NCBI RefSeq assembly: GCF_000300815.1
Contig: NZ_AMRX01000008.1
Span: forward strand, 1 to 64,000
Source: Gayadomonas joobiniege G7
Lineage (GTDB): Bacteria; Pseudomonadota; Gammaproteobacteria; Enterobacterales; Alteromonadaceae
Length of the DNA stretch: 64,000 nt
Direction of reading: 5' to 3'
Shown here: positions 1-64,000 of the stretch, one piece after another
How positions within the stretch are numbered: the first letter of the stretch is position 1
Layout of the letters: every line of letters starts with the position of its first letter
Notes under the pieces: model-generated
The model's input: the letters and a program-made list of their open reading frames with translations, nothing else
Told to the model about the DNA's origin: nothing
The model's database searches: none
Program-made: the position numbers and the translations under genes

Positions 1-92
1 TATTTGGCTTCTTTAGCCGTATCTAATAGCTGTAGTTGATGTAAGGTTTTTAGTCGTTGGTTTTCGTTAGCGGGTATTTTAGGCGTTCGCAT
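1..92 (-). CDS. N-terminus of a GAF-type signalling protein (partial)
   Basis: An ATG at 92-90 on the minus strand opens a frame that runs off the window edge. The 30 visible residues include PANENQRLKTLHQLQLLDTA. This is the P-x-N-E-x-x-R-L...L-D-T leader that commonly precedes a GAF sensor domain in diguanylate cyclases and sensor kinases. Only this leader is visible, so the output domain (GGDEF, EAL or kinase) cannot be named. The call is by resemblance to a familiar N-terminal signature. Confidence 0.5.
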   Translation of the reverse strand, partial: MRTPKIPANENQRLKTLHQLQLLDTAKEAK

Positions 93-319
93 TTGACTTC
101 CTATTTAAACGATACAAGCTGCCATTGTTCGTGACGCGCGATTATTTTAATAAGTGTAACAAATGTTTTTAAAATAGCACTGTCTTAACAATTTGTGATA
201 TCGAGTTTTTTGTTGGGTTTCAGTGAAAACACTGGGGTGTTTATAATATTTCACCTTGTTGTTTGTTTTATGTGCATTATAAACGGCATAGGCTCAAAGT
301 GATTTAAGAAGGATTTTAA

Positions 320-3052
320 ATGTCATTTAATAAAAGTTTTTTATTTTACATCATAATTTGTTTATTGTTTGCGTGTGGCGGGTCAAATACGGATGATCCA
401 ACGCCAACGCCAACGCCAACGCCAACGCCAACGCCAACGCCAACGCCAACACCAACACCAACACCAACACCAACACCAACACCAACACCGGTCGAGGTGC
501 TAAAATCAGTTGAGTTGGTCGCTGAAGGGGCGCTTAAAGCCGGGCAGTCGTATCAATTGCAGGTGATTGCGCACTATCAATCTGGGCTCGCACAGGTGAT
601 TACTGGACCGATAACCTGGTCAATTCTGCAAGGGAATGACTTAGTTAAAATCAATAGTGACGGCCAGCTAACCACAATATCTTCCGGTTTAGTGATAATT
701 CAGATTACACATCAAGGTTTAACTGACGATCGCACAGTATCAATAACACCAGAAACTCAGTCGGCGGGGGTTGAACTTGAGGTTAATCTCAACACAAAAA
801 CCATGGTATTGCAGTGGAATGAAGATTCGTTTAAAGATCCACAAGCGTATTTAATCCAGCGCACTCGACCAAAAAGTTCACGATCTGATGGTGTTGCAGG
901 CAGGTCACTAGAACTACAGTGGGTAACTGAGGCTGAATATGTTGCTGGCCTGGGTGAATATCAATTTCAAACCTTGGCTGAACCCAATACTCAATGGCGC
1001 ATTTTGGCAAAACAAAGTCAAGTGCAATTAACAACTAAAGGGGGCACTGAACTATTCTCAGTGCCTATGTTTGAGCAATATCAAATTAACTTTGATAAAA
1101 CCAGTCAACCGATTTCAGGTGATCTTTTGGTATCTGTGAATGAAATTGAGACCACTCAGTCGGTAACTTATTTTGTTGATACTAAAAAACTAACGACCAG
1201 CCTGCAAGCGCCAGCATTTGCTTACCAGTTAAAAACCAATTTGCTAAATAACGGACCGCACCGAATAGATGCCAGAATCGAATATGTCGCAGACAGTTAT
1301 ATTATCGTCAATCGTGTTTTAGAAACGTACAACACCAATTTAAGCGCAAGTTTGAGCGTGCAAAAACAAACTGACTCATCGATAGAAACAGGTTATATCG
1401 AACTAAATGTTCGTGCTTCATCGAGAGAAGATATTGATTTGGTCGAATATTATTTGAATGATCAAAAACTTGGAGAGCTAAGTGAAATTAATGCTTGCGC
1501 ACGTATTAATAAATACGATTATTGTGATGAAAGTTCCCCACTAACGCACTATCAATGGCTTTGGGATGCAAGTTCAGCACCGGTTGGGCGATATGAGTTT
1601 AAAATTAAAGTGTATGATGCCGGTCAACAAGTGATCGAGCGAGTTGAGCATTTTGATTTGAATTTTAAACCTAAAGTTCACTTAATTAGGCCTCAACCCT
1701 TATCTGTTAGCAATGATATGTTGAAGATAGAAGGGATAGCATCTGATGACGAAAATGCACCTTTGGTTTCAATCAAGGTTGGCGATATTTTAATTTTTGC
1801 TCAGTATGCAACTGAATTTTCAACTGAATTTAATTTAGCAGGATACCCTAATCAACAAGTCTTGGTGACAGTTAAAGCAGAAGATCAAAGTGGTCAGTTT
1901 GTGACTAAACAGGTTAATGTTCAGCGCACTCAAGGGACTATTTTATCGATGACTGAAACTCCCGTGCCGTCGACTGAATTATTGAGTTTTATTCAAGACG
2001 GCATCGTTTATTACCATTCAAAATGGCTATTACATAGGGACCCAGACGTTTATGATTTTGAAGTTGCCTTTTACGATATAAATAACCAGGAAAAAACCAG
2101 CTTTATTGCAGATCCAAATACTGACTTAGATCGGTCCGTTGTGATTCAAGAAGTTTTAGACGATGGTAGTTTATTAATCGCTGGATATTTTCGGGATCGT
2201 CCAGAACGATGGTCTGCCGATGGTCAATTGCTGGCCGATTATTATCCTATGGCTTTAGATATTTTTTCTGGCTTGGCAAACGAGCCCGTCATACCTGCTG
2301 ACTTTAATTCGGATTTTACTTATATTGGAAACTTCATTACCGTTCCGTATGACGCAAGTTTGCGGGAACGTTATTGGGTAAATTATATTTTTGACTTACC
2401 CAATCAGCGTTGGGAAGCAATTCGATTGCCCCGAGGATCAGGTTATCCGCTTAGAGACTCCATTATTGCGGGTGATTATGTTTGCATGAGTATCAACAAT
2501 AGGGATGAATATCAAAATCAACATGCCGGTGGTATTTTTATTCATCAGCTAGCTTTTAATCATATGGTCAACTTACCCTCCGCCGGCACGGCTATGAATT
2601 ATGACAGCGGCCATTGTTTAGAGTTTGATGGCACTAACGCCATGTATAGTTTAACCGATCGAAGTGCTGAAAAAGAAACTCGTTTTTATCGTCTACTTAA
2701 ACCTTTTCAGTTTAGTCAAGCCGAGTTAGTTAAAGAAGGGATCTATGATCAAGCTTACACCTATTCGGGGAATAATTGGATTTATCAAAATAGTCTTGAT
2801 GGACATTTATATTACCAAGCTGATGGTCAAACAGCTCAATTAATTGATACCAATATTGAGTGGCTTTACGGAGATTGGCCATTGGTCAGTTATAAGGTTG
2901 GTAATGTACTTAAAATTTATCGCGCAGGGGAATCAGATACCTGGGCGCTACCTACGATAGCGGCTGATATTTATTTAGATGCAGAAGATGTTTATATTAA
3001 GCCGCAAAATGATAAAACCTTATTCAAATTAAACTTGGATCTTATGCCATAA
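320..3052 (+). CDS. Large secreted lipoprotein with PT-repeat linker and Ig-like domains
   Basis: This 910-residue protein starts with a lipoprotein signal peptide; the lipobox L-F-A-C places the lipidated cysteine at residue 19. Residues 27-57 are an uninterrupted Pro-Thr linker. Residues about 60-145 resemble a bacterial Ig-like (Big_2-type) domain. A further beta-rich Ig-like segment around 450-540 precedes a C-terminal half with no family I recognise. The layout suggests an outer-membrane lipoprotein that displays a beta-rich head on a stiff stalk. A GAAGGA ribosome-binding site lies about 5-10 bases before the ATG. It stands alone; the next gene is convergent. The function is unknown. 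Confidence 0.75.
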   Translation: MSFNKSFLFYIIICLLFACGGSNTDDPTPTPTPTPTPTPTPTPTPTPTPTPTPTPTPVEVLKSVELVAEGALKAGQSYQLQVIAHYQSGLAQVITGPITWSILQGNDLVKINSDGQLTTISSGLVIIQITHQGLTDDRTVSITPETQSAGVELEVNLNTKTMVLQWNEDSFKDPQAYLIQRTRPKSSRSDGVAGRSLELQWVTEAEYVAGLGEYQFQTLAEPNTQWRILAKQSQVQLTTKGGTELFSVPMFEQYQINFDKTSQPISGDLLVSVNEIETTQSVTYFVDTKKLTTSLQAPAFAYQLKTNLLNNGPHRIDARIEYVADSYIIVNRVLETYNTNLSASLSVQKQTDSSIETGYIELNVRASSREDIDLVEYYLNDQKLGELSEINACARINKYDYCDESSPLTHYQWLWDASSAPVGRYEFKIKVYDAGQQVIERVEHFDLNFKPKVHLIRPQPLSVSNDMLKIEGIASDDENAPLVSIKVGDILIFAQYATEFSTEFNLAGYPNQQVLVTVKAEDQSGQFVTKQVNVQRTQGTILSMTETPVPSTELLSFIQDGIVYYHSKWLLHRDPDVYDFEVAFYDINNQEKTSFIADPNTDLDRSVVIQEVLDDGSLLIAGYFRDRPERWSADGQLLADYYPMALDIFSGLANEPVIPADFNSDFTYIGNFITVPYDASLRERYWVNYIFDLPNQRWEAIRLPRGSGYPLRDSIIAGDYVCMSINNRDEYQNQHAGGIFIHQLAFNHMVNLPSAGTAMNYDSGHCLEFDGTNAMYSLTDRSAEKETRFYRLLKPFQFSQAELVKEGIYDQAYTYSGNNWIYQNSLDGHLYYQADGQTAQLIDTNIEWLYGDWPLVSYKVGNVLKIYRAGESDTWALPTIAADIYLDAEDVYIKPQNDKTLFKLNLDLMP
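398..490 (+). repeat. In-frame CCAACG/CCAACA hexanucleotide microsatellite
   Basis: About fifteen tandem 6-bp units encode the Pro-Thr stalk of the lipoprotein. The Thr codon is ACG in the first half and ACA in the second, so two homogeneous blocks of the same coding unit abut. Because the unit is two codons long, slippage would change stalk length without shifting the frame. Confidence 0.95.
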
Positions 3053-3122
3053 AAAATGAGGGATAAGATGAAGCGGGCGTTAATCTTAATTCTGTCAATC
3101 GATAAGATTTAATTAATTGCCT

Positions 3123-3180
3123 CTAGAGCGTGCTGATCTTTTATGTATAAAAATGAATACCAAGCATCAATACGCTCTAG
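3123..3180. repeat. Short inverted repeat, MITE-like remnant or hairpin
   Basis: CTAGAGCGT at 3123-3131 is matched by its reverse complement ending at 3180, and the similarity continues inward (GCTGAT against ATTGAT). The 58-bp unit lies between the lipoprotein gene and yghU. It could be a tiny transposon-derived element or a large hairpin; no transposase is present and the flanks do not show an obvious target duplication. Confidence 0.4.
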
Positions 3181-3245
3181 TCGAGTGTTATCTTGCGGAA
3201 TTTCGTTTTAATAGGCTGTTCAAAAAGCTGGAATCAGCTAACGCA

Positions 3246-4112
3246 CTATCGGCTTTTGAGTTTATCCGCTGTTTTATGGATAAAGTCAGATGCTTGATGT
3301 CGCTCGGGTAGCTGAGTTTCAGGTTCGCCCCAAATTTTATTAACCATTAAACCCCTTTGCACAGCGGGCCGGCTGGCGATGTTTTTAGCCCATTTTTGCA
3401 CATTTTTGTAGCTGTTTACCTGTAAAAACTCGGCAGCTTCATACAAACGGCCTTCAACAAGTCCACCAAACCAAGGGTAAAGGGCGATATCCGCTATGCT
3501 ATAACTATCGCCACAGACGTACGTTTTATTTTTCAGCTGCCGGTCAAGCACATCTAACAAACGTTTGGTTTCCATTGCATAGCGGTCAATTGCATATTTG
3601 ATTTTTTCATCAGTATAATGATAAAAATGACCAAAACCACCACCGATAAATGGACCTGAACCGACCTGAAAAAATAACCAAGATAAACATTCAGCCCGTG
3701 CCTGAGCTGTGGTCGGCATCAAGGTAGAAAACTTTTCAGCCAAGTGTAATAAAATGGCTCCAGATTCAAATACTCTAATGGGCGTATCCTGTGATAAATC
3801 CCACAGCGCAGGAATTTTTGAATTCGGATTGAGATCAACAAAACCAGAACTAAACTGATCACCATCGCTAATTTTAATGAGATGAGCGTCATATTCTGCT
3901 TGGCTGAATCCAGCTTCTAGCAACTCTTCAAACATAATGGCTGCTTTTGCACCATTTGGGGTTGCTAATGAGTATAGCTGAAATGCATGTTCGCCAACCG
4001 GTAAGCTTTTATCATAAGTAGGCCCTGCGAAGGGACGGTTAATTTTACTAAATTGGCTGCCTTTATTTTCCTCCCATTGCCACACTTTAGGGGGGTGGTA
4101 GCTCTGACTCAT
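3246..4112 (-). CDS. yghU: Glutathione S-transferase, YghU family
   Basis: 288 residues, the same length as E. coli YghU. The N-terminal extension with W-Q-W is followed by a thioredoxin-like GST_N domain (about 45-130) containing the ATPNGxK segment. In this family an Asn of that segment, rather than Tyr or Ser, lies near glutathione. A helical GST_C domain fills about 140-265. YghU/Nu-class enzymes have disulfide-bond reductase activity and bind two glutathiones; that is family knowledge. The gene is transcribed alone, divergently from the arsenite exporter gene. Confidence in the family is high. Confidence 0.9.
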   Translation of the reverse strand: MSQSYHPPKVWQWEENKGSQFSKINRPFAGPTYDKSLPVGEHAFQLYSLATPNGAKAAIMFEELLEAGFSQAEYDAHLIKISDGDQFSSGFVDLNPNSKIPALWDLSQDTPIRVFESGAILLHLAEKFSTLMPTTAQARAECLSWLFFQVGSGPFIGGGFGHFYHYTDEKIKYAIDRYAMETKRLLDVLDRQLKNKTYVCGDSYSIADIALYPWFGGLVEGRLYEAAEFLQVNSYKNVQKWAKNIASRPAVQRGLMVNKIWGEPETQLPERHQASDFIHKTADKLKSR

Positions 4113-4232
4113 AGATAACTCCTGATAGACTGAATTGATTTTAATAAATTACGTGCCGACTCATTGAATAGTTTTATAGACAGATAGAGAGACATATAAA
4201 TTTCATCACCACGGGTTATCATTTTACTTTAA

Positions 4233-4254
4233 TATATATGAAAAAACATATATG
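4233..4254 (+). promoter_or_regulatory. Candidate ars operator, A/T palindrome with A6 core
   Basis: Arms TATATATG and CATATATG flank a 6-bp A tract just before acr3. The same arrangement (arms CATATATG and CGTATATG around T6) lies before arsC at 11126-11147. Two copies placed only in front of arsenic genes suggest a common regulator, probably ArsR-type. No arsR gene is visible in the window, so it would act from elsewhere. Confidence 0.6.
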
Positions 4255-4258
4255 ATGA

Positions 4259-5314
4259 TTGCATCACATTGACAGATGGAGAAGTGAATTGGGTATTTTT
4301 GAACGTTATTTAAGTATTTGGGTTGCGTTGGCAATCGTTTGCGGAACGATCGCCGGGCTGTTTATTCCAGAGTTTTTTGCACTGGTAGCCAACTGGGAGT
4401 ATGCACATGTTAATTTAGTCATTGCTGTTTTAATTTGGTTAATGATTTACCCCATGATGGTACAGGTCGATTTTTATGCATTAAAAGATGTTGGTAAAAA
4501 ACCACAAGGTCTAATGTTGACACTCTTAGTTAATTGGCTGATTAAACCTTTTTCAATGGCTTTATTAGGCTGGTTATTTTTTAAAGGTATATTTGCTGAC
4601 TTTGTTGATGCGCAAACTGCCGAGCAGTACATTGCAGGTATGATCTTATTAGGCGTTGCGCCTTGTACCGCTATGGTATTTATATGGAGTCAGCTGACTA
4701 AAGGAGACGCAAATTATACGCTAGTACAGGTTTCATTAAATGATGTTATCATGATTTTTGCATTCGCACCAATAGCGGGACTTTTGTTAGGTATTACCGA
4801 CATCACTGTGCCTTGGCCAACCTTATTGTTATCTGTCGTACTTTATGTATTGCTGCCGCTTGTTGCTGGGGCTTTGACTCGTGCTTATTATTTTAAAGAT
4901 AAAACTAATGGAGATGCTCGTTTAGCGATATTTTTAAATAAAGTAAAACCCTTATCTATTACTGGACTTATTTTAACTGTTGTTTTGTTATTTGGTTTTC
5001 AAGCTGAAACCTTAGTGGCAAAACCGCTTAATATCCTGTTAATTGCTATCCCTTTGTTAATCCAAACCTATGGCATTTTTGCATTTTCTTATTGGGCTGC
5101 CCGGCGTTTAAAGTTAAAACATAATATTGCTGCACCCGCGTGTATGATTGGCACTTCAAACTTTTTTGAGTTAGCGGTTGCGGTTGCTATTTCTTTATTT
5201 GGTTTACATTCTGGTGCTGCGTTAGCGACAGTTGTTGGGGTATTGGTGGAAGTTCCTGTCATGTTATCGCTTGTCTATTTTGCAAATAAGACACGACATT
5301 GGTTTAACGAATAA
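4259..5314 (+). CDS. acr3: Arsenite efflux permease, ACR3 family
   Basis: About 350 residues with ten hydrophobic helices. The start resembles other ACR3 proteins (F-x-R-Y-L-S-I-W then a hydrophobic helix), and the conserved segment around [20 protein letters not shown] carries the cysteine needed for arsenite export in characterised members. It would pump As(III) across the inner membrane using the proton gradient. No ATG is available at the 5' end. The longest frame begins with TTG at 4259, inside poor ribosome-binding context; a second TTG at 4289 sits behind GGAGAA and may be the true start. A phosphatase-like gene follows 10 bp downstream. Confidence 0.88.
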
Positions 5315-5324
5315 GAGCCTTATT

Positions 5325-5777
5325 ATGAATACAAATTTTATCGATACCATTTGGGTATTAGAGACGAATAAGTTAGCTGGCATGGCGACACCGCCAGCGC
5401 AAGAAATAGAAATGCTAACTCGGTACGGTATCCACGCAGTTGTTTCGGTGCGAGATGATAAAACAAATCTAACCGCTTATGAAACGGCTGGATTGCCTTT
5501 TTTATGGCTACCGACAACCGGTGGGACCTCTCCAACGCGAGAGGCGGTAGCTCAATTTATTCACTTTGTAAAAGAGTGCCATCAGCAAGGATTAGCGGTT
5601 GCTGTACATTGCTCGAGTGGCCGTAAACGCACTGGAACTTTATTAGCAGCTTATTTAGTGTGTGAGAAACAAATGCCGGCGCAGCAAGCGATAGAAAAAA
5701 TTCGCCACGCGAATCCGCAAGTCGAATTAAGCAGTGTGCAAATTGAGTTTTTACAACTGCTTGAACGCGACTGTTAA
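5325..5777 (+). CDS. Dual-specificity/tyrosine phosphatase-like protein
   Basis: 150 residues from ATG 5325; the open frame extends upstream into acr3, but the spacing and the first sensible Met favour 5325. The signature HCSSGRKRTG (H95, C96, R102) is a complete HCX5R active-site loop, and a candidate general-acid Asp pair (DD, 44-45) lies upstream. It follows acr3 by 10 bp and is very likely co-transcribed. A phosphatase of the DSP fold beside acr3 is not the usual ArsC, so its substrate is open: arsenate handling by analogy with LMW-PTP ArsC, or an unrelated phospho-substrate. Confidence 0.72.
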   Translation: MNTNFIDTIWVLETNKLAGMATPPAQEIEMLTRYGIHAVVSVRDDKTNLTAYETAGLPFLWLPTTGGTSPTREAVAQFIHFVKECHQQGLAVAVHCSSGRKRTGTLLAAYLVCEKQMPAQQAIEKIRHANPQVELSSVQIEFLQLLERDC

Positions 5778-5799
5778 TCTGGATCTGTTTTAATACTTT

Positions 5800-8379
5800 T
5801 TACTTAAGATATTCTTTGAGTATCTTAAGTAAGTCTTCAATTATAATAGGTTTGGCAATGTGATTTTGCATGCCAGCTGCTAAACATCTATCTCGATCAT
5901 CATTCATCGCATTCGCTGTCATTGCTACGATGGGTAAGTCTTTAAACACTTTATCCTGACGGATCCGCTCAGTCGTTTCAATACCGTCCATTATCGGCAT
6001 TTGCATATCCATCAATACTAAATCGAACTTATCCGGCGCGTCGTACAATTTTTGCAGAGCATCTTTACCATGCTCGGCGACTTCTACACTAGCGCCTTGC
6101 GCTGTTAAGATTTCGCTGGCGATAATCTGGTTAATATGGTTATCTTCGACTATCAAAATAGTTCGGTTATTAAAGGTTTTTACGGCTGATTCTATTACTT
6201 TGTTTTCACTGATATCCTCATCTTTATATAACTGAGAGATCACAGTATCAAAGAGTGTTGATGCAGTAAAAGGTTTAACTAAGCTGCCATCGAATAGCTC
6301 GTCACCTTTAACGGATAACACCCCATTTTTATTGTGAGATACAATTAATATTTTGACTAGTCTACCTGGGAGCCTATGAGTTAGCCAATCTGTTAAAGGT
6401 TTTTGCCATGGACAACCGGGCTCCAGCACACTCTCTTCGATCAATAATACAACCCCAGCACTGGTGATGCCGTTCGGATCTTCTAATTGCTTTAAATCGG
6501 CCATTTTGCTCACTTTAGTCGCACTCCAGCCTAATGTCTCACAATGTTTTTTTATTATATTGTGTGCTTGCTCATCGTCCGCAACAATCATGCTTTGTAA
6601 AATAGGCATTTGGGTGTTTTGTTTGTGATCCGGTAAATCAACTTGGGTGGGTTTTAATAATTTAATATCAAAACTAAAACAGCTCCCTTTATTAATTTCG
6701 CTTTCTACTCTGATCTGCCCATCCATCAGCTCCACAAGATTTTTGCAAATAGGCAAACCTAATCCGGTGCCACCAAATTTTTTGTGAGTATCTGTTTCGG
6801 CCTGCTGAAACGGATTAAAAATGCGTGATAATTGCTGAGGTGACATACCAATGCCGGTGTCAGTGACCGAAAATTGCAACCGAATGCCATCATCACTGTC
6901 TTCTAACACCTTAACGGACACAACCACTGATCCCGAACGGGTAAATTTAATCGCATTATTTGTCAAATTAATTAAAATTTGCTGCAGTCGTACTTCATCA
7001 CCATACAAAATTTTTGGTCTTTTCGGATCTATGTCAAACCATAAGTTTATGTTTTTACCCGATGCAGCGCGGCCCATTAGACTACCAACTGAGCGTAACA
7101 TCGCATCGAATTCAAATTCTGTTTCGGTTAATTCAAGGGCTTGAGCTTCGATTTTTGAAAAGTCTAATAAATCATTTATGATATTAGATAAAAGTCTTAA
7201 AGATGTCATGCCCTCGCGAACAAAACCTGAAGGGCGTTTGGCTAAGTGCTCACCATCAAGCAATTGCAGATAGCCCATGACACCATTTAGTGGGGTTCTA
7301 ATTTCATGGCTCATATGAGCTAAAAATTCGCTTTTGGCACGGCTGGCTTTGGCTGCTTTTTCGGCATTTAGAATGGCTATTTTTCGTGTTGAACGGAGCG
7401 TTTTGATTTGTTTTATCATCAAAAAGCCCAACAATACCAAGATACCGGTTGCGATTAAGCCAATAATAATATTAACAGATAGCGCGTTAGACAGAGCACT
7501 CACATCAAAATTATCTGCACTGACATAAATATAATATAAAGGTTGGTCGAAAGGGCTCAGACTTTCAGGTACCGTTAAACGAACCGAAGGCCTAGGAGGG
7601 CTTTGAGGAGAACGCACCTGGTTTATAACCGACGTGAGATCTGTCCCAGGGTCAATTTGCCCAGTCCAATGATGGTTGTCTGGGCCTAACAAAAAGCCAT
7701 TGTTCTGGTTCATAATCCATAACGACTTACCCTGCTGCCAACTCTGAAAATTTTCAAACAACTGGGTGAGATCAAGGTTAATAACGATGAAACCGAGTTG
7801 CTGAGCCATCTCAAATTCAACTCGACTGACAGCCCGTAAGGTGGGACGTAGCGGTGTTTCGATTTGGCCATTTTCTACGTTTAGATCGATAGGTGTGACA
7901 GTGACGCTCTGTTGACTGTTTAACGCATTGGCAAAATAATAACGGTCGTGTTTGTTTTGTAGCTCATCATTACCTATCCACTTTATTTGGGCATCTGTTT
8001 TGTCCGCCCGAAACACTTCTTGGCCTTGATAATCTAAAAACCTGATTTGTTGCAGCAAGGGATCTTGTTTAAGTGCGGTTAGCCAATCTGACCTTAAGTT
8101 GTTTAAGTGGAGTTGTTTGGCGTTTCCATCTAACAGTGCCCCTTGCAGGCTGCTTCTAGTTGCAAAGTCGAGCGCTAATCTTTTGGCGTTTGCAATCGTG
8201 TTTAATAATTCAGCTTGAACACGTTCAGCTAGATTAAATGAATGCAAATAGCTGGCTTCAGTTTCAGCGGTCGCTTTTTTATTGTAAGCGGTCAGCAATT
8301 GTAACCAAACAAGAACAATAGCTGCGAGTAAAATTGCAAATACAGATAACTCTACTTTAGATAGAAGTCGACTTTGCAT
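5800..8379 (-). CDS. Hybrid sensor histidine kinase with two receiver modules
   Basis: 859 residues. A first membrane helix (11-32), a periplasmic sensor region of dCache type (about 35-297) and a second helix (302-322) lead into a HisKA dimerisation domain with AHMSHEIRTPLNG (H358). The ATPase domain has its N-box at about 471-478 (NNAIKF), DTGIGM and GGTGLGL. The C-terminal receiver (740-855) has phospho-acceptor D791 in LMDMQMPIMDG. A middle receiver-like segment (595-715) keeps the acidic pair and the KPF lysine but reads VVLLIEES where the acceptor Asp should be, so it is probably a pseudo-receiver. BarA-like tripartite signalling without a visible HPt partner; the stimulus is unknown. 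Confidence 0.9.
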   Translation of the reverse strand: MQSRLLSKVELSVFAILLAAIVLVWLQLLTAYNKKATAETEASYLHSFNLAERVQAELLNTIANAKRLALDFATRSSLQGALLDGNAKQLHLNNLRSDWLTALKQDPLLQQIRFLDYQGQEVFRADKTDAQIKWIGNDELQNKHDRYYFANALNSQQSVTVTPIDLNVENGQIETPLRPTLRAVSRVEFEMAQQLGFIVINLDLTQLFENFQSWQQGKSLWIMNQNNGFLLGPDNHHWTGQIDPGTDLTSVINQVRSPQSPPRPSVRLTVPESLSPFDQPLYYIYVSADNFDVSALSNALSVNIIIGLIATGILVLLGFLMIKQIKTLRSTRKIAILNAEKAAKASRAKSEFLAHMSHEIRTPLNGVMGYLQLLDGEHLAKRPSGFVREGMTSLRLLSNIINDLLDFSKIEAQALELTETEFEFDAMLRSVGSLMGRAASGKNINLWFDIDPKRPKILYGDEVRLQQILINLTNNAIKFTRSGSVVVSVKVLEDSDDGIRLQFSVTDTGIGMSPQQLSRIFNPFQQAETDTHKKFGGTGLGLPICKNLVELMDGQIRVESEINKGSCFSFDIKLLKPTQVDLPDHKQNTQMPILQSMIVADDEQAHNIIKKHCETLGWSATKVSKMADLKQLEDPNGITSAGVVLLIEESVLEPGCPWQKPLTDWLTHRLPGRLVKILIVSHNKNGVLSVKGDELFDGSLVKPFTASTLFDTVISQLYKDEDISENKVIESAVKTFNNRTILIVEDNHINQIIASEILTAQGASVEVAEHGKDALQKLYDAPDKFDLVLMDMQMPIMDGIETTERIRQDKVFKDLPIVAMTANAMNDDRDRCLAAGMQNHIAKPIIIEDLLKILKEYLK

Positions 8380-8520
8380 ACCAAGGATCCATATGATTTT
8401 TTACCCAGTTTATCAGTATATTCAACGGATAGAAACGCCAACTGTTGGCGATTTTAATTTTTGCCTGCTATATCAGTTGGTGAAGTTAAAAAATTTTCAA
8501 TAAACAAAATAGGAATTGAT

Positions 8521-9690
8521 ATGAAAGAAAAACATTCGTTTGAAAGTCAAGGCCATAAGCTTGCTGGGTTGTTAGAAAAACCAAGTGATAAACCGCTCGC
8601 TTGCGTATTATTTGCTCATTGTTTTACTTGTGGCAAAGATATAGCAGCCGCGAGTCGGATCGCGCGACGTTTAGTTGAGTTAGGGTTTGCCGTTTTTCGA
8701 TTTGATTTTACCGGGCTTGGTAACAGTGATGGGGATTTTGCAAATACTAACTTTAGTTCAAATATAGAAGACCTGTTGGCCGCATCCGATTATTTAAAAT
8801 CACAATTGATGCCTCCCACTGTGTTGATTGGACATAGTTTAGGTGGGGCGGCAGTGCTATCGGTTGCATCACAAATCACCTCAGTGAAAGCGGTAGTGAC
8901 CATCGCTGCCCCAGCAACCGCAGACCACGTGGTGCATAATTTTAACGATCGATTAGATGAAATTAAGCAGCGTGGGGTGGCTGAAGTTAATCTGGCCGGC
9001 CGACGTTTTAACATTCAAAAACAATTTATTGATGACGTACGAACACATAGTGACTCACATTTTAATCTGCACAATAAGGCATTACTTGTGATGCATTCGC
9101 CATTGGACGAAATTGTCGCCATTAAAGAAGCAGAAAAAATATACCAGTGGGCTAAACACCCTAAAAGCTTTATTAGTTTGGATGATGCCGATCACTTATT
9201 AACCCGTAAAAAAGATGCTGAATATGTAGCACACGCGATATCTGGCTGGTTAAGCAAATATATAGAGAACCCATTACACCCTCTAAAAGAAGCGCCTCCA
9301 GCTGAATGGGTCAGTGTTGAAGAAAAAGATCATAGATTTACTCAAACTGTTACTGGTTCAAACCATACTTGGCTCGCTGATGAGCCGTTAAGTTTTGGTG
9401 GGCAAAATTTGGGTCCGACACCTTATGATCATTTATTAGCCGGTTTGGGGGCATGTACTTCAATGACTCTGCGTTTGTACGCTGAACGAAAAGGTTGGCC
9501 ACTGGAACATATTAAAGTCACGCTTAAACATAGCCGTGAAAAAGACGGCAACGAACGTATTGATCGTAAGTTAACGTTAAAAGGAGAGCTAAGCGTCGAG
9601 CAGCGTCAGCGTCTTTTGGAGATTGCCGATAAATGCCCTGTACACAAAACAATTTCACATCAACTGGAGATCAACACAGATTTAAATTAA
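8521..9690 (+). CDS. Alpha/beta hydrolase-OsmC fusion protein
   Basis: 389 residues from ATG 8521, behind AGGAA; an upstream TTG in the same frame (8461) has no ribosome-binding site. Residues 1-255 form an alpha/beta hydrolase with the nucleophile elbow GHSLGG, a downstream Asp and a DADHLL segment containing the His. Residues 265-389 form an OsmC/Ohr-like domain with the redox cysteines in [11 protein letters not shown] and KCPVHKTI. OsmC proteins reduce organic hydroperoxides, and this bifunctional architecture is common in proteobacteria. It would suit detoxification of acyl or lipid peroxides, but the substrate is inferred only from the domains. Confidence 0.9.
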
Positions 9691-9734
9691 GCTAAGATCG
9701 CCCTTGAGTTTAACCTGATAGTTGGGCACATATT

Positions 9735-11090
9735 ATGGAGTTGTTTATCAGTCGGAGTTGTATCGCTGTGAAATTAAATCAGTTTTGGAAAAAGCGTTCG
9801 TTAAAATTTTGGTTAGCCAGTGGTATGTTGTTAACCATTTTGCCATTTGTTACCAGTGTTGTTTTAGGGTATTTCTTTTTTCATGGCAAAGTGTTTAATC
9901 CACTGGCCAATGTTGCAGAAGAGCAAAAAGCCATATTATTACCTTTGACCGAAATTCAACTTTCTTTTTGGCATGTTTCCGAGTCAGTGATTGATTTTGC
10001 CGTTAAACCTGAAGACAAATATGTTGAACAGTACAGAGCGCTAACCGTCAGACTTAACAACGAGCTGCAAAACCTAAAACATAATATGCAGCTGACTTTT
10101 CCGGATAAAAAACGGTTAGAAAGTGATTTAAAAATTGTTGAAGAAGACTGGCTAAGAGTGCAAAACAGTGCTCACGCGCTAATAGCCTCAAGTAAACAAG
10201 TGCAAAGCCCGTTGGTTATCAGTGATGAAGTTATCCAGTTTGAATCAGAAATCGACCGCTTAGGTAACGATTTAGCTACGCTTTACCGAGATCTAGCCAA
10301 TATCAATGAAAATTCCTACTATACCGCGATGCATGCATTGCAGCATTTTGAGTATATGTCACTCGTCGCTATTATTTTGTCTATTTTATTTGGGATTGTA
10401 GGTATTTTTGTTATCAATATTTCGCTTGTCAACAGCCTCAATAAGTTATCTGTTGGAGCTCAAAAGTTCGCTGCTGGTGAAAGTAATGCGGATGTGAAAG
10501 TTCAGATCCCTCATGAATTAGCGGGTGTTGCGAATACCTTTAACCAAATGAAAGAGAAAATATCAGAACAACGAGAAGCTCTGAAAGAGGCTGCATTAAA
10601 AGACGGCTTAACTGGGGTTTACAATCGCCGGCATTTTGACCAGAGCACCGAGGATTGCATCAAGAATGCGCATTTAAAGCAGCATAGTTTGGCTTTATTA
10701 TTGTTAGACATAGATTATTTTAAACGACTGAATGATGAATATGGCCATCAATGTGGAGATTATACGTTAAAGGTGGTTGCAAAAACTGTACTGAAAGAAT
10801 CAGGTTTGCAGAATATTGTCTGTCGATATGGTGGAGAAGAGTTTGCTGTGTTGATCCCGCAAAGCAGTGAAAATTACGCAGTGGAAACGGCTGAACGCAT
10901 CCGACAAGCGATTTCTGATGCCGATATTATACATCAGGAAGTCACTATCACTACAACGGTGAGCATAGGCATTGCTTTGTATCCAGAGCACGGTCGAAAT
11001 TTAGAAAAGCTGATAAAATGTGCGGATATCGCGCTATACCAAGCCAAAGAAAATGGGAGAAATCAGGTTCAAATTTATCGAGCACCGTAA
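9735..11090 (+). CDS. Membrane-bound diguanylate cyclase (GGDEF)
   Basis: 451 residues from ATG 9735. A GTG at 9768 preceded by GGAG gives a 440-residue product with a more typical cytoplasmic leader and may be the real start. Two membrane helices (about 27-50 and 207-230) bracket a mostly helical periplasmic region. A HAMP-like segment (232-285) leads to the GGDEF domain, whose active site reads RYGGEEF (366-370). The signature is compatible with active c-di-GMP synthesis. No RxxD motif is seen at the usual inhibitory site, so product inhibition may be absent. Not obviously in an operon. Confidence 0.9.
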   Translation: MELFISRSCIAVKLNQFWKKRSLKFWLASGMLLTILPFVTSVVLGYFFFHGKVFNPLANVAEEQKAILLPLTEIQLSFWHVSESVIDFAVKPEDKYVEQYRALTVRLNNELQNLKHNMQLTFPDKKRLESDLKIVEEDWLRVQNSAHALIASSKQVQSPLVISDEVIQFESEIDRLGNDLATLYRDLANINENSYYTAMHALQHFEYMSLVAIILSILFGIVGIFVINISLVNSLNKLSVGAQKFAAGESNADVKVQIPHELAGVANTFNQMKEKISEQREALKEAALKDGLTGVYNRRHFDQSTEDCIKNAHLKQHSLALLLLDIDYFKRLNDEYGHQCGDYTLKVVAKTVLKESGLQNIVCRYGGEEFAVLIPQSSENYAVETAERIRQAISDADIIHQEVTITTTVSIGIALYPEHGRNLEKLIKCADIALYQAKENGRNQVQIYRAP

Positions 11091-11125
11091 GCTATTTGCA
11101 TTTAGATAAAATATATGCTCTTATA

Positions 11126-11147
11126 CATATATGTTTTTTCGTATATG
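11126..11147 (+). promoter_or_regulatory. Candidate ars operator before arsC-arsH
   Basis: CATATATG and CGTATATG flank TTTTTT. The reverse complement matches the palindrome in front of acr3 at nearly every position. It covers the first in-frame ATG codons (11115, 11145), which argues that translation starts at 11157. Confidence 0.6.
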
Positions 11148-11156
11148 AGTGAGCGA

Positions 11157-11636
11157 ATGAAAATTTTATATATATGTACCCATAACCGTTGTCGAAGTAT
11201 TTTAAGCGAAGCTGTGACCAATCATTTTGGTAAAGGCGTGTTAGAAGCACGCAGTGCTGGCAGTCAGCCTGTCGGAGAAGTGCATCCACTCTCTATCAAA
11301 TACTTACAAGAAGCAGGGATCGAGACGCAAGGGTTAAAGAGTCAGTCTTGGGATGATTTTGAAGATTTCCAAGCGGACTTAGTGATCACAGTATGTGATA
11401 GTGCTGCTGGTGAAAGCTGTCCGTTATATTTTGGCAAGTGTTTAAAACTGCATTGGGGTCTTGCTGATCCTTCAAAACTCACTGGCAGTGAAGAAGATAT
11501 AAAAGCCGCTTTTGAAGAATGTATAACTATTATAAAAACGAGAGTCGCAAAACTGGCTGAAGTTACTGAGCGATATAAAAACGCCGACGAAAGAGCAGTT
11601 GCTTTAAAAGCGTTAGTGGCCAAAGGTAGTTTATGA
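11157..11636 (+). CDS. arsC: Arsenate reductase, thioredoxin-coupled LMW-PTP type
   Basis: 159 residues from ATG 11157; earlier in-frame ATGs fall within the operator palindrome. The P-loop CTHNRCR (C7 to R13) is the CX5R signature of the low-molecular-weight phosphatase fold. C80 and C88 in [10 protein letters not shown] match the pair used for disulfide relay in pI258-type ArsC, and LADPSK carries the Asp-Pro general acid. It reduces As(V) to As(III), which Acr3 can export. The stop overlaps the arsH start by 4 bp (ATGA), so the two are translationally coupled. Confidence 0.9.
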
Positions 11637-12355
11637 AAGTTGAATTAAGTAATTTACCCAATATTGACTGTGACAAATTTAAAGTGCCATCCGTAGATCG
11701 GTTTAGCCTTACACAAGAAGTTGAACGTCCTGTTAAAATTTTATTATTATATGGTTCGTTAAGAACTCGAAGTTACAGTCGTTTAGTTATTGAAGAAAGT
11801 GCTCGTTTATTGCAAGCCATGGGAGCCGAAACCAAGATTTTTGATCCCAGTGGTTTACCGCAACCTGATACCGAAGACGAAACTCATGAAAAAGTTAGGG
11901 AATTGCGGGAGCTTATGATGTGGTCGGAAGGGCAGGTCTGGTGTTCGCCAGAACGCCATGGTTCGATAACTGGCATCATGAAAAGTCAAATTGACTGGAT
12001 CCCGTTAAGTTTGGGGGGCGTGCGCCCTACACAAGGAAAAACTTTGGCCGTTATGCAAGTTTGTGGCGGTTCTCAGTCGTTTAACGTGGTTAATCAAATG
12101 CGAATACTAGGTCGTTGGATGCGGATGCTGACTATACCTAACCAATCATCGGTGGCCAAAGCCTTTTTGGAATTTGAAGAAGACGGTCGTATGAAACCTT
12201 CTCCTTATTACAATCGCATTGTTGATGTATTAGAAGAATTGGTTAAATTTACTTTATTAACTCGAAACAATAAAGCGTATCTGGTTGATCGCTATTCGGA
12301 ACGGGTAGAGAGTGCCGATGAAGTGAGTCGTCGGGTCAACCAAAAGCAAATTTAA
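11633..12355 (+). CDS. arsH: ArsH NADPH-dependent FMN reductase
   Basis: 240 residues, the usual ArsH length, with the flavodoxin-like phosphate loop [10 protein letters not shown] and the [10 protein letters not shown] segment typical of the family. Characterised ArsH proteins oxidise trivalent methyl- and aromatic arsenicals using NADPH and FMN; family knowledge. Second gene of the arsC-arsH pair. Its 3' end overlaps the convergent ceramidase-like gene by 4 bp. Confidence 0.92.
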
Positions 12356-12987
12356 TGTTTGTTAAGCTCGGCAGTTTGTAAATCGAATAACCTTAGCCAG
12401 CACAGATACAATACACCGGCATTAAAACAATGCCATAAAAAGTGCGTGCCTATTTTTAGTTGTTGGCATAAGGTGTAATCAATACTTCTAAATATTAATG
12501 ATAAAATAAAAAGCACAGTGGCGATAGATAGGTATCGATCGGTTCTTTTGTATTGCGATGCGTGAGATATTAAAAAATAAAACATTAAAAATAATGCAGG
12601 AAAGTAACTAATCGACCCGTTAAATGAGTATGGTGAGAAACTCAACAGATAAAAACTCAAAAAAAACAGAACAAAAACCGCGATAACCTTATAAAGGTTA
12701 TGATTTAATACTTGCCTGCAATATAAATAAATAAAACTCAGCTTAAATATATAAATAGGTAATACATCAGCAAACATCGCCCAGCGAGTTGCTAAGGTGT
12801 GAAATAAAAAGCTACCAATTGCAATTAAAATCATCAGTACCGGCAATAAACTCAATTTTTTTTGCTGCCGGATCGCTATCAGTCCTGCTAATAAAAATGC
12901 GATATTTGTCAGTGCATTTAATGGCTCAGACCAAAATGAATAATCGCCTCGCTCACAATAATTAATAACCTGCATATGCCAATTCAC
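12352..12987 (-). CDS. Ceramidase-like multipass membrane protein (CREST superfamily)
   Basis: 211 residues if started at the GTG at 12987, which lies 8 bp after AGGAG; the longest frame begins at 13026. The leader [20 protein letters not shown] matches bacterial ceramidase-domain proteins. Putative metal ligands are the His in [18 protein letters not shown] with its Asp and the two His in [10 protein letters not shown]. About seven membrane helices. Members hydrolyse amides in lipids, but the bacterial branch is little characterised, so the substrate here is inference. Confidence 0.75.
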
Positions 12988-13053
12988 TATAACAACTCCT
13001 AGAATATTCGAACAAAGCAGGTTCAATTACGCCAAGGCTGGTTAAGTTGTCAC

Positions 13054-13098
13054 TGAGCACCCTAATCGATCCACCCATAGTCGGCATAATAGAGCCAC
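13054..13098 (-). repeat. IS21 left-end transposase-binding repeats
   Basis: Two copies (13054-13074 and about 13078-13098) of the GTGGMTCNATTA-type motif in the orientation of the outer end. They match the right-end repeats in inverted orientation. Confidence 0.75.
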
Positions 13099-13164
13099 TT
13101 TAAAGTGTCATTTTTACCCTCAAACAGGGTTATTTTTAGCGTCTTTTTAGACCGTTTTCAATGG

Positions 13165-13917
13165 TTATTTTCCCTCCCTTTTTTCATGTCTGAGTGAGCG
13201 GTAGCTTTCTCCTTCTAAGATCAGGCGATAAGCATTATGTCGAAGCCGATCTAATGTTGCTGCGCCAAGCAGTTTATTTGGGAAGGCATCACCCCATTCG
13301 CTGAAGTCTAAATTACTGGTGATAATGGTTGCTCCACGTTCATAACGCTCATCTATTAGATCATGGATATCTTCATCTTGAGGTGACTTTAGCGGCTTTA
13401 AGCCGAAGTCATCGATGATTAATAGCGGTACTTTGACCAGTGTTTGGAATCTCCGATCATAAGTATTCGTGGCGCGGGCTTGGTGTAAGTATGAGAGTAA
13501 TTTGGCTTGCGTATAAAAAGCCACATCGTAACCCTGTTGTACCGCATAGTGCCCAATGGCTTGGGCTAGATGGCTTTTGCCTGTACCACATGGCCCAGCT
13601 ATCAGCAGAGCGACTTTTTCTTCAATAAACTGGCAACTTGCCAGCTCATGTATCATCGCTTGGTTAAGCTTTGGATTGAAGTTTAAATCGAAGCTTTCAA
13701 GCGTTTTATTACTTCTAAAGCCCGCTCGACGCAGGCGACTGGCGTATTTTTTTTGATCACGACGGGCAACCTCATCTTGGATCAACAGAGCTAAGAATTC
13801 GGGATAGCTAAGTTGTCCAGCTATCGCTTCTCGATTGCGCTGTGCAAGTGTTTCGGTCATACCTGATAGGCGTAATTGCTTGAGTAATGGGGTAAGCTCT
13901 GGGATAGGGTTTTGCAT
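13165..13917 (-). CDS. istB: IS21 ATP-binding helper protein IstB
   Basis: 250 residues with a DnaA/DnaC-like AAA+ fold: Walker A GPCGTGKSH, Walker B LLIIDDFGL and the TSNLDFSEW sensor segment. IstB oligomerises on target DNA and activates the IstA transposase. This reading frame looks intact, in contrast to istA. It starts 21 bp downstream of the istA stop. Confidence 0.95.
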   Translation of the reverse strand: MQNPIPELTPLLKQLRLSGMTETLAQRNREAIAGQLSYPEFLALLIQDEVARRDQKKYASRLRRAGFRSNKTLESFDLNFNPKLNQAMIHELASCQFIEEKVALLIAGPCGTGKSHLAQAIGHYAVQQGYDVAFYTQAKLLSYLHQARATNTYDRRFQTLVKVPLLIIDDFGLKPLKSPQDEDIHDLIDERYERGATIITSNLDFSEWGDAFPNKLLGAATLDRLRHNAYRLILEGESYRSLRHEKREGK

Positions 13918-13938
13918 AATTAAGTCCTTTTTTGTTAT

Positions 13939-15479
13939 TTAGTGGGTGAAGAAGTTTTTAAGATCACGGTTAAATCGACCATTACCTGTATAGCTTTCAG
14001 CAAGTTCGTCGAAGCTTTTTTCAGGGCAAGATTGCTGGTCGAGACCTTTTTCGAGAATTTGTTTGACGGTGTTATAACGCACATTATCGAAGGTTAAGGC
14101 ACGTTCACACGCCGCTTCTAAGCGCTTTTCGCCATAGCGTTTGGAGAAGCTAATAATGCCTTGTGCAGCACGTAAATTATCGAGTACCTTGTGGCTGAAC
14201 AAGCGCTCTATAAATACCAAGCAGTTATCACCAATGGCCGCAGCTTGCTTTAAACACCATTGTGGGTCACGCATTTTATAAGCACTGGCATTGGGCGGTA
14301 GATGCTCATCTAACGTTGAGCGTTGGCCTGGCTGTTTCAGGGCTGGGTGAATGGCTTTAAGTTCATGGCTTTGATAAACCCTGATAGTTGTTTGGCTCAC
14401 TTTTAACCATAAGGTTTGGTGCACAAGCTGATAAGGTACGGATTAGCGGCATTTAGCAAACTGGACATGGCAATCACCATGAACTTTAACTTGTACCCAT
14501 TGCGCTAATTCTGGCGGAACATCAGGTAATGCTTTGAGTAAATGCTTTTCGGTTTCAACAAAGCGTTTGAGTGGCGCTTCTCGTGTTGTACCATGAATGC
14601 GGTTGCCTGCCTCGCTCATTAACCACGCTTTGAGCTGCTGGTTGGCATCGGTGATATGCCTAAACTCTCTGAGCGGCACGAAATTGTTTTTCACGTATTT
14701 CACATTTGATTCAACGCGCCCTTTCTTTTGTGGATCTCTCACAGGGCAAGGGGCGATAAGGAAGCCGTATTCCTCAGCGCAATCACCATAAGCACGTTGA
14801 ACTTCAGGATCGTGATAACAAGCTTTGGTGATTGCACATTTAGGGTTGTCGATTATCACACGCTGAGGTAAGCCGTTAAACCATTCAAATGCATGGCGGT
14901 GGCAAGCCAGCCAAGTCATCACGCTTTGATCCCAAATGAATTCGGCATACATATGGCGACTCCATAAGAGCGTCATCACGAAGATCCAACTTTTGCGTAT
15001 TTCGCCTGTGGTTTCATCAACCAACTTCGGTCCAGCCCCGAAGTCAACTTGCGCACTGCCCCCAGGAGCAAACTCAATCACCGTGGTCACAACAGGATCG
15101 GCTGCTTTGAGCTTATTTAATAGCGCCTAAGTGATGAGTAGCTACCAGTGAAGCCATGTTTACGCACAAGTGCGTTATAGATGGTCGTATATTGGATGCC
15201 ATCTTCAAGCTAAGCTTTAACCTCATCGTGATAAGGCTCGGTTAATGACGTTGTTGATGACTTAGCGGCGGGTTTACCAAGAACTGCCGCTAATTGTGCA
15301 TCATCAGGCAGGGTAAGATCAGGGTTAAGCCAGCCTTGTGCTTTGGCAGTTTTCCTTAACCCGCTGAGTTTATATCTTCCCATCAGGCCGCTATCAGCGA
15401 TGGTGCGATTAGATTCACCCATTCTCATCCGAACGAGTACATGACGATATTGATACATTTCAAACCTCCGGTTTGCCAT
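13939..15479 (-). pseudogene. istA: istA transposase gene, broken by two stops and a frameshift
   Basis: The frame from ATG 15479 (MANRRFEMYQYRHVL) encodes an IS21 transposase in three pieces. First, TAG at 15212-15210 replaces what is normally a Trp codon (K-A-stop-L-E-D-G-I-Q). Second, a 1-base loss near 15117-15120 shifts the frame after SSLRRY. Third, TAA at 14445-14443 replaces Tyr in C-R-(Y)-S-V-P-Y-Q. Reading through all three restores a normal-looking IstA with the DDE core (VDFG, IIDNPK, KGRVESNVK). With three independent lesions the copy cannot make its own transposase. Confidence 0.9.
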
Positions 15480-15560
15480 AGCGTGATCTCCTGATCTTGA
15501 GTACAAAAGATCAACGATACACAAAATTAAACAGAAGTTTGAGGGGAAATAACGACCTAA

Positions 15561-15681
15561 GTGGCTCGTTTATGGCGACAACAGCATGGCTCGATTACGG
15601 TGACTATCCGGTGGATCGATTATGCTGCGCATTAGGTGGCTCGATTATGGTGAACATCAAATGGCTCTATATGGGTGCTCA
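15561..15681 (+). repeat. IS21 right end: five repeats at a 25-bp period
   Basis: Units start at 15561, 15586, 15611, 15636 and 15661 and read like GTGGCTCGATTATGGTGAC with a few changes each. IS21 elements carry multiple terminal repeats bound by the transposase; an exact 25-bp period keeps sites on a similar face of the helix. Confidence 0.85.
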
Positions 15682-15969
15682 TTAACAGGCATATAGTATT
15701 GCAGCAATTGAACCTGCTGATGTACCGCTAACTACATCCGGTTTTATCCCTTCTTCTTCGAGTGCTTTAAGTACCCCAAGATGCATGAATCCACGTATAC
15801 CACCGCCGCCGAAAGCAATCCCTAGCTCATACTTGCCATGTGCTGGCGTTGTGGCTGCATTAAGGTCTTCATAAACATTTGGAGACGAACATGCTATTAA
15901 ACTGGCTACAACTGTAGAAACGCTCAGACTTTTTAACATCAATTTTTTGCCAAATTGTTGAATATCCAT
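15682..15969 (-). pseudogene. Patatin-like phospholipase lipoprotein, N-terminal half
   Basis: 95 codons starting with a lipoprotein signal (ASLIAC). The patatin oxyanion loop FGGGGIRGF and the nucleophile motif GTSAGS follow. The frame ends after ILYAC at the edge of the IS21 element. The missing part is found at 24872-25492: joining the two at a shared GCCT restores ILYASGMSL in frame. This half lies at the left end of the island, its other half at the right end, in circularly permuted order. Confidence 0.85.
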
Positions 15970-16111
15970 AATGTGAACCTCTTTAATTTTGTTGAGTTAG
16001 TCGCTAGCGGAGTAAATTTATTGCATGCTACTGTTGATGGAAGTATCGTTAAGAGGGCTAAACTATAGCTATCGCAATGATGCATAAATAGGCTGATTAA
16101 TCTTTAATAAA

Positions 16112-16130
16112 TGCCTATTTGTATCAATTT
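16112..16130 (+). promoter_or_regulatory. AraC-regulator site, upstream copy
   Basis: TGCCTATTTGTATCAATTT lies 20 bp before the araC start codon. The same 19 bp occurs in reverse orientation at 17077-17095, downstream of araC. One copy before the regulator and one before the next gene is the pattern of an auto- and cross-regulated locus. Confidence 0.65.
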
Positions 16131-16149
16131 TTATTATTTAAGTAGAAAC

Positions 16150-17040
16150 ATGACACATAGAATAAAACAACTAGTAGAGAGTCAGATCACTGAAGACGGT
16201 ATGATCGAAACGGGAATCAAAGGTGTCAGTCTGTTCAGGGTGACGCAAGCAACGCCCTGTGCACCAGCGGTTTATGAACCTACCGTGATCGTGATATTAA
16301 ATGGCAAAAAAGAAGCGATTCTCAACGGCGAGCATTATGTCTACGATAATAGCCAATATATGTGCTGTACAGTGTCTCTACCTGTTGAAGCGGGTACTCC
16401 TGAAGCTTCGCCAGAAGATCCATTGTTGGGGGTCTATATCTCTCTGAATACTAAGGTGATGACTGAGCTGAGTATTGAGATAGAAAGAACTGCGGGCGCG
16501 ATAAAGTTACCGAAAAGTAGTTCACAGCCACCTGGTATGTCACTGGCGAACTGGGATAACAACTTTTCCGATACGCTACTAAGATTACTTCAACTGGGCG
16601 AGAACACAGTAGATGCAGCCATCTTGGGTGAAAGTCGCTTGCGCGAGTTTTACTACGCGGTATTGAAAGGTGATGCGGGGATCGCGACAAGAAGAGCATT
16701 TGGTATTGGCAACGAAATCGCCAAGTCAATTGAATACCTATCACTTAACCTTAGTAAGAACGTCACCATCGATGAGCTCGCTTCTTTGGTTGGTATGAGC
16801 CGCGCAGTTTTCCATCGCAAATTCAAACAAGCAACTCGGATGTCTCCTATCCAGTTTATGAAATCGACGCGTTTAAATAAAGCAGCCATGAAGATAGCAG
16901 CGGGGATGACCGTCAACGAAGCTGCAATGGCGGTTGGGTATGTCAGCTCCTCTCAATTTAGTCGTGAGTTTAAACGCATGTACGGTCAATCACCGAAGCA
17001 ATGGGGTCAATCAAAGGGTTTAATTGAGAACATTGCTTAG
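16150..17040 (+). CDS. AraC-family transcriptional regulator
   Basis: 296 residues from ATG 16150. An earlier in-frame ATG at 16111 coincides with the 19-bp operator and is unlikely to be used. The N-terminal half (about 10-150) is an AraC_N ligand-binding domain of the YqhC-like group. The C-terminal 100 residues hold two helix-turn-helix motifs (TIDELASLVGMSRAVFHRKF and VNEAAMAVGYVSSSQFSREF). YqhC-type regulators respond to aldehydes and control neighbouring oxidoreductases; the SDR gene two positions downstream fits that theme. Target assignment is inference from the paired 19-bp sites. Confidence 0.9.
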   Translation: MTHRIKQLVESQITEDGMIETGIKGVSLFRVTQATPCAPAVYEPTVIVILNGKKEAILNGEHYVYDNSQYMCCTVSLPVEAGTPEASPEDPLLGVYISLNTKVMTELSIEIERTAGAIKLPKSSSQPPGMSLANWDNNFSDTLLRLLQLGENTVDAAILGESRLREFYYAVLKGDAGIATRRAFGIGNEIAKSIEYLSLNLSKNVTIDELASLVGMSRAVFHRKFKQATRMSPIQFMKSTRLNKAAMKIAAGMTVNEAAMAVGYVSSSQFSREFKRMYGQSPKQWGQSKGLIENIA

Positions 17041-17076
17041 TTAAATAGCTATTTAATTACCTACCTTTAAAATACG

Positions 17077-17095
17077 AAATTGATACAAATAGGCA
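17077..17095 (-). promoter_or_regulatory. AraC-regulator site, downstream copy
   Basis: AAATTGATACAAATAGGCA is the exact reverse complement of the site at 16112-16130. It sits 83 bp before the FISUMP gene start, in position to control the FISUMP-SDR pair. Confidence 0.65.
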
Positions 17096-17177
17096 ATTTT
17101 TAAAGAGTATTTCGCCTAGTTTAGATACAGAGTAATAGATACAGTAACCTCATAATACCGATGAAAGGTTACTTGTC

Positions 17178-17876
17178 GTGAAAAAGCTCATTTTATCTAT
17201 AGGAGTCAGTATGGTTTTTGCTGCTACAATCTCTGCCAATGACATCAACAAAGCACTATATCAACTGAAAAATACAGTGCAGGACGCGGAAGGCAATATC
17301 TATCGAACGGTGACGATTGGTGAGCAGGTTTGGTTAGCAGAAGGATTAAGAAGTACCAAGTTCCAAGATGGTTCAGCCGTCAGATCTGGCGTTATTCCCA
17401 ACGATGACGAAACTAACTTGCTGAAATATGGCCGACTCTACAACTGGCACGACGTTGCTGATGAAAGAAACTTATGTCCAGAAGGTTGGAGAGTTGCTAC
17501 CGATGAAGATTGGAAGACACTTGAGCGAACTATTGGGATGTCTGAAGAGGAGCTTCATCAAGAAGGTTGGCGTGGAGGTGACCAAGAGCTTGGTTTACAA
17601 CTAAAAGAAGCACAAGCGGATGGTCCGTTTAAGAAAGTAGATCAGTCACTCGTTAACAAGCATAACTTCTTTGCAAGACCAGCTGGTGTCAAGTGGAACG
17701 GTTGGTATATCACACAAGGGGCTTACACCGAATTTTGGACCGCAAATAGCGCTTCTGACACTAAAGGTATTATCCGCACACTAGCATACTCCTGGTGGAA
17801 TGCACATAAAGGCGAAATTCGTCGCGCTACCAGCTCAAAAGAGTATATGTTCAGTGTTCGCTGCGTGAAGATTTAA
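17178..17876 (+). CDS. Secreted FISUMP-domain protein
   Basis: 232 residues from GTG 17178, which follows AAAGG. A signal peptide ends near residue 20 (SAND). The rest matches the Fibrobacter succinogenes major paralogous domain: D-A-E-G-N-I-Y, TIGEQVWLAEGL, RLYNWHDV, CPEGWRVATDEDW and a C-terminal SVRCVK. The domain is common in Bacteroidetes and scattered in marine proteobacteria; its function is not established. Its position downstream of araC and upstream of an SDR suggests an accessory, possibly transferred, module. Confidence 0.82.
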   Translation: MKKLILSIGVSMVFAATISANDINKALYQLKNTVQDAEGNIYRTVTIGEQVWLAEGLRSTKFQDGSAVRSGVIPNDDETNLLKYGRLYNWHDVADERNLCPEGWRVATDEDWKTLERTIGMSEEELHQEGWRGGDQELGLQLKEAQADGPFKKVDQSLVNKHNFFARPAGVKWNGWYITQGAYTEFWTANSASDTKGIIRTLAYSWWNAHKGEIRRATSSKEYMFSVRCVKI

Positions 17877-17950
17877 CGAACTGGTCTCTTAGTAAAAAAT
17901 GCTATCAATAATGTCGGTAGCTCTTCCATTTCTAACAATAGGTATTTTAT

Positions 17951-18880
17951 ATGACTCATTCTTCAATCCTTATTACAGGTGCAAACTCTGGACTTGGGTT
18001 CGAAGCGGCAAGGCAGCTTGCTCAACAAGAAGGTGTTGGCAAAATCATTTTGGCCTGTCGTAACCAAACACGAGCACAAGAAGCGCTTCAACGCTTAGAG
18101 AATCTTACCGGCAAAAAGATTTTTGAAATCTTAATTGTTGATGTGAGTAACTTAGGGTCATGTCAAGCAGCAGCTGAAAACCTTAGCACTAACATCGACA
18201 GTATGATTTTGAACGCAGGTGGGGGCGGTGGAACTGAACCAACAAAACTAACCAAAGATGGCTCTATGTTTATTTTTTCAGCTAACGTGTTAGGGCATGT
18301 TCACTTCACCGATCTTCTAATGAAAAATGGTCAGTTATCCAAAAAAGGAACGGTAATGTATGTAGCTAGTTTTGCTGCAAGAGGTGCACCTGAAGTTGGT
18401 GCTGCTAAGCCTCCCATTAATGATGGCTCTATTGAGGAGTGGACATCGGTAGTTAATGGTGAAAAGTTTGCCGATAACAAGACTTATACTGACATCTACG
18501 GCTCCGTTAAGCTCATGGGTGCAATGTGGACGATGAGCATGGCTAGAAAACACCCTCAAATGCGCTTTGTCACCGTTGATCCAGGTATGGCGCGAGGTAC
18601 TTCGGGAACGGCTACCCTACCTTGGCATCAACGCTGGACTATGAATACAGCTATGTGGGTTATGCAACTGCTAGGTAAGGCACACTCTGTCGATGTCGGT
18701 GCAAAACGTTACGTAGATGTACTGCTGAACGATGATAACTTTAAATCTGGTATTTGGTGGGGTAGCGAGAAAGGGCTTACAGGAAAATTGGCTAATCAAG
18801 TAACACATTGGCCTGAAATCATTGGCAAGGAGTTAGCCCAAGACAATGCAAATATTGTTATTCATGAGTTTATCAAATGA
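17951..18880 (+). CDS. Short-chain dehydrogenase/reductase
   Basis: 309 residues with the NAD(P)-binding motif TGANSGLG (9-16), an NAG motif (88-90) and the catalytic YxxxK as YGSVK (Y183, K187). The length and the C-terminal extension resemble protochlorophyllide-reductase-like or retinol-dehydrogenase-like SDRs, so the substrate is probably a lipophilic carbonyl; that is inference. It lies 74 bp after the FISUMP gene, in the same orientation. Confidence 0.85.
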
Positions 18881-18941
18881 TAGAGAGTTGGCTTAAGAAT
18901 ATTGGCATCTTGTATCAGTATTCCTTACCTCTTTTAACTGC

Positions 18942-20072
18942 GCCGCTTGTCCTATCGCGCGCAAACTTGGGATCCCAAAGTTTGAACCCTATTTTAAGAT
19001 AAAAGATTATTTGGCAACGCACAACGTGGTTGTACGATCTTCCAATTATGAATTATACGCCGACTTATCCGATCGAATGATGAATATTATTGGTCGTTAC
19101 TGCAGCAATCAGCATGTTTATAGTATTGACGAGTCTTTCTTGCACTTTACCGGGCAAGTTAACTGGCATGAATTAGGACGGGAAATACGGCAGTCAGTAT
19201 GGCAAGAAGTAAAATTGCCAGTTGGTGTAGGCTTTGGTATTACACCAACGCTTGCAAAAGCGGCTAATCACGCAGCTAAAAAACTTGATGGATATGAGGG
19301 GATTGCTGTCATTAAGGATGCAAACGACGCTATATCCATTTTAAAGCAAATGAAATTATCAGACGTTTGGGGCATTGGCTCTAAGTTATCTAAAAAGCTG
19401 GAACTACTTGGTTTACAGAATGCGTATGACCTAGCTCAGCAAGCGCCGCGTCAAATGCGCAGATTTCATAGTATTGTACTCGAAAAGACAGTTAGAGAGT
19501 TAAATGGGGAAGTTTGTTTCAGCTGGGAGGATGTGAAGCAAGATAAGAGAGAGATTTTTTCAACCCGAAGTTTCGGAAAGAGAATTACTGATAAATACAG
19601 TTTAAAAACAGCTTTAAACGCACATGCTGATATTGTCGGCCGAAAACTCAGAAAACAGGGGGCGTTGGTCAAAAAGCTAATGATCTTTGCTCACAATTCA
19701 CCTTATGACACTCAGTTTATAAAGCGAAGCTTTTTATATGAATTTGCGATGCCAACTTCTGACACTATTGTCATTGCGAACGCTGTCAGTAGCACTTTAG
19801 AAAAATTATTCATTCCTAATGTACAGTTTTTTAAGTGCGGTATAGGCGCGATAGAGTTACACACTGCTAGCTTCACACAGCTTAGTCTGCTCGACAAAAG
19901 TTTAGATAAACCTGCGGTTATGCAGGTATATGATCAAATAAACAGCAGATACGGCATAGGGACAACTTTTACCGCAAGCAGCAGTATGACCGAAAAGTGG
20001 CGTATGAGAAGAGATTTTCTGTCGCCTCAATACACCACCAGATGGGCGCATATACCTCAAATTAGTTGTTGA
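18942..20072 (+). pseudogene. umuC: umuC-like Y-family polymerase, 5'-truncated
   Basis: UmuC similarity begins abruptly near 18942-18950 (CPIARKLGIPKFEPYF) and runs in one frame to the normal C-terminus (SPQYTTRW). The catalytic start of the palm, with its D-x-N-S-F-Y metal-binding segment (about 45 residues), is missing and no umuD precedes it. A TTG at 19011 could open a shorter product, but that would lack the first catalytic Asp. The YSIDESF motif with the other acidic residues remains. Best read as a decayed polymerase V subunit gene brought in or damaged during island assembly. Confidence 0.85.
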
Positions 20073-20317
20073 TACCTTTGTTTGCGCGCTTAGGCTGCTC
20101 AATTGCGATAAAAGTGCCAGAAGTCGATTAACCTCAAGAATACAAAATCCTCGTCCGGGATCCGCTCAAGTGTCAATCCAATGTTCGTTTTATGGGGCTA
20201 GTAATTCCTTTCAAATCTAATGCTGGTGAGTACAGAGGTTATTCACGAAAATCTTGGTCTTACACAACGAAGGGTATGTAATAACAATTAACGAATCCCT
20301 TAATGATAGTCGGGTGT

Positions 20318-20395
20318 GGCACTGAACTGGCACTTCATGGCATTGAACTGGCACTTCATGGCACTTGGAGTGCCATCAAGTGCCAGTTCAGTGCC
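20318..20395. repeat. Nested direct and inverted repeat, 20-bp-stem hairpin
   Basis: A 20-base unit (TGAACTGGCACTTCATGGCA) occurs twice in tandem at 20323 and 20344. The second copy pairs with 20371-20390 across a 7-base loop with a single mismatch. The outer 25 bases (20318-20342 against 20371-20395) pair with one mismatch. The stem is too long and GC-moderate for a typical terminator and has no T tract. Confidence 0.85.
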
Positions 20396-20442
20396 TCTTA
20401 AAAGGGTGCCATTGCTTGGTAGTAATCTGTCACCTTATTTTT

Positions 20443-20478
20443 GTTATAACAGTTATAATGGTTATAATAGTTATAATA
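20443..20478 (+). repeat. Four 9-bp tandem repeats GTTATAAYR
   Basis: GTTATAACA, GTTATAATG, GTTATAATA, GTTATAATA in direct succession. A single copy of GTTATAATA recurs at about 21405, upstream of intI. Iteron-like in appearance, but no replication gene is present. Confidence 0.7.
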
Positions 20479-20611
20479 ATACCACAAAAGCAGAAAACTG
20501 AAAATCGAAAATAAATAAAAAAATGTAAGTGATTGTTAGAGAACTGTTTTTACCCTATTTATATTTTCGAATTTTATAAAAAAGTGTTTTTTGGGGGAGC
20601 TTTTAGGTCAT

Positions 20612-20635
20612 AAAAAGCCAATTTTTGGCTTTTTT
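20612..20635 (+). terminator. Rho-independent-type hairpin
   Basis: AAAAGCCAA pairs with TTGGCTTTT across a short loop and is followed by T residues. No gene ends directly upstream, so it may be a relic. Confidence 0.5.
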
Positions 20636-21115
20636 GGCATGGAAAATGGCTTTTCGGGTCAGAACTTTTCGGTCATAAGGGAATTATTTTTTAGTTTGCT
20701 ACATAGGTAGTTTGTGTGGGCGTTTGAACTTTACTGTGGGTACTGAAGGATAGTTATAGCGCGATTCGACTAAAATTATGGATACACCTATATAAAGATA
20801 AAGCTAAATATGGTGAATAATGCTCATGTACCATGTAAGTAACGTAAATTTAACCCACGAACTATGAGTACCCATTCGGATATGGCAATGCTGATATCAA
20901 AAACTAATACTATGCTTTTGCGTGGGGATCAAATTAGACATTAAACCACTCCAATGTCAGAAATGAGCGAGAAGCAGATCTTAGTTAGCTTTTGGTTGAG
21001 CGTCGACTCTCAGACTCAAAGTAGACACTTGGTTTTCTATCAGAATTTTGAAGACTTCAGTATGCCAGATCAAGCGGGCTGCGAGCATAACCAAATTTAG
21101 AACCAATAACATATG

Positions 21116-21365
21116 AAAATCAATGTCTTTAATTCGCAATCTGAGTGCCTCATTTATTCTTAAGCCAGCACCAAACAATAGACTCGCTATGATTTGATAT
21201 TTACCCGACAGATTAGAAATAATTAACATGGCTTCTTGAGTGTTTAAAACCGTTAAAGCGAATAAAGGCACGAACCCAATGCAAATAAGATTTTTCGGTT
21301 GCATAGCTATAATGCTTGGTTCTGAGTTCAGTTCTAATTGACTCGATAAATTGAGATTTAGCCAC
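21116..21365 (-). pseudogene. intI: Integron integrase intI remnant with internal deletion
   Basis: From GTG 21365, 8 bp after GGAGG, the minus strand encodes [20 protein letters not shown] and [17 protein letters not shown], the classic IntI N-terminus. Near 21245 it jumps frame into [14 protein letters not shown] and [20 protein letters not shown], which is the start of the IntI catalytic domain. More than 100 codons between these blocks are gone. Everything after KDIDF, including the HxxR and Tyr catalytic residues, is also missing. It sits in the canonical divergent position to the cassettes. Confidence 0.9.
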
Positions 21366-21699
21366 CAATAAATCCTCCAATCAATATTGCTGTTTATTTA
21401 TACAGTTATAATAGAGGTATGCCAAAAACTCAAATTAATTCTCGCTTTGTTTTTTAACAAGGTATCGGTTTTATGCAAATTAAATGTTTTAATAATATGA
21501 TTTTTTTGTTTTTTTTATTACAATGAGTTTGAATAACGACCCTATATTTGGCTCGTTATGCAAGTTGGCTCGGTTTCTTTCCTAAAAGTTCTTATTGCTT
21601 TTGGGCGAGTTAATGCTTAAGTTTATGAAATGATTAATTTAAACTGCATTAGAATGGCATTTATAGACTCAATGTTAAAAAGTTCTATACGCTCTTCTA
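21366..21699. other. intI-cassette intergenic region, candidate attI
   Basis: About 330 bp, AT-rich, without a gene. It includes the LexA box and a core-like GTTATGC at 21555-21561, which would be the attI/first-cassette crossover. No large palindrome surrounds that core, as expected of attI rather than attC. The exact attI limits cannot be fixed by eye. Confidence 0.5.
21390..21405 (-). promoter_or_regulatory. LexA (SOS) box upstream of intI
   Basis: CTGTTTATTTATACAG fits CTGT-N8-ACAG exactly and lies 25 bp before the intI start codon. LexA control of integron integrases is established in Vibrio and for class 1 integrons. The box has outlived the gene it controlled. Confidence 0.8.
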
Positions 21700-22719
21700 A
21701 TGATTAAGATGTTAAATTTTAGGAGCATAGCCGTTAAGATTTTAGTTTTAGGTGGAACTGGATTTATAGGCAGACATATTGTTCAAATGTGTTTGGAAAA
21801 CAATCATGAAGTCAGCGTCTTTAGTCGTGGATTAAAAGAAAATATATTTCCAACCCAAGTTAAAATCTTTTTAGGGGATAGAGATTTTGATATTAAAGCC
21901 CTTCGTGCCTGTGGTGAGGAGTGGGATGTATGCATTGATCTAAGCGGGTATACAATAAATGCTGTAAACCAATCTGTTTCGTGTTTTTTTGACAAGATCA
22001 AACATTACGTTTACATAAGTGCTATTCGGGTTTTTAAACCTATGAAAGATACTCCTTTAACTGAAGAAAGTGAAAAAGTAGAGTATCTAATTAGAGATCC
22101 TGCTGAGATTAATAATGAAACTTATGGAAGACTTAAAGTTTCCTGCGAAAAAATAATAGAAAAAATTTTTAAAAATAACCATACCATTATTCGACCCCAA
22201 GTTGTAGTTGGTGCAGGTGATCTATCTGGTCGATTGGCCTATTGGATTTTAAGAAGTAGAAGTAATGAAAAATCTTTGTTGCCTGGAGACGGGACCGATT
22301 ATATACAATTTGTTGATGTTCGAGACATGTCAAAATTTATATTAAATGTAATTCAAAATAAGATTTATGGAAATTTCAATTTGGCCGGACATAGAATGCA
22401 GTGGTCAAGATTTTGTGAGAAAATCTGCTTTAATAATGGCGTGTGGGTAAAGTTAGACGAAAATGAACTTACTTTTCGTGAATTACCGCTCTATCGAAAG
22501 TCTGGAACAAATGACGCGTCGTTCATGAATGTCTGTAACAAAAAAGCTTTACGTAACGGTTTAACTTTAAGTGATATTAACTCCACAATTCATAGCTTTT
22601 GTAATTGGATTGAAAAATGTGAAGTAGAGAATGGAATTTTACCTTATCTTAATAAAGAACACCTATCATTAGAAAAAGAGCTAGACATTATTAGCAAAAA
22701 ACGAGCGACTAAAATTTAA
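21700..22719 (+). CDS. Cassette 1: NAD-dependent epimerase/dehydratase-like protein
   Basis: 339 residues in an extended-SDR fold: GGTGFIG (18-24) for the cofactor and YGRLK (Y142, K146) as catalytic pair. The region after 150 (TIIRPQVVVGAGD, FVDVRDMSKFI) is typical of nucleotide-sugar epimerases or reductases. The start is uncertain: homology begins at VKILVLGG, 11 residues in, and ATG 21700 or 21709 are the only conventional starts. More AT-rich than its neighbours, consistent with cassette origin. Substrate unknown. Confidence 0.8.
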   Translation: MIKMLNFRSIAVKILVLGGTGFIGRHIVQMCLENNHEVSVFSRGLKENIFPTQVKIFLGDRDFDIKALRACGEEWDVCIDLSGYTINAVNQSVSCFFDKIKHYVYISAIRVFKPMKDTPLTEESEKVEYLIRDPAEINNETYGRLKVSCEKIIEKIFKNNHTIIRPQVVVGAGDLSGRLAYWILRSRSNEKSLLPGDGTDYIQFVDVRDMSKFILNVIQNKIYGNFNLAGHRMQWSRFCEKICFNNGVWVKLDENELTFRELPLYRKSGTNDASFMNVCNKKALRNGLTLSDINSTIHSFCNWIEKCEVENGILPYLNKEHLSLEKELDIISKKRATKI

Positions 22720-22812
22720 CAATCGCATTAAGGCGGAACCCAAAAGCTTGCCTTGATTCGTACCTCACCAATTTTAGCCAAGCATTTTGTTCCGCTTATG
22801 CGGGCGTTATGC
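22713..22812 (+). repeat. attC site of cassette 1
   Basis: Begins at the gene's stop (ATTTAAC core) and ends at GTTATGC (22806-22812). Inner arms AAGGCGGAAC and GTTCCGCTTA pair, as do AAAAGCTTG and CAAGCATTTT, with bulges as expected for a single-strand-folded attC. Confidence 0.75.
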
Positions 22813-22824
22813 GTATGGAGATCT

Positions 22825-23181
22825 ATGCGGGTACTAATTGGTTTGATTATTTTTGTATCGAGCTTCGCTAAGGCAATTGATGCATGTCAGGAGCACAATT
22901 ATTGCCCACCACAAGGGATGGTACATGTTATGGTTTCCCCAAAAATTGCAGGAGAAAACAGGAAGCTATGTGATGGCGCGTCATTTTCTGTCAGCTTCTC
23001 ACTTAAAATGGGAATGCCCACCAACATATTAGTAGAGTCTGGTCCTGAACCTCTTAGGCTCGCAATTGTAGAAAGTTTCAAAAAATGGCGTTTTGGTGCT
23101 GTCGGGGAGGTTCAGAGGGCAGTTGAAAGCTTCACGTTAACATCAGCGTGCTCAATTCAGGAACCGACGGCTCCGTGGTAG
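22825..23181 (+). CDS. Cassette 2: small secreted TonB-C-like protein
   Basis: 118 residues from ATG 22825, four bases after GGAG; the frame is open further upstream, but that part is attC sequence. A signal peptide (FVSSFAKA) precedes a mature part of about 100 residues with four cysteines. The stretch SVSFSLKMGMPTNILVESGP plus AIVESFKKWRFGA resembles the C-terminal TonB/energy-transducer fold, but there is no membrane anchor or Pro-rich linker. Perhaps a periplasmic binding or decoy domain. Function unknown. Confidence 0.65.
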   Translation: MRVLIGLIIFVSSFAKAIDACQEHNYCPPQGMVHVMVSPKIAGENRKLCDGASFSVSFSLKMGMPTNILVESGPEPLRLAIVESFKKWRFGAVGEVQRAVESFTLTSACSIQEPTAPW

Positions 23182-23185
23182 TCAC

Positions 23186-23269
23186 GCATAACAAGGTGGT
23201 GTTGTCGCCTGCGGCTGGGACTGTCATTCCGCTAGCGCTCCATGCCAGCCCCAAACCACGGCGTTATGT
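23186..23269 (+). repeat. attC site of cassette 2
   Basis: GCATAAC at 23186 and GTTATGT at 23263 bound 84 bp with internal complementarity (GGCTGGGACT region against GCCAGCCCC). Confidence 0.8.
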
Positions 23270-23287
23270 CTCAGAAGGAATTGATAA

Positions 23288-23671
23288 ATGCGGTTAACTT
23301 TTTTACTACTTCTATTAGTCAATTTTGGCTGTCTTGCCTCATCTTGCATAGTCACCGATGAAATGCGCGAGCAGTTTAATTTCAAACATGGTGAAAAAGT
23401 TACTATTGATACAACCCTTAGAGATTCGAACTTCTCTGTAACTATAAAATTACCAGAGAGTATTGAAGGTCAAAGTTCTTATTCAGTATGGCTGGTATCA
23501 GACAGCCTTGAGGAACCAACCTTCATCTTCCCCTTAGATTTGTATGAAGAAGATAACCGAGCTATGGCGTGGTATGAAATAGATGCAGGACTTGTGAGAA
23601 AGCACTTTGTAGTAGTCAGCTTAAAAGACTCTTGTGCTCCAAGCCTGTTCAAGGAAGTTTTTTACCAATGA
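23288..23671 (+). CDS. Cassette 3: small secreted protein of unknown function
   Basis: 127 residues from ATG 23288 after AAGGAA. A clear signal peptide (LLLLLVNFGCLASS) is followed by a soluble beta-rich sequence with two or three cysteines. I do not recognise a family. The stop codon lies 1 bp before the next attC, the tight packing usual in cassettes. Confidence 0.65.
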   Translation: MRLTFLLLLLVNFGCLASSCIVTDEMREQFNFKHGEKVTIDTTLRDSNFSVTIKLPESIEGQSSYSVWLVSDSLEEPTFIFPLDLYEEDNRAMAWYEIDAGLVRKHFVVVSLKDSCAPSLFKEVFYQ

Positions 23672-23672
23672 G

Positions 23673-23781
23673 ACATAACAAAAAAATCAAGTCACTCACT
23701 TCGTTCGCTGGGACGCATACACGTGGGGCGGCTTCGCCAATTATGCCCCACATGTATGCGCCCCTTATTTAAAAGTTATGC
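23673..23781 (+). repeat. attC site of cassette 3
   Basis: ACATAAC at 23673 and GTTATGC at 23775. The core stem GCATACACGTGGGGC pairs with GCCCCACATGTATGC with one mismatch, and TTCGTTCGCTGGGAC is the left-arm motif seen in Shewanella/Pseudoalteromonas attC sites. Confidence 0.88.
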
Positions 23782-23831
23782 TTTTGTAAGTTAATCTAGC
23801 TTTATTTATCAATAAAAAGGAAATAAAAAGA

Positions 23832-24650
23832 ATGAAAAAGAAGTTTATAGTGCTAGCGATAGTAAGTATGTTTATGACTGGTTGTGCTACGGTAAAGTAT
23901 CAATCACCACCACCGATTGCCACAAACCATGTAACACATGAAGTAGCTAAATCTGATTTACTAGCACAAACTAATCATACACTAATGCACTTAAATCAAA
24001 GTGGAGATATTTTATACCAACAAAACTTTGGCGGCGGCGGAGCTGGAGTTGGAATTTTATTAGGTCCAATTGGTGTAATGGCAAATACTGCTGCGATAAA
24101 ATCGAATACTGAAGATGATGTTGAAGTTTTAAAAGAAAAGTTGGTGTTTAATCCTAGTGAATTACTCAAACGATCAACTGATAAGCACCAATTTGAGCTT
24201 ACAAGTGGCAATGCTGATTCAATAAAGTTAAGTCCTTATATATATGTATCTAAAACAGAAAATGAACAGCTGCTTTTTGCTTCTGCTCTTATTGTAGAAA
24301 CCGAACCGGGTAAAAATAGTAACTGGCTTGGAAAGTACATGTATCAAACCTCGTTAAAAATGGCGAAATCAGATATTGCCGACGGGGTAAGTCAGGAAGA
24401 ATATGCTCTGTTGAAATCTGCATTAGAAAACGGCTTTGATGAGTTAATTCGCTTATATTCTGAAGATAGAAAAGGAAGTCTAAAAACAGAACAAGCATTA
24501 ACGTTTATTAGTGATTTTGTTAGCCCAAGGTTCAACATTGAAATGGTAGGGGATCTAATACCTAGCGATGCAAACCGAGTTAATATCAGAACTGTTGGTG
24601 GTATTTATTCCCTTCCGAGAGATTCTGTTGAAGTAAAGTTTAAAAAATAA
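23832..24650 (+). CDS. Cassette 4: lipoprotein of unknown function
   Basis: 272 residues from ATG 23832. The lipobox M-T-G-C sets the lipid cysteine at residue 18. A glycine-rich hydrophobic stretch (FGGGGAGVGILLGPIGVMAN, about 66-85) could insert in a membrane; the rest is soluble and helical. No family recognised. Cassette-borne lipoproteins are frequent in environmental integrons. Confidence 0.7.
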   Translation: MKKKFIVLAIVSMFMTGCATVKYQSPPPIATNHVTHEVAKSDLLAQTNHTLMHLNQSGDILYQQNFGGGGAGVGILLGPIGVMANTAAIKSNTEDDVEVLKEKLVFNPSELLKRSTDKHQFELTSGNADSIKLSPYIYVSKTENEQLLFASALIVETEPGKNSNWLGKYMYQTSLKMAKSDIADGVSQEEYALLKSALENGFDELIRLYSEDRKGSLKTEQALTFISDFVSPRFNIEMVGDLIPSDANRVNIRTVGGIYSLPRDSVEVKFKK

Positions 24651-24653
24651 AAA

Positions 24654-24737
24654 ACATAAAAAGGCGCTGTTGTCGCCGCTATCGCGGCTGGGGCGGCTTA
24701 CGCTGCGCTTCAGCTGCCCCAAAGCTTTGCGTTAAAC
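24654..24737 (+). repeat. attC site of cassette 4
   Basis: Ends at the perfect core GTTAAAC (24731-24737). GGGGCGGCT pairs with AGCTGCCCC, and CGCGGCTGGGGC parallels the stem motif of the other sites. The left core (around ACATAAA) is degenerate. Confidence 0.72.
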
Positions 24738-24760
24738 TTGTATTTCCGTATTAAAATTAA

Positions 24761-24784
24761 GTCGGCTATCTGGCTTTAGCCGAC
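24761..24784 (-). terminator. Hairpin downstream of the patatin C-terminal half
   Basis: GTCGGCTA and TAGCCGAC form an 8-bp stem; on the minus strand it is followed by TTAATTTTAA. It probably terminated the original patatin transcript and marks ancestral sequence next to the cassette array. Confidence 0.5.
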
Positions 24785-24871
24785 ATTACATATCCTAGAG
24801 CCAAACTTCCGCTTTTGGCACAGATCCGTCGTTCAGCTCTAAATTATTTTTGCCCTAAAATGAGACAGAAA

Positions 24872-25492
24872 CTACTTGACCAGTAGAGCTTTTATCTTGG
24901 GCATTACCTCTTTTGTGGCAAGGTATCCTGCTTTAATCGCCCGTGATTTTTCATCAAATGCACCGCTGCTACTCGGTTCAAACGTAGGTGCTATTACAAC
25001 ATCAGCACTGTTCAACTCATCTTGAGATAAACGACAACTCTGCATTCGGAAAGCAGCGAGAGTAATATTACTGGCAGAGATTTCTGGAGCTGTTTGGTTG
25101 TGGCAATAAATATCAACGCCGATGACTTTTTTAGCACCTAAATTTCTAGCAGTGTATACTGGAACTACGCTAAACACCCCTCCATTTAACAAAATATCAC
25201 CTTGATTGTGCACAGGTACAATTGCTCCCGGGATCGTTGATGAGGTTTGCACGGCATGACCTGGGTTTCCAGAACGAATCATGACGGTTTCTTGGGTGGT
25301 TAGATTTGTCTCTGTCACTGCGACAGGAATGGGCAGAGCTGCCAGATCATCGTACTCTACTTGAGTGTTAATCCAATCTGACAGCCTTTTACCGTTGACT
25401 AGCCCTTTTGATGAGACAACAAAATCAGCAATATCCGACATATCTACCTTATCGATGGTTGCTTCTATCTTAGCTAGACTCATTCCTGAGGC
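24872..25492 (-). pseudogene. Patatin-like phospholipase lipoprotein, C-terminal half
   Basis: The frame opens without its start at GCC-TCA-GGA-ATG (ASGM) and continues for about 206 codons. Together with the 94 codons at 15682-15969 this makes a normal 300-residue RssA-like protein. Where patatins have the catalytic Asp (D-G-G/A), this reads LLNGGVFSVVPV, with Asn instead. Upstream of GCCT the sequence becomes unrelated spacer leading to the trx terminator, so no promoter or start for this half is evident. An internal ATG (25483) could in theory be used. Confidence 0.85.
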
Positions 25493-25540
25493 AAAACTTG
25501 ACTGCCTAATTTTGTTGCTGCGAGCTTGTAAACCTGAATG

Positions 25541-25566
25541 AGGGCCCTAAAAAGGTAAGGGCCCTT
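25541..25566 (-). terminator. Terminator of the thioredoxin gene
   Basis: Two AGGGCCCT arms 9 bases apart lie 12 bp downstream of the trx stop, on the minus strand; the loop side carries the T-rich CCTTTTTA. Confidence 0.65.
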
Positions 25567-25577
25567 AATAGATTATA

Positions 25578-25895
25578 TTATGCTTGATCAACAAATGTTT
25601 TAAGCTGCGCCAAAGGCACTGCGCCAACTTTAGTCGCGACTTTTTCACCGTTGTTGAATAATAATAGAGTCGGTATGCCTCTAATGCCATATTCCTGCAT
25701 CAATTCAGGGGCATCGTCAGCATCTACTTTCACGATTTTAATGCTATCGTCTTGCGCGGCCAGCTGCTCAAGGACAGGCGCAACCATTTTACAAGGTCCG
25801 CACCAATCGGCATAAAAATCTACAAGGACTTTACCTGGATGCGATTTAACTTCATCGGCAAAATTTTGTTGAGAAATTTTAGTAACTTTAGACAT
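25578..25895 (-). CDS. trxA: Thioredoxin
   Basis: 105 residues with the active site WCGPC (31-35) and the cis-proline in RGIPTLLLF. Standard thioredoxin length and fold. It reduces protein disulfides and could supply electrons to the thioredoxin-linked ArsC encoded 14 kb away; that link is inference. Single gene with its own terminator. It may not be the main genomic trxA. Confidence 0.93.
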   Translation of the reverse strand: MSKVTKISQQNFADEVKSHPGKVLVDFYADWCGPCKMVAPVLEQLAAQDDSIKIVKVDADDAPELMQEYGIRGIPTLLLFNNGEKVATKVGAVPLAQLKTFVDQA

Positions 25896-26156
25896 ATTTG
25901 ACTCCCAGTTTGTTTAAGTGAGTGTATTGTAACCAAGTTAGTATTAACTGATTAGCCGTATTAATGAAAATCATTGTTCTATTAATGGAATAATAAGAGG
26001 AGACACCACTTTGATGAAAGTGAAACCAGTTTTTTAACGGCTGATTTGCCCCCTTTCAAAAGTCAGACTAAATTTATCAAAGCTTTAGATCGTAAAACTG
26101 AGTGGCTAGTTGAGTAATCAGCCGATATTTTATTTAATTTTTGTTGGGAGTTTTTT

Positions 26157-26618
26157 ATGAGTAGACAATCAAAAGTTCCGGCAGTAACCGTCAGTGCGTT
26201 ATATATTAGTTTGATTATTATTTATTTGTGGTTTGGCGGGATGAAGTTTACTGCTTATGAAGCAAACGCCATTCAAGGATTAGTCAGTAATAGTCCAATA
26301 GTGGCTTGGTTATATGACTTTTTAACCGTGCAACAGGTGGCTTATTTAATCGGAAGTGCAGAGATCGGTATTGCGATTCTATTATCCTGCCGCTTTTTTA
26401 AAGCAAACTTAGCCATGTTAGGTGCGCTGGCTTCAACTGCGACTTTTACACTAACAGCAAGTTTTTTATTTACAACCCCAGGTATTGTTGAACCTGAATT
26501 AGGCTTTCCGGCAATTACGGTAATGCCGGGCCAGTTTTTATTAAAAGATATAGTCTTGTTGACACTCTCTGCCTTTTTAGTTATTGAATCTGCATCAGCG
26601 AATCGTAAATTTGTCTAA
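26157..26618 (+). CDS. RclC/YkgB-family inner membrane protein (DUF417)
   Basis: 153 residues with four hydrophobic helices, the WFGGMKFTAYEANAI segment after helix 1 and GQFLLKDIVLL near the end. Both are hallmarks of the YkgB/RclC family. In E. coli RclC belongs to the reactive-chlorine resistance operon; its exact role is unclear. GGGAG precedes the ATG. A LysR regulator follows 124 bp downstream and may control it. Confidence 0.8.
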   Translation: MSRQSKVPAVTVSALYISLIIIYLWFGGMKFTAYEANAIQGLVSNSPIVAWLYDFLTVQQVAYLIGSAEIGIAILLSCRFFKANLAMLGALASTATFTLTASFLFTTPGIVEPELGFPAITVMPGQFLLKDIVLLTLSAFLVIESASANRKFV

Positions 26619-26742
26619 CTGGTGTTTAACTATTCCTTTTTGTAAGCTCGGGCAGTAATTTTAGCGGTTTTTAAATTAATGATTCAGCTAACTGAGTAAG
26701 TTTGATAGCATTTTAATTAAATCAATTAAATTAGGTTGCTCG

Positions 26743-27621
26743 ATGCATACTCGGTTAGATGATCTTTTATATTTTGTGACCTTAGTTGACCAAGGATCAA
26801 TGAGTAAAGCTGCTAAATATTTAAAAGTTCCAAAATCTCGAGTTAGTCGCCACTTGTCGGAGCTTGAACAAAGTGTAGGTAATACTCTATTACGAAGAAC
26901 GACTCGCAAGCAAAGTTTAACGGAGTCAGGACTTTTATTGTATCGAGCCAGTAAACCCCATATTGACGCTTTATCAAAGGTTGAAGAAGAAGTAAGCGGT
27001 TTAGTCAATGAACCCAAAGGCGAGTTAAATATTTTATTGCCACTTGAATTTTTTAATCAAATCATGAGTGTGTTATTAGCTGAGTTTGCCCTGTTATACC
27101 CAAAGATATGTTTACATTGTGCCCACTATTCTCAGCCTGAACCTAGTCCTACTGAACAATTTGATATTACATTTGTATTACATGAAGGGCCGTTGCCTGC
27201 TTCAAATTGGATTGCAAAAAGTTTGTTAAGTTTTCCGCAATCTATTTATGCGCCGCCCAATTGGGACTGTTCGAGTTATAAAGTGCCTCAAGACCTTGCC
27301 GAGGTTGCGAGTGTTTCAGCCCACAAAGATGATGTTTGGTTTTTTCGTCAAGGTTCGCAATTGCAGGCTGTACCAGTGACGCCGCGAGTGATATTTTCTA
27401 GCCCTGAAATGCGCCGCCAAGCGGTGCAAAGGGGGCTGGGTTTGGCTAAGCTGCCTAATTATACCTGTCAACTAAATTGTCAAATGCAAAAAATTGAATT
27501 AACAAGCGCTCCTATTGCTCAAGAACTCAGTGTTTTATACCAAAGCCGTGACATTCCGTTAAAAACACGCATATTTTTAGACTTTTTCCAAGATAATATC
27601 GGCCGTTTAGAAATCGACTAA
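26743..27621 (+). CDS. LysR-family transcriptional regulator
   Basis: 292 residues. A winged helix-turn-helix (about 1-60; SMSKAAKYLKVPKSRVSRHL) and a substrate-binding effector domain (about 90-290) of the CrgA/AaeR-like group. LysR regulators of this branch often govern an adjacent redox or transport gene; the RclC-like gene is the nearest candidate. Confidence 0.9.
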   Translation: MHTRLDDLLYFVTLVDQGSMSKAAKYLKVPKSRVSRHLSELEQSVGNTLLRRTTRKQSLTESGLLLYRASKPHIDALSKVEEEVSGLVNEPKGELNILLPLEFFNQIMSVLLAEFALLYPKICLHCAHYSQPEPSPTEQFDITFVLHEGPLPASNWIAKSLLSFPQSIYAPPNWDCSSYKVPQDLAEVASVSAHKDDVWFFRQGSQLQAVPVTPRVIFSSPEMRRQAVQRGLGLAKLPNYTCQLNCQMQKIELTSAPIAQELSVLYQSRDIPLKTRIFLDFFQDNIGRLEID

Positions 27622-27727
27622 ATAAACGAGGTTGTTTATGCCAGTAATTTATGCAACTCAGTTGTCTTTATTCAATGAGTAAATCCACGTACACTATGCA
27701 TCATTTTCCCTAATTGGTAGTTTACTT

Positions 27728-29317
27728 TTGTTAATTGCAAATAATATCACCCAGCAATTCGGCGCTAAGCCGTTATTCGAAAATATATCTCACAAATTTG
27801 GCGGCGGAAATCGATATGGTCTGATTGGTGCGAATGGTTGTGGCAAATCCACTTTAATGAAGATTTTAGGTGGTGATTTAGAACCCAGCTCAGGGAATGT
27901 GGCGTTGGATATTGGTGAGCGGATAGGTAAATTGCGCCAAGATCAGTTTGCGTTTGAGCAATACTCAGTGATAGACACAGTTGTCATGGGGCATGCAGAG
28001 CTATGGCAAATTAAAGAAGCGCGTGACGCCATTTATGCAAAAGCAGAGATGAGCGAAGAAGACGGTATGCAGGTGGCTGAACTTGAAACTCGATATGCTG
28101 AAATGGATGGTTACACTGCCGAAAGCCGAGCTGGTGAGTTGCTAATGGGGGTTGGTATAGATGTTTCATTACATTTTGGGCCTATGAGTGAGGTGGCGCC
28201 TGGATATAAATTAAGGGTATTGCTGGCACAAGCGCTTTTTTCAGAGCCTGACATTTTATTGTTAGATGAACCGACCAATAATCTCGATATTGATACGATA
28301 CGTTGGCTTGAACAAACACTAAACCAGCGTGATTCAACTATGATCATTATTTCGCATGACCGTCACTTTTTAAATTCGGTTTGTACTCATATGGCTGACT
28401 TGGATTACGGTGAACTTAGAGTTTATCCCGGTAACTATGATGAATACATGTTAGCTGCCACTCAAGCTCGTGAACGTTTATTAGCCGACAACGCCAAAAA
28501 AGCAGCACAAATATCGGAGTTAAAAGATTTTGTTGCGCGTTTTTCGGCAAATGCATCAAAAGCCAAACAAGCGACTTCAAGAGCGAAACAAATTGAAAAA
28601 ATTAAACTGGATGATGTAAAAGCATCAAGCCGGGTTAATCCTTTTATTCGGTTTGAGCAAGAAAAACAATTATTTAGGAATGCACTTGAAATCAATCAAT
28701 TGAATAAAAGTTTTGACGGCAAAAAGATATTGTCGAATATTGATTTGCTGGCTGAAGTGGGCGAAAAAATCGCCGTGATTGGCCCCAACGGTATTGGTAA
28801 AACAACATTTTTACGATGTTTAATGAATGAGTTAGAAGTTGATGCCGGTGAGATCAAGTGGTCTGAAAATAGCAATATTGGTTATTACGCTCAAGATCAT
28901 GCCGATCAGTTTGCAGAAGATATGAATTTATTTGAATGGATGAGCCAATGGCGACAAGCCGGAGATGATGACCAGGTTGTACGAGGTTATTTGGGACGTT
29001 TATTGTTTTCTCAAGATGAAATTAAAAAATCGGTTCAGGTTTGTTCCGGTGGTGAACAAGGGCGTTTGCTGTTTGGTAAAATTATGATGCAAAAGCCGAA
29101 TATTTTGGTGATGGATGAACCGACCAACCATTTGGATATGGAGTCGATTGAATCGTTGAATATTGCACTTAAAAAGTACCCAGGTACCCTGATTTTTGTT
29201 AGCCATGATCGAGAGTTTGTTTCTAGTTTAGCCACCCGGGTGATAGAGCTTAACGGGCCTGGTTATACTGATTTTGCCGGTGGTTACGAAGCATTTTTGG
29301 CCGCAAAAGCGGATTGA
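27728..29317 (+). CDS. ybiT: ABC-F ATPase YbiT
   Basis: 529 residues, the length of E. coli YbiT. Two ABC domains (about 1-245 and 320-520) with Walker [10 protein letters not shown] and GPNGIGKTT, signatures [13 protein letters not shown] and [12 protein letters not shown], Walker [12 protein letters not shown] and [11 protein letters not shown], and an ABC-F linker between. No membrane segments. ABC-F proteins bind the ribosomal E site to relieve stalling. The start is TTG 27728 (L-I-A-N-N-I-T), placed as in E. coli YbiT; the ribosome-binding site is weak. Confidence 0.93.
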
Positions 29318-29429
29318 ACCAAGCTGTTTAATTCATATTTGATCTAAATGTTTTGTATATCATTCAATCGACATAGGTGATATTATACTGTTAACTTTTT
29401 ATAATAAATTTAACATCACCTTGAGACGA

Positions 29430-30383
29430 ATGACCATGTTGCAGAAAATTTTGATTGTTTGCGCCGCGACTTGTTTGCTGAGCTGCGCAGGAAAAAGTAC
29501 AGATGATCTAAATCATGAGCGTTTGGCAAGCGAGTTGTCGTTTGCCAACAAAGTGCCACTGCCAGAAGCCGTTTTGACTTATGGCAATTGGCAATTAAAT
29601 CCAGCCATTTCAGATGATTTTAATTATAGCGAAAAGAACCAGCAGTTTTTTAAAAAATGGCACGATAATCATATTCGTGGTTGGAAAGGTCCTGGCGCAA
29701 CTTATTTTAGTGCAGAGCACAGCTTTATCAAAGCAGGCCAGTTGGTGCTAACAGCTGCCCCAGTACCAGCCGACAAACAAGGAAAAACGGTTGATTATGG
29801 TAACTTCGAAACCAAAAAGACAATTTATACAGGGTTTGTTACTGCGAAACAGGTCTTAAGCTATCCAGCTTATGTTGAAGTTAACATGAAAGTATCAGAT
29901 CTCGCGTTAGCCAATAACTTTTGGTTATTAAGTGATGATGATAGAAATGAAATTGACGTTACAGAAACATACGGAGATGATGAGCGTAAAGTTCGTTTAA
30001 TGGCTACTAATTACCATATTTTTAAGCGAGATCCTAAAACGAATGCCATGCTGGATGATTATGGCCATAAACAAAAGCATTTTAAAACGCCCAAACAGGA
30101 TAAACTAAACTCAAGTTTTCACCGCTTTGGCTTTTTATGGTTAAGTCCGACCAAAATGCAGTTTTTTTTAGATGGGAAAGCGGTTCGCGAGTTGAGTTTG
30201 CGTACAGATCTTACTGATCCCGAAGGTCATTATTTTGACCGCCCAATGCGGATTATTTTTGATATGGAAGATCACGTTTGGCGTGCTCGTAAGGGGATCT
30301 CTCCTTCTAAAAGTGATCTAATGGATGTCAGCCGAAATAAGATGTATATTGACTGGATCCGGACTTACCAACTAACTAGATAA
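29430..30383 (+). CDS. GH16 agarase/porphyranase-like lipoprotein
   Basis: 317 residues from ATG 29430 (in-frame TTG 29421 and ATG 29436 are alternatives). The lipobox L-L-S-C puts the lipid cysteine at 19. The GH16 catalytic motif ExDxxE appears as NEIDVTETYG (E174, D176, E179), with FWLLS before it as in beta-agarases and porphyranases. The C-terminus ends with the usual YIDWIRTY. It would cleave a galactan such as agar or porphyran at the cell surface. Substrate within GH16 cannot be fixed by eye. Its stop overlaps the next start (TAATG). Confidence 0.85.
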   Translation: MTMLQKILIVCAATCLLSCAGKSTDDLNHERLASELSFANKVPLPEAVLTYGNWQLNPAISDDFNYSEKNQQFFKKWHDNHIRGWKGPGATYFSAEHSFIKAGQLVLTAAPVPADKQGKTVDYGNFETKKTIYTGFVTAKQVLSYPAYVEVNMKVSDLALANNFWLLSDDDRNEIDVTETYGDDERKVRLMATNYHIFKRDPKTNAMLDDYGHKQKHFKTPKQDKLNSSFHRFGFLWLSPTKMQFFLDGKAVRELSLRTDLTDPEGHYFDRPMRIIFDMEDHVWRARKGISPSKSDLMDVSRNKMYIDWIRTYQLTR

Positions 30384-30685
30384 TGCGTAAAACTGATAAA
30401 AAATTAGAAAAACAGATTGTCACGCTACTGACCGATGTGTGTGAAACCCATTTAAAAGGCATTGATGGATTTTGCTGGCTGACTCATTTAGTCGATTACC
30501 AGCGTTTTCCGAGTAGTTTGAACGTTGTTTTAATTTTTAGTGATAGCGTGCGATTGAATCAATTTTTATCGTCGCCGCATGGGCCTAGAGTATTAGCTCT
30601 GATCAAGGCTCAGTTTGCGGCGGAAAACATTCTGTTTAATCCGCACAAGCAACTGAGCTTTGACCTTGAGGTTAATTGGCATTAA
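30383..30685 (+). CDS. Small conserved protein of unknown function
   Basis: 100 residues, coupled to the GH16 gene by a 1-bp TAATG overlap. It contains GFCWLTHLVDYQRFPSSLNV, a pattern I associate with short gammaproteobacterial proteins sometimes labelled Fis family without good reason. No signal peptide, no helix-turn-helix visible. Its 3' end overlaps the convergent puuD by 4 bp. Function unknown. Confidence 0.65.
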   Translation: MRKTDKKLEKQIVTLLTDVCETHLKGIDGFCWLTHLVDYQRFPSSLNVVLIFSDSVRLNQFLSSPHGPRVLALIKAQFAAENILFNPHKQLSFDLEVNWH

Positions 30686-31893
30686 GGTTTAGTAGAAAGT
30701 GTTTTAAACCATAGTGCCAAATGTGTTCTCTCTTCATCAGTCATCTGCGTTAAATTGCCCAATGGCATATCTTTTAAAATAGCGGCCCTATTATGAATTA
30801 AAGCAGCAACATTTTTCGCTTGCGTAATATTGTCTAAAATAAAACCACTCGGTGGACTTTTAAACATAGTCGACGTTGGTTGAGCACTGTGACATTCGGT
30901 GCAGCGGCGGTTGATGATTTTCCAGGCACTTGCGTCGTCAACCGTGAGGGCGGCTTGCTGATTATTTTGCTGTGAATTATTGATGGTGGGCCAAGGTGCA
31001 ATACTTGCCATAAGTAATAAAAAAGCGATTAAACCTGTCACTAATATCCAAGGTTTAATCACGCCACGATTTTTTAAATTGAAAAAGTGACGTATCCACA
31101 TGCCAACGATAAAAATAGCAATCAAGATTAGCCAACCAAATTCATGGGCGTAAGTAAACGCAAAATGGTTGCTCAACATGATGAACAAAATGGGTAAAGT
31201 CGCATAGTTGTTATGAATAGACACAAGTTTAGCCCGTGTCGCCGGCAACGGGTCGGGTTCAACTTGGTTGTTTAAGCTTTCAACCATATATTTTTGACTG
31301 GGGACTATCACGTGAAAAACATTTCCAGCCATGCACGTACCTACAAGCGCACCAATATGTATATAAACTGCGCGGTCAGAAAATAACTGATCAAGTAAAA
31401 AGGTCCACAGGGTTAAAATAGCCATGGCAACGACCAAAAATAAGCGGCCTTGATAAAGCAATTTAGTATTGCATAATCCACGATAGAGGGCATAACCCAC
31501 ACCGATAAAAGCAACGGATGTGGCAATGGCGAAGACTTTCTCTAATGGATTTTTACTTACATCAATTAAATAAACATCGGCCCCAACATAATACAGTAAA
31601 CTAAAAAGCAGGGCACCAGAAATCCAAGTGCTATAGGCTTCCCACTTAAACCAATGTAAGTGTTTTGGCATCTTGCTTGGCCCTGATGAGTATTTAGCAA
31701 CTTCATATATCCCGCCAGCATGTATGGCCCATAAATCGCCTTGAATCCCTTGTTTTTGTTTGGCGATAGGTGGCGCTTGCAAATTGTTATCTAACCAAAC
31801 AAAATAAAACGATGCACCAATCCAAGCGATACCTGCCACAATATGAAAGTAGCGGAAGATAAGGTGAAAAACCTCAAAAATATAAGTCTCCAT
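30682..31893 (-). CDS. puuD: Membrane urate oxidase PuuD with cytochrome c domain
   Basis: 403 residues. ATG 31893 lies 7 bp after GGAGG and overlaps the guaD stop by one base (TAATG); an ATG at 31899 is too close to that site. Eight or more membrane helices of the DUF989 type fill 1-300. A C-terminal cytochrome c-like domain has CTECH for heme attachment. PuuD oxidises urate to 5-hydroxyisourate and passes electrons to the respiratory chain rather than making hydrogen peroxide. Last gene of the xdh operon, matching its product to UraH. Confidence 0.93.
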   Translation of the reverse strand: METYIFEVFHLIFRYFHIVAGIAWIGASFYFVWLDNNLQAPPIAKQKQGIQGDLWAIHAGGIYEVAKYSSGPSKMPKHLHWFKWEAYSTWISGALLFSLLYYVGADVYLIDVSKNPLEKVFAIATSVAFIGVGYALYRGLCNTKLLYQGRLFLVVAMAILTLWTFLLDQLFSDRAVYIHIGALVGTCMAGNVFHVIVPSQKYMVESLNNQVEPDPLPATRAKLVSIHNNYATLPILFIMLSNHFAFTYAHEFGWLILIAIFIVGMWIRHFFNLKNRGVIKPWILVTGLIAFLLLMASIAPWPTINNSQQNNQQAALTVDDASAWKIINRRCTECHSAQPTSTMFKSPPSGFILDNITQAKNVAALIHNRAAILKDMPLGNLTQMTDEERTHLALWFKTLSTKP

Positions 31894-33245
31894 TAACATG
31901 CCTCCGCTATATTTTTGCTATTCGATGGGAACCATTGGCTCTTAAGCTTTTGACCCATAATGTAAGTTTCTTTTATTTGCCGATCGTCAGCGAGCATCAT
32001 AAGACTAAATAAACGCTCGTGAAGACTTGTACATTGGGCCATCCTAAACCGAATAAAGGGATCTGAATGCTCATCAAATACTACAAAGTCAGCTTCTTTA
32101 CCTGGCATAAAATTACCCAGTGTATGCTCAAGATCTAACGCTTTTGCACCACCTAAAGTTGCTAGGTAAAGACCATCAAATGCCGACATTTTGTAATTTT
32201 TTAATTGCTGTATTTTGTATGCTTCATTGAAGGTCTGGAGCATCGAAAAGCTGGAACCACCGCCAACATCCGTTCCCATCCCTAATTTGATTTTAGATTC
32301 GTGGCAAGCACCTAAGTTAAATAATCCAGAACCGATAAAGAGGTTTGACGTAGGGCAGTGCGATATTGCGCCCCCTTTTTCCGCTAAAGCATGGTATTCG
32401 CGAGGTTTCAGGTGGATGCCATGAGCAAAGATAGAACGCTTTTTGACCAAATCGTAGGCTTCATACACAGCAAGATAGTCTTCGTATTGAGGATACAATT
32501 GTCTAACCCAATTACATTCCCGCTCATTTTCTGATAAGTGTGTTTGCAGATAAACGCTTGGGTATTCTGCCAATAACTGTTGGCAGCGAGCTAATTGCTC
32601 TGGACTCGAAGTGGGTGCAAATCTGGGCGTGACAGCATAACTCAAACGCTTTTTACCATGCCACTTTTCTATTAGAAGTTTACTATCCTGATAACCACTT
32701 TCGGCACAATCTGATAGTTCGTCTGGGCAATTTCTGTCCATTAGAACTTTGCCACAGATCATCCGTAGGTTTTTTGCTGCGGCGGCATTAAAAAAAGCGT
32801 CCACTGATTCAGGATGAACAGTTCCAAAAACCATTGCAGTTGTGGTGCCATGTTTAATCAGTTGTTGCAAAAATAATTCTGATATTTTCGACGCGTATTC
32901 GCGACTGGAAAATTTTTGCTCAGTTGGAAACGCATACTTTTCCAACCAAGTTAGAAGTTGCTCGCCGTAAGCGGCAATCATTTCGGTTTGTGGGTAATGA
33001 ATATGTGTATCGATAAATCCGGGGACCACTAAACAGCCGCTATGGTCATCGATTGGGCAATTTTCGCTCTCTAAGATGTCGGCATATTCAGCTTTTAATT
33101 GCTCAGCCAAACCCACTTTTAACACATGGCCATCTTTTAGTAATAAAGCGCCAGGCGAAAACAAACGAACAGCGGCGTCTCCAATCTCGCTGGGGTCGGC
33201 TATCAAATCCAACATATCACCTAATATTAAACGGTATTTTGACAT
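31893..33245 (-). CDS. guaD: Guanine deaminase, amidohydrolase type
   Basis: 450 residues from ATG 33245, preceded by GAGGAAG; the frame continues further upstream inside uraH. Metal motifs DTHIHYPQ, HLSE, HGIHL and GTDVGGGSSF are those of guanine deaminases. Converts guanine to xanthine, the XdhAB substrate. One base separates it from the uraH stop, and its end overlaps puuD. Confidence 0.93.
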   Translation of the reverse strand: MSKYRLILGDMLDLIADPSEIGDAAVRLFSPGALLLKDGHVLKVGLAEQLKAEYADILESENCPIDDHSGCLVVPGFIDTHIHYPQTEMIAAYGEQLLTWLEKYAFPTEQKFSSREYASKISELFLQQLIKHGTTTAMVFGTVHPESVDAFFNAAAAKNLRMICGKVLMDRNCPDELSDCAESGYQDSKLLIEKWHGKKRLSYAVTPRFAPTSSPEQLARCQQLLAEYPSVYLQTHLSENERECNWVRQLYPQYEDYLAVYEAYDLVKKRSIFAHGIHLKPREYHALAEKGGAISHCPTSNLFIGSGLFNLGACHESKIKLGMGTDVGGGSSFSMLQTFNEAYKIQQLKNYKMSAFDGLYLATLGGAKALDLEHTLGNFMPGKEADFVVFDEHSDPFIRFRMAQCTSLHERLFSLMMLADDRQIKETYIMGQKLKSQWFPSNSKNIAEAC

Positions 33246-33246
33246 T

Positions 33247-33591
33247 TTAACTTCCTCGATACGTTGAATAGGAATAGGGCGCAAGCAGCAGTGGAATGTG
33301 GTAGTGTCCAGCATCAGTGATTCTGAAACAAATCTCTGCCTGCGGAAAAAACTCTGCTTGTTGCTGCCGCTGCCAGTAGGGTGTTAATTCAAAAACTAAC
33401 TTATACAATCCAAATGAAAGTGAATTTGCCTGTGACCAATTTTTAATTCGGCCATCTTGATTAGTAAACTCAGTTGCTCGGCAATTCCATTCATCGTCAG
33501 AATAATGATACAAACTGACCCGCACGTTTTGAGCAGGGCGTCCAAGGTGAGTGTCTAAAATGTGAGTTGATATGCTGCAATCAGTGATCAT
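33247..33591 (-). CDS. uraH: 5-Hydroxyisourate hydrolase
   Basis: 114 residues, transthyretin-related protein family. Signature HILDTHLGRPA near the start and the C-terminal tetrapeptide Y-R-G-S that distinguishes the hydrolase from transthyretin. Hydrolyses 5-hydroxyisourate to OHCU. Overlaps uraD by 4 bp. Confidence 0.96.
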   Translation of the reverse strand: MITDCSISTHILDTHLGRPAQNVRVSLYHYSDDEWNCRATEFTNQDGRIKNWSQANSLSFGLYKLVFELTPYWQRQQQAEFFPQAEICFRITDAGHYHIPLLLAPYSYSTYRGS

Positions 33592-34097
33592 ATTAAGCCT
33601 AATAATTTATTAATTCTTAAATGGGTTATTTTGTATTGTTCGGCGGCGGCGATTTTGAGCTCGATCGCTCTGCTGTTTGTTAAGCGCTCTTTGAGTAGCG
33701 ATAACATTTGCTGAGGGCTTTTATCTGACGCATATACAATATAAATAAAACCAAACTTTTTTAAGTAGGCTTGGTTGAGATCTGCCATTTGTTGTATGAG
33801 TTCTTCATCGGCTTGTTGCATTGAGGATTGTTCATGGTTACACAAGCTTGCTGAGCGCGCGTATTTTGCTTTTAAACTGGCCATATTTCCGATTTGAGGA
33901 TGTCCTTCAAACGCTTGCAAGTAGTCAGTCTCAGTACACGAACGCCAGATTTTCGCGCTAGTGTCGTGGAACTGTCCGACATTAGTAAACGGGCGTTTAG
34001 CCAACATTTGTGAAACCCATTGAGTTGCACTACAACAATCAGTTAATGTTTGACGGGCGGCAGCTTCAGGCAGTACATTAAAATCTTCTAATGTCAT
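33588..34097 (-). CDS. uraD: OHCU decarboxylase
   Basis: 169 residues. The conserved EGHPQIG motif holds the catalytic His-Pro. The RSASLCNHEQ segment and FGFIYIVYASDKSPQQML complete the family pattern. Decarboxylates OHCU to S-allantoin. Overlaps allB and uraH by 4 bp each side, so translation is coupled. Confidence 0.95.
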   Translation of the reverse strand: MTLEDFNVLPEAAARQTLTDCCSATQWVSQMLAKRPFTNVGQFHDTSAKIWRSCTETDYLQAFEGHPQIGNMASLKAKYARSASLCNHEQSSMQQADEELIQQMADLNQAYLKKFGFIYIVYASDKSPQQMLSLLKERLTNSRAIELKIAAAEQYKITHLRINKLLGLI

Positions 34098-35461
34098 TTA
34101 TATCTTCCTTTTAATAAGGCTTTGCCACGTGATGGAGAACAAAATTCGCCGTCTGCGTATATTGGTCGTCCAGCCAACCAAGTGGCTTTGATGACGCCGT
34201 CGACCTTGCGACCGATATAAGGGGAAACTTTGTGTTTATGGTGGATACAGTGTTCGTTAATCGTATATCCTTGATCTGGCGCAAAAATGCAAAAGTCTGC
34301 TTGTGCTCCGATTTCAATACGGCCTTTGTGGGTTAAACCTAATAAATCGGCTGGTTTTTCCGCCATTAATTTTGTTATCTCGAGCAAGCTAAACCCTTTA
34401 TGCCTTGCTTCAGTCCAGATCAGTGATAAACCAAACTGTAGGCCAGAAATTCCGCCCCAAGCACTTTCTAAATCACCGGAGTCAATGTTTTTTAACTGCG
34501 GGGTACAGGGGCTATGGTCCGATACAATGCAATCAATATCGCCATCTTTTAATGCTTGCCATAACAAGGCTTGATTATCTTGTTCACGGATTGGCGGACA
34601 ACATTTGTAGCTTGCTTCGCCATCGGGAATAGCTTCGGCGTGCAGCACTAAATAATGGGGACAAGTTTCGACCGTTAAATTCAATCCAGAAGCTCGTGCT
34701 GATCTGATGATTGGCAAGGCACTCGCCGCACTTAAATGCACTATATGGGCATGCGGTTTTAGGCCTTCTTTGGTCAAAATTTGCATGATCTCAATGACCA
34801 TGGCAATCGCGTTAGTTTCCCAATCGGCGGGGCGGGTTTTTAAAAAGCTCTGATAGCTTTTTCCGATACTCGCTGTTTTAGTGCCCTCTGGTTCTAATTC
34901 AGCGTGAATGAGGTGGGGGAGTCCCTGTTTAGCGACTACGCGCATGCTATTCAAAAGCTGATCACGATTAACTGCTTTGAACTCTTCCAAACCTGAATAG
35001 ATAGTAAAAGATTTTACTCCAAAAACACCATTATTTAGCAACTCCGGTAATTCGACAAAGTTGTCGGCAGTGGCACCGCCCCAAAAGCCTGTGTCTATGA
35101 ATAACTTGTCATCCAGCACTGCCAATTTTTCAGCAAAAGCGGCGGCATTGATAGTCACAGGAATGCAATTAAGTGGCATATCAATGACTGTGGTGATACC
35201 GCCCGCTGCGGCGGCATGGGTCGCTGTGTCAAAACCTTCCCAATCGGTGCGACCAGGTTCATTAACATGAACATGACTGTCTACGAGCCCGGGCAGAATC
35301 GCTGCATCTTGGTAATCATAAATTTGCGAAACCTTTTGATCCTCATAATCATAGTCCTGCAAACTAATGATAGTACCGTCTTGTATTAAAATGCTTGCGG
35401 GACGCGCGCCATGGGGTAAAATTACCTGCTGGCTTTTAAGTTGGATAATACTTTGAGTCAT
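34094..35461 (-). CDS. allB: Allantoinase
   Basis: 455 residues of the cyclic amidohydrolase family. VDSHVHVNEPGR begins the metal site, GVKSFT has the lysine that is carbamylated, and VSDHSPC has the metal-binding Asp. Opens the hydantoin ring of allantoin to allantoate. Start overlaps the xdhC stop by one base. Confidence 0.94.
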   Translation of the reverse strand: MTQSIIQLKSQQVILPHGARPASILIQDGTIISLQDYDYEDQKVSQIYDYQDAAILPGLVDSHVHVNEPGRTDWEGFDTATHAAAAGGITTVIDMPLNCIPVTINAAAFAEKLAVLDDKLFIDTGFWGGATADNFVELPELLNNGVFGVKSFTIYSGLEEFKAVNRDQLLNSMRVVAKQGLPHLIHAELEPEGTKTASIGKSYQSFLKTRPADWETNAIAMVIEIMQILTKEGLKPHAHIVHLSAASALPIIRSARASGLNLTVETCPHYLVLHAEAIPDGEASYKCCPPIREQDNQALLWQALKDGDIDCIVSDHSPCTPQLKNIDSGDLESAWGGISGLQFGLSLIWTEARHKGFSLLEITKLMAEKPADLLGLTHKGRIEIGAQADFCIFAPDQGYTINEHCIHHKHKVSPYIGRKVDGVIKATWLAGRPIYADGEFCSPSRGKALLKGRYK

Positions 35462-36306
35462 TAACAGGATTCCTCTTTATTATGGCGTGGTTGCTCAAGT
35501 GCAACATTTTGATATAGCTGTATTAACTCGGCGGCAATTGAAACGGCGACTTCCATTGGCTTTTTACCACTTATCTCCGGCAGACCGACAGGACACTGCA
35601 ATTTCTCCAGTTGCCTTGAATTTATCCCGCACTGTTGGAGTCGATAATGAAATCGTTTTGCTTTAGTTTGTGAGCCAATCAGTCCTAGCCAGCGAGCATC
35701 TTCGCGCTTTAAGATATTTTGGCATAATTCAAAATCCAGCTGATGGTTATGAGTCAGCACCAAATAAGCGCTGTTGGGAGTCGCTTGACTAATGTGGAAT
35801 TCAGGTTCTTCTTCGATAACTTGCTCAACATTTGGCGGAATATATTCTGGAAATACACTTTGTCGACTATCTACCCAATAAATCTTTAACGGAAGTCCGG
35901 CTAAAATTTTGATCAGTGCTTGGGCAACATGACCGGCACCAAATATATGGAGTTGCAGCGGACAACCAGCAAAGTATTCAAACAATAACTGAGCTTTGCC
36001 ACCGCAGCATTGACCTAATTTAGCACCGAGTGGAAAGCTTTCAACAATCGGTTTATTGCTTTGCTCTTGTATCTGTTTGCGCGCACGTTTGATTGCCTCA
36101 AACTCTAAATGGCCCCCGCCGATCGTGTCATAAATTGCGGTTGTAGAGACCAACATTTTGGCACCAGCTTCACGTGGTGTTGAACCATCCGTTGATAATA
36201 CAGTGACGAGTACACAAGCGGTTTGTCTAGATTGGTGTTCATTGAGTGCTTGCAACCAATTTTGAGTATTAAATCCTTGCTGATTTTGATTTAAAAAATT
36301 AGTCAC
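35461..36306 (-). CDS. xdhC: Xanthine dehydrogenase accessory protein XdhC
   Basis: 281 residues. XdhC hallmarks: GSTPREAGAKM near the N-terminus, GQCCGG in the middle and a Rossmann segment IFGAGHVAQAL. XdhC carries the molybdenum cofactor, promotes its sulfuration and inserts it into XdhB. Overlaps xdhB by 8 bp. Confidence 0.95.
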   Translation of the reverse strand: MTNFLNQNQQGFNTQNWLQALNEHQSRQTACVLVTVLSTDGSTPREAGAKMLVSTTAIYDTIGGGHLEFEAIKRARKQIQEQSNKPIVESFPLGAKLGQCCGGKAQLLFEYFAGCPLQLHIFGAGHVAQALIKILAGLPLKIYWVDSRQSVFPEYIPPNVEQVIEEEPEFHISQATPNSAYLVLTHNHQLDFELCQNILKREDARWLGLIGSQTKAKRFHYRLQQCGINSRQLEKLQCPVGLPEISGKKPMEVAVSIAAELIQLYQNVALEQPRHNKEESC

Positions 36307-38644
36307 GGTTGCATCCTTGTTTTTTATTCCAATTATTTGCTTCTATCACCGCGGTTAATATAGCCTCCGGGGTTGCTGGTGCGTTGAGGGCTGGCACAAA
36401 GCGTTGTTGGGTAAGGCTAGCTAATGCATGACGAATTGCACACCAAACGCTGATTGCAAGCATAAACGGCGGCTCGCCTACGGCTTTTGAACGAAATACC
36501 GTGGTTTCTGGGTTTTCCGAATCGTATAACGAGAGATTAAAAATGGCCGGTGTATCTCCGATTGCGGGGATCTTGTAGTTGGCAGGAGACGCGGAAGCTA
36601 ACTGTCCATCTTGATGCCAGATTAAATCTTCTGTCGTTAACCAGCCCATGCCTTGAATAAAGGCGCCTTCTATTTGACCTTTATCAATTGCTGGGTTTAT
36701 CGAATGACCGACATCATGCAAAATGTCAGTGCGTGTCACAGTGCTTTCACCGGTTAGGCAGTCAATTTCGACTTCGCTTACAGCACAACCGTGGGCGTAA
36801 TAAAAAAACGGGTGGCCACTGGCTGTCGCACGATCGTAATAAATCTCTGGGGTGGCGTAATAACCAGTCGCTGATAGCGAGATCCTGTTGAGGTAGGCTT
36901 GCTCAACGAGTTTGCTAAATGGTATTTTCTGCTCGCCAAAGTGAACCTCATTTTTACTCGCCATTATACTTGTGTGATCGACATGATAGGTTTTTTCAAG
37001 ATAATCGAATAAACGACGTTTGATTGTATTTGCTGCATTCAGCGCGGCCATACCATTTAAATCAGTGCCACTTGAAGCTGCCGTAGGGGAAGTGTTTGGG
37101 ACTTTATCGGTTCGTGTTGCATTGACCAGTACCTGTTCATAATCAATACCGAATACTTGTGCAACGATTTGAGCTATTTTAGTGTTGAGCCCTTGCCCCA
37201 TTTCAGTGCCACCGTGATTTACGTGTACCGAACCATCAGTGTACACATTGACTAATGCACCTGCTTGATTTAAATGTTGTACTGTAAATGAAATTCCAAA
37301 TTGAACAGGGGTGATCGCAATGCCTTTTTTTATAATAGGGCTTGATTGGTTAAACTTAGCGATCTCCGATTTTCGTTGATAATAGTTGGCGTCGTCAGCC
37401 AGTTTTTGCAACATATCAGCCATTACAAACTGGCTGGTTTTTTGTCCATACGGTGTTTCATCCATGCCCGGCCTGAGCAGGTTCTTTAAGCGCACCTGCA
37501 ATGGTTCTATATCGCAATAATAGGCAATGTCATCCATAATCTGCTCTGCGGTTAGCATACCTTGAGGGCCGCCGAACCCTCTGAAAGCAGTATGACTTAC
37601 CGTATTGCTTCGACAGCGATTGCCTAGGATCCGAGCGGCAGGATAATAATAAGCATTGTTTGCATGAAAGAGTGCACGATCAACGATGGCATCGGATAAA
37701 TCCGCTGAGTAGCCGCAATTCCCATTGATTTGAATGTCTGCTGCTTGAATAATACCCGTGTCGGTAAATCCAATTTCATATTTGTTATAAAATGGATGTC
37801 GCTTTCCGGTAATTCTAAAGTCATCGCTGCGTGCCAATCTAATTTTTACGATTTGTTGAGTTTTATCAGCAGCTAGCGCAGCGAGGCACGCCCAAGGGGC
37901 TGCTTGTGTTTCTTTGCCTCCAAAACCACCGCCCATACGGCGCATTTCAACTGTTACGAAGTTAAAAGGGCGTTTTAAAACTTTTGCAACTAAGTGCTGG
38001 ATTTCAGTCGGGTTTTGTGTCGAACAATGAACAAAAATCCCCCCTTCCTCGGTCGGCTCGGCAATACTGACCTGACCTTCTAGGTAAAAATGTTCTTGGC
38101 CGCCGATAGCGATCTCTCCTTCGAGTCGGTTTGCTGCATTTGCTAATGCTGTGTCAACATCGCCTTTTTTTAAAGAATGCGGTGGCCTGACCCAGTCTTG
38201 ATTAGCAATAGACATTTTAATATCTAATAACGGAGGTGTTTGCCGATATTTAATCACCACTTTACGTGCGGCCTTTCGAGCCGCTTCGTAGCTAGATGCA
38301 ACAACAAGTAAAACCGGCTGCCCATGGTAAAAAATCTCATTTTCAGCGAGTAAAATATCGCCTTTAAACACAGGGCCTACATCATTTTGTCCGGGTATAT
38401 CATCGGCCGATAAAATACATGATACAGCTGGTATTTTTAACGCTTCGCTAGTATCAATTGATTCAATTGTGCCGCTGCTAACGCTTGCCATAACCGGGTA
38501 TCCGTGCAAGATTTGGCTGGTCTGATGTCTATCATCTATGTAGATAGCTTTACCTGTCACTTGAGCGCTTGCGCTCTCGTGTTTGACACTACGGCCTACG
38601 GTGCCATTTTTTATTTCCTCATGATTTATTTTAAAGTGCCGCAT
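36299..38644 (-). CDS. xdhB: Xanthine dehydrogenase molybdopterin subunit
   Basis: 781 residues. The cofactor loop MGGGFGGKE, the substrate-orienting Arg in AFRGFGGPQG and the catalytic Glu in KAVGEPPF (E724) are all present, so the enzyme should be active. With XdhA it oxidises hypoxanthine and xanthine to urate. Overlaps xdhA by 14 bp. Confidence 0.96.
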   Translation of the reverse strand: MRHFKINHEEIKNGTVGRSVKHESASAQVTGKAIYIDDRHQTSQILHGYPVMASVSSGTIESIDTSEALKIPAVSCILSADDIPGQNDVGPVFKGDILLAENEIFYHGQPVLLVVASSYEAARKAARKVVIKYRQTPPLLDIKMSIANQDWVRPPHSLKKGDVDTALANAANRLEGEIAIGGQEHFYLEGQVSIAEPTEEGGIFVHCSTQNPTEIQHLVAKVLKRPFNFVTVEMRRMGGGFGGKETQAAPWACLAALAADKTQQIVKIRLARSDDFRITGKRHPFYNKYEIGFTDTGIIQAADIQINGNCGYSADLSDAIVDRALFHANNAYYYPAARILGNRCRSNTVSHTAFRGFGGPQGMLTAEQIMDDIAYYCDIEPLQVRLKNLLRPGMDETPYGQKTSQFVMADMLQKLADDANYYQRKSEIAKFNQSSPIIKKGIAITPVQFGISFTVQHLNQAGALVNVYTDGSVHVNHGGTEMGQGLNTKIAQIVAQVFGIDYEQVLVNATRTDKVPNTSPTAASSGTDLNGMAALNAANTIKRRLFDYLEKTYHVDHTSIMASKNEVHFGEQKIPFSKLVEQAYLNRISLSATGYYATPEIYYDRATASGHPFFYYAHGCAVSEVEIDCLTGESTVTRTDILHDVGHSINPAIDKGQIEGAFIQGMGWLTTEDLIWHQDGQLASASPANYKIPAIGDTPAIFNLSLYDSENPETTVFRSKAVGEPPFMLAISVWCAIRHALASLTQQRFVPALNAPATPEAILTAVIEANNWNKKQGCNRD

Positions 38645-40112
38645 GTTTGATCCTTGTCTGAGGTTTAGATACGTCGATACGGCCTTCTAGCTCGTACCAA
38701 GCCCGGGTAAATAGGTTATTTGCCACCGATAGCCGGTAGCTATCACTCGCGCGAACATCAGATAAAGGAGTGAAGTCATTGGTAATTTGTTCACCCGCCT
38801 GTTGGAATGTTGTTAAGCTAGCCGGTTGTTGAATTAATCTCTGCTCAGCGTGAAAAGCACGTTTTGGGATAGCCGCCATGCCGCCAAAAGCACAACGGGC
38901 GTTTATTATTGTTTGCTGTTGGTTTGTTTGGTATGCGAGCACCATGCAAACAGTTGAAATATCATCTTCGATGCGTTTTGACACCTTATAACAAGCAAGC
39001 TTAAGGTTATTCGCTCGAGGGGGCAGGTAAAAGCCGGTAATGACTTCATCGGTTTGTAGTTTGGTCTTTTTGTAATCGATAAAAAAAGATTCTAATAACA
39101 GACGTCTTTTACCACGTAGGCTGGTTAATTCTATTTCACAATTTAAGGCAATTAGAAGCGGCGCAGGATCGCCAATGGGAGAGGCGTTGCCTATACTGCC
39201 ACCTAAAGTACCCGAGTGGCGTATTTGCGCTGATCCCAAACGTTCAAATAGCTCGTGTGCTTCTGGATAATATTGGCAGAACGCTTCCATAAAATCTGCA
39301 TAAGGAACCCCAGCCCCGATAAATATTCCACTAGAATCAAATTGCGTATGACGTAATTCATCCACGTCAGCGATTCCTATAATAGTCTCTGGTTGTTTTA
39401 ATGCTTGCGTAAACTCAAGAGATAAATCTGTGCCGCCAGCAAACAGCTTTGCTTTAGGATATTGAACTTTAAGTTGAAGCAGGGTCGTTAGATGATTAGG
39501 CATGAAGAATCTTCCCGTTTCTCCATCGCTTAGTTCAATTTCGGCATTTTCCGTTTTCTGCTTTATATATAGTGCTAATTTCTGCTGAATAGATTCTATA
39601 TTCAGTTCTTGGCGGGGATAGGTAAAGCTCTGTTCTGCTGCCATTAGAATTGGTTGGTAGCCGGTACAGCGGCATAAATTACCCCCTAGATACTGAATAA
39701 CCTTATTTTTACCTGGGTAACTTTTATGATTAAGGTATAAAGCCATCAAGCTCATAATAAAACCTGGGGTACAAAAGCCGCATTGGCTGCCGTGGCACTC
39801 AATCATTGCTTGTTGCACTGGATGTAGCTCACCGCCCTGAGTTTTTACCTGCTCAGATACGCCTTCAATGGTGATCAGGTGTTTTCCGTCGAGACTTGCG
39901 ACTAACATTAAACAGGCATTTATGTGCTGGTACTTCCACTGTCCATTCTGATATTTTCCGATGAGTACAGTACAAGCACCACAATCACCGGAAGCACAGC
40001 CTTCTTTGGTTCCACACTTCCCGTTTTTGGTGCGTAACCAGTCCAGTATGCTGAGGTTTGGTGCAAGGTTTTTAATGTTCACCCATTCATTGTTCAATGC
40101 AAAAGATATCAA
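38631..40112 (-). CDS. xdhA: Xanthine dehydrogenase FeS/FAD subunit
   Basis: 493 residues. First 2Fe-2S cluster: C39, C44, C47 (GCASGDCGACTVL) and C67. Second cluster: QCGFCTPG and NLCRCTGYQPI. An FAD domain (about 205-375) follows, with a CO dehydrogenase flavoprotein C-terminal part (about 380-485). First gene of the eight-gene operon xdhA-xdhB-xdhC-allB-uraD-uraH-guaD-puuD, in which all joins overlap or lie within a base. Confidence 0.96.
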   Translation of the reverse strand: MISFALNNEWVNIKNLAPNLSILDWLRTKNGKCGTKEGCASGDCGACTVLIGKYQNGQWKYQHINACLMLVASLDGKHLITIEGVSEQVKTQGGELHPVQQAMIECHGSQCGFCTPGFIMSLMALYLNHKSYPGKNKVIQYLGGNLCRCTGYQPILMAAEQSFTYPRQELNIESIQQKLALYIKQKTENAEIELSDGETGRFFMPNHLTTLLQLKVQYPKAKLFAGGTDLSLEFTQALKQPETIIGIADVDELRHTQFDSSGIFIGAGVPYADFMEAFCQYYPEAHELFERLGSAQIRHSGTLGGSIGNASPIGDPAPLLIALNCEIELTSLRGKRRLLLESFFIDYKKTKLQTDEVITGFYLPPRANNLKLACYKVSKRIEDDISTVCMVLAYQTNQQQTIINARCAFGGMAAIPKRAFHAEQRLIQQPASLTTFQQAGEQITNDFTPLSDVRASDSYRLSVANNLFTRAWYELEGRIDVSKPQTRIKHAAL

Positions 40113-40236
40113 AGTGACCTCTCTATGTTGTTAGAACGCCCGTTAAATATGGGGCCTCAAGTACTTTTGAATCATCAAAATTAACTGAGATAAATCTTAT
40201 TCATCTGGTCAACATCTTGCATAAGTCATACCAAGG

Positions 40237-40252
40237 TTGACCGATTGGTCAG
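40237..40252. promoter_or_regulatory. RutR-type operator 1 (xdh operon)
   Basis: TTGACCGATTGGTCAG: both arms TTGACC/GGTCA with the 4-bp spacer of the E. coli RutR consensus. It lies 125 bp upstream of xdhA. Confidence 0.7.
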
Positions 40253-40446
40253 TAATAAATTTAAGGTGGGTGATAAATGGAAAGATTATAGCGATTAAGG
40301 GGATTCAGGGGCACAGAATGATATTTTTTCAACGTTGCAACTTGTAATACTAATTTGCATTTTTAAATAGCTGGAGTACATGCTCTGGTAGGCAAAAGCG
40401 AAAAGAAAGTAGAATTGGGATCAAAATTATTTATCGAACTTGTAAC

Positions 40447-40462
40447 TTGACCAATAGGTTAT
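40447..40462. promoter_or_regulatory. RutR-type operator 2 (weaker)
   Basis: TTGACCAATAGGTTAT: left arm perfect, right arm degenerate. It lies 177 bp before the oxygenase gene. Confidence 0.45.
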
Positions 40463-40638
40463 TTTTTGGTGCTAATAAGACTGTCGATATAAACAATACT
40501 TTGCAATTAACTCGTTTAAATAAAAACGGGCTGAGGTTTTACACTAGGTGTAACGCCTGTGGTTAAAACCACAAATTGATCACATGACATCAGGCTGAAC
40601 ATTAAAAATCTTTGTTAGAGATATGATTAGGACACTAT

Positions 40639-41574
40639 ATGATTAAAGAAAGGTTACCTGTTATTGATTTTTCCGACTTTTTAAGCGGAACACTAGCTCA
40701 AAAATTAGCGGTTGCAGATAAGATAATGCAAGCATCACAAGACTGGGGTTTTTTTTATTTAATTAATTTTGGCATTGATAAAAAAGAGATCGATCAGGCA
40801 TTTTTAAATTCTAAAATATTTTTTAATTTACCCGTAGCTGATAAAAATGAATTAGCTTGGCAAAATGCACAGAGCAACCAAGGTTACGTTGCAGTTAAAA
40901 GAGAAACCTTAGATCCCACAGCTAAAGCGGATTTAAAAGAGGCTTTTAACATATCAACTGAAATTCGGCCCACAGCTTTAGAAGGCAATTGTTGGCCAAA
41001 GCGTTATCCCGAGTTTAAACCTCAAATCAGAAAGTTTATAGAGCGTTGTACCTATACTTGTGACCGAGTATTAGAAGCATTTGCACTTGCGCTTGAGTTG
41101 CCTGAATCGTTTTTTGTGAAAGCCCATGATAAACGGCAGCATACGTTTAGACTATTACACTATCCTGGTTTACCCACTGACTTTCAAGAGGAGGCGCAAC
41201 AAAATAGAGCCGGCGCTCACACGGATTACGGTAGCATTACTTTATTGTTTCAAGATCAAGTGGGCGGATTAGAAGTTAAGTCTCGTCACAGTGGTTGGGT
41301 TAAAGCCACCCCGATCGCTGGCAGTATCGTGGTCAACACAGGTGACTTGATGCAACGCTGGACAAACGATGTTCTTAAATCTAATTTGCATCGTGTTCGT
41401 CAACCGGCTGAAAGCCGCCATCAAGATAGGTATTCTATAGCTTATTTTTGTAGCCCCAATTCCGATTTTGTTGTTGAGTGTATTGACAGTTGTCAAAGCA
41501 AAAACAATCCGGTTAAATATTCGGCGATCACTACGGCAGAGCATATGCTCGAGAAATTAAACCGCACTTATTAG
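40639..41574 (+). CDS. 2-Oxoglutarate/Fe(II) oxygenase A (IPNS family)
   Basis: 311 residues. A DIOX_N segment (about 7-115) and a 2OG-FeII domain (about 165-270). Iron ligands H194, D196 (AHTDYG) and H251 (NLHRVR); 2-oxoglutarate-binding R264-x-S266. All are intact. It faces away from xdhA across a RutR-type control region, so a purine or purine-derived substrate is the natural guess. It could be an alternative xanthine or methylxanthine hydroxylase, or act on another N-heterocycle; nothing in the sequence settles this. A paralogue lies at 46565. Confidence 0.85.
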   Translation: MIKERLPVIDFSDFLSGTLAQKLAVADKIMQASQDWGFFYLINFGIDKKEIDQAFLNSKIFFNLPVADKNELAWQNAQSNQGYVAVKRETLDPTAKADLKEAFNISTEIRPTALEGNCWPKRYPEFKPQIRKFIERCTYTCDRVLEAFALALELPESFFVKAHDKRQHTFRLLHYPGLPTDFQEEAQQNRAGAHTDYGSITLLFQDQVGGLEVKSRHSGWVKATPIAGSIVVNTGDLMQRWTNDVLKSNLHRVRQPAESRHQDRYSIAYFCSPNSDFVVECIDSCQSKNNPVKYSAITTAEHMLEKLNRTY

Positions 41575-41582
41575 AGTGCGGT
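41561..41582 (-). terminator. Bidirectional hairpin between convergent genes
   Basis: ACCGCACT and AGTGCGGT form an 8-bp stem overlapping the end of oxygenase A. On the minus strand it is followed by TTAATTT, so it probably ends the deaminase transcript. Confidence 0.6.
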
Positions 41583-41606
41583 AAACGGCGTTAGAAGTCG
41601 TCTTTG

Positions 41607-42086
41607 TTAATTCCAAAATTTTTCGTGTAGCGCGGCGATTTGTGGTTCCACTTCAGCATATGGCCCTCTTACTTGGATATTTTTTTGTCCCGCTTTAAAA
41701 ACGTCTCGGCAGGGTAAATCCATAGTGGGGTTTTCGTTATGATCACCGGTAAACTTAAATAATTGCTTTTCTGTCATAGCAAAAACGACTTGTCCAATAT
41801 TTGCCCAATAAATGGTACCGGCACACATTGCGCAAGGTTCAACCGTTGAATACAAAGTACAAGTCCATAAATAATTGGCACTATACTTGGCTGCGGCGGC
41901 CCGCGCTAAAGTTGCTTCAGCGTGATTGACTGTATCGATATTAAACTGCGTCATTAAAATCGTTCGGTTGTCTGGGCCCACCAAAATAGCGGCAAACGGG
42001 TGATGTCCTTCATGCATAGACTGTTGGGCGACGTTATTCGTCGCCAATAAGTTGTCAATGAAAGTTTGTCGGTTTGCGGTATTCAT
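41607..42086 (-). CDS. Nucleobase deaminase, CDA fold (guanine deaminase-like)
   Basis: 159 residues with the zinc site HAE and PCAMC of the cytidine-deaminase fold. Length, FKFTGD and the EKFWN C-terminus resemble the small bacterial guanine deaminase/tRNA adenosine deaminase-like group. In this setting guanine or a related purine is likely. It is unrelated in fold to the amidohydrolase GuaD at 31893. It lies 19 bp after the 8-oxoguanine deaminase-like gene, same operon. Confidence 0.8.
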   Translation of the reverse strand: MNTANRQTFIDNLLATNNVAQQSMHEGHHPFAAILVGPDNRTILMTQFNIDTVNHAEATLARAAAAKYSANYLWTCTLYSTVEPCAMCAGTIYWANIGQVVFAMTEKQLFKFTGDHNENPTMDLPCRDVFKAGQKNIQVRGPYAEVEPQIAALHEKFWN

Positions 42087-42105
42087 CCTTTGATTATCCT
42101 CTAAG

Positions 42106-43461
42106 TTATGCGCAAATTCGGTTTTTTAGGAGCTGAATTTGCTCAGTTAAATTTTGAGTTAACTCGGAATACCTTAGATTAATGGGCTCACCACCTTTAA
42201 CGACGGGGATACCATTAACGAAGCTCATTTTAATTTTTGCAGGCTCTCCGGCCATTATCGGTGCGTAGGCTTTTTCGTGGATCCCTTGATAACGATAATG
42301 TGTGATATCCCACAATACTAAATCAGCTTGTTGACCGACTTCGATACGACCAACGTTATCTAAGCCCAGCATCTTAGCACCACTTTCTGTTGCCCAATGG
42401 ACACATTCTTGTAAGTGAGTTGCGTTGGCCCCCCCTACCGCTCGGTGTAATAACCAAGTGAGGTTGATTTCTTGTAACATGGACGCTGCTTCGGCCGACG
42501 CTGAGCCATCAACACCAATAGAAATCGGCATGCCAGCGTCCCGCATTTTTAGCAGTGGCGCAATTCCGCTACCCAAACGACAATTGGAGGTCGGACAGTG
42601 GGCTATACCTGTACCTGATTGAGCCAAGACATTGATGTCTGAGTTGGTTGTTTTGACTAAGTGAGCAAACCAGACATCTGGACCGAGCCAATCAACTGAT
42701 TGTGCAAACTGAACCGCACTCATTTGATATTTTTCCTGAGCTGTTTGTTCATCAAAATCCACTTCAAGCAAATGAGAATGCAACCGTAATTTGTGGTTTC
42801 GAGCATAACTTGCAAAAGATTTAAGATCGTCAGCTTTTGCAGAGTGCATAATAGTCGTTGGCGCTACAACAATTTTTTGAGTCGCATCAGCTGTTGTTTG
42901 ATGGTAACGAGTTCGGCTGTCATCAATGCGTTTAAGCGCCAGATCGATAGATTCTGGCTCAATGTTATTTTTTTGCATTCCTTTGTGAGTACCACGAACG
43001 GTCGCACCCCCACGGCATAATACGAGCTTGATACCCACTTCAGCGGCAGCCTGCCACACTGCATCTTCCAATTCTTGACTCGTGTTTTTATGGTACAAAT
43101 AGTGATGATCGGCGCAGCTTGTCACACCACTGCGTAGTTGTTCATAAAAGCCTAATTTAGCAGCCCAATACATGAGTTCCGGAGTGAAATGTGGCCAGTA
43201 AGTATAAGGTACGCTAGCAAGCCAAGCACTGAGGTTCTGATTCAAGCCTGTCGGAATCCCTTTAATAACGGATTGGGCAATATGGTGATGTGTATTTACA
43301 AAACCTGGATAGATGATGGTATTCTCTGCATCTATAACTTGTTCCCCTTCTTTGATTAGTAAATTTTTACCAATCTGAATAATCCGACTGCCATCGATTC
43401 GAATATCGGTTTTTTCCGGTTGTGAAAATATGTAATCTGCGTTTTTTATGAGATATTTCAT
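42106..43461 (-). CDS. 8-Oxoguanine deaminase-like amidohydrolase (copy 1)
   Basis: 451 residues of the ATZ/TRZ-type amidohydrolase group. GFVNTHHH starts the metal site; SHLLE, FAHLVK, HCPTSNCRLGSGIAP and GVDGSASAE follow the pattern of 8-oxoguanine deaminases. The likely reaction is 8-oxoguanine to urate, which feeds PuuD directly. Similar in design to the gene at 47605. Divergent from the ABC transporter across a RutR-type site. Confidence 0.78.
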   Translation of the reverse strand: MKYLIKNADYIFSQPEKTDIRIDGSRIIQIGKNLLIKEGEQVIDAENTIIYPGFVNTHHHIAQSVIKGIPTGLNQNLSAWLASVPYTYWPHFTPELMYWAAKLGFYEQLRSGVTSCADHHYLYHKNTSQELEDAVWQAAAEVGIKLVLCRGGATVRGTHKGMQKNNIEPESIDLALKRIDDSRTRYHQTTADATQKIVVAPTTIMHSAKADDLKSFASYARNHKLRLHSHLLEVDFDEQTAQEKYQMSAVQFAQSVDWLGPDVWFAHLVKTTNSDINVLAQSGTGIAHCPTSNCRLGSGIAPLLKMRDAGMPISIGVDGSASAEAASMLQEINLTWLLHRAVGGANATHLQECVHWATESGAKMLGLDNVGRIEVGQQADLVLWDITHYRYQGIHEKAYAPIMAGEPAKIKMSFVNGIPVVKGGEPINLRYSELTQNLTEQIQLLKNRICA

Positions 43462-43632
43462 TTTAACCTTGTGGTAAAGATAAGTTTTTATTTAGTAAGC
43501 AAATAATAGGCCAATACCAGTGAGTTTTAATTGTTTTATGGTTCTTTAGTTTATGAATTATATGAATTTATTCCCATTTTTTTGATTACGCTTCGCTGGC
43601 ATTTTTCTGTAGATTCCATCCTAATAATCAAG

Positions 43633-43648
43633 TTGACCTGTTGGTCTG
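43633..43648. promoter_or_regulatory. RutR-type operator 3 (transporter/deaminase)
   Basis: TTGACCTGTTGGTCTG: nine-tenths of the two-arm consensus with the correct 4-bp spacer, between divergent operons. Confidence 0.65.
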
Positions 43649-43795
43649 CATCTAGATGGTGATGAATTCATAAATTTGCATGTTTCTGGTGCATTGTGTA
43701 TCAAAGGAACTGCTTAGATGGTCTAACCGATCTAAGGTAAGTTATTGTTCCAAATAGTTTTATTTCCTATGGTTCAATAGTTGCATCTAAGCACA

Positions 43796-43860
43796 CAGGT
43801 CACGCGTATCTAGTAGAAGCGGACAGGTAAGGTATCTACCGGGTCATTGCTTGGGTCCTG
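43796..43860 (+). ncRNA. Candidate NMT1-motif (xanthine) riboswitch, copy A
   Basis: AGTAGAAGCGG, AGGT and CATTGCT occur in the same order and spacing here and at 46501-46537. Between them AGGT can pair with ACC here and with ATCT in copy B, so the helix is kept while bases change. CAGG and CCTG can close an outer stem. The NMT1 motif is a known xanthine riboswitch found before NMT1-type transporter genes, which is exactly what follows here. Identification is from memory of the motif, not a covariance search. Confidence 0.62.
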
Positions 43861-43881
43861 ATTTATTAACCGGAGAATACA

Positions 43882-44874
43882 ATGAATTTAAAACACATCA
43901 AACAAGCCGTCATTGCGACGACACTATTTTCATTAGCCAGTACTGCCTACGCCTTAGAAAAAGTAACCTATCAATTAGATTGGCTGCCTGGTGGTGATAA
44001 AGCCCCAGTGTATGTCGGCAAAGCAAAAGGATTTTTTGCTTCGCAGGGAATTGAAGTAAAAGTGGCACAAGGGCGAGGCTCCACAGACGCCATAACCAAA
44101 ATGGCAGCTGGTCATTCTGATATTGGTTCGGCGGATATAGTGGCTTTATTGGCGGCTCGTGCAGCCGGTGATGTACCTGTCGTGGGTGTCATGAATTTGT
44201 TTTCGCAAGCGCCTTACGCGTTTTTTAGTTTGAAAAAGAATAATATCAACTCTGTATCTGATTTGCTTGGTAAAAAAGTTGCGTCATCGCCTTTCACCTC
44301 ATCTAATGTTTTTTTTCCTTATATGATGAATTATAACGGCGTTGATGAGAGCAAGGTCAATCATATCAAAGCCAATCCAGGAAGCTTAGCGCCAATGATG
44401 TTGTCGGGCAATGTCGATGTGATAACGTCATGGGTAACAGATTCTGCAACTATCTCGGGCCAAGCAAAAAAATTAGGCCTCGAAGTATCAATAATTCCGT
44501 GGCATACGGTCGGTTTAAATATTTATTCGTCGTCGATTGTTGCCAGTGAGCATTTTTTAAAAAACCGTCCTGAGGTGGCAAAAAAATTTTTAAAAGCCTT
44601 TAAACAGGCCGTGGAATATACCTGGGCACACCCGGAGGAGGCTGGGCAAATTATTCATCAGCAAGTGCCTGAAGTAGATGCCGAAATTGCCGCAAATACT
44701 ATCACTTCGATCAAAGCGTTAGTATTTAATGAAATCAGTAAAAAAAGTGGTTTAGGGGTATTTGAAAAAAGTAGGTTAGCTGAAACATGGCGGTTAACTG
44801 CGATTGCACAAGATTATACGCAAGACCAATTGGATCCTGAAACTGCAATTAACCGCCGATTTATAGAGGAGTAG
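43882..44874 (+). CDS. NMT1-type ABC substrate-binding protein
   Basis: 330 residues. A signal peptide ends at STAYA (about residue 24). The mature protein is an NMT1/THI5-like periplasmic binding protein: YQLDWLPGGDKAPVYVGKAK near the start and a GRGSTDA segment. First gene of a three-gene transporter unit. Given the purine cluster and the xanthine-riboswitch-like leader, the cargo is likely xanthine or a related purine. SD sequence CGGAG precedes the ATG. Confidence 0.88.
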   Translation: MNLKHIKQAVIATTLFSLASTAYALEKVTYQLDWLPGGDKAPVYVGKAKGFFASQGIEVKVAQGRGSTDAITKMAAGHSDIGSADIVALLAARAAGDVPVVGVMNLFSQAPYAFFSLKKNNINSVSDLLGKKVASSPFTSSNVFFPYMMNYNGVDESKVNHIKANPGSLAPMMLSGNVDVITSWVTDSATISGQAKKLGLEVSIIPWHTVGLNIYSSSIVASEHFLKNRPEVAKKFLKAFKQAVEYTWAHPEEAGQIIHQQVPEVDAEIAANTITSIKALVFNEISKKSGLGVFEKSRLAETWRLTAIAQDYTQDQLDPETAINRRFIEE

Positions 44875-44878
44875 GGCA

Positions 44879-45700
44879 ATGAAACCTTATGTGAGTTTTA
44901 ACTCGGTCAGCCATTTTTATGAAACTGATGAGGGCCAGCAGGTAGAAGCCTTACGCAATGTAGATTTTCATATCGAAAAGCATCAATTTGTGGCTGTTGT
45001 AGGGCCTTCTGGTTGCGGAAAGTCAACTTTATTAAAACTCTTAACTGGGTTATTGCGGCCCGCAGGGGGGCAAGTTAAAATTTTTGGCACACCAGTGACA
45101 GAGCCAAGAGATGAAATAGGCATTGTATTCCAACAACCCACACTGTTGCCGTGGCTCAATGTGCTAGAAAACGTCATGTTTCCAATAAAACATAAACGAG
45201 GGCGCATTAGCAGCAAGGAAAAAGAGCAGGCGTTAAGTTTGATTAAAATGGTTGGATTGGATGATTTTTCTCAGCGTATGCCAAGTGAATTGTCTGGTGG
45301 TATGCAACAAAGGGTTGGTATTGCAAGAGCCTTGTTATTAGATCCTGAAATTTTGATTATGGATGAGCCATTTTCGGCGTTGGACGCTCTGACTCGTGAA
45401 GAAATGGGTTTTGATTTACTGCGCATTTGGAACCAAAGTCCAAAAACTGTTTTATTTATAACCCACTCGATCACAGAAGCCGTGTTATTGGCGGACAAAG
45501 TGCTGATTATGAGTCCACGACCCGGCCGCTTAAGTGAAGAAATTTTCATAGACTTACCTCGACCTAGATCTGCCGAGACGGTTAAAGAAAAAGCCTTTGC
45601 CGAATACTCAGATCGGATACGCCAACAGATATATCATCCTAGAGAATTCACCGTCGTCAGCAATGAGTCAAAGGTTAAACAAGAGGTAAGCAATTTATGA
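44879..45700 (+). CDS. ABC transporter ATP-binding protein
   Basis: 273 residues of the TauB/SsuB group: Walker A GPSGCGKST, Q-loop QQPTLLPWLNV, signature LSGGMQQRVGIARAL, Walker B ILIMDEPFSALD and H-loop ITHSI. It energises the neighbouring permease. It starts 4 bp after the binding-protein stop and overlaps the permease start by 4 bp. Confidence 0.94.
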   Translation: MKPYVSFNSVSHFYETDEGQQVEALRNVDFHIEKHQFVAVVGPSGCGKSTLLKLLTGLLRPAGGQVKIFGTPVTEPRDEIGIVFQQPTLLPWLNVLENVMFPIKHKRGRISSKEKEQALSLIKMVGLDDFSQRMPSELSGGMQQRVGIARALLLDPEILIMDEPFSALDALTREEMGFDLLRIWNQSPKTVLFITHSITEAVLLADKVLIMSPRPGRLSEEIFIDLPRPRSAETVKEKAFAEYSDRIRQQIYHPREFTVVSNESKVKQEVSNL

Positions 45701-46482
45701 GAGGGCAGAATAACAGTTTCAAACAGCGTTTGCAGTCCTATCTACCGGCAATTAGTTTACTCTTGATTATTCCGATCTGGCAGCTCGTTTGCAGCCTGTT
45801 TGAATTCCCCCCTTATATTTTGCCGTCTCCGACAATGATATTTGACGCTTTTGTGCAAGTCGAAAGCGCTCGTTGGGTAATGCATTTGTGGGCAACATTA
45901 AGAGTTGCGCTATTCGGTTTTATTTTATCGTTATGTATTAGTATCCCGTTAGCTATGATGATGGTGAGTTCTAAATATCTATCTAAAACCTTATATCCGC
46001 TGCTGGTGGTTATTCAATCAACCCCTGTGGTGGCGATTGCACCGTTGTTAATTACCATGTTTGGATCAGGTGAAGGGCCAAGACTAGCCATCACCTGTTT
46101 AATTACCTTTTTTCCCTTGGTGGTTTCTGCAACCACAGGGATGTTAAGTACACCTCCAGAATTGATTGATTTATCTCGTTCGTTACGTGCAGCTCGTTAT
46201 AAAGAGATATTTTATATTCGGTTACCCTACGCCTTACCACATATATTCAGCGGTATGAAAGTAGCAATAACATTAGCGATTATTGGTGCTGTTGTTGCAG
46301 AATTTGTCGCAGCTGAGCAAGGACTTGGTTATTTTATCCAATTTTCAACTTCATTTTTTAAAGTACCACAAGCTTTTGCTGCTTTAATATTTTTAGCTGT
46401 GGTCAGTTTGATATTGTTTAAAACGGTTTATTGGGTGCAAAAGTACTTTTTTGCTTGGACGTTAAATAAAGAAAAATCCTAA
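45697..46482 (+). CDS. ABC transporter permease
   Basis: 261 residues with six hydrophobic helices and the EAA coupling loop (LSRSLRAARYKEIFYIRLPY). Belongs to the TauC/SsuC-like BPD family. Completes a nitrate/taurine-type importer with the two preceding genes. Confidence 0.93.
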   Translation: MRGQNNSFKQRLQSYLPAISLLLIIPIWQLVCSLFEFPPYILPSPTMIFDAFVQVESARWVMHLWATLRVALFGFILSLCISIPLAMMMVSSKYLSKTLYPLLVVIQSTPVVAIAPLLITMFGSGEGPRLAITCLITFFPLVVSATTGMLSTPPELIDLSRSLRAARYKEIFYIRLPYALPHIFSGMKVAITLAIIGAVVAEFVAAEQGLGYFIQFSTSFFKVPQAFAALIFLAVVSLILFKTVYWVQKYFFAWTLNKEKS

Positions 46483-46489
46483 CTGGGTT

Positions 46490-46545
46490 TAAATACACGG
46501 AGTAGAAGCGGCAAGGTTGATTCAGATCTGGCATTGCTCCTTAAG
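46490..46545 (+). ncRNA. Candidate NMT1-motif (xanthine) riboswitch, copy B
   Basis: AGTAGAAGCGG, CAAGGT, AGATCTGG and GCATTGCT repeat the conserved order of copy A 2.7 kb upstream. It ends about 20 bp before the ribosome-binding site of oxygenase B, so it could control translation or an early terminator. A second copy in front of an oxygenase implies that this enzyme answers to the same ligand as the transporter. Confidence 0.58.
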
Positions 46546-46564
46546 TAAATTAAAGGAGAAATGA

Positions 46565-47560
46565 ATGACGATTAAAAAGAACTATCAATTAGACGAACTG
46601 AATTTTGAGACTAAAATCGGTGGGCAAGGCATTGAAAACGATGATTTTGAAATACCTATAATCGATATGTCAGACTTTGATGAACGGCGTGAAATCATCA
46701 CCGAGCAGTTATGGGAAGCGGCGGCAGAGGTGGGATTTTTCCAGCTTATTCATCATGGAATCCCGATTTCAGAAATTGAACATGCGTTTGCGCAAAGTGA
46801 AGCTTATTTTGCGTTACCAGCTGCGGTTAAGAACAAAAACGCATTAAAAGCTGGTCAAAATGCGGGTTGGGAATTTAAAAGTCAAATCCGTCCTTCAACA
46901 GGTACTCAAGATCAAAAAGAATCGTTTCAAATCACAGTACCGAATATGACTGGCTGCTGGCCCAGTGACACAGTTTTGTTGAACTTTCGCCGGGACATGC
47001 TGGCGTTTGAAGATCGATGCTGGCGGCTTGGCATGCAGGTACTATCTTGTTTTGCGGATAAATTAGGTTTTCCGGTAGATTTTTTTTCTATTGCACACGA
47101 TAAATCAAAACAAGACTATCAATCGACGTTGAGGTTATTGCATTATTTACCGATGAAAACAGTGCCAAACGATCCCAAATTATGGCGAGCGGGTGCGCAC
47201 ACAGATTTTGATTGTTTAACTATGGTGTTTCAAAAAGAGGGGCAAGGTGGTTTGCAAGTTTGTGCCGGCAAAAACGCGAAAGAACAACAAAGTTGGACCA
47301 ATGCAGTACCCAGAACTGGAGTAATCACCTGTAACATCGGTGATATGTTAATGAGGTGGAGTGATGATAAATTAAAATCGACGTTACATCGTGTCCGCAT
47401 GCCTAAACCAGAAGAGTCCCAAGCGTCTCGCTACAGTATGGCTTTTTTCTGCCAGGCTAATAAAAAGGTGGTCATAGAAGGACCAGCTAAAAAATACCCA
47501 GCGATGACTGCTGAAGAGTATCTCCAGTTACGTATCAACGCCAACTTTAATCAAAATTAA
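46565..47560 (+). CDS. 2-Oxoglutarate/Fe(II) oxygenase B (IPNS family)
   Basis: 331 residues from ATG 46565, six bases after GGAG; an ATG at 46561 is out of frame. Iron ligands H212, D214 (AHTDFD) and H275 (LHRVRMP), with R289-x-S291 for 2-oxoglutarate. It has a longer N-terminal leader than oxygenase A and only moderate similarity to it. Lies directly behind the transporter and its own riboswitch-like leader. A substrate brought in by the transporter, or made from it, is the obvious guess. Confidence 0.85.
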   Translation: MTIKKNYQLDELNFETKIGGQGIENDDFEIPIIDMSDFDERREIITEQLWEAAAEVGFFQLIHHGIPISEIEHAFAQSEAYFALPAAVKNKNALKAGQNAGWEFKSQIRPSTGTQDQKESFQITVPNMTGCWPSDTVLLNFRRDMLAFEDRCWRLGMQVLSCFADKLGFPVDFFSIAHDKSKQDYQSTLRLLHYLPMKTVPNDPKLWRAGAHTDFDCLTMVFQKEGQGGLQVCAGKNAKEQQSWTNAVPRTGVITCNIGDMLMRWSDDKLKSTLHRVRMPKPEESQASRYSMAFFCQANKKVVIEGPAKKYPAMTAEEYLQLRINANFNQN

Positions 47561-47568
47561 ATAATTTG

Positions 47569-47592
47569 GGGTGCGCGAGTTCGCACCCTTTT
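47569..47592 (+). terminator. Terminator after oxygenase B
   Basis: GGGTGCG pairs with CGCACCC across six bases, then TTTT. It lies between two convergent transcripts. Confidence 0.8.
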
Positions 47593-47604
47593 ATTCCTGT
47601 TTAT

Positions 47605-48978
47605 TTACGCTAATTTTTGAGCCATTAAACGATGGCGTGCAGCCAATTGTTCAATATCTAGCGTTAATAGCTGGCCTGAGTCCACTAATTGCTTACCTGC
47701 GCAAAATAAATGAGTCACTTGATCAGCACCGCATAAAATTAATGCGGCTAACGGATCATGATAGCCAGAAAAGCGCAATCCAGACAAACTGAAACATGCA
47801 ATATCAGCTTGTTTTCCTACCGCAAGCTCGCCAATGTCGTCTCGCCCTAACAATTGCGCAGACCCTTTAGTCGCCCAATAGAGAGCGTCTAAGTGTGTCA
47901 CTTCGTCTGCTTGGTAGCGCAGTCGGTTAATCAGTAATGCTTGGCGAACTTCTTGGATCATGTTGGAGGCATCATTAGAAGCACTGCCGTCTACAGCTAG
48001 CCCAACAACAGCGCCTGCTGCTTGCAGTTCTTTGGTCCGGCAGATCCCTGAAGCAAGCAACATGTTAGAGCTTGGGCAATGACTAATACCTACTTTATGT
48101 TGACCCAATCGCCTGATTTCTTCGTCATTAAAATGAATGCCATGCGCTAACCAGACATCACTGGCCAACCAATCAACCGACGCTAAATAATCTAACGGTC
48201 GCATCCCGAACATTTTTAAACAAAACTGATTTTCATCTTCTGTTTCGGCTAAATGTGTATGCAAGCGAACATTATAGCTGCGGGCTAAGCGAGCGGTTTC
48301 TCGCATTAGTTCAGTCGTGACCGAGAATGGCGAGCAGGGCGCTAACGCAATTTGTATCATAGCAGAATGTTCAAGATCGCTTGTTTGATGGTAGGTTTTT
48401 ATTAAACGCTCGGAGTCATTTAATATTTGTTCGTCTTTTTGCACAGTGGACTGTGGCGGCAGGCCACCGTCTTCTTGACCTAAACTCATTGAACCACGGG
48501 TAAGCACAACACGACAGCCGACATTTTTTGCGGCAGCCACTTGAATGTCTATTGCTTCGGTTAATGCGTTTGGAAACAAATAGTGGTGATCGGCAACCGT
48601 GCTACAGCCCGACAATATAAGTTCACTTAACCCTAATTCAGTCGCAGCAGTTAACATCTCGGGTTGTAATTTTGCCCATACAGGATACAGGCTTTGCAAC
48701 CATGGAAATAAACGTTTGTTAATTGCACTTGGGTAGGCCCGAGTCAAGGTTTGGTACAAATGATGGTGAGTATTCACAAGGCCTGGTGTAATAACAAGCT
48801 CACTGACATCCATTATCCGTTCACAAGCGTGGCTAGGTTGAGCGTTGCGGCCGATTAGTTCGACGATCTTTCCTGTGACTGTATCTATGACCAATCCATT
48901 CTCTGCATCTTCTTGGTTGGCAGTGAAAATCGCTTTTGGCTTTTTCAACCATAATAGGCCATTATTCTTTTGAGACAT
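47605..48978 (-). CDS. 8-Oxoguanine deaminase-like amidohydrolase (copy 2)
   Basis: 457 residues. Metal motifs LVNTHHHLYQ, THLAETED, LAHGIHF, HCPSSNMLLASG and GLAVDGSASND. Closer than copy 1 to the characterised 8-oxoguanine deaminases of Pseudomonas, in my judgement. Product would be urate. Overlaps allC by 17 bp and so belongs to the pucG-allC operon. Confidence 0.8.
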   Translation of the reverse strand: MSQKNNGLLWLKKPKAIFTANQEDAENGLVIDTVTGKIVELIGRNAQPSHACERIMDVSELVITPGLVNTHHHLYQTLTRAYPSAINKRLFPWLQSLYPVWAKLQPEMLTAATELGLSELILSGCSTVADHHYLFPNALTEAIDIQVAAAKNVGCRVVLTRGSMSLGQEDGGLPPQSTVQKDEQILNDSERLIKTYHQTSDLEHSAMIQIALAPCSPFSVTTELMRETARLARSYNVRLHTHLAETEDENQFCLKMFGMRPLDYLASVDWLASDVWLAHGIHFNDEEIRRLGQHKVGISHCPSSNMLLASGICRTKELQAAGAVVGLAVDGSASNDASNMIQEVRQALLINRLRYQADEVTHLDALYWATKGSAQLLGRDDIGELAVGKQADIACFSLSGLRFSGYHDPLAALILCGADQVTHLFCAGKQLVDSGQLLTLDIEQLAARHRLMAQKLA

Positions 48979-50224
48979 AATAACTCTCTAAATCAATGAC
49001 GCTGGTAAAAAACACAGTTAAAGCCTTGCTAACATCTGTGATATCAACAGCTTCATCAGGGTGATGGCTAATCCCGCCGGGACTTTTTATGAATAACATG
49101 GCAACGGGGCAAACGGCGGCGACGGCCATTGCATCGTGACCTGCACCACTTGGCAACTTTATATAATCGATTTGATGTTTTTGACAACTCAAAGCAAATA
49201 AGTCTTGCAGTTCGGGCGCACATTGCACTGCGTTAGCGTCGTGAGTCCACTGCCAGTCGAAGTTAAGGTTACGCTGCTGGCAAATTGTTTTTGCTAATGA
49301 TTGTAGGTTATCGGTTAGCGCATCTAAATCGTCTTGATTTTGTGCTCTGGCATCTAGGCTAATTTTAACGCTACCAGCGACCACATTCGTTGCCCCTGGG
49401 TATGCTTGCACTTGACCGATAGTTGCAACTTCCTGATTTTTCAGTGTCTTGACGTACTGTTCGGTCGTGTAGATAAACTCACTAGCGCCTGAAACGGCGT
49501 CTTGTCGCAGGTTCATTGGTGTTGTGCCTGCATGCGCGCTGTGACCGGTAAAAGTGATATTTGCGCGTTTAGCGCCAGCAATGGCAGTGACTATGCCTAA
49601 ACTTAGTTCGTTCGCTTCTAACACAGGTCCTTGTTCGATATGAACCTCTAGATAAGCCATTAAATCATTGCTATTTATTTGCGCTAATTTGACTTGATCG
49701 GGCGCACAACCAAAATGTTCAAGGGCGGTTGCTAAGCTCACCCCATCTTTGTCTATCAATTGCAACCACGAAGGTTTAAAATTTCCAGCAATAGCATGTG
49801 ATCCTATTAAAGTGGTCGCAAACCGTGTTCCTTCTTCATCTGCAAAACCTACAATATCAACATGAAACGGAAGTTTGATGCCTTTTTCACGGATTAACTT
49901 GCAAACCTCTATAGCGAGCATAACGCCTAATATACCATCATAACGACCGGCATCTGGTACTGTGTCTAAGTGTGATCCCAACAAAAGCCGTTTGGCACCT
50001 GGCTGTGCTGACGGTAAACGTCCCCATTGGTTACCGACTTCGTCTTGCCATGTTTGCAAGCCAGCCTGACTCATCCATTCGGCCGTTAGCTGGTTAGCAG
50101 CTTGGTGTTGTTCGGTTAGATATTGTCTTAATATGCCGTTTGGGTATTCGCTGATGGCCGCTAGCTGATCACAATGTTGAATCGCCGATTGGGCACTGCG
50201 GGCGGCTTCTTGTAGCGTGAGCAT
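48962..50224 (-). CDS. allC: Allantoate amidohydrolase (M20 family)
   Basis: 420 residues. Dinuclear metal site: GSHLDTVPDAGRYDG, ADEEGTRF, EVHIEQGPVL and the C-terminal GAGHDAMA and SHHPDE. The family includes beta-ureidopropionase and carbamoylases; the operon favours allantoate, giving S-ureidoglycine. Starts 3 bp after pucG. Confidence 0.9.
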   Translation of the reverse strand: MLTLQEAARSAQSAIQHCDQLAAISEYPNGILRQYLTEQHQAANQLTAEWMSQAGLQTWQDEVGNQWGRLPSAQPGAKRLLLGSHLDTVPDAGRYDGILGVMLAIEVCKLIREKGIKLPFHVDIVGFADEEGTRFATTLIGSHAIAGNFKPSWLQLIDKDGVSLATALEHFGCAPDQVKLAQINSNDLMAYLEVHIEQGPVLEANELSLGIVTAIAGAKRANITFTGHSAHAGTTPMNLRQDAVSGASEFIYTTEQYVKTLKNQEVATIGQVQAYPGATNVVAGSVKISLDARAQNQDDLDALTDNLQSLAKTICQQRNLNFDWQWTHDANAVQCAPELQDLFALSCQKHQIDYIKLPSGAGHDAMAVAAVCPVAMLFIKSPGGISHHPDEAVDITDVSKALTVFFTSVIDLESYYVSKE

Positions 50225-50227
50225 GTA

Positions 50228-51475
50228 TTACTCTCCTTGGCTCGGTTGAAGCTTGTAATAGTCGATGGCTGCCTTGGCGGCTTCTCCTTTTGGCCCCCGA
50301 TAACCATTGTTCTGTAAGCAAGCATCTAAACAAGCGAGGGTTTGCAACACGGCCGATTTTCGAGCGTTATAACCCATGGTGCCAATACGCCAAATTTTTC
50401 CGTGCAAGGGGCCAAATGAGGTTCCGATTTCAATGCCAAAATCTGTCAACATTTGCTGACGCACAGCATCACCGTCAACCTCAGAGGGAATATAAACACC
50501 GACTACATTGTTCATTTTATGAAGTGGATCACCAAAAACTTTCAAACCTAAAGCTTTTACCCCGTGTAACATGGCTTGACCATGCAATTTATGTCTGAAA
50601 ACGGCGTTATCAATGCCTTCATTATTTAATATTCGGGCACATTCAGATGCGCAATACAACATGCTGGTTGCTTCGGTATGATGGTTTAAACGTTCCTCAC
50701 CCCAATAATCTAAAATCATTACTAAATCAAAATAGTTGGATCTAATCATAGGTTCTACGCCATCGATATGCGCGTTTGTTCGAATGCCAGCCTCAACACG
50801 CTTACGTTTTTTTATATGCTCGACAAAATAATCACTTAAAGTGATAGGTGAGGAACCAGATGGGCCTCCTAAACATTTTTGCAAACCTGCCGATACAGCG
50901 TCCAACCCCCATTCATCCGTTTTTAATGTATTGCCAGCAATCGATGCGGTAGCATCACAATAAAATAATACGTCATGGTTTTTACATATGGCTCCGATAT
51001 GCTCAAGCGGTTGATTCATTGTTGTGGAAGTATCCCCTTGCACCATAGCCAATAGTTTGGGTTTTATTTTTTTGACTGCGTCTTCAATTTGATCAGGGGT
51101 AAATACTTGCCCCCAAGGTACTTCAATTGTATGAACTTCAGCTTGTGCTCGTTGGGCGATTTCAGCTAACAAATGCCCAAAACGGCCCATTACAGGTACT
51201 AAAACCTTATCGCCAGGTTTTAATGCTGATACCAACACGGCTTCAATACCTGCTCGTGAGGTCCCGTCGACCAACAATGTCCAATGATTTTTAGTTTGAA
51301 ATACTTGACGATAGCGAGCCATTGTTTCGTTCATAAAACCTGTCATCGCTGGATCATATTGACCTATCAATTGATGAGACATAGCCCGTAGAACACGGGG
51401 ATCGGCATTGATCGGGCCTGGACCCATTAATAATCTTGTCGGCGGCTGTAGAGTATGAATATCGTAATCAGGCAT
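50228..51475 (-). CDS. pucG: Ureidoglycine-glyoxylate aminotransferase
   Basis: 415 residues, class V aminotransferase. PLP lysine K200 in SAGLQKCLGGPSG, GPGPINADPRVL at the start. PucG proteins pass the amino group of S-ureidoglycine to glyoxylate, giving oxalurate and glycine. The alternative is plain serine/alanine-glyoxylate aminotransferase, but the AllC partner makes PucG likelier. First gene of the pucG-allC-deaminase operon. Confidence 0.88.
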   Translation of the reverse strand: MPDYDIHTLQPPTRLLMGPGPINADPRVLRAMSHQLIGQYDPAMTGFMNETMARYRQVFQTKNHWTLLVDGTSRAGIEAVLVSALKPGDKVLVPVMGRFGHLLAEIAQRAQAEVHTIEVPWGQVFTPDQIEDAVKKIKPKLLAMVQGDTSTTMNQPLEHIGAICKNHDVLFYCDATASIAGNTLKTDEWGLDAVSAGLQKCLGGPSGSSPITLSDYFVEHIKKRKRVEAGIRTNAHIDGVEPMIRSNYFDLVMILDYWGEERLNHHTEATSMLYCASECARILNNEGIDNAVFRHKLHGQAMLHGVKALGLKVFGDPLHKMNNVVGVYIPSEVDGDAVRQQMLTDFGIEIGTSFGPLHGKIWRIGTMGYNARKSAVLQTLACLDACLQNNGYRGPKGEAAKAAIDYYKLQPSQGE

Positions 51476-52000
51476 GAGTAATGTATCTCCGAATAAAATG
51501 AGTTAACCGCCGGTGGCGGATATAATTGGTTACCACTGTGCTTCAGTTGAGTTAAAGCACTTTGAATAATATGAACGTCTGTTAAACGGGTATCTTTTTG
51601 TTGAAGGATTTTGCTGATATTTCGAAGCAAAAAAGCCAATGTTTCGTTTTTTTGCTGGGTACCAGCAAAAAATAATTTTTAAAGTCGCAATAAGTGAATC
51701 TAGATAATATAAATTGGCTGACATACACAGTTCTGCTAGATAAACATGGTAAATGTAATTTTGAATTTAAGCTGGTCTTCTTGAGAATTGTGTCTCGCCA
51801 CAAGATCTTTATTGCAGTCATAGCTACCTCAATCGGTTATCGATTCAAATATACAGCAAAAAAAGTGCCACTCAATAAAAACCTGTCCAATTGGTCAGTT
51901 TTGGTTATGAAAGGGGAAAGCGGCTGCTAGCTATGGGGAGGTTGCACCATCACGGGGGCCTAACATGGTGCAATTACCTATCTTTAAAAAAATATTTTGT
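51476..52000. other. Control region of the pucG operon
   Basis: 525 bp with no supported gene; the several short minus-strand frames overlap one another and lack ribosome-binding sites. It contains a weak RutR-type site (51883) and a small GC hairpin CCGCCGGTGGCGG near 51508. Confidence 0.65.
51883..51898. promoter_or_regulatory. RutR-type operator 4 (pucG side, weak)
   Basis: CTGTCCAATTGGTCAG: right arm good, left arm degenerate, spacer 4 bp. Confidence 0.45.
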
Positions 52001-52651
52001 TTAGGCGCTTAAACCTAACGCAGCAAAAACGAGTTGTTTGAGTGACTGTGTAATTTCGATGATATCTTGCTCTTCATACTCAAGTTTGTTTTGTAATATG
52101 AGGATCTCTGTTTGGTAGTCGGCATAATATTGACTACTAGCCCAGATCATAAATATTAAATGTTCGGGGTTTATCGGCTGAATTTTGCCTGATTCAATCC
52201 AATGTTCAATGACTGCAACTTTGCCCCGGAACCAAGGGCGTGTAAACTCGCGGATATGCGAAGATAAAAAAGGCGCTCCACGCAGCATTTCATTGGCTAT
52301 TAATCTAGATTTCATGGGTTGTTCACAAGCTAACCTTACTTTGCGTGCAATATAACTGGTGAGCGCCTGAGCGGGGTCGTCATCACGGCTAATATCGGTT
52401 AGCCCCAAGTTCCATTCGGCTAAGATTGTTTCAAGCACGGTTTCATATAAGTTATCTTTGGATTTAAAATAATATAAAACGTTAGCTTTTGGTACACCTG
52501 CTGCCACAGCGATACTATTCATGCTTGCGCCTTCGTATCCTTGGTTGGCAAAAATAGTTTCTGCAGCTTTTAGAATTAACGCTTGATTTTTAAGCCGAGC
52601 AATTTCTTTTTTGTTCGGCTTAAGTTTCGAACTTTGCTGAAAATTGGTCAT
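52001..52651 (-). CDS. RutR-like TetR-family repressor
   Basis: 216 residues from ATG 52651, behind AGGAAG. The HTH (about 30-75) has ASMNSIAVAAGVPKANVLYY, and the C-terminal half includes INPEHLIFMIWASSQYYADY, nearly the RutR pattern (TetR_C_13). E. coli RutR binds uracil or thymine and controls pyrimidine and purine degradation. Here a purine ligand is plausible. It lies next to a perfect copy of the operator and at the edge of the cluster. Confidence 0.85.
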   Translation of the reverse strand: MTNFQQSSKLKPNKKEIARLKNQALILKAAETIFANQGYEGASMNSIAVAAGVPKANVLYYFKSKDNLYETVLETILAEWNLGLTDISRDDDPAQALTSYIARKVRLACEQPMKSRLIANEMLRGAPFLSSHIREFTRPWFRGKVAVIEHWIESGKIQPINPEHLIFMIWASSQYYADYQTEILILQNKLEYEEQDIIEITQSLKQLVFAALGLSA

Positions 52652-52691
52652 GGTGCTTCCTTTTATATAATTTTTAATTATCATATAGCAA

Positions 52692-52707
52692 TTGACCTAT
52701 TGGTCAA
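52692..52707. promoter_or_regulatory. RutR-type operator 5 (autoregulation)
   Basis: TTGACCTATTGGTCAA is a perfect palindrome in both arms and spacer length, 41 bp before the tetR start. An extra half-site TGACCAGTTGAC follows at 52721. Confidence 0.82.
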
Positions 52708-52739
52708 CTGCTAGCATAGCTGACCAGTTGACTCTATTA

Positions 52740-53714
52740 TTATTCTCCTCCATTCTCTTGAGCGCTGGGTTGAGATCGCGTTTCTTTTTCTGTTTGATGA
52801 GCGCTATCAATGTCTTCTTGCCGAGAGGCTCGAGTCAGCAGTTCAGTTTGAGACAAAGTTTGACCACCTTTTGCATTAAAATCCAAGGTGCGGATAGGGA
52901 AAGGTATCAGAATATCATTTTCTTCTAATACTTCTTTAATGGTGCAAATGGCTTCATGGCGTACGTCTAAGTAGCCGGGTTCGCCCGGATATTTAAACCA
53001 AAACCAAGCTTTTAAGATAACGCTAGAATCGGCAAACCCATCGGCAAATATAGTGGTTAAATCTTTATTTATCACAAAGTCGAGTTTGTTGATCGCTTCG
53101 TGTATCACCTTAGCGGCTTTTCTAGGGTCATCGGCATAGGATATACCAACCTCTACCTCCATTTGACGCTCGGCTGTCATGTAATAATTTGTGACTGTGT
53201 TTCTAAACAGTGTTTTGTTCGGCACGATCAACCATTGGCCAAAAAAGCTTTCGACTATGGTATTGCGAAGGTTAATATTTTTGACAGTGCCAAAAATATC
53301 CCCGCATTTTATAATGTGACCGACTTTAAATGGTTTTCGGATACCAAGGAATATCCCTGCGATCAGGTTTTCAGCCATGTCTTGAAAGGCAAAACCTATC
53401 GCTAGGCCAATAATTCCAGCCCCAGCAAGCAATGACGCCACTGTTCCTTTTAAACCTACTAGATCCAGTGCAATAAATATCCCTAACACAAGATAAAGCA
53501 CTTTTATTAATGCTAACAGTAGGTTAAGTATTTCTATTGATTTTATCGAGCGTCTTAATAAACGGCGGAACCCTTTTTCGACCCAGCCTGAGGTAACCGT
53601 AAAAATAAATAAAACAACAATGGCGAGTGCGATATTGGGTAACATGGCACCTACACCTTCCCACCAGCTTAATAGTTTTTCTTCTGCTTGTTCTAATAAT
53701 TTATCAAAAGACAT
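52740..53714 (-). CDS. Small-conductance mechanosensitive channel (MscS family)
   Basis: 324 residues. Three helices; the third pore helix is LLAGAGIIGLAIGFAFQDM followed by the MscS beta domain (FKVGHIIKCGDIFGTVKNIN, IVPNK) and a C-terminal alpha/beta part. Gates under hypo-osmotic shock. The tail of about 45 residues is charged and less conserved. Followed upstream by an ExoD-like gene in the same direction. Confidence 0.92.
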   Translation of the reverse strand: MSFDKLLEQAEEKLLSWWEGVGAMLPNIALAIVVLFIFTVTSGWVEKGFRRLLRRSIKSIEILNLLLALIKVLYLVLGIFIALDLVGLKGTVASLLAGAGIIGLAIGFAFQDMAENLIAGIFLGIRKPFKVGHIIKCGDIFGTVKNINLRNTIVESFFGQWLIVPNKTLFRNTVTNYYMTAERQMEVEVGISYADDPRKAAKVIHEAINKLDFVINKDLTTIFADGFADSSVILKAWFWFKYPGEPGYLDVRHEAICTIKEVLEENDILIPFPIRTLDFNAKGGQTLSQTELLTRASRQEDIDSAHQTEKETRSQPSAQENGGE

Positions 53715-53731
53715 CGAGACTCCTTTTTGAT

Positions 53732-54310
53732 TTATAAAATAACAGTTAGAGCTGCGACTATGCTCACTAGTGACATTATTAATCCTAAGCTAAGCACTAA
53801 GCCGTCTTCTGTGGTCAATCCAAGTGCGGTACAAGTAATTGCTGACGCTGGGATAGCAACCGCAAAGGGTAATAATTCTAACGGGATCATTAATAAACCT
53901 GTGATAGCACAACTCATGGCGATTAATTTTTGCGTTGTTGGGTTTTGAAAAAACTCAAATCTTGGTTTGAATACCTTATCGATTTTGCGAGTGATGCTTT
54001 TACTTTTTTGCATACTTTTTTCTAATTTTTTTTGTTCTATACTGATTTGTTTTAATTTTTTCGGTATCCAAGGGCTTTTGCGACCCAGTGTCAGTTGTAC
54101 TGAAATTAAAAAAATAAGGACACCGCAAACAGTGGGAACACCTGGGATACCTCCACTGGGCAGTAGTGCGATTAAAGCAGGGAATATTAAAAGGGGACCA
54201 AATCCGCGCCCTGAGAATTCGTCAAGCAATTCGCCAACGCTGGTCTCTCTTCCTTCGCCAGCTTCTTCTATTGACTCTAAAATGTCAGTTAAATTTTTTC
54301 GATTTGCCAT
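53732..54310 (-). CDS. ExoD-like membrane protein
   Basis: 192 residues. ExoD/exopolysaccharide-synthesis family pattern: SVGELLDEFSGRGFGPLLIF, a Pro-Gly-rich loop, RKSPWIPKKL, then paired hydrophobic helices at the C-terminus. The family function is poorly defined. 17 bp before mscS, so likely co-transcribed; an envelope stress role is inference. Confidence 0.82.
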   Translation of the reverse strand: MANRKNLTDILESIEEAGEGRETSVGELLDEFSGRGFGPLLIFPALIALLPSGGIPGVPTVCGVLIFLISVQLTLGRKSPWIPKKLKQISIEQKKLEKSMQKSKSITRKIDKVFKPRFEFFQNPTTQKLIAMSCAITGLLMIPLELLPFAVAIPASAITCTALGLTTEDGLVLSLGLIMSLVSIVAALTVIL

Positions 54311-54428
54311 TTTCGTTTCCTTTAACCTAAAGCTTGCTGTCGCGTTAATTTGTACCTAGATTAAACAAAATGGATCTATTAAATTTTGTTGACGTATAAA
54401 AAATAATTATAAAAAAGGGGAGTGAGTT

Positions 54429-54977
54429 ATGAAAATTATTGCTTTTGCCGCAAGTACAAGTCGCCAATCAATAAATAGAAAATTATTAAAATATATTTCA
54501 CAGAGGATCAGCAATAGGGCAGAATTTGAATTAATTGACTTAAATGAGTACGAGTTGCCATTGTTCAGTGAAGATCTAGAAAGAGAAATTGGCAAACCAG
54601 CCAATGCGCAGCATTTTTTAAATAAAGTGAATCAAGCAGATTATCTTATTATTTCGTTTGCCGAACATAATGGGTCTTATACCGCAGCTTATAAAAATTT
54701 GTTTGATTGGGCATCTAGGATCCAACCTAAGGTCTATCAAGATAAAAAAGTTATTTTATTTTCAGCATCCCCTGGGCCCGGGGGAGCAAAAAATGTTTTA
54801 AGCCAAGCAAAAGCTTCTATGCCACATTTTGGTGCTGAGATCATTTCTAGCTATTCTGTTGCAGAATTTTATAAAGTATTTGACGTAGAGCAGGGTCAAC
54901 CTAACTCAGATGAACTCGCCAGGGGCATAGAACATACCTTGTCTGAACTTGTTGAACGAAGTGATCAGATCATATAA
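54429..54977 (+). CDS. NADPH-dependent FMN reductase
   Basis: 182 residues, flavodoxin-like. ASTSRQSINRKLL binds the FMN phosphate; SFAEHNGSYTAAYKN and SASPGPGGAKN are the remaining flavin loops. Reduces flavins or quinones. It stands between convergent catalase and divergent ExoD; an oxidative-stress association is possible. Confidence 0.87.
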   Translation: MKIIAFAASTSRQSINRKLLKYISQRISNRAEFELIDLNEYELPLFSEDLEREIGKPANAQHFLNKVNQADYLIISFAEHNGSYTAAYKNLFDWASRIQPKVYQDKKVILFSASPGPGGAKNVLSQAKASMPHFGAEIISSYSVAEFYKVFDVEQGQPNSDELARGIEHTLSELVERSDQII

Positions 54978-54984
54978 GGTCCAA

Positions 54985-55018
54985 TCAGATCAGCACAGTG
55001 GCTGATCTGACTTCTTTT
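54985..55018. terminator. Bidirectional terminator
   Basis: TCAGATCAGC pairs perfectly with GCTGATCTGA, six-base loop, followed by CTTCTTTT; convergent catalase ends 3 bp away. Confidence 0.85.
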
Positions 55019-55020
55019 AA

Positions 55021-56478
55021 TTACTCGCTCGTTTTGTATGATTTTTCTATACGCTCGCCGATCGTTTGATCTATGTTTTTCCAATATTGGAAAGCACGGG
55101 ATAATACCGGCTCTTTTACCCCACCTTTTAAATGGCCAACAACATTGTTGACTAACCGCTCACGTTGGGCATCGTCCATAACTTCATTGATTAGTACATT
55201 GGCTTGTTTGTAATCGTCGTCATCCTCTCTTAATGTATAAGCTGTACGAACAAACTCACCATCAGCTGACCATACCGCATCTTCCGGAAATTTTTGTGGG
55301 TCGGCCGCTGGGCCACCTTTAGAGTTAGGCGCATAAACAGGATCCGGGTTTAAACCGGTTTGCATGGCACCATCTTTACTGTAACTGTGCACGGGGCACT
55401 TAGGTTGATTGACTGGGATCTGCTGATAATTAACACCCATTCGCGCGCGGTGCGCGTCTGCGTATGAAAATAAACGTGCGAGTAACATGCGATCCGGGCT
55501 TGAGCCTATGCCTGGCACCAAATTATTTGGCTGAAAAGCTGCTTGTTCAATTTGTGCAAAATGATCTACCGGGTTTTTATTTAACGTGAGTTGTCCGACT
55601 TCATGCAATGGATAATCCGCTTTTGGCCAGACCTTGGTTAGATCAAATGGATTGATGCGATACGTTTTTGCATCTTCAAATGGCATAATTTGAACTTTTA
55701 ATGTCCAGCTTGGGTTATCGCCTTTTTCGATTGCATCAAATAGATCACGGCGATGATAATCGGCATCAATACCGGCCACTTCGTTTGATTCTTCTTGAGT
55801 AAAACATTCAATGCCTTGATTGGTTTTAAAATGATATTTAACCCAAAAACGCTCACCTTTTGCGTTTACCCACATATAAGTATGGCTGGAATAGCCATTC
55901 ATGTGTCGCCAAGTTTTTGGGATACCTCTATCACCCATTAACCAAGTCACTTGGTGAGCAGATTCAGGTGATAGAGTCCAAAAATCCCATTGCATATCAT
56001 GATCGCGCAATCCATTGTCTGAGCGACGTTTTTGCGAGCGAATAAAATGTTGAAATTTCATCGGGTCACGAATGAAAAAGACTGGCGTATTATTGCCGAC
56101 CATATCATAGTTACCTTCAGAGGTATAAAACTTAAGTGCAAAACCTCGTGGATCCCGCCAAGTATCTGGACTGCCAAGTTCACCAGCAACTGTTGAAAAG
56201 CGAGCTAACACTTCAGTTTCTGTATTAGGCTGAAAAACTGCAGCTTTGGTAAAAGCACTCATATCATGGGTGACTTTGAAATGACCAAAGGCGCCTGAAC
56301 CTTTTGCGTGAGGCTGCCGCTCTGGGATCTTTTCTCGGTTAAAATTGGCCATTTGCTCAATGAGGTAGCTATCTTGCAATAAAATTGGCCCATCAGGTCC
56401 AACGGTTAACGATTGTTCGTCACTGTTGACACCTATTCCTGAATCCGTGGTGGTCGGTTTTTTATCTTGGTTTTGCAT
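55021..56478 (-). CDS. Heme catalase, clade 3
   Basis: 485 residues from ATG 56478 after AGGAG; a TTG start 6 codons earlier is unlikely. Active-site His in [12 protein letters not shown] (H57), the Asn in [11 protein letters not shown] and the heme-ligand Tyr in [14 protein letters not shown] are intact. Dismutates hydrogen peroxide. Confidence 0.95.
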
Positions 56479-56617
56479 AACTTTCTCCTGATACAAAATA
56501 TCTACTGAGGCATAATTTAATTAAATTATCCTGCTTTCTACCGAACAAAGTTGCCCGAGGATCACTGAGCGAGGGTTTGTTCAGTTTGCATCAATAATGG
56601 TAGAAAAGTTTGCTCAA

Positions 56618-56645
56618 AATACCAGCACCCTAAGGTGCTGGTATT
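56618..56645 (-). terminator. Terminator of the receptor-lipoprotein operon
   Basis: AATACCAGCACC and GGTGCTGGTATT form a perfect 12-bp stem with a 4-base loop, 26 bp after the lipoprotein stop; TTTTGAG follows on the minus strand. Confidence 0.85.
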
Positions 56646-56671
56646 GACTTTGGGAAGATGTGAAATGGGGT

Positions 56672-58210
56672 TTATTGTTTTATAAAACGAATATTGTCTA
56701 TATAAAATAATCGGTTAGGCGTTTGCAATTCAAAATGCAATCTAACGTCCCCACTTTCAGGTCCGTCATTTAACTTGTCGGTTAAATCTGTGCCTTTAAA
56801 CAATACTTGCACTTGTCCCCATTGATCGCCATTTTGCGCAAAATCATCAACCGGGCCTTTCCACCACCAAGTTTTACCAGCAACATGGGAAAACACTTGA
56901 ACCCCTTTTGCTTTGTCACTTAAAAAAGCAGCGCCTCCACCGCCACCGCCACTTTTGATTTTAACCATCATGTTAAATGCATAAATAGCGTCTCTTTCAA
57001 AAGTGATTTGGCGGAATGCCGATTCAGGAAAGTACAAAGAGACCTTGCCTGAGTTAGAGTTAACACATAAGCCATAATCACCTTCGTAGGCAGCTTCTGC
57101 ACAGACTTCTGCGGTGCCGGTATTTTTTTCTGGTGAGTTTATTAATAAAGGAGCAATGTCGCCAGATTCAAAATTCCAGTTGGTGTTGTACAATAAATTG
57201 GGGTTGTCAGTTAAGTTAACCTCAATTAATTGTTCAACGCTAGAGTCTTTAACTTTCGCTTTAATAATGGCACTGCCTTCTACTTTTGCAATGCCAGTTA
57301 CTAAACCAGTGTCACTAACGGTGGCCGCGTTTGGGTTTGACGAAAACCATTCAATTGGGTTATCAAAGCCAAGTCCCTCAGGTAATAAGGCAGTACTTAG
57401 CTGAATTTGTGTCCCTTCACCCAAATCAATAAGATTGCCAGAGACAATTTGTTCTTGATAATAAATATCAAGCCCTAATGGTTCAGTCGGCTCTTCGATT
57501 GTATTAATTAGAATGTTTGCTTGGACTTCCCCATCAGCAGAAATCGCTGAAATAGTGGCTTGTGCGTTTGCTTTCACCGCGCTGACTAAACCTGTTTCAG
57601 AAACGGTGGCAACATCGGTTGCTGAGCTTTCCCAACTAACGGTTTTAAAAGTTGCTTTTTGTGGTAACACGGTAGCTGATAGCTGCAACGGGTAATCAAT
57701 GGCAACATTGGCTTCGCTACCTTGTTGTATAACGATTTGTTCAACTTTATCTTCAGTCCCTGTAATAGTGACTTGGATATTGCGTAATACGGAATCGTCT
57801 GCGCCATTGTCAATTAAATAATCAAAATTATAAACTGCAGTCTCTTGATAGGCCAACAAGTTTTGCCACATGCTGGTATCTATCACTAAAAACTCTTCGC
57901 GTTTACGAATAGCGCCGTTAGGTAGGGCAGGACCTTGATATAAAGGATCGTCGTTTTCATCGGTGTCGTAATAATTTAGCTGTCTCGTGTAGATCACCCC
58001 ATCGGCTTTTGGATTGCTGACGCCGTCTAATAAAGAAGCTTCTACGATCCCCTGTTCTTCAGTTAGGTCAATTTTTAACGGGCCATCAATAGTGACTGGC
58101 TCTGAAGCCAAGAAGTTTCCATTTCCTTCGTTTTTGTGGTCATCACAGGCGCTAAGTGTTGCGGCTATGGCAACTGTGAATAATAAATTTTTAATCATTT
58201 TTGTTGTCAT
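56672..58210 (-). CDS. Surface lipoprotein with Big_2 domains and CBM-like C-terminus
   Basis: 512 residues from ATG 58210 after AGGAG. Lipobox L-S-A-C. Two Ig-like Big_2 domains (about 155-235 and 245-330; SATDVATVSETGLVSAVK). The C-terminal 165 residues resemble a family-4/9-type carbohydrate-binding jelly roll ending FYIDNIRF. A run of six glycines (KSGGGGGGA) interrupts this domain. It follows the TonB receptor by 22 bp, so it is probably the surface-exposed ligand-capturing partner, in the way SusD serves SusC. Confidence 0.82.
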   Translation of the reverse strand: MTTKMIKNLLFTVAIAATLSACDDHKNEGNGNFLASEPVTIDGPLKIDLTEEQGIVEASLLDGVSNPKADGVIYTRQLNYYDTDENDDPLYQGPALPNGAIRKREEFLVIDTSMWQNLLAYQETAVYNFDYLIDNGADDSVLRNIQVTITGTEDKVEQIVIQQGSEANVAIDYPLQLSATVLPQKATFKTVSWESSATDVATVSETGLVSAVKANAQATISAISADGEVQANILINTIEEPTEPLGLDIYYQEQIVSGNLIDLGEGTQIQLSTALLPEGLGFDNPIEWFSSNPNAATVSDTGLVTGIAKVEGSAIIKAKVKDSSVEQLIEVNLTDNPNLLYNTNWNFESGDIAPLLINSPEKNTGTAEVCAEAAYEGDYGLCVNSNSGKVSLYFPESAFRQITFERDAIYAFNMMVKIKSGGGGGGAAFLSDKAKGVQVFSHVAGKTWWWKGPVDDFAQNGDQWGQVQVLFKGTDLTDKLNDGPESGDVRLHFELQTPNRLFYIDNIRFIKQ

Positions 58211-58232
58211 AATGAATTCTCCTAGTTACCCC

Positions 58233-61200
58233 TTAAAAGTTAACTCGTACAGATGCACGATACATACGGCCAGTTTTGTATTCGGTTAACGTTCTTGATG
58301 TGTCGACATCGTTATCAAGCGCGTTGCCTTCATCCAAAATAGTGCCATCGTGCAGTTTCATAGAGGTTGAGGTAAAGAAGGTACGGGTCGTATCATCTGT
58401 TAAATTAAGTGCATGTAACGAAACGGAAATATCTTGACTCACTTTGTAATTAGCAGTGAAATCCAGTCGGTTTTTAGCGTCTTGCCATGAAGCCCCATTA
58501 TCTAAACCACGGTTAACTAGCTGTATGCCGTTATAGCGATTTGCTAATCTAAGTTCTAGATCTTGATAGCCCCAAAATACGGTCATATTTGCACTGTGTT
58601 TTGGTGTATAAGGTTGTGGCAAGGATTTTAACTCGCGACCAGTTAATTCAGAGCCTTGAATCTGCAAAACTTCTGCGTCTGATTCAGATTCTGCATAGGT
58701 GTAGTTAAGCTCAGCGCCCAAACCTGCTAATGCACCCGGTAAAAAGTCGTAAGTTTGGCGGTAGTTAAACTCAATACCTTGCGTGGTGGCGCCAGAGGCA
58801 TTCCGCCATACTTTGGCTTGAATGTCTTTACAACCGAGGCGAATACCGGCTTTCATTTGGTCAAACGCCATGCGGTGCGGCATACAGTTATAGCTTTCCG
58901 ATACTTGATCGTAAGCCATCATGCTTTCATCTTTTGCGATTAGTACGTCCGCTATATCAAGTGTTTCTCGTTCATAATCGGTTCTAAAGTCGTTCCAATA
59001 AAAGGTATCAGTCACTTGTTCTTCTAGGTTTTTCATATCTTTCATAAAATAACCTAAAGACAGCATGCCGGTTTTATCAAAATACCATTCGATCGATAAA
59101 TCTAAATTATTTGATTCTAATGGGGCTAGTTTAGGGTTAAACACCTCAACACGGTCAAAATCATTCCAAATCATTTCTTGCGCTTTAAAACCCGGCGCAA
59201 TATGGTCCATAATCGGACGTGACATGGTTTTGGATACCGCAAAGCGACCAATTAGCTCATTTGAGAATAGATAATTTAAATTTAGGCTCGGTAATAAAAT
59301 ACTATAATTGTTTTCACCTGTATCGCTATAGACACGTCGGCTCATGGCATTGGGGTTAAGTGCTGCGACTTCTTCACCGTAAATTTCTTCAGCAAATTGA
59401 TCTTGAGTTGATGTGTCGCCATGGCGGTAGTTTGACCACCAAGAGCGCCATGAGCCATTTGCCGTCGGATCATTTTGCACTATGTCTGTGACCATGCCAT
59501 TTTCATCATAGTTAACTTCTAAGATTTGATTGGTCGTTTGGTTCCAATTAGTAAAGTTATGAGTGAGTGTATAGTCGTAACAAGGGTAATCTTCACTGGT
59601 TAAAAATTCGCCTTGGTTGCTGGCGTTTAATTCTGGACAAGCTGATAATTGTTCGTTGGCCAATTGTTTTATATAAATTAATTCACTGCCGTCCATCATT
59701 TCTGGGCCGCCAAAATATTCAATGGTTGGGTTACCTACCGAATGAACATCATCTTCAACGTACCTTAAACCGATATTACCGCGTAGTTTACTATCCAAAA
59801 ATTCAAAGTTGAGTTTGGCGTATAAAGAGGTGGTATCCACTTGAATACGGCGGCTGCCACTATCATCTGTCGCTAGTTCAACATCGTCAATTGCAAATGC
59901 TTGTTCAAAAGCTTTGTCCGAATCAAGCATTAACCAACCATTCATAAATTCGTTGGAGTATTGCGGGTCATTTGCGACTAAACCGTCCATAAAATTGTCA
60001 TAAGGAAAGTTTTCGCCCGATAAGATATTAACGACTGCAATATCCGCTGGTTTTTGGCCACGTATCGGTTGACCAGTCTCAGGATCAAATACAACCGTTT
60101 CTGTATTGTCGATAAAGCTATAAACAGTGCGTACATCTTTATCACGCTGTGAATATTTAACACCAAATTCGGCTTTGTTGAAATGATCTCCGTCCAGATC
60201 CCAATCTAAATCAACAAACAATGACTTATTGATGTCGGTCGTATTATTATCATATTTTGCCATATAACCGACATGTGACATATAAGGGTCTAATGGGTTA
60301 AAACCACCCGTCGCTTCATTCGATTGATTGTTATTAACACCGCCCGGTACATAGGTGAACGCACCCGTTGAAACGACCATTTGACATTTTCCAGACGTAC
60401 AGTCATAACCTACGGGTTCTAATTGCTCGGTTGGGATTTTATCAAGCGCTTCTTGAGGTAATGAATTCCAGGTTGCGGTGCCAACATTTGAGTTAGGTAA
60501 AGATTCAAAATCAGTTTTTGAATAACCCGCTTTAACGTCTAAAGTAAGTGTATCTCCGATATATTGTTTAATTGCTAAAGAGGCAACTGAGTTTTCATTA
60601 ATACTACCGCCAACACTGCGCGTAAATCCGCCATTACCAAAACGGTTTAATGATTTAGTGATTGTATGCGAATCTTGATTTACGACCCAATAATTAGGGC
60701 TGTCAGCTTGACCGTCTTCACTTTCGGTGTGGTTGAATTTTTGCTTATTACTCCAGAGATCGGGTACACGAACATTGATCGAATGATTGTCTGTATGAGA
60801 TTCTGTTTTACTATAGTTTAAGTCAAGTTGAACGTCTGTTGTTGATGTGGGTAAAAATTGAAAACCACCGCTAACAGTAAGTCGATCTCGTGAGTTTTGA
60901 TTAAGCCCATAGTTTAACGTTTTACGGATAATGGCTGAAGTATCTTCGCTGATTACTTCACCGGTTTTTGAATCAACGGCAGTGCCAGCCTGAATAGGGA
61001 CGACTTGATATGGGGTTAACCAGTCGCCAGAAATTCTATCGGTGCGAGATTCTTGCGTTTCGTCGGCAACGGTAAGTGCAATACCAAATCGATCGTCAAA
61101 AAACTTTTCAGTAATAGTGCCTGAAATCTTTCTATCATATTCACCCGCATATTCATGATAGCGACCTTGAATGGATAAACTGCGACGATCTTTTTGCACA

Positions 61201-61763
61201 TTCAAAGGTTTAACTGTGCGTAAAATAACATTAGCACCTAAAGAACCCTCATCATGATCGGCGCTGGGCGTTTTTACTACATCAATTGACGCTAGCATAT
61301 CCGACGAAAAGGTGCTTAGATCCACGGCTTGGTCAGCAACTGGGTTAGCGCCATCACCATTTAAACCTGAGGTTAATGCAACCCCGTTAATGGAGACTTG
61401 GTTTAAGTTAGCACCTGCACCACGAACTGAGATACGTGTACCTTCGCCATCTGATTCTTGTACGGTAACACCTGTCACCCGAGATAAAGCATCCGCGATA
61501 TTTTGGTCGGTCGACTTACCTATATCTTCGGCAAAAATTGAATCAACTATGGTATCTGAGTTTCGTTTTTGGCTAATGGCTTTTAAAATACTGCCTCTAT
61601 ACCCTTTAACTTCTATTTTTTCAATTTTTTCGTCACTCTTGTTTTCTTCAAGGTTTTCACGTTCTGTGTTTTCAGCCGCGTATAACGATTGGCTAGACAG
61701 AGCAGCGATCACCGCAAGATGGACAGGTTTGATAATTGGTTGTTTGACCATTTTTAACCCCAT
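58233..61763 (-). CDS. TonB-dependent receptor, Xanthomonas/Caulobacter type
   Basis: 1176 residues, large for the family. A signal peptide (ending about SLYA), a TonB-box-like EKIEVKGYRGSI, a plug domain with IADALSRVTGVTV and GTRISVRGAG, then a long beta-barrel ending R-V-N-F. An ATG four codons in (61751) is the alternative start. Such receptors import oligosaccharides across the outer membrane. Paired lipoprotein with carbohydrate-binding look supports a glycan cargo; no local hydrolase names it. Confidence 0.92.
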   Translation of the reverse strand: MGLKMVKQPIIKPVHLAVIAALSSQSLYAAENTERENLEENKSDEKIEKIEVKGYRGSILKAISQKRNSDTIVDSIFAEDIGKSTDQNIADALSRVTGVTVQESDGEGTRISVRGAGANLNQVSINGVALTSGLNGDGANPVADQAVDLSTFSSDMLASIDVVKTPSADHDEGSLGANVILRTVKPLNVQKDRRSLSIQGRYHEYAGEYDRKISGTITEKFFDDRFGIALTVADETQESRTDRISGDWLTPYQVVPIQAGTAVDSKTGEVISEDTSAIIRKTLNYGLNQNSRDRLTVSGGFQFLPTSTTDVQLDLNYSKTESHTDNHSINVRVPDLWSNKQKFNHTESEDGQADSPNYWVVNQDSHTITKSLNRFGNGGFTRSVGGSINENSVASLAIKQYIGDTLTLDVKAGYSKTDFESLPNSNVGTATWNSLPQEALDKIPTEQLEPVGYDCTSGKCQMVVSTGAFTYVPGGVNNNQSNEATGGFNPLDPYMSHVGYMAKYDNNTTDINKSLFVDLDWDLDGDHFNKAEFGVKYSQRDKDVRTVYSFIDNTETVVFDPETGQPIRGQKPADIAVVNILSGENFPYDNFMDGLVANDPQYSNEFMNGWLMLDSDKAFEQAFAIDDVELATDDSGSRRIQVDTTSLYAKLNFEFLDSKLRGNIGLRYVEDDVHSVGNPTIEYFGGPEMMDGSELIYIKQLANEQLSACPELNASNQGEFLTSEDYPCYDYTLTHNFTNWNQTTNQILEVNYDENGMVTDIVQNDPTANGSWRSWWSNYRHGDTSTQDQFAEEIYGEEVAALNPNAMSRRVYSDTGENNYSILLPSLNLNYLFSNELIGRFAVSKTMSRPIMDHIAPGFKAQEMIWNDFDRVEVFNPKLAPLESNNLDLSIEWYFDKTGMLSLGYFMKDMKNLEEQVTDTFYWNDFRTDYERETLDIADVLIAKDESMMAYDQVSESYNCMPHRMAFDQMKAGIRLGCKDIQAKVWRNASGATTQGIEFNYRQTYDFLPGALAGLGAELNYTYAESESDAEVLQIQGSELTGRELKSLPQPYTPKHSANMTVFWGYQDLELRLANRYNGIQLVNRGLDNGASWQDAKNRLDFTANYKVSQDISVSLHALNLTDDTTRTFFTSTSMKLHDGTILDEGNALDNDVDTSRTLTEYKTGRMYRASVRVNF

Positions 61764-61814
61764 ATTAGATGTGTAATTATATTTTAATTGTAAATTTCAT
61801 AAATGAACTGGTGG

Positions 61815-61826
61815 ATTGTATACAAT
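61815..61826. promoter_or_regulatory. Perfect palindrome upstream of the TonB receptor
   Basis: ATTGTATACAAT, 52 bp before the receptor start. TTGTATACAA is typical of GntR-family operators; no GntR gene is visible here. Confidence 0.4.
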
Positions 61827-62010
61827 TAAATATATTTTTAAAGGGGTTACACTATAAAAATGTGTAAAGATATAAAATTTATGTGTATATATTTCTAATA
61901 TGTTGAAATTTAGAACAATGAATTTTAACTATGGAAACTCATTTTTCAAAAGGACGGATAATATTAGATGAGAATGTTCTTTTTTGAAATATTGTTTTTG
62001 TATATGTAAA

Positions 62011-62046
62011 AACGGCATGCCAGAAGCCAGCTAATGGCATGCCATT
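62011..62046 (-). terminator. Terminator of the quinone oxidoreductase gene
   Basis: GGCATGCC arms 14 bases apart with flanking pairs; on the minus strand followed by GTTTTTAC. Begins 4 bp after the gene's stop. Confidence 0.75.
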
Positions 62047-62049
62047 GTA

Positions 62050-63036
62050 TTAAATGTCGATTACAACTTTACCTCTTGCTTTGCCACTGGAGAGGTGATC
62101 GTGGGCTTTACCGACCTCAGCTAATGTGAAACGCTGTTCATCTACTATTGGTTTAAGCGCACCTTGACCGACAATTGCTGCCAGATCTTTTAATATGGCT
62201 CCGTGGGTTTTACGATTTGCATTGTGTAACATAGGTATAAGCATAAAGATCACATGTAATGAAAGGCCCTTTAAGTGAGCTAAGCTCAGATCCAATGAGA
62301 CTAAAGCGACGGTAGAGGCAACTTGACCATTTAACTTTGCAGCCTCAAAAGAGTTCAACATATTTTCGCCGCCAACAGAGTCAAAGACGATATCAAAACC
62401 TTGTCCGTTTGTGGCGCTCTGAACATAATCTTGAACAGATTGTGTTTTATAGTTGATACCTTTAGCACCTAGGGATTCAATCAGTTGAATTTGCTCATCT
62501 CCACCGCCAGTTGAAAAAACTTGTGCTCCCCAGTGTTTTGCAAGTTGAATGGCAATATGACCAACACCGCCTGAACCGCCATGCACTAATACGGACTTAT
62601 TCGCCGCGATCTGGCTGCGCTGTAAACCTTCATAAGCCGTAATGCCGACTAATGGTATTGCTGCGGCTTCTCGCATAGATAACCGTGTTGGTTTATGAGC
62701 AATTAAATCCGCATCTGCATTGATATATTCAGTCAGTGTGCCTGGTAAATTGGCTAAACCACCAGCACAACCATATACCTGATCGCCAACCTGAAATTGC
62801 TCAACCCCTTCGCCAACGGCTTCAACCGTGCCGGCAAAGTCCATTCCTAAAATGGCGGGCAACGCAGGGGATAATGGCAAACTTTCGCCCATTTCTCTGA
62901 TCATGGTATCCACTGTATTGACACTGGTCGCGGCGATTTTTACCAACACATGTCCCGCTTTAATCTCTGGTTTTTCTACCTCAGCGGATTCAAATACTGA
63001 GCTGTCACCAAAACTTTTAATTATCATTGCTTTCAT
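62050..63036 (-). CDS. Zinc-independent alcohol dehydrogenase / quinone oxidoreductase
   Basis: 328 residues, MDR superfamily. GroES-like N-terminal half (1-120), then the nucleotide motif HGGSGGVGHIAIQLA. No cysteine zinc ligands, hence NADPH:quinone reductase-type. Divergent from the amidase-lipoprotein gene across two TTGCTAGCAA palindromes. Confidence 0.9.
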   Translation of the reverse strand: MKAMIIKSFGDSSVFESAEVEKPEIKAGHVLVKIAATSVNTVDTMIREMGESLPLSPALPAILGMDFAGTVEAVGEGVEQFQVGDQVYGCAGGLANLPGTLTEYINADADLIAHKPTRLSMREAAAIPLVGITAYEGLQRSQIAANKSVLVHGGSGGVGHIAIQLAKHWGAQVFSTGGGDEQIQLIESLGAKGINYKTQSVQDYVQSATNGQGFDIVFDSVGGENMLNSFEAAKLNGQVASTVALVSLDLSLAHLKGLSLHVIFMLIPMLHNANRKTHGAILKDLAAIVGQGALKPIVDEQRFTLAEVGKAHDHLSSGKARGKVVIDI

Positions 63037-63419
63037 TTGTTATTCCTCAGGTTTGCTAAATTGGATACCAATTTACACTAAGCTAGTTTTTTAAGAACCT
63101 GGGATGTAGATAATCAGTTTCAAAAAATTATTGAAAGATTGTTGACGGTTAAAAAAATTAGTTGCCGTTTTGCAGGGCAGATTGCACTGTGACCGAACAA
63201 TGGGCAGTTTAAAAGAAAGGTTAATATTGCTAGCAATAAGTTAATTTTTATATCCTTTATAAAATTTCATAAATACCAAAATTGCTAGCAACCTGCGGAA
63301 TCATTGTTACCAATCACTACATTTGTTCGTTTTATATTTTAACATTTGTCTTGTATTTGTTTTTTGGCCTGTTGTTTGCTTTAACGATTTAGACATCAAC
63401 AAACACGGAAAATAAAAAT
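63037..63419. other. Divergent control region, oxidoreductase and amidase
   Basis: 383 bp, AT-rich and without a gene. Contains two identical 10-bp palindromes 55 bp apart. Confidence 0.6.
63227..63291. promoter_or_regulatory. Two TTGCTAGCAA palindromes
   Basis: Copies at 63227-63236 and 63282-63291, centres 55 bp (about five helical turns) apart. The spacing would place a dimer pair on one face of the DNA. Regulator unknown. Confidence 0.5.
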
Positions 63420-64000
63420 ATGAAAAAACATCTATTAAGTTTAACCGCAGTGGCTTTGTTGCAGGCCTGTAATAGCAGTGATTCGGATCCTGCTGGGGAA
63501 ACCATGAACCCAGAACCTATTGATATTTCTGAAATCACTATTGCTGGAATCCATTCAGCAATTGAAAGCGGTGAGGCTACCTGTGAAAGTATTATTGAAC
63601 AATATGTTGAACGTAATAATGCGCTCAACAAAGAAGGCCCTGCTTTAAATGCGGTTATCACCTTAAACGATAAAGCTATCGAGCAGGCGATTGCATTAGA
63701 TGAAGCATATGCCGAAGAAGGGCTGACTGGTAAAATGCACTGTGTGCCTGTTACCCTTAAAGATAACGTAAATACAAAAGATTTGCCGACCACAGGTGGG
63801 GCTATTGCTGGGGCACAGCCAGATTATGATGCTTTTATCACTCAGCGTATTTTAGCCGAGGGCGGTATCATTATTAGTAAAGCGAACCTGCACGAATACG
63901 CTTTGGGTTATGGCGGTGGCAGTACTTTAGGTGGGCAAGCTAAAAACGTATACGATATTAGCAAAGGGCCGGGTGGTTCCTCATCTGGTACAGCAACCGC
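63420..64000 (+). CDS. Amidase-signature lipoprotein (partial, runs off the window)
   Basis: 193 codons visible from ATG 63420. Lipobox L-Q-A-C with Cys 17. The amidase signature begins at TLKDNVNTKDLPTTGG (catalytic Lys) and reaches the Gly-Ser-rich GPGGSSSGTATA containing the cis-Ser. The nucleophilic Ser should lie just beyond the window. An exported amide hydrolase; substrate unknown. The only minus-strand frame over this region is an overlap artefact. Confidence 0.9.
   Translation, partial: MKKHLLSLTAVALLQACNSSDSDPAGETMNPEPIDISEITIAGIHSAIESGEATCESIIEQYVERNNALNKEGPALNAVITLNDKAIEQAIALDEAYAEEGLTGKMHCVPVTLKDNVNTKDLPTTGGAIAGAQPDYDAFITQRILAEGGIIISKANLHEYALGYGGGSTLGGQAKNVYDISKGPGGSSSGTAT

Follow-up and report, generated by a model that had tools for sequence, protein, structure and literature searches.

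Integration of an entire circle into a bacterial chromosome has been described in Escherichia coli strains in which plasmid replication was blocked (PMC3031569). Most of the integrations reported in that study were apparent cointegrates at a chromosomal insertion sequence (16/20 in one series and 8/8 in the other). Among 28 sequenced integrations, two contained the complete plasmid except for 1 or 3 bp, together with one IS1 (type II, in which only one end bears an IS), and in two more the crossover had taken place at an identity of 1 or 3 bp with no IS (type III). In both types, as described there for IS1 and IS5, the whole circle is opened at a single point on entering the chromosome. Genomic islands of the integrase type also pass through circular forms. 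Translocatable units of the IS26 type consist of an IS and adjacent DNA that move as a circle and land at an IS, and they leave an IS on both sides. In human segmental duplications formed via circular DNA, a reversed sequence order is reported as the signal of a ring intermediate (PMC7450558).

Here we describe an island in the assembled sequence of one genome, that of the marine bacterium Gayadomonas joobiniege G7, within a window of 64,000 nucleotides (the whole stretch of DNA analysed). The island looks like a natural trace of the ring integration already seen in the laboratory: it is a new natural example, of a kind of event that is already known. As in types II and III, a whole circle appears to have entered the chromosome split at one point. 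However, relative to the products described in E. coli, the element involved here belongs to the IS21 family and no duplication of the chromosomal target was found, the putative ring is a natural mosaic in which no replication gene was recognised, and the joint displays a 4-bp overlap with no terminal loss, where the E. coli products have lost 1 or 3 bp. The locus differs from IS26-type units, as these are described, in having one IS only, of a different family. It shares with the human duplications the reversed order, but is bacterial, present in single copy and located at an IS end. A circular intermediate is also common to integrase-type islands, whereas here no working integrase was recognised and no tRNA lies within the window; an intI remnant is the only site-specific recombinase among 10 ORFs scanned. 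The island thus shows neither a recognisable working integrase of its own nor the frequent location at a tRNA of site-specific genomic islands and ICEs.

The edges of the island are formed by two parts of a patatin-like gene on the minus strand. The N-part (15688-15969, 94 codons) abuts the tip of the IS21-family element, and the C-part (24872-25492/25493) comprises 206 codons plus the stop. Along the minus strand the order is C-part, island, N-part, whereas a simple insertion into the gene would give the reverse. The original prediction that these are two halves of one patatin gene in circularly permuted order was confirmed by the gene order, blastn, tblastn and the identities. In blastn alignments to the intact gene of Vibrio comitans (L030), window positions 15689-17047 correspond to 9996-8638 (83.75% identity) and 24866-25493 to 10621-9994 (83.6% identity), with no sequence lost between the parts. 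Loci matching both parts were also compared by tblastn, each part separately: in 22 of 28 rows, covering 14 distinct orthologue loci, the codon at which the N-part ends is also the one at which the C-part begins. The other six rows were four distant paralogues and one Vibrio gene entered twice, in which the N alignment ends at residue 85. The identities of the two parts to orthologues co-varied (r = 0.96 over 20 rows, one of them a partial duplicate of a gene already in the set). Some of the dS estimates reached saturation or could not be defined. At the level of sequence comparison, the two parts are thereby shown to make up one predicted patatin-like gene. An origin of the halves from different paralogues was ruled out by the L030 alignment, the shared codon in orthologues and the matching identities. 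The C-part was found once in the genome, the second protein match being a paralogue of 29% identity.

The element beside the N-part spans 13048-15687 on the minus strand, its right terminus flush with the patatin gene. We assigned it to the IS21 family because its genes and ends fit. The istB gene is open at 13165-13917, and IstB scored 266 bits against the NCBIfam model IS21_help_AAA (cut-off 200). Meanwhile, istA is interrupted, as judged by eye, by a frame change and no fewer than two stops, and the IstA piece scored 197 bits against transpos_IS21 (cut-off 160). Terminal inverted repeats of this family start with TG, a rule that both ends follow: the repeat reads TGTTAATGAGCACCC at the right end and TGTCACTGAGCACCC at the left end, and the two agree at 15 of their first 20 positions. 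The left tip was set by a genomic fragment (C7:721817-722010) that starts exactly at the base equivalent to window position 13048. Comparison of the ends also accounted for the bases GTTAA, five bases previously taken as unexplained, as the tip of the terminal repeat. The full-length element occurs once in the genome. No target duplication spans it (left flank AAGT, right flank GGCA), which fits a rearrangement after insertion; target repeats of the family have been reported as 5 bp, not 4 (PMC10122671).

The two breaks coincide within a few bases. On the plus strand, AGGCA is common to both edges (15687-15691 and 25489-25493), and the first A of its left copy is the final base of IS21. The GGCA that brackets the island (15688-15691 and 25490-25493, the chromosome being taken as starting at 25494) is the 4-bp overlap that appears when the ring is closed. 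The halves were first proposed to join in frame at a shared GCCT; they do meet on one codon, and the shared string is corrected to AGGCA with its 4-bp overlap GGCA. The left break is flush with the IS21 terminus and the right break is without an IS, as had been claimed; no second IS21 was found at the right break, and comparison by eye gave no convincing match to an IS21-like end in the right flank. In the assembly, the island and IS21 lie between a ceramidase-like gene and trxA. The chromosomal flanks, ...GGTTAAGT on the left and AAACTTGA... on the right, display no flush repeat, by eye, of the kind a target duplication would leave. The duplicated GGCA rests on few bases, and orthologues differ at that codon.

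If the 9.8-kb unit had been duplicated in tandem and its outer halves then lost in two deletions, the same gene order would result without any ring. Amplification of IS-bounded units is common, and the search for second copies covered the C-part, umuC and full-length IS21 and, within 15688-18880, the SDR (2 of 16 candidates scored). However, two independent deletions would have to end no more than 4 bp apart in one gene, for which simple arithmetic gives a chance of about 1% if both hit the 900-bp gene at random, and no second C-part, umuC or full-length IS21 was found in the genome. We prefer the ring, because under the duplication one and the same base would have to be the end point of two unrelated deletions, and regard the duplication as very unlikely.

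The interior of the island gave insights into the origin of its parts. Next to the N-part lie an araC-type regulator (16153-17040), a Fib_succ_major-domain protein (17178-17876) and a short-chain dehydrogenase (SDR, 17951-18880), all on the plus strand, the last being the final gene of a Vibrio-type operon. A genome of the genus Vibrio (G338) matches 15689-18876 as a single piece and also 24847-25470, on the same strand and in the order predicted by a ring, that is, as an intact colinear operon (two candidates were scored per genome in this DNA search, so that counts are lower bounds). The gene is thus uninterrupted in L030 and has its neighbours in line in G338. The statement that neither half has intact flanks did not hold, since the upstream flank of the N-part is intact, with araC, Fib_succ_major and SDR as in some Vibrio genomes.

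The SDR is followed by 52 bases without an assigned origin (18884-18935), the ring joint away from patatin, and these by a umuC of the host genus that lacks its first 36 codons (18936-20072, plus strand). The umuC protein is 79% identical to residues 37-415 of its G007 counterpart. At the DNA level, identity was 74-75% to G007 and G005 and 68% to G004 and G001, and no match was found in G002, G003 and G006 (two candidates scored per genome). The gene is present in a single copy. When umuC and umuD of G007 were used as queries against the genome, no umuC start was returned, and the sole umuD match, on contig C2, was only 33% identical, so that no donor scar was found. This truncation bears on a block swap without a ring, in which IS21 would have inserted into patatin, and the block IS21-N-araC-Fib_succ_major-SDR, at first on the right of the C-part, would have been transferred into umuC on the left of it, followed by an IS21-adjacent deletion of the umuC start. 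The umuC truncation sits exactly where the SDR side begins, and IS-adjacent deletions end at IS tips. Nevertheless, a one-ended move plus a deletion would be required, and neither the umuC start nor umuD was found in the genome, which makes the swap quite improbable.

Beyond umuC, a spacer without ORFs of at least 80 aa (20073-20963) contains a nested inverted repeat (20318-20395) and leads to an integron platform on the plus strand (20964-24865, its right end at 24822 or ~24865) with a minus-strand intI remnant, an attI region and gene cassettes. The remnant reached 49 bits against TIGR02249, below the 265-bit cut-off; its pieces are 77-90% identical to an annotated integron integrase, and residues 47-103 are missing. 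Of three putative attC stretches, two folded as bottom-strand hairpins far better than shuffled sequences (z-scores of -4.2 and -5.9), and the third did not (-0.7, with 50 of 200 shuffles folding as well). Integron stretches of at least 150 bases recur in the same genome at 81-99% identity (40 of 47 candidates scored). Such repeats could favour an assembly error; in contrast, the C-part and full-length IS21 are single-copy in the assembly, so the joints at 15688 and 25493 lie outside known repeats, and an error of this sort is highly improbable. The crossover core of integrons is a GTT-type motif. Integron recombination was rejected as the ring-opening reaction because no such core is seen by eye at the patatin break.

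Judged by these sequence matches, the island is a mosaic of a Vibrio-type operon (patatin-araC-Fib_succ_major-SDR), a 5'-truncated umuC of the host genus and an integron with a dead integrase. The idea of a complete island acquired from elsewhere as a single circle does not agree with the host-genus umuC and the integron copies in the same genome. These two features suggest that the ring was probably built within the present lineage, where an operon derived from Vibrio was combined with local DNA.

When joined at the patatin break, the interior parts form one ring of ~9.8 kb with a whole patatin gene. We postulate, with a probability of roughly 0.6, that this ring or head-to-tail unit joined the chromosome once, inside patatin, at the IS21 end. 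A ring of umuC'-spacer-integron-patatin-araC-Fib_succ_major-SDR would have existed, either on its own or as one member of a head-to-tail array, and would have become joined to the chromosome between the ceramidase-like gene and trxA in one step within patatin. With less weight, IS21 may have taken part in the joining; it is involved at least by position, its terminus being flush with the break. IS21 could have entered the patatin gene while this was on the ring, duplicating 4 bp of target, after which opening at the outer IS tip would have made the ring linear, and IS21 and the ring would have been inserted together. Alternatively, a chromosomal IS21 could have reacted with the ring. Either option would split the ring exactly at the IS end, with GGCA on both sides. 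The reading that a circle was opened within the gene thus stands as the most economical one, ahead of tandem duplication, but not in the form of a single foreign circle.

The insertion may work like type II, with which it shares one IS and a putative whole circle between chromosomal flanks. We did not file it as a type II member because the flanks share no flush repeat, while in type II the chromosomal site is duplicated. The same lack counts against ring and IS21 together, as a canonical chromosomal insertion of IS21 would leave a target duplication; so does the minority share of one-IS or IS-free products in the series reported for E. coli (PMC3031569). Further points against this reading are that no second IS21 was found at the right break, that target repeats of the family are reported as 5 bp, that no donor scar of umuC was found, and that the GGCA repeat is short and variable in orthologues. 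Type III, with very short identity at the joint and no IS involved, may or may not apply: AGGCA is present, and an IS end is flush with it. An illegitimate, Campbell-like reciprocal crossover at these 5 bp, between the ring and a chromosome with IS21-GGCA-AAAC already in place, would leave IS21 a bystander. AGGCA at both product joints and a right joint without an IS agree with this, as do the 2/28 products at 1 or 3 bp of identity described in E. coli (PMC3031569). On the other hand, the crossover would have to hit the IS terminus exactly by chance, and IS21 would already have had mismatched flanks. We hold such a crossover to be somewhat unlikely; it expects an island-free chromosome in which the right flank, starting GGCAAAAC, directly follows IS21. 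The postulated ring may have entered either by an IS21-linked insertion or by an illegitimate crossover at 3-5 bp.

An empty site was sought in congeners, and none could be demonstrated: the ceramidase-like gene and trxA lie on different contigs (G005) or far apart (G007), the gene adjacent to trxA differs between the two, and the ceramidase homologues, with no more than 39-50% identity, are perhaps not orthologous. As to a vehicle, viral contigs held no relative of the C-part or umuC, and among plasmid records 80% cover was reached by 0/14 matches for the left half and 0/15 for the right half.

A single gene circularly permuted at the edges of an island would preserve, to nearly one base, the trace of a ring intermediate, and assembled genomes can be screened for such swapped-order footprints. 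The locus also suggests how a Vibrio-type operon, a fragment of a DNA-polymerase gene and an integron came to be joined and relocated when none of them supplied a working site-specific integrase. A more general possibility, which we consider doubtful, is that IS21-family elements capture adjacent DNA as a circle and insert it with one true IS end. If so, one-IS rings would spread foreign operons and dead-integrase integron platforms without an integrase of their own, and circularly permuted genes would be the footprints of their insertion.

The split gene itself displays the features of patatin-like phospholipases. Pfam PF01734 matched the N-part with 63.2 bits and the C-part with 23.4 bits, below the 27.7 cut-off. 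The N-part carries the serine motif and the C-part the DGG/DGA region, in which the aspartate of DGG is replaced by N in the window sequence.

The two minus-strand pieces at the edges of the 9.8-kb island (window 15688-25493) had been predicted to be one patatin gene, and several lines of evidence upheld this. Pfam placed residues 51-95 of the N-terminal part (15688-15969) on positions 1-46 of PF01734, and residues 15-113 of the C-terminal part (24872-25492) on positions 61-190. The intact gene of Vibrio comitans showed 83.75% DNA identity (blastn) to the N-part side, in an alignment which also takes in araC, and 83.6% to the C-part, and its coordinates in the two alignments meet at 9996/9994. 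Among 28 tblastn rows from loci matching both parts, the parts overlapped by exactly one codon in 22 (14 distinct loci by our count); the remaining six came from four distant paralogues and from a single gene represented by two rows, whose N alignment stops early. The identities of the two parts were correlated (r = 0.96 over 20 tblastn rows; among these are the distant paralogues, whose inclusion broadens the range, and a truncated duplicate row of one gene). A scan of GTDB contigs yielded patatin relatives of 65-88% identity in 7 of 33 candidate stretches: three Vibrio, one Photobacterium, two Shewanella and one Thalassolituus bin. The relatives of the host, in contrast, displayed only remote matches to the C-part (41 of 60 genomes, host included; best identity outside the host 36%). 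The coinciding codons, correlated identities and Vibrio-side relatives indicate that both halves come from a single Vibrio-type gene.

Window 15688-18883 is colinear with some Vibrio genomes, taking in patatin, then a regulator of AraC type, a Fib_succ_major-domain protein and a short-chain dehydrogenase (SDR). Within the genus of V. comitans, at least 50 of 227 genomes had some match to 15687-18945, a lower bound with two candidates scored per genome. A single alignment ran from araC or earlier to the end of the SDR in five of them (G313, G298, G338, G311 and G417), while in V. comitans itself no SDR was found near patatin, the best SDR match being weak. In G338, 15689-18876 lies in one piece and is followed on the same strand by the C-part (24847-25470). 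This is the intact order predicted by a circle closed at the patatin break. In the island the pieces stand the other way round from what a simple insertion would leave.

We consider that the island probably derives from a ring of about 9.8 kb, which would read umuC'-spacer-integron-patatin-araC-Fib_succ_major-SDR and back to umuC', the truncated umuC. The plus-strand sequence AGGCA occurs at both island edges (15687-15691 and 25489-25493), and closing the ring leaves a 4-bp overlap, GGCA. Both patatin breaks thus fall at one base pair with nothing lost, as a single event on a ring would produce. This is the decisive point, as a tandem duplication followed by two separate deletions would need the deletions to meet within 4 bp in a 900-bp gene, a chance of roughly 1/100 even if both hit it. 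We put the probability that the ring existed, taken on its own, at about 0.7.

The left break is also the end of an IS21 element (13048-15687; tips TGTCACTGAGCACCC and TGTTAATGAGCACCC), as originally predicted: the element ends at 15687 and patatin begins directly at 15688. Its limits are set by the tips and by a further 194-bp piece of this IS21 elsewhere in the host genome (G000:C7:721817-722010), which starts exactly at the base equivalent to 13048. Hence the bases GTTAA, earlier held to be unexplained, belong to the right tip. The C7 fragment is a left end, 98% identical, standing alone between two ORFs. The bases beside the element do not match (AAGT left, GGCA right), so IS21 is not sitting as a simple insertion.

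The position of IS21 flush with the patatin break suggests that it took part in the event. Were one of its ends joined to the ring by strand transfer, a few ring bases would become duplicated, and GGCA looks like such a duplication. Against a canonical IS21 reaction, neither an IS end on both sides nor a chromosomal duplication is seen, the flanks GGTTAAGT and AAACTTGA having been compared by eye. Among the integrations in E. coli that we draw on from PMC3031569, selected under blocked plasmid replication, apparent cointegrates at chromosomal IS were the majority (16/20 in one series, 8/8 in the other), while 2/28 had taken in the complete plasmid together with a single IS and duplicated the chromosomal site, and another 2/28 arose by crossover at 1 or 3 bp of identity. 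Structurally the island is like the former of these two minor classes, yet without the duplication in the chromosome; like the latter it has a short identity, but an IS end lies flush with it. For the entry reaction, we hold an IS21-linked route to be somewhat likelier than one in which IS21 was a bystander; ring and entry reaction taken together are still favoured, less firmly than the ring itself.

Both patatin parts look to be still under constraint. Their dN/dS against V. comitans was 0.18 (N-part) and 0.085 (C-part), compared with 0.06 and 0.04 between V. comitans and V. maerlii and 0.11 between V. comitans and G338 (N-part), several dS values being saturated. The DGG motif, present in the six orthologues compared, is NGG in the C-part, which may reflect decay following the break. 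Constraint persisting despite this aspartate-to-asparagine change suggests a break that is recent compared with the split from Vibrio.

The SDR is separated by 52 bases of unmatched origin from a umuC without its first 36 codons (18936-20072), with 74-75% DNA identity to two genomes of the host genus (G007 and G005). In the host's family, at least 51 of the 196 genomes searched (the host among them; two candidates scored in each) matched the query 17900-20970; among the matches listed, none outside the host begins before 18932, so none of these holds the SDR part. The umuC neighbourhoods of G007 and G005 differ, which fits an accessory gene. Neither the umuC start nor umuD was found in the host genome, so the donor place is lost or was on another replicon. 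The ring was absent from the viral contigs and plasmid records searched. The umuC of the host genus, together with an integron related to others in the same genome, argues that the ring was put together in the host lineage rather than imported whole. Within the spacer between umuC and integron, window 20317-20395 contains a pair of adjoining 21-bp direct repeats, as well as nested inverted repeats of 25-27 bp; it might once have served a plasmid in replication or partition.

The integron platform (20964 to 24822 or about 24865) comprises the remnant of an integron integrase, an attI region and gene cassettes; its end lies only a few bases away from the patatin stop codon. Related stretches occur at several places on host contigs C7, C8 and C4. 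Cassette stretch 23767-24822 is 99.3% identical to C7:1033953-1035008, and an Alteromonas macleodii plasmid is 88% identical to other parts of the cassettes. Two putative attC stretches (22717-22812 and 23673-23784) fold as hairpins far better than shuffles, the second being repeated several times in an A. macleodii plasmid stretch. Residues 47-103 of intI, as numbered in the homologue on an Acinetobacter baumannii plasmid, are missing alike in the window, C7:1032624-1033385 and C7:304156-304680 (intI at window 21112-21716, and at 3274-4482 and 3431-4032 of host-genome loci L059 and L060). The junction is identical in all three, save one base in the first C7 copy (L059), so the platform probably multiplied after its integrase broke, by some other means.

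Two loci, L059 (4482 and 4954) and L061 (6277 and 4353), have common sharp outer boundaries, with TGAGCGAAAAGCAGA at one boundary and, in reverse, TGTGCCAAAAGCGGA or TGTGCCAGAAGCGGA at the opposite one; the window equivalents are 20964 and 24822/24865. These sequences look like short inverted repeats, TGAGCGAAAAGCAGA and TGTGCCAAAAGCGGA resembling a 15-bp inverted repeat. No flush target duplication was seen by eye at the boundaries of the two loci, and those of L059 belong to neighbouring platforms. Against a right end at 24822, the window copy and the A. baumannii plasmid locus (L037) stay alike for some 42 bases further. The window platform is flanked by CAGAAA (20958-20963 and 24866-24871). 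As a lead and not a result, the platform is possibly a transposon-like, non-autonomous mobile integron. A related integron, its integrase annotated as unbroken, occupies L037 1-2067, from a conjugative plasmid from Ghana according to the record, and a stretch of 707 bp in it shares 89% identity with the C7 platform of the marine host.

The host genome comprises 3.91 Mb in 8 contigs, the window being the first 64 kb of contig C1 (769,523 bases); G007, of the same genus, has 4.5 Mb in three contigs. In the plasmid record search, two plasmids from Catenovulum adriaticum (672,341 and 646,854 bases) matched the window.
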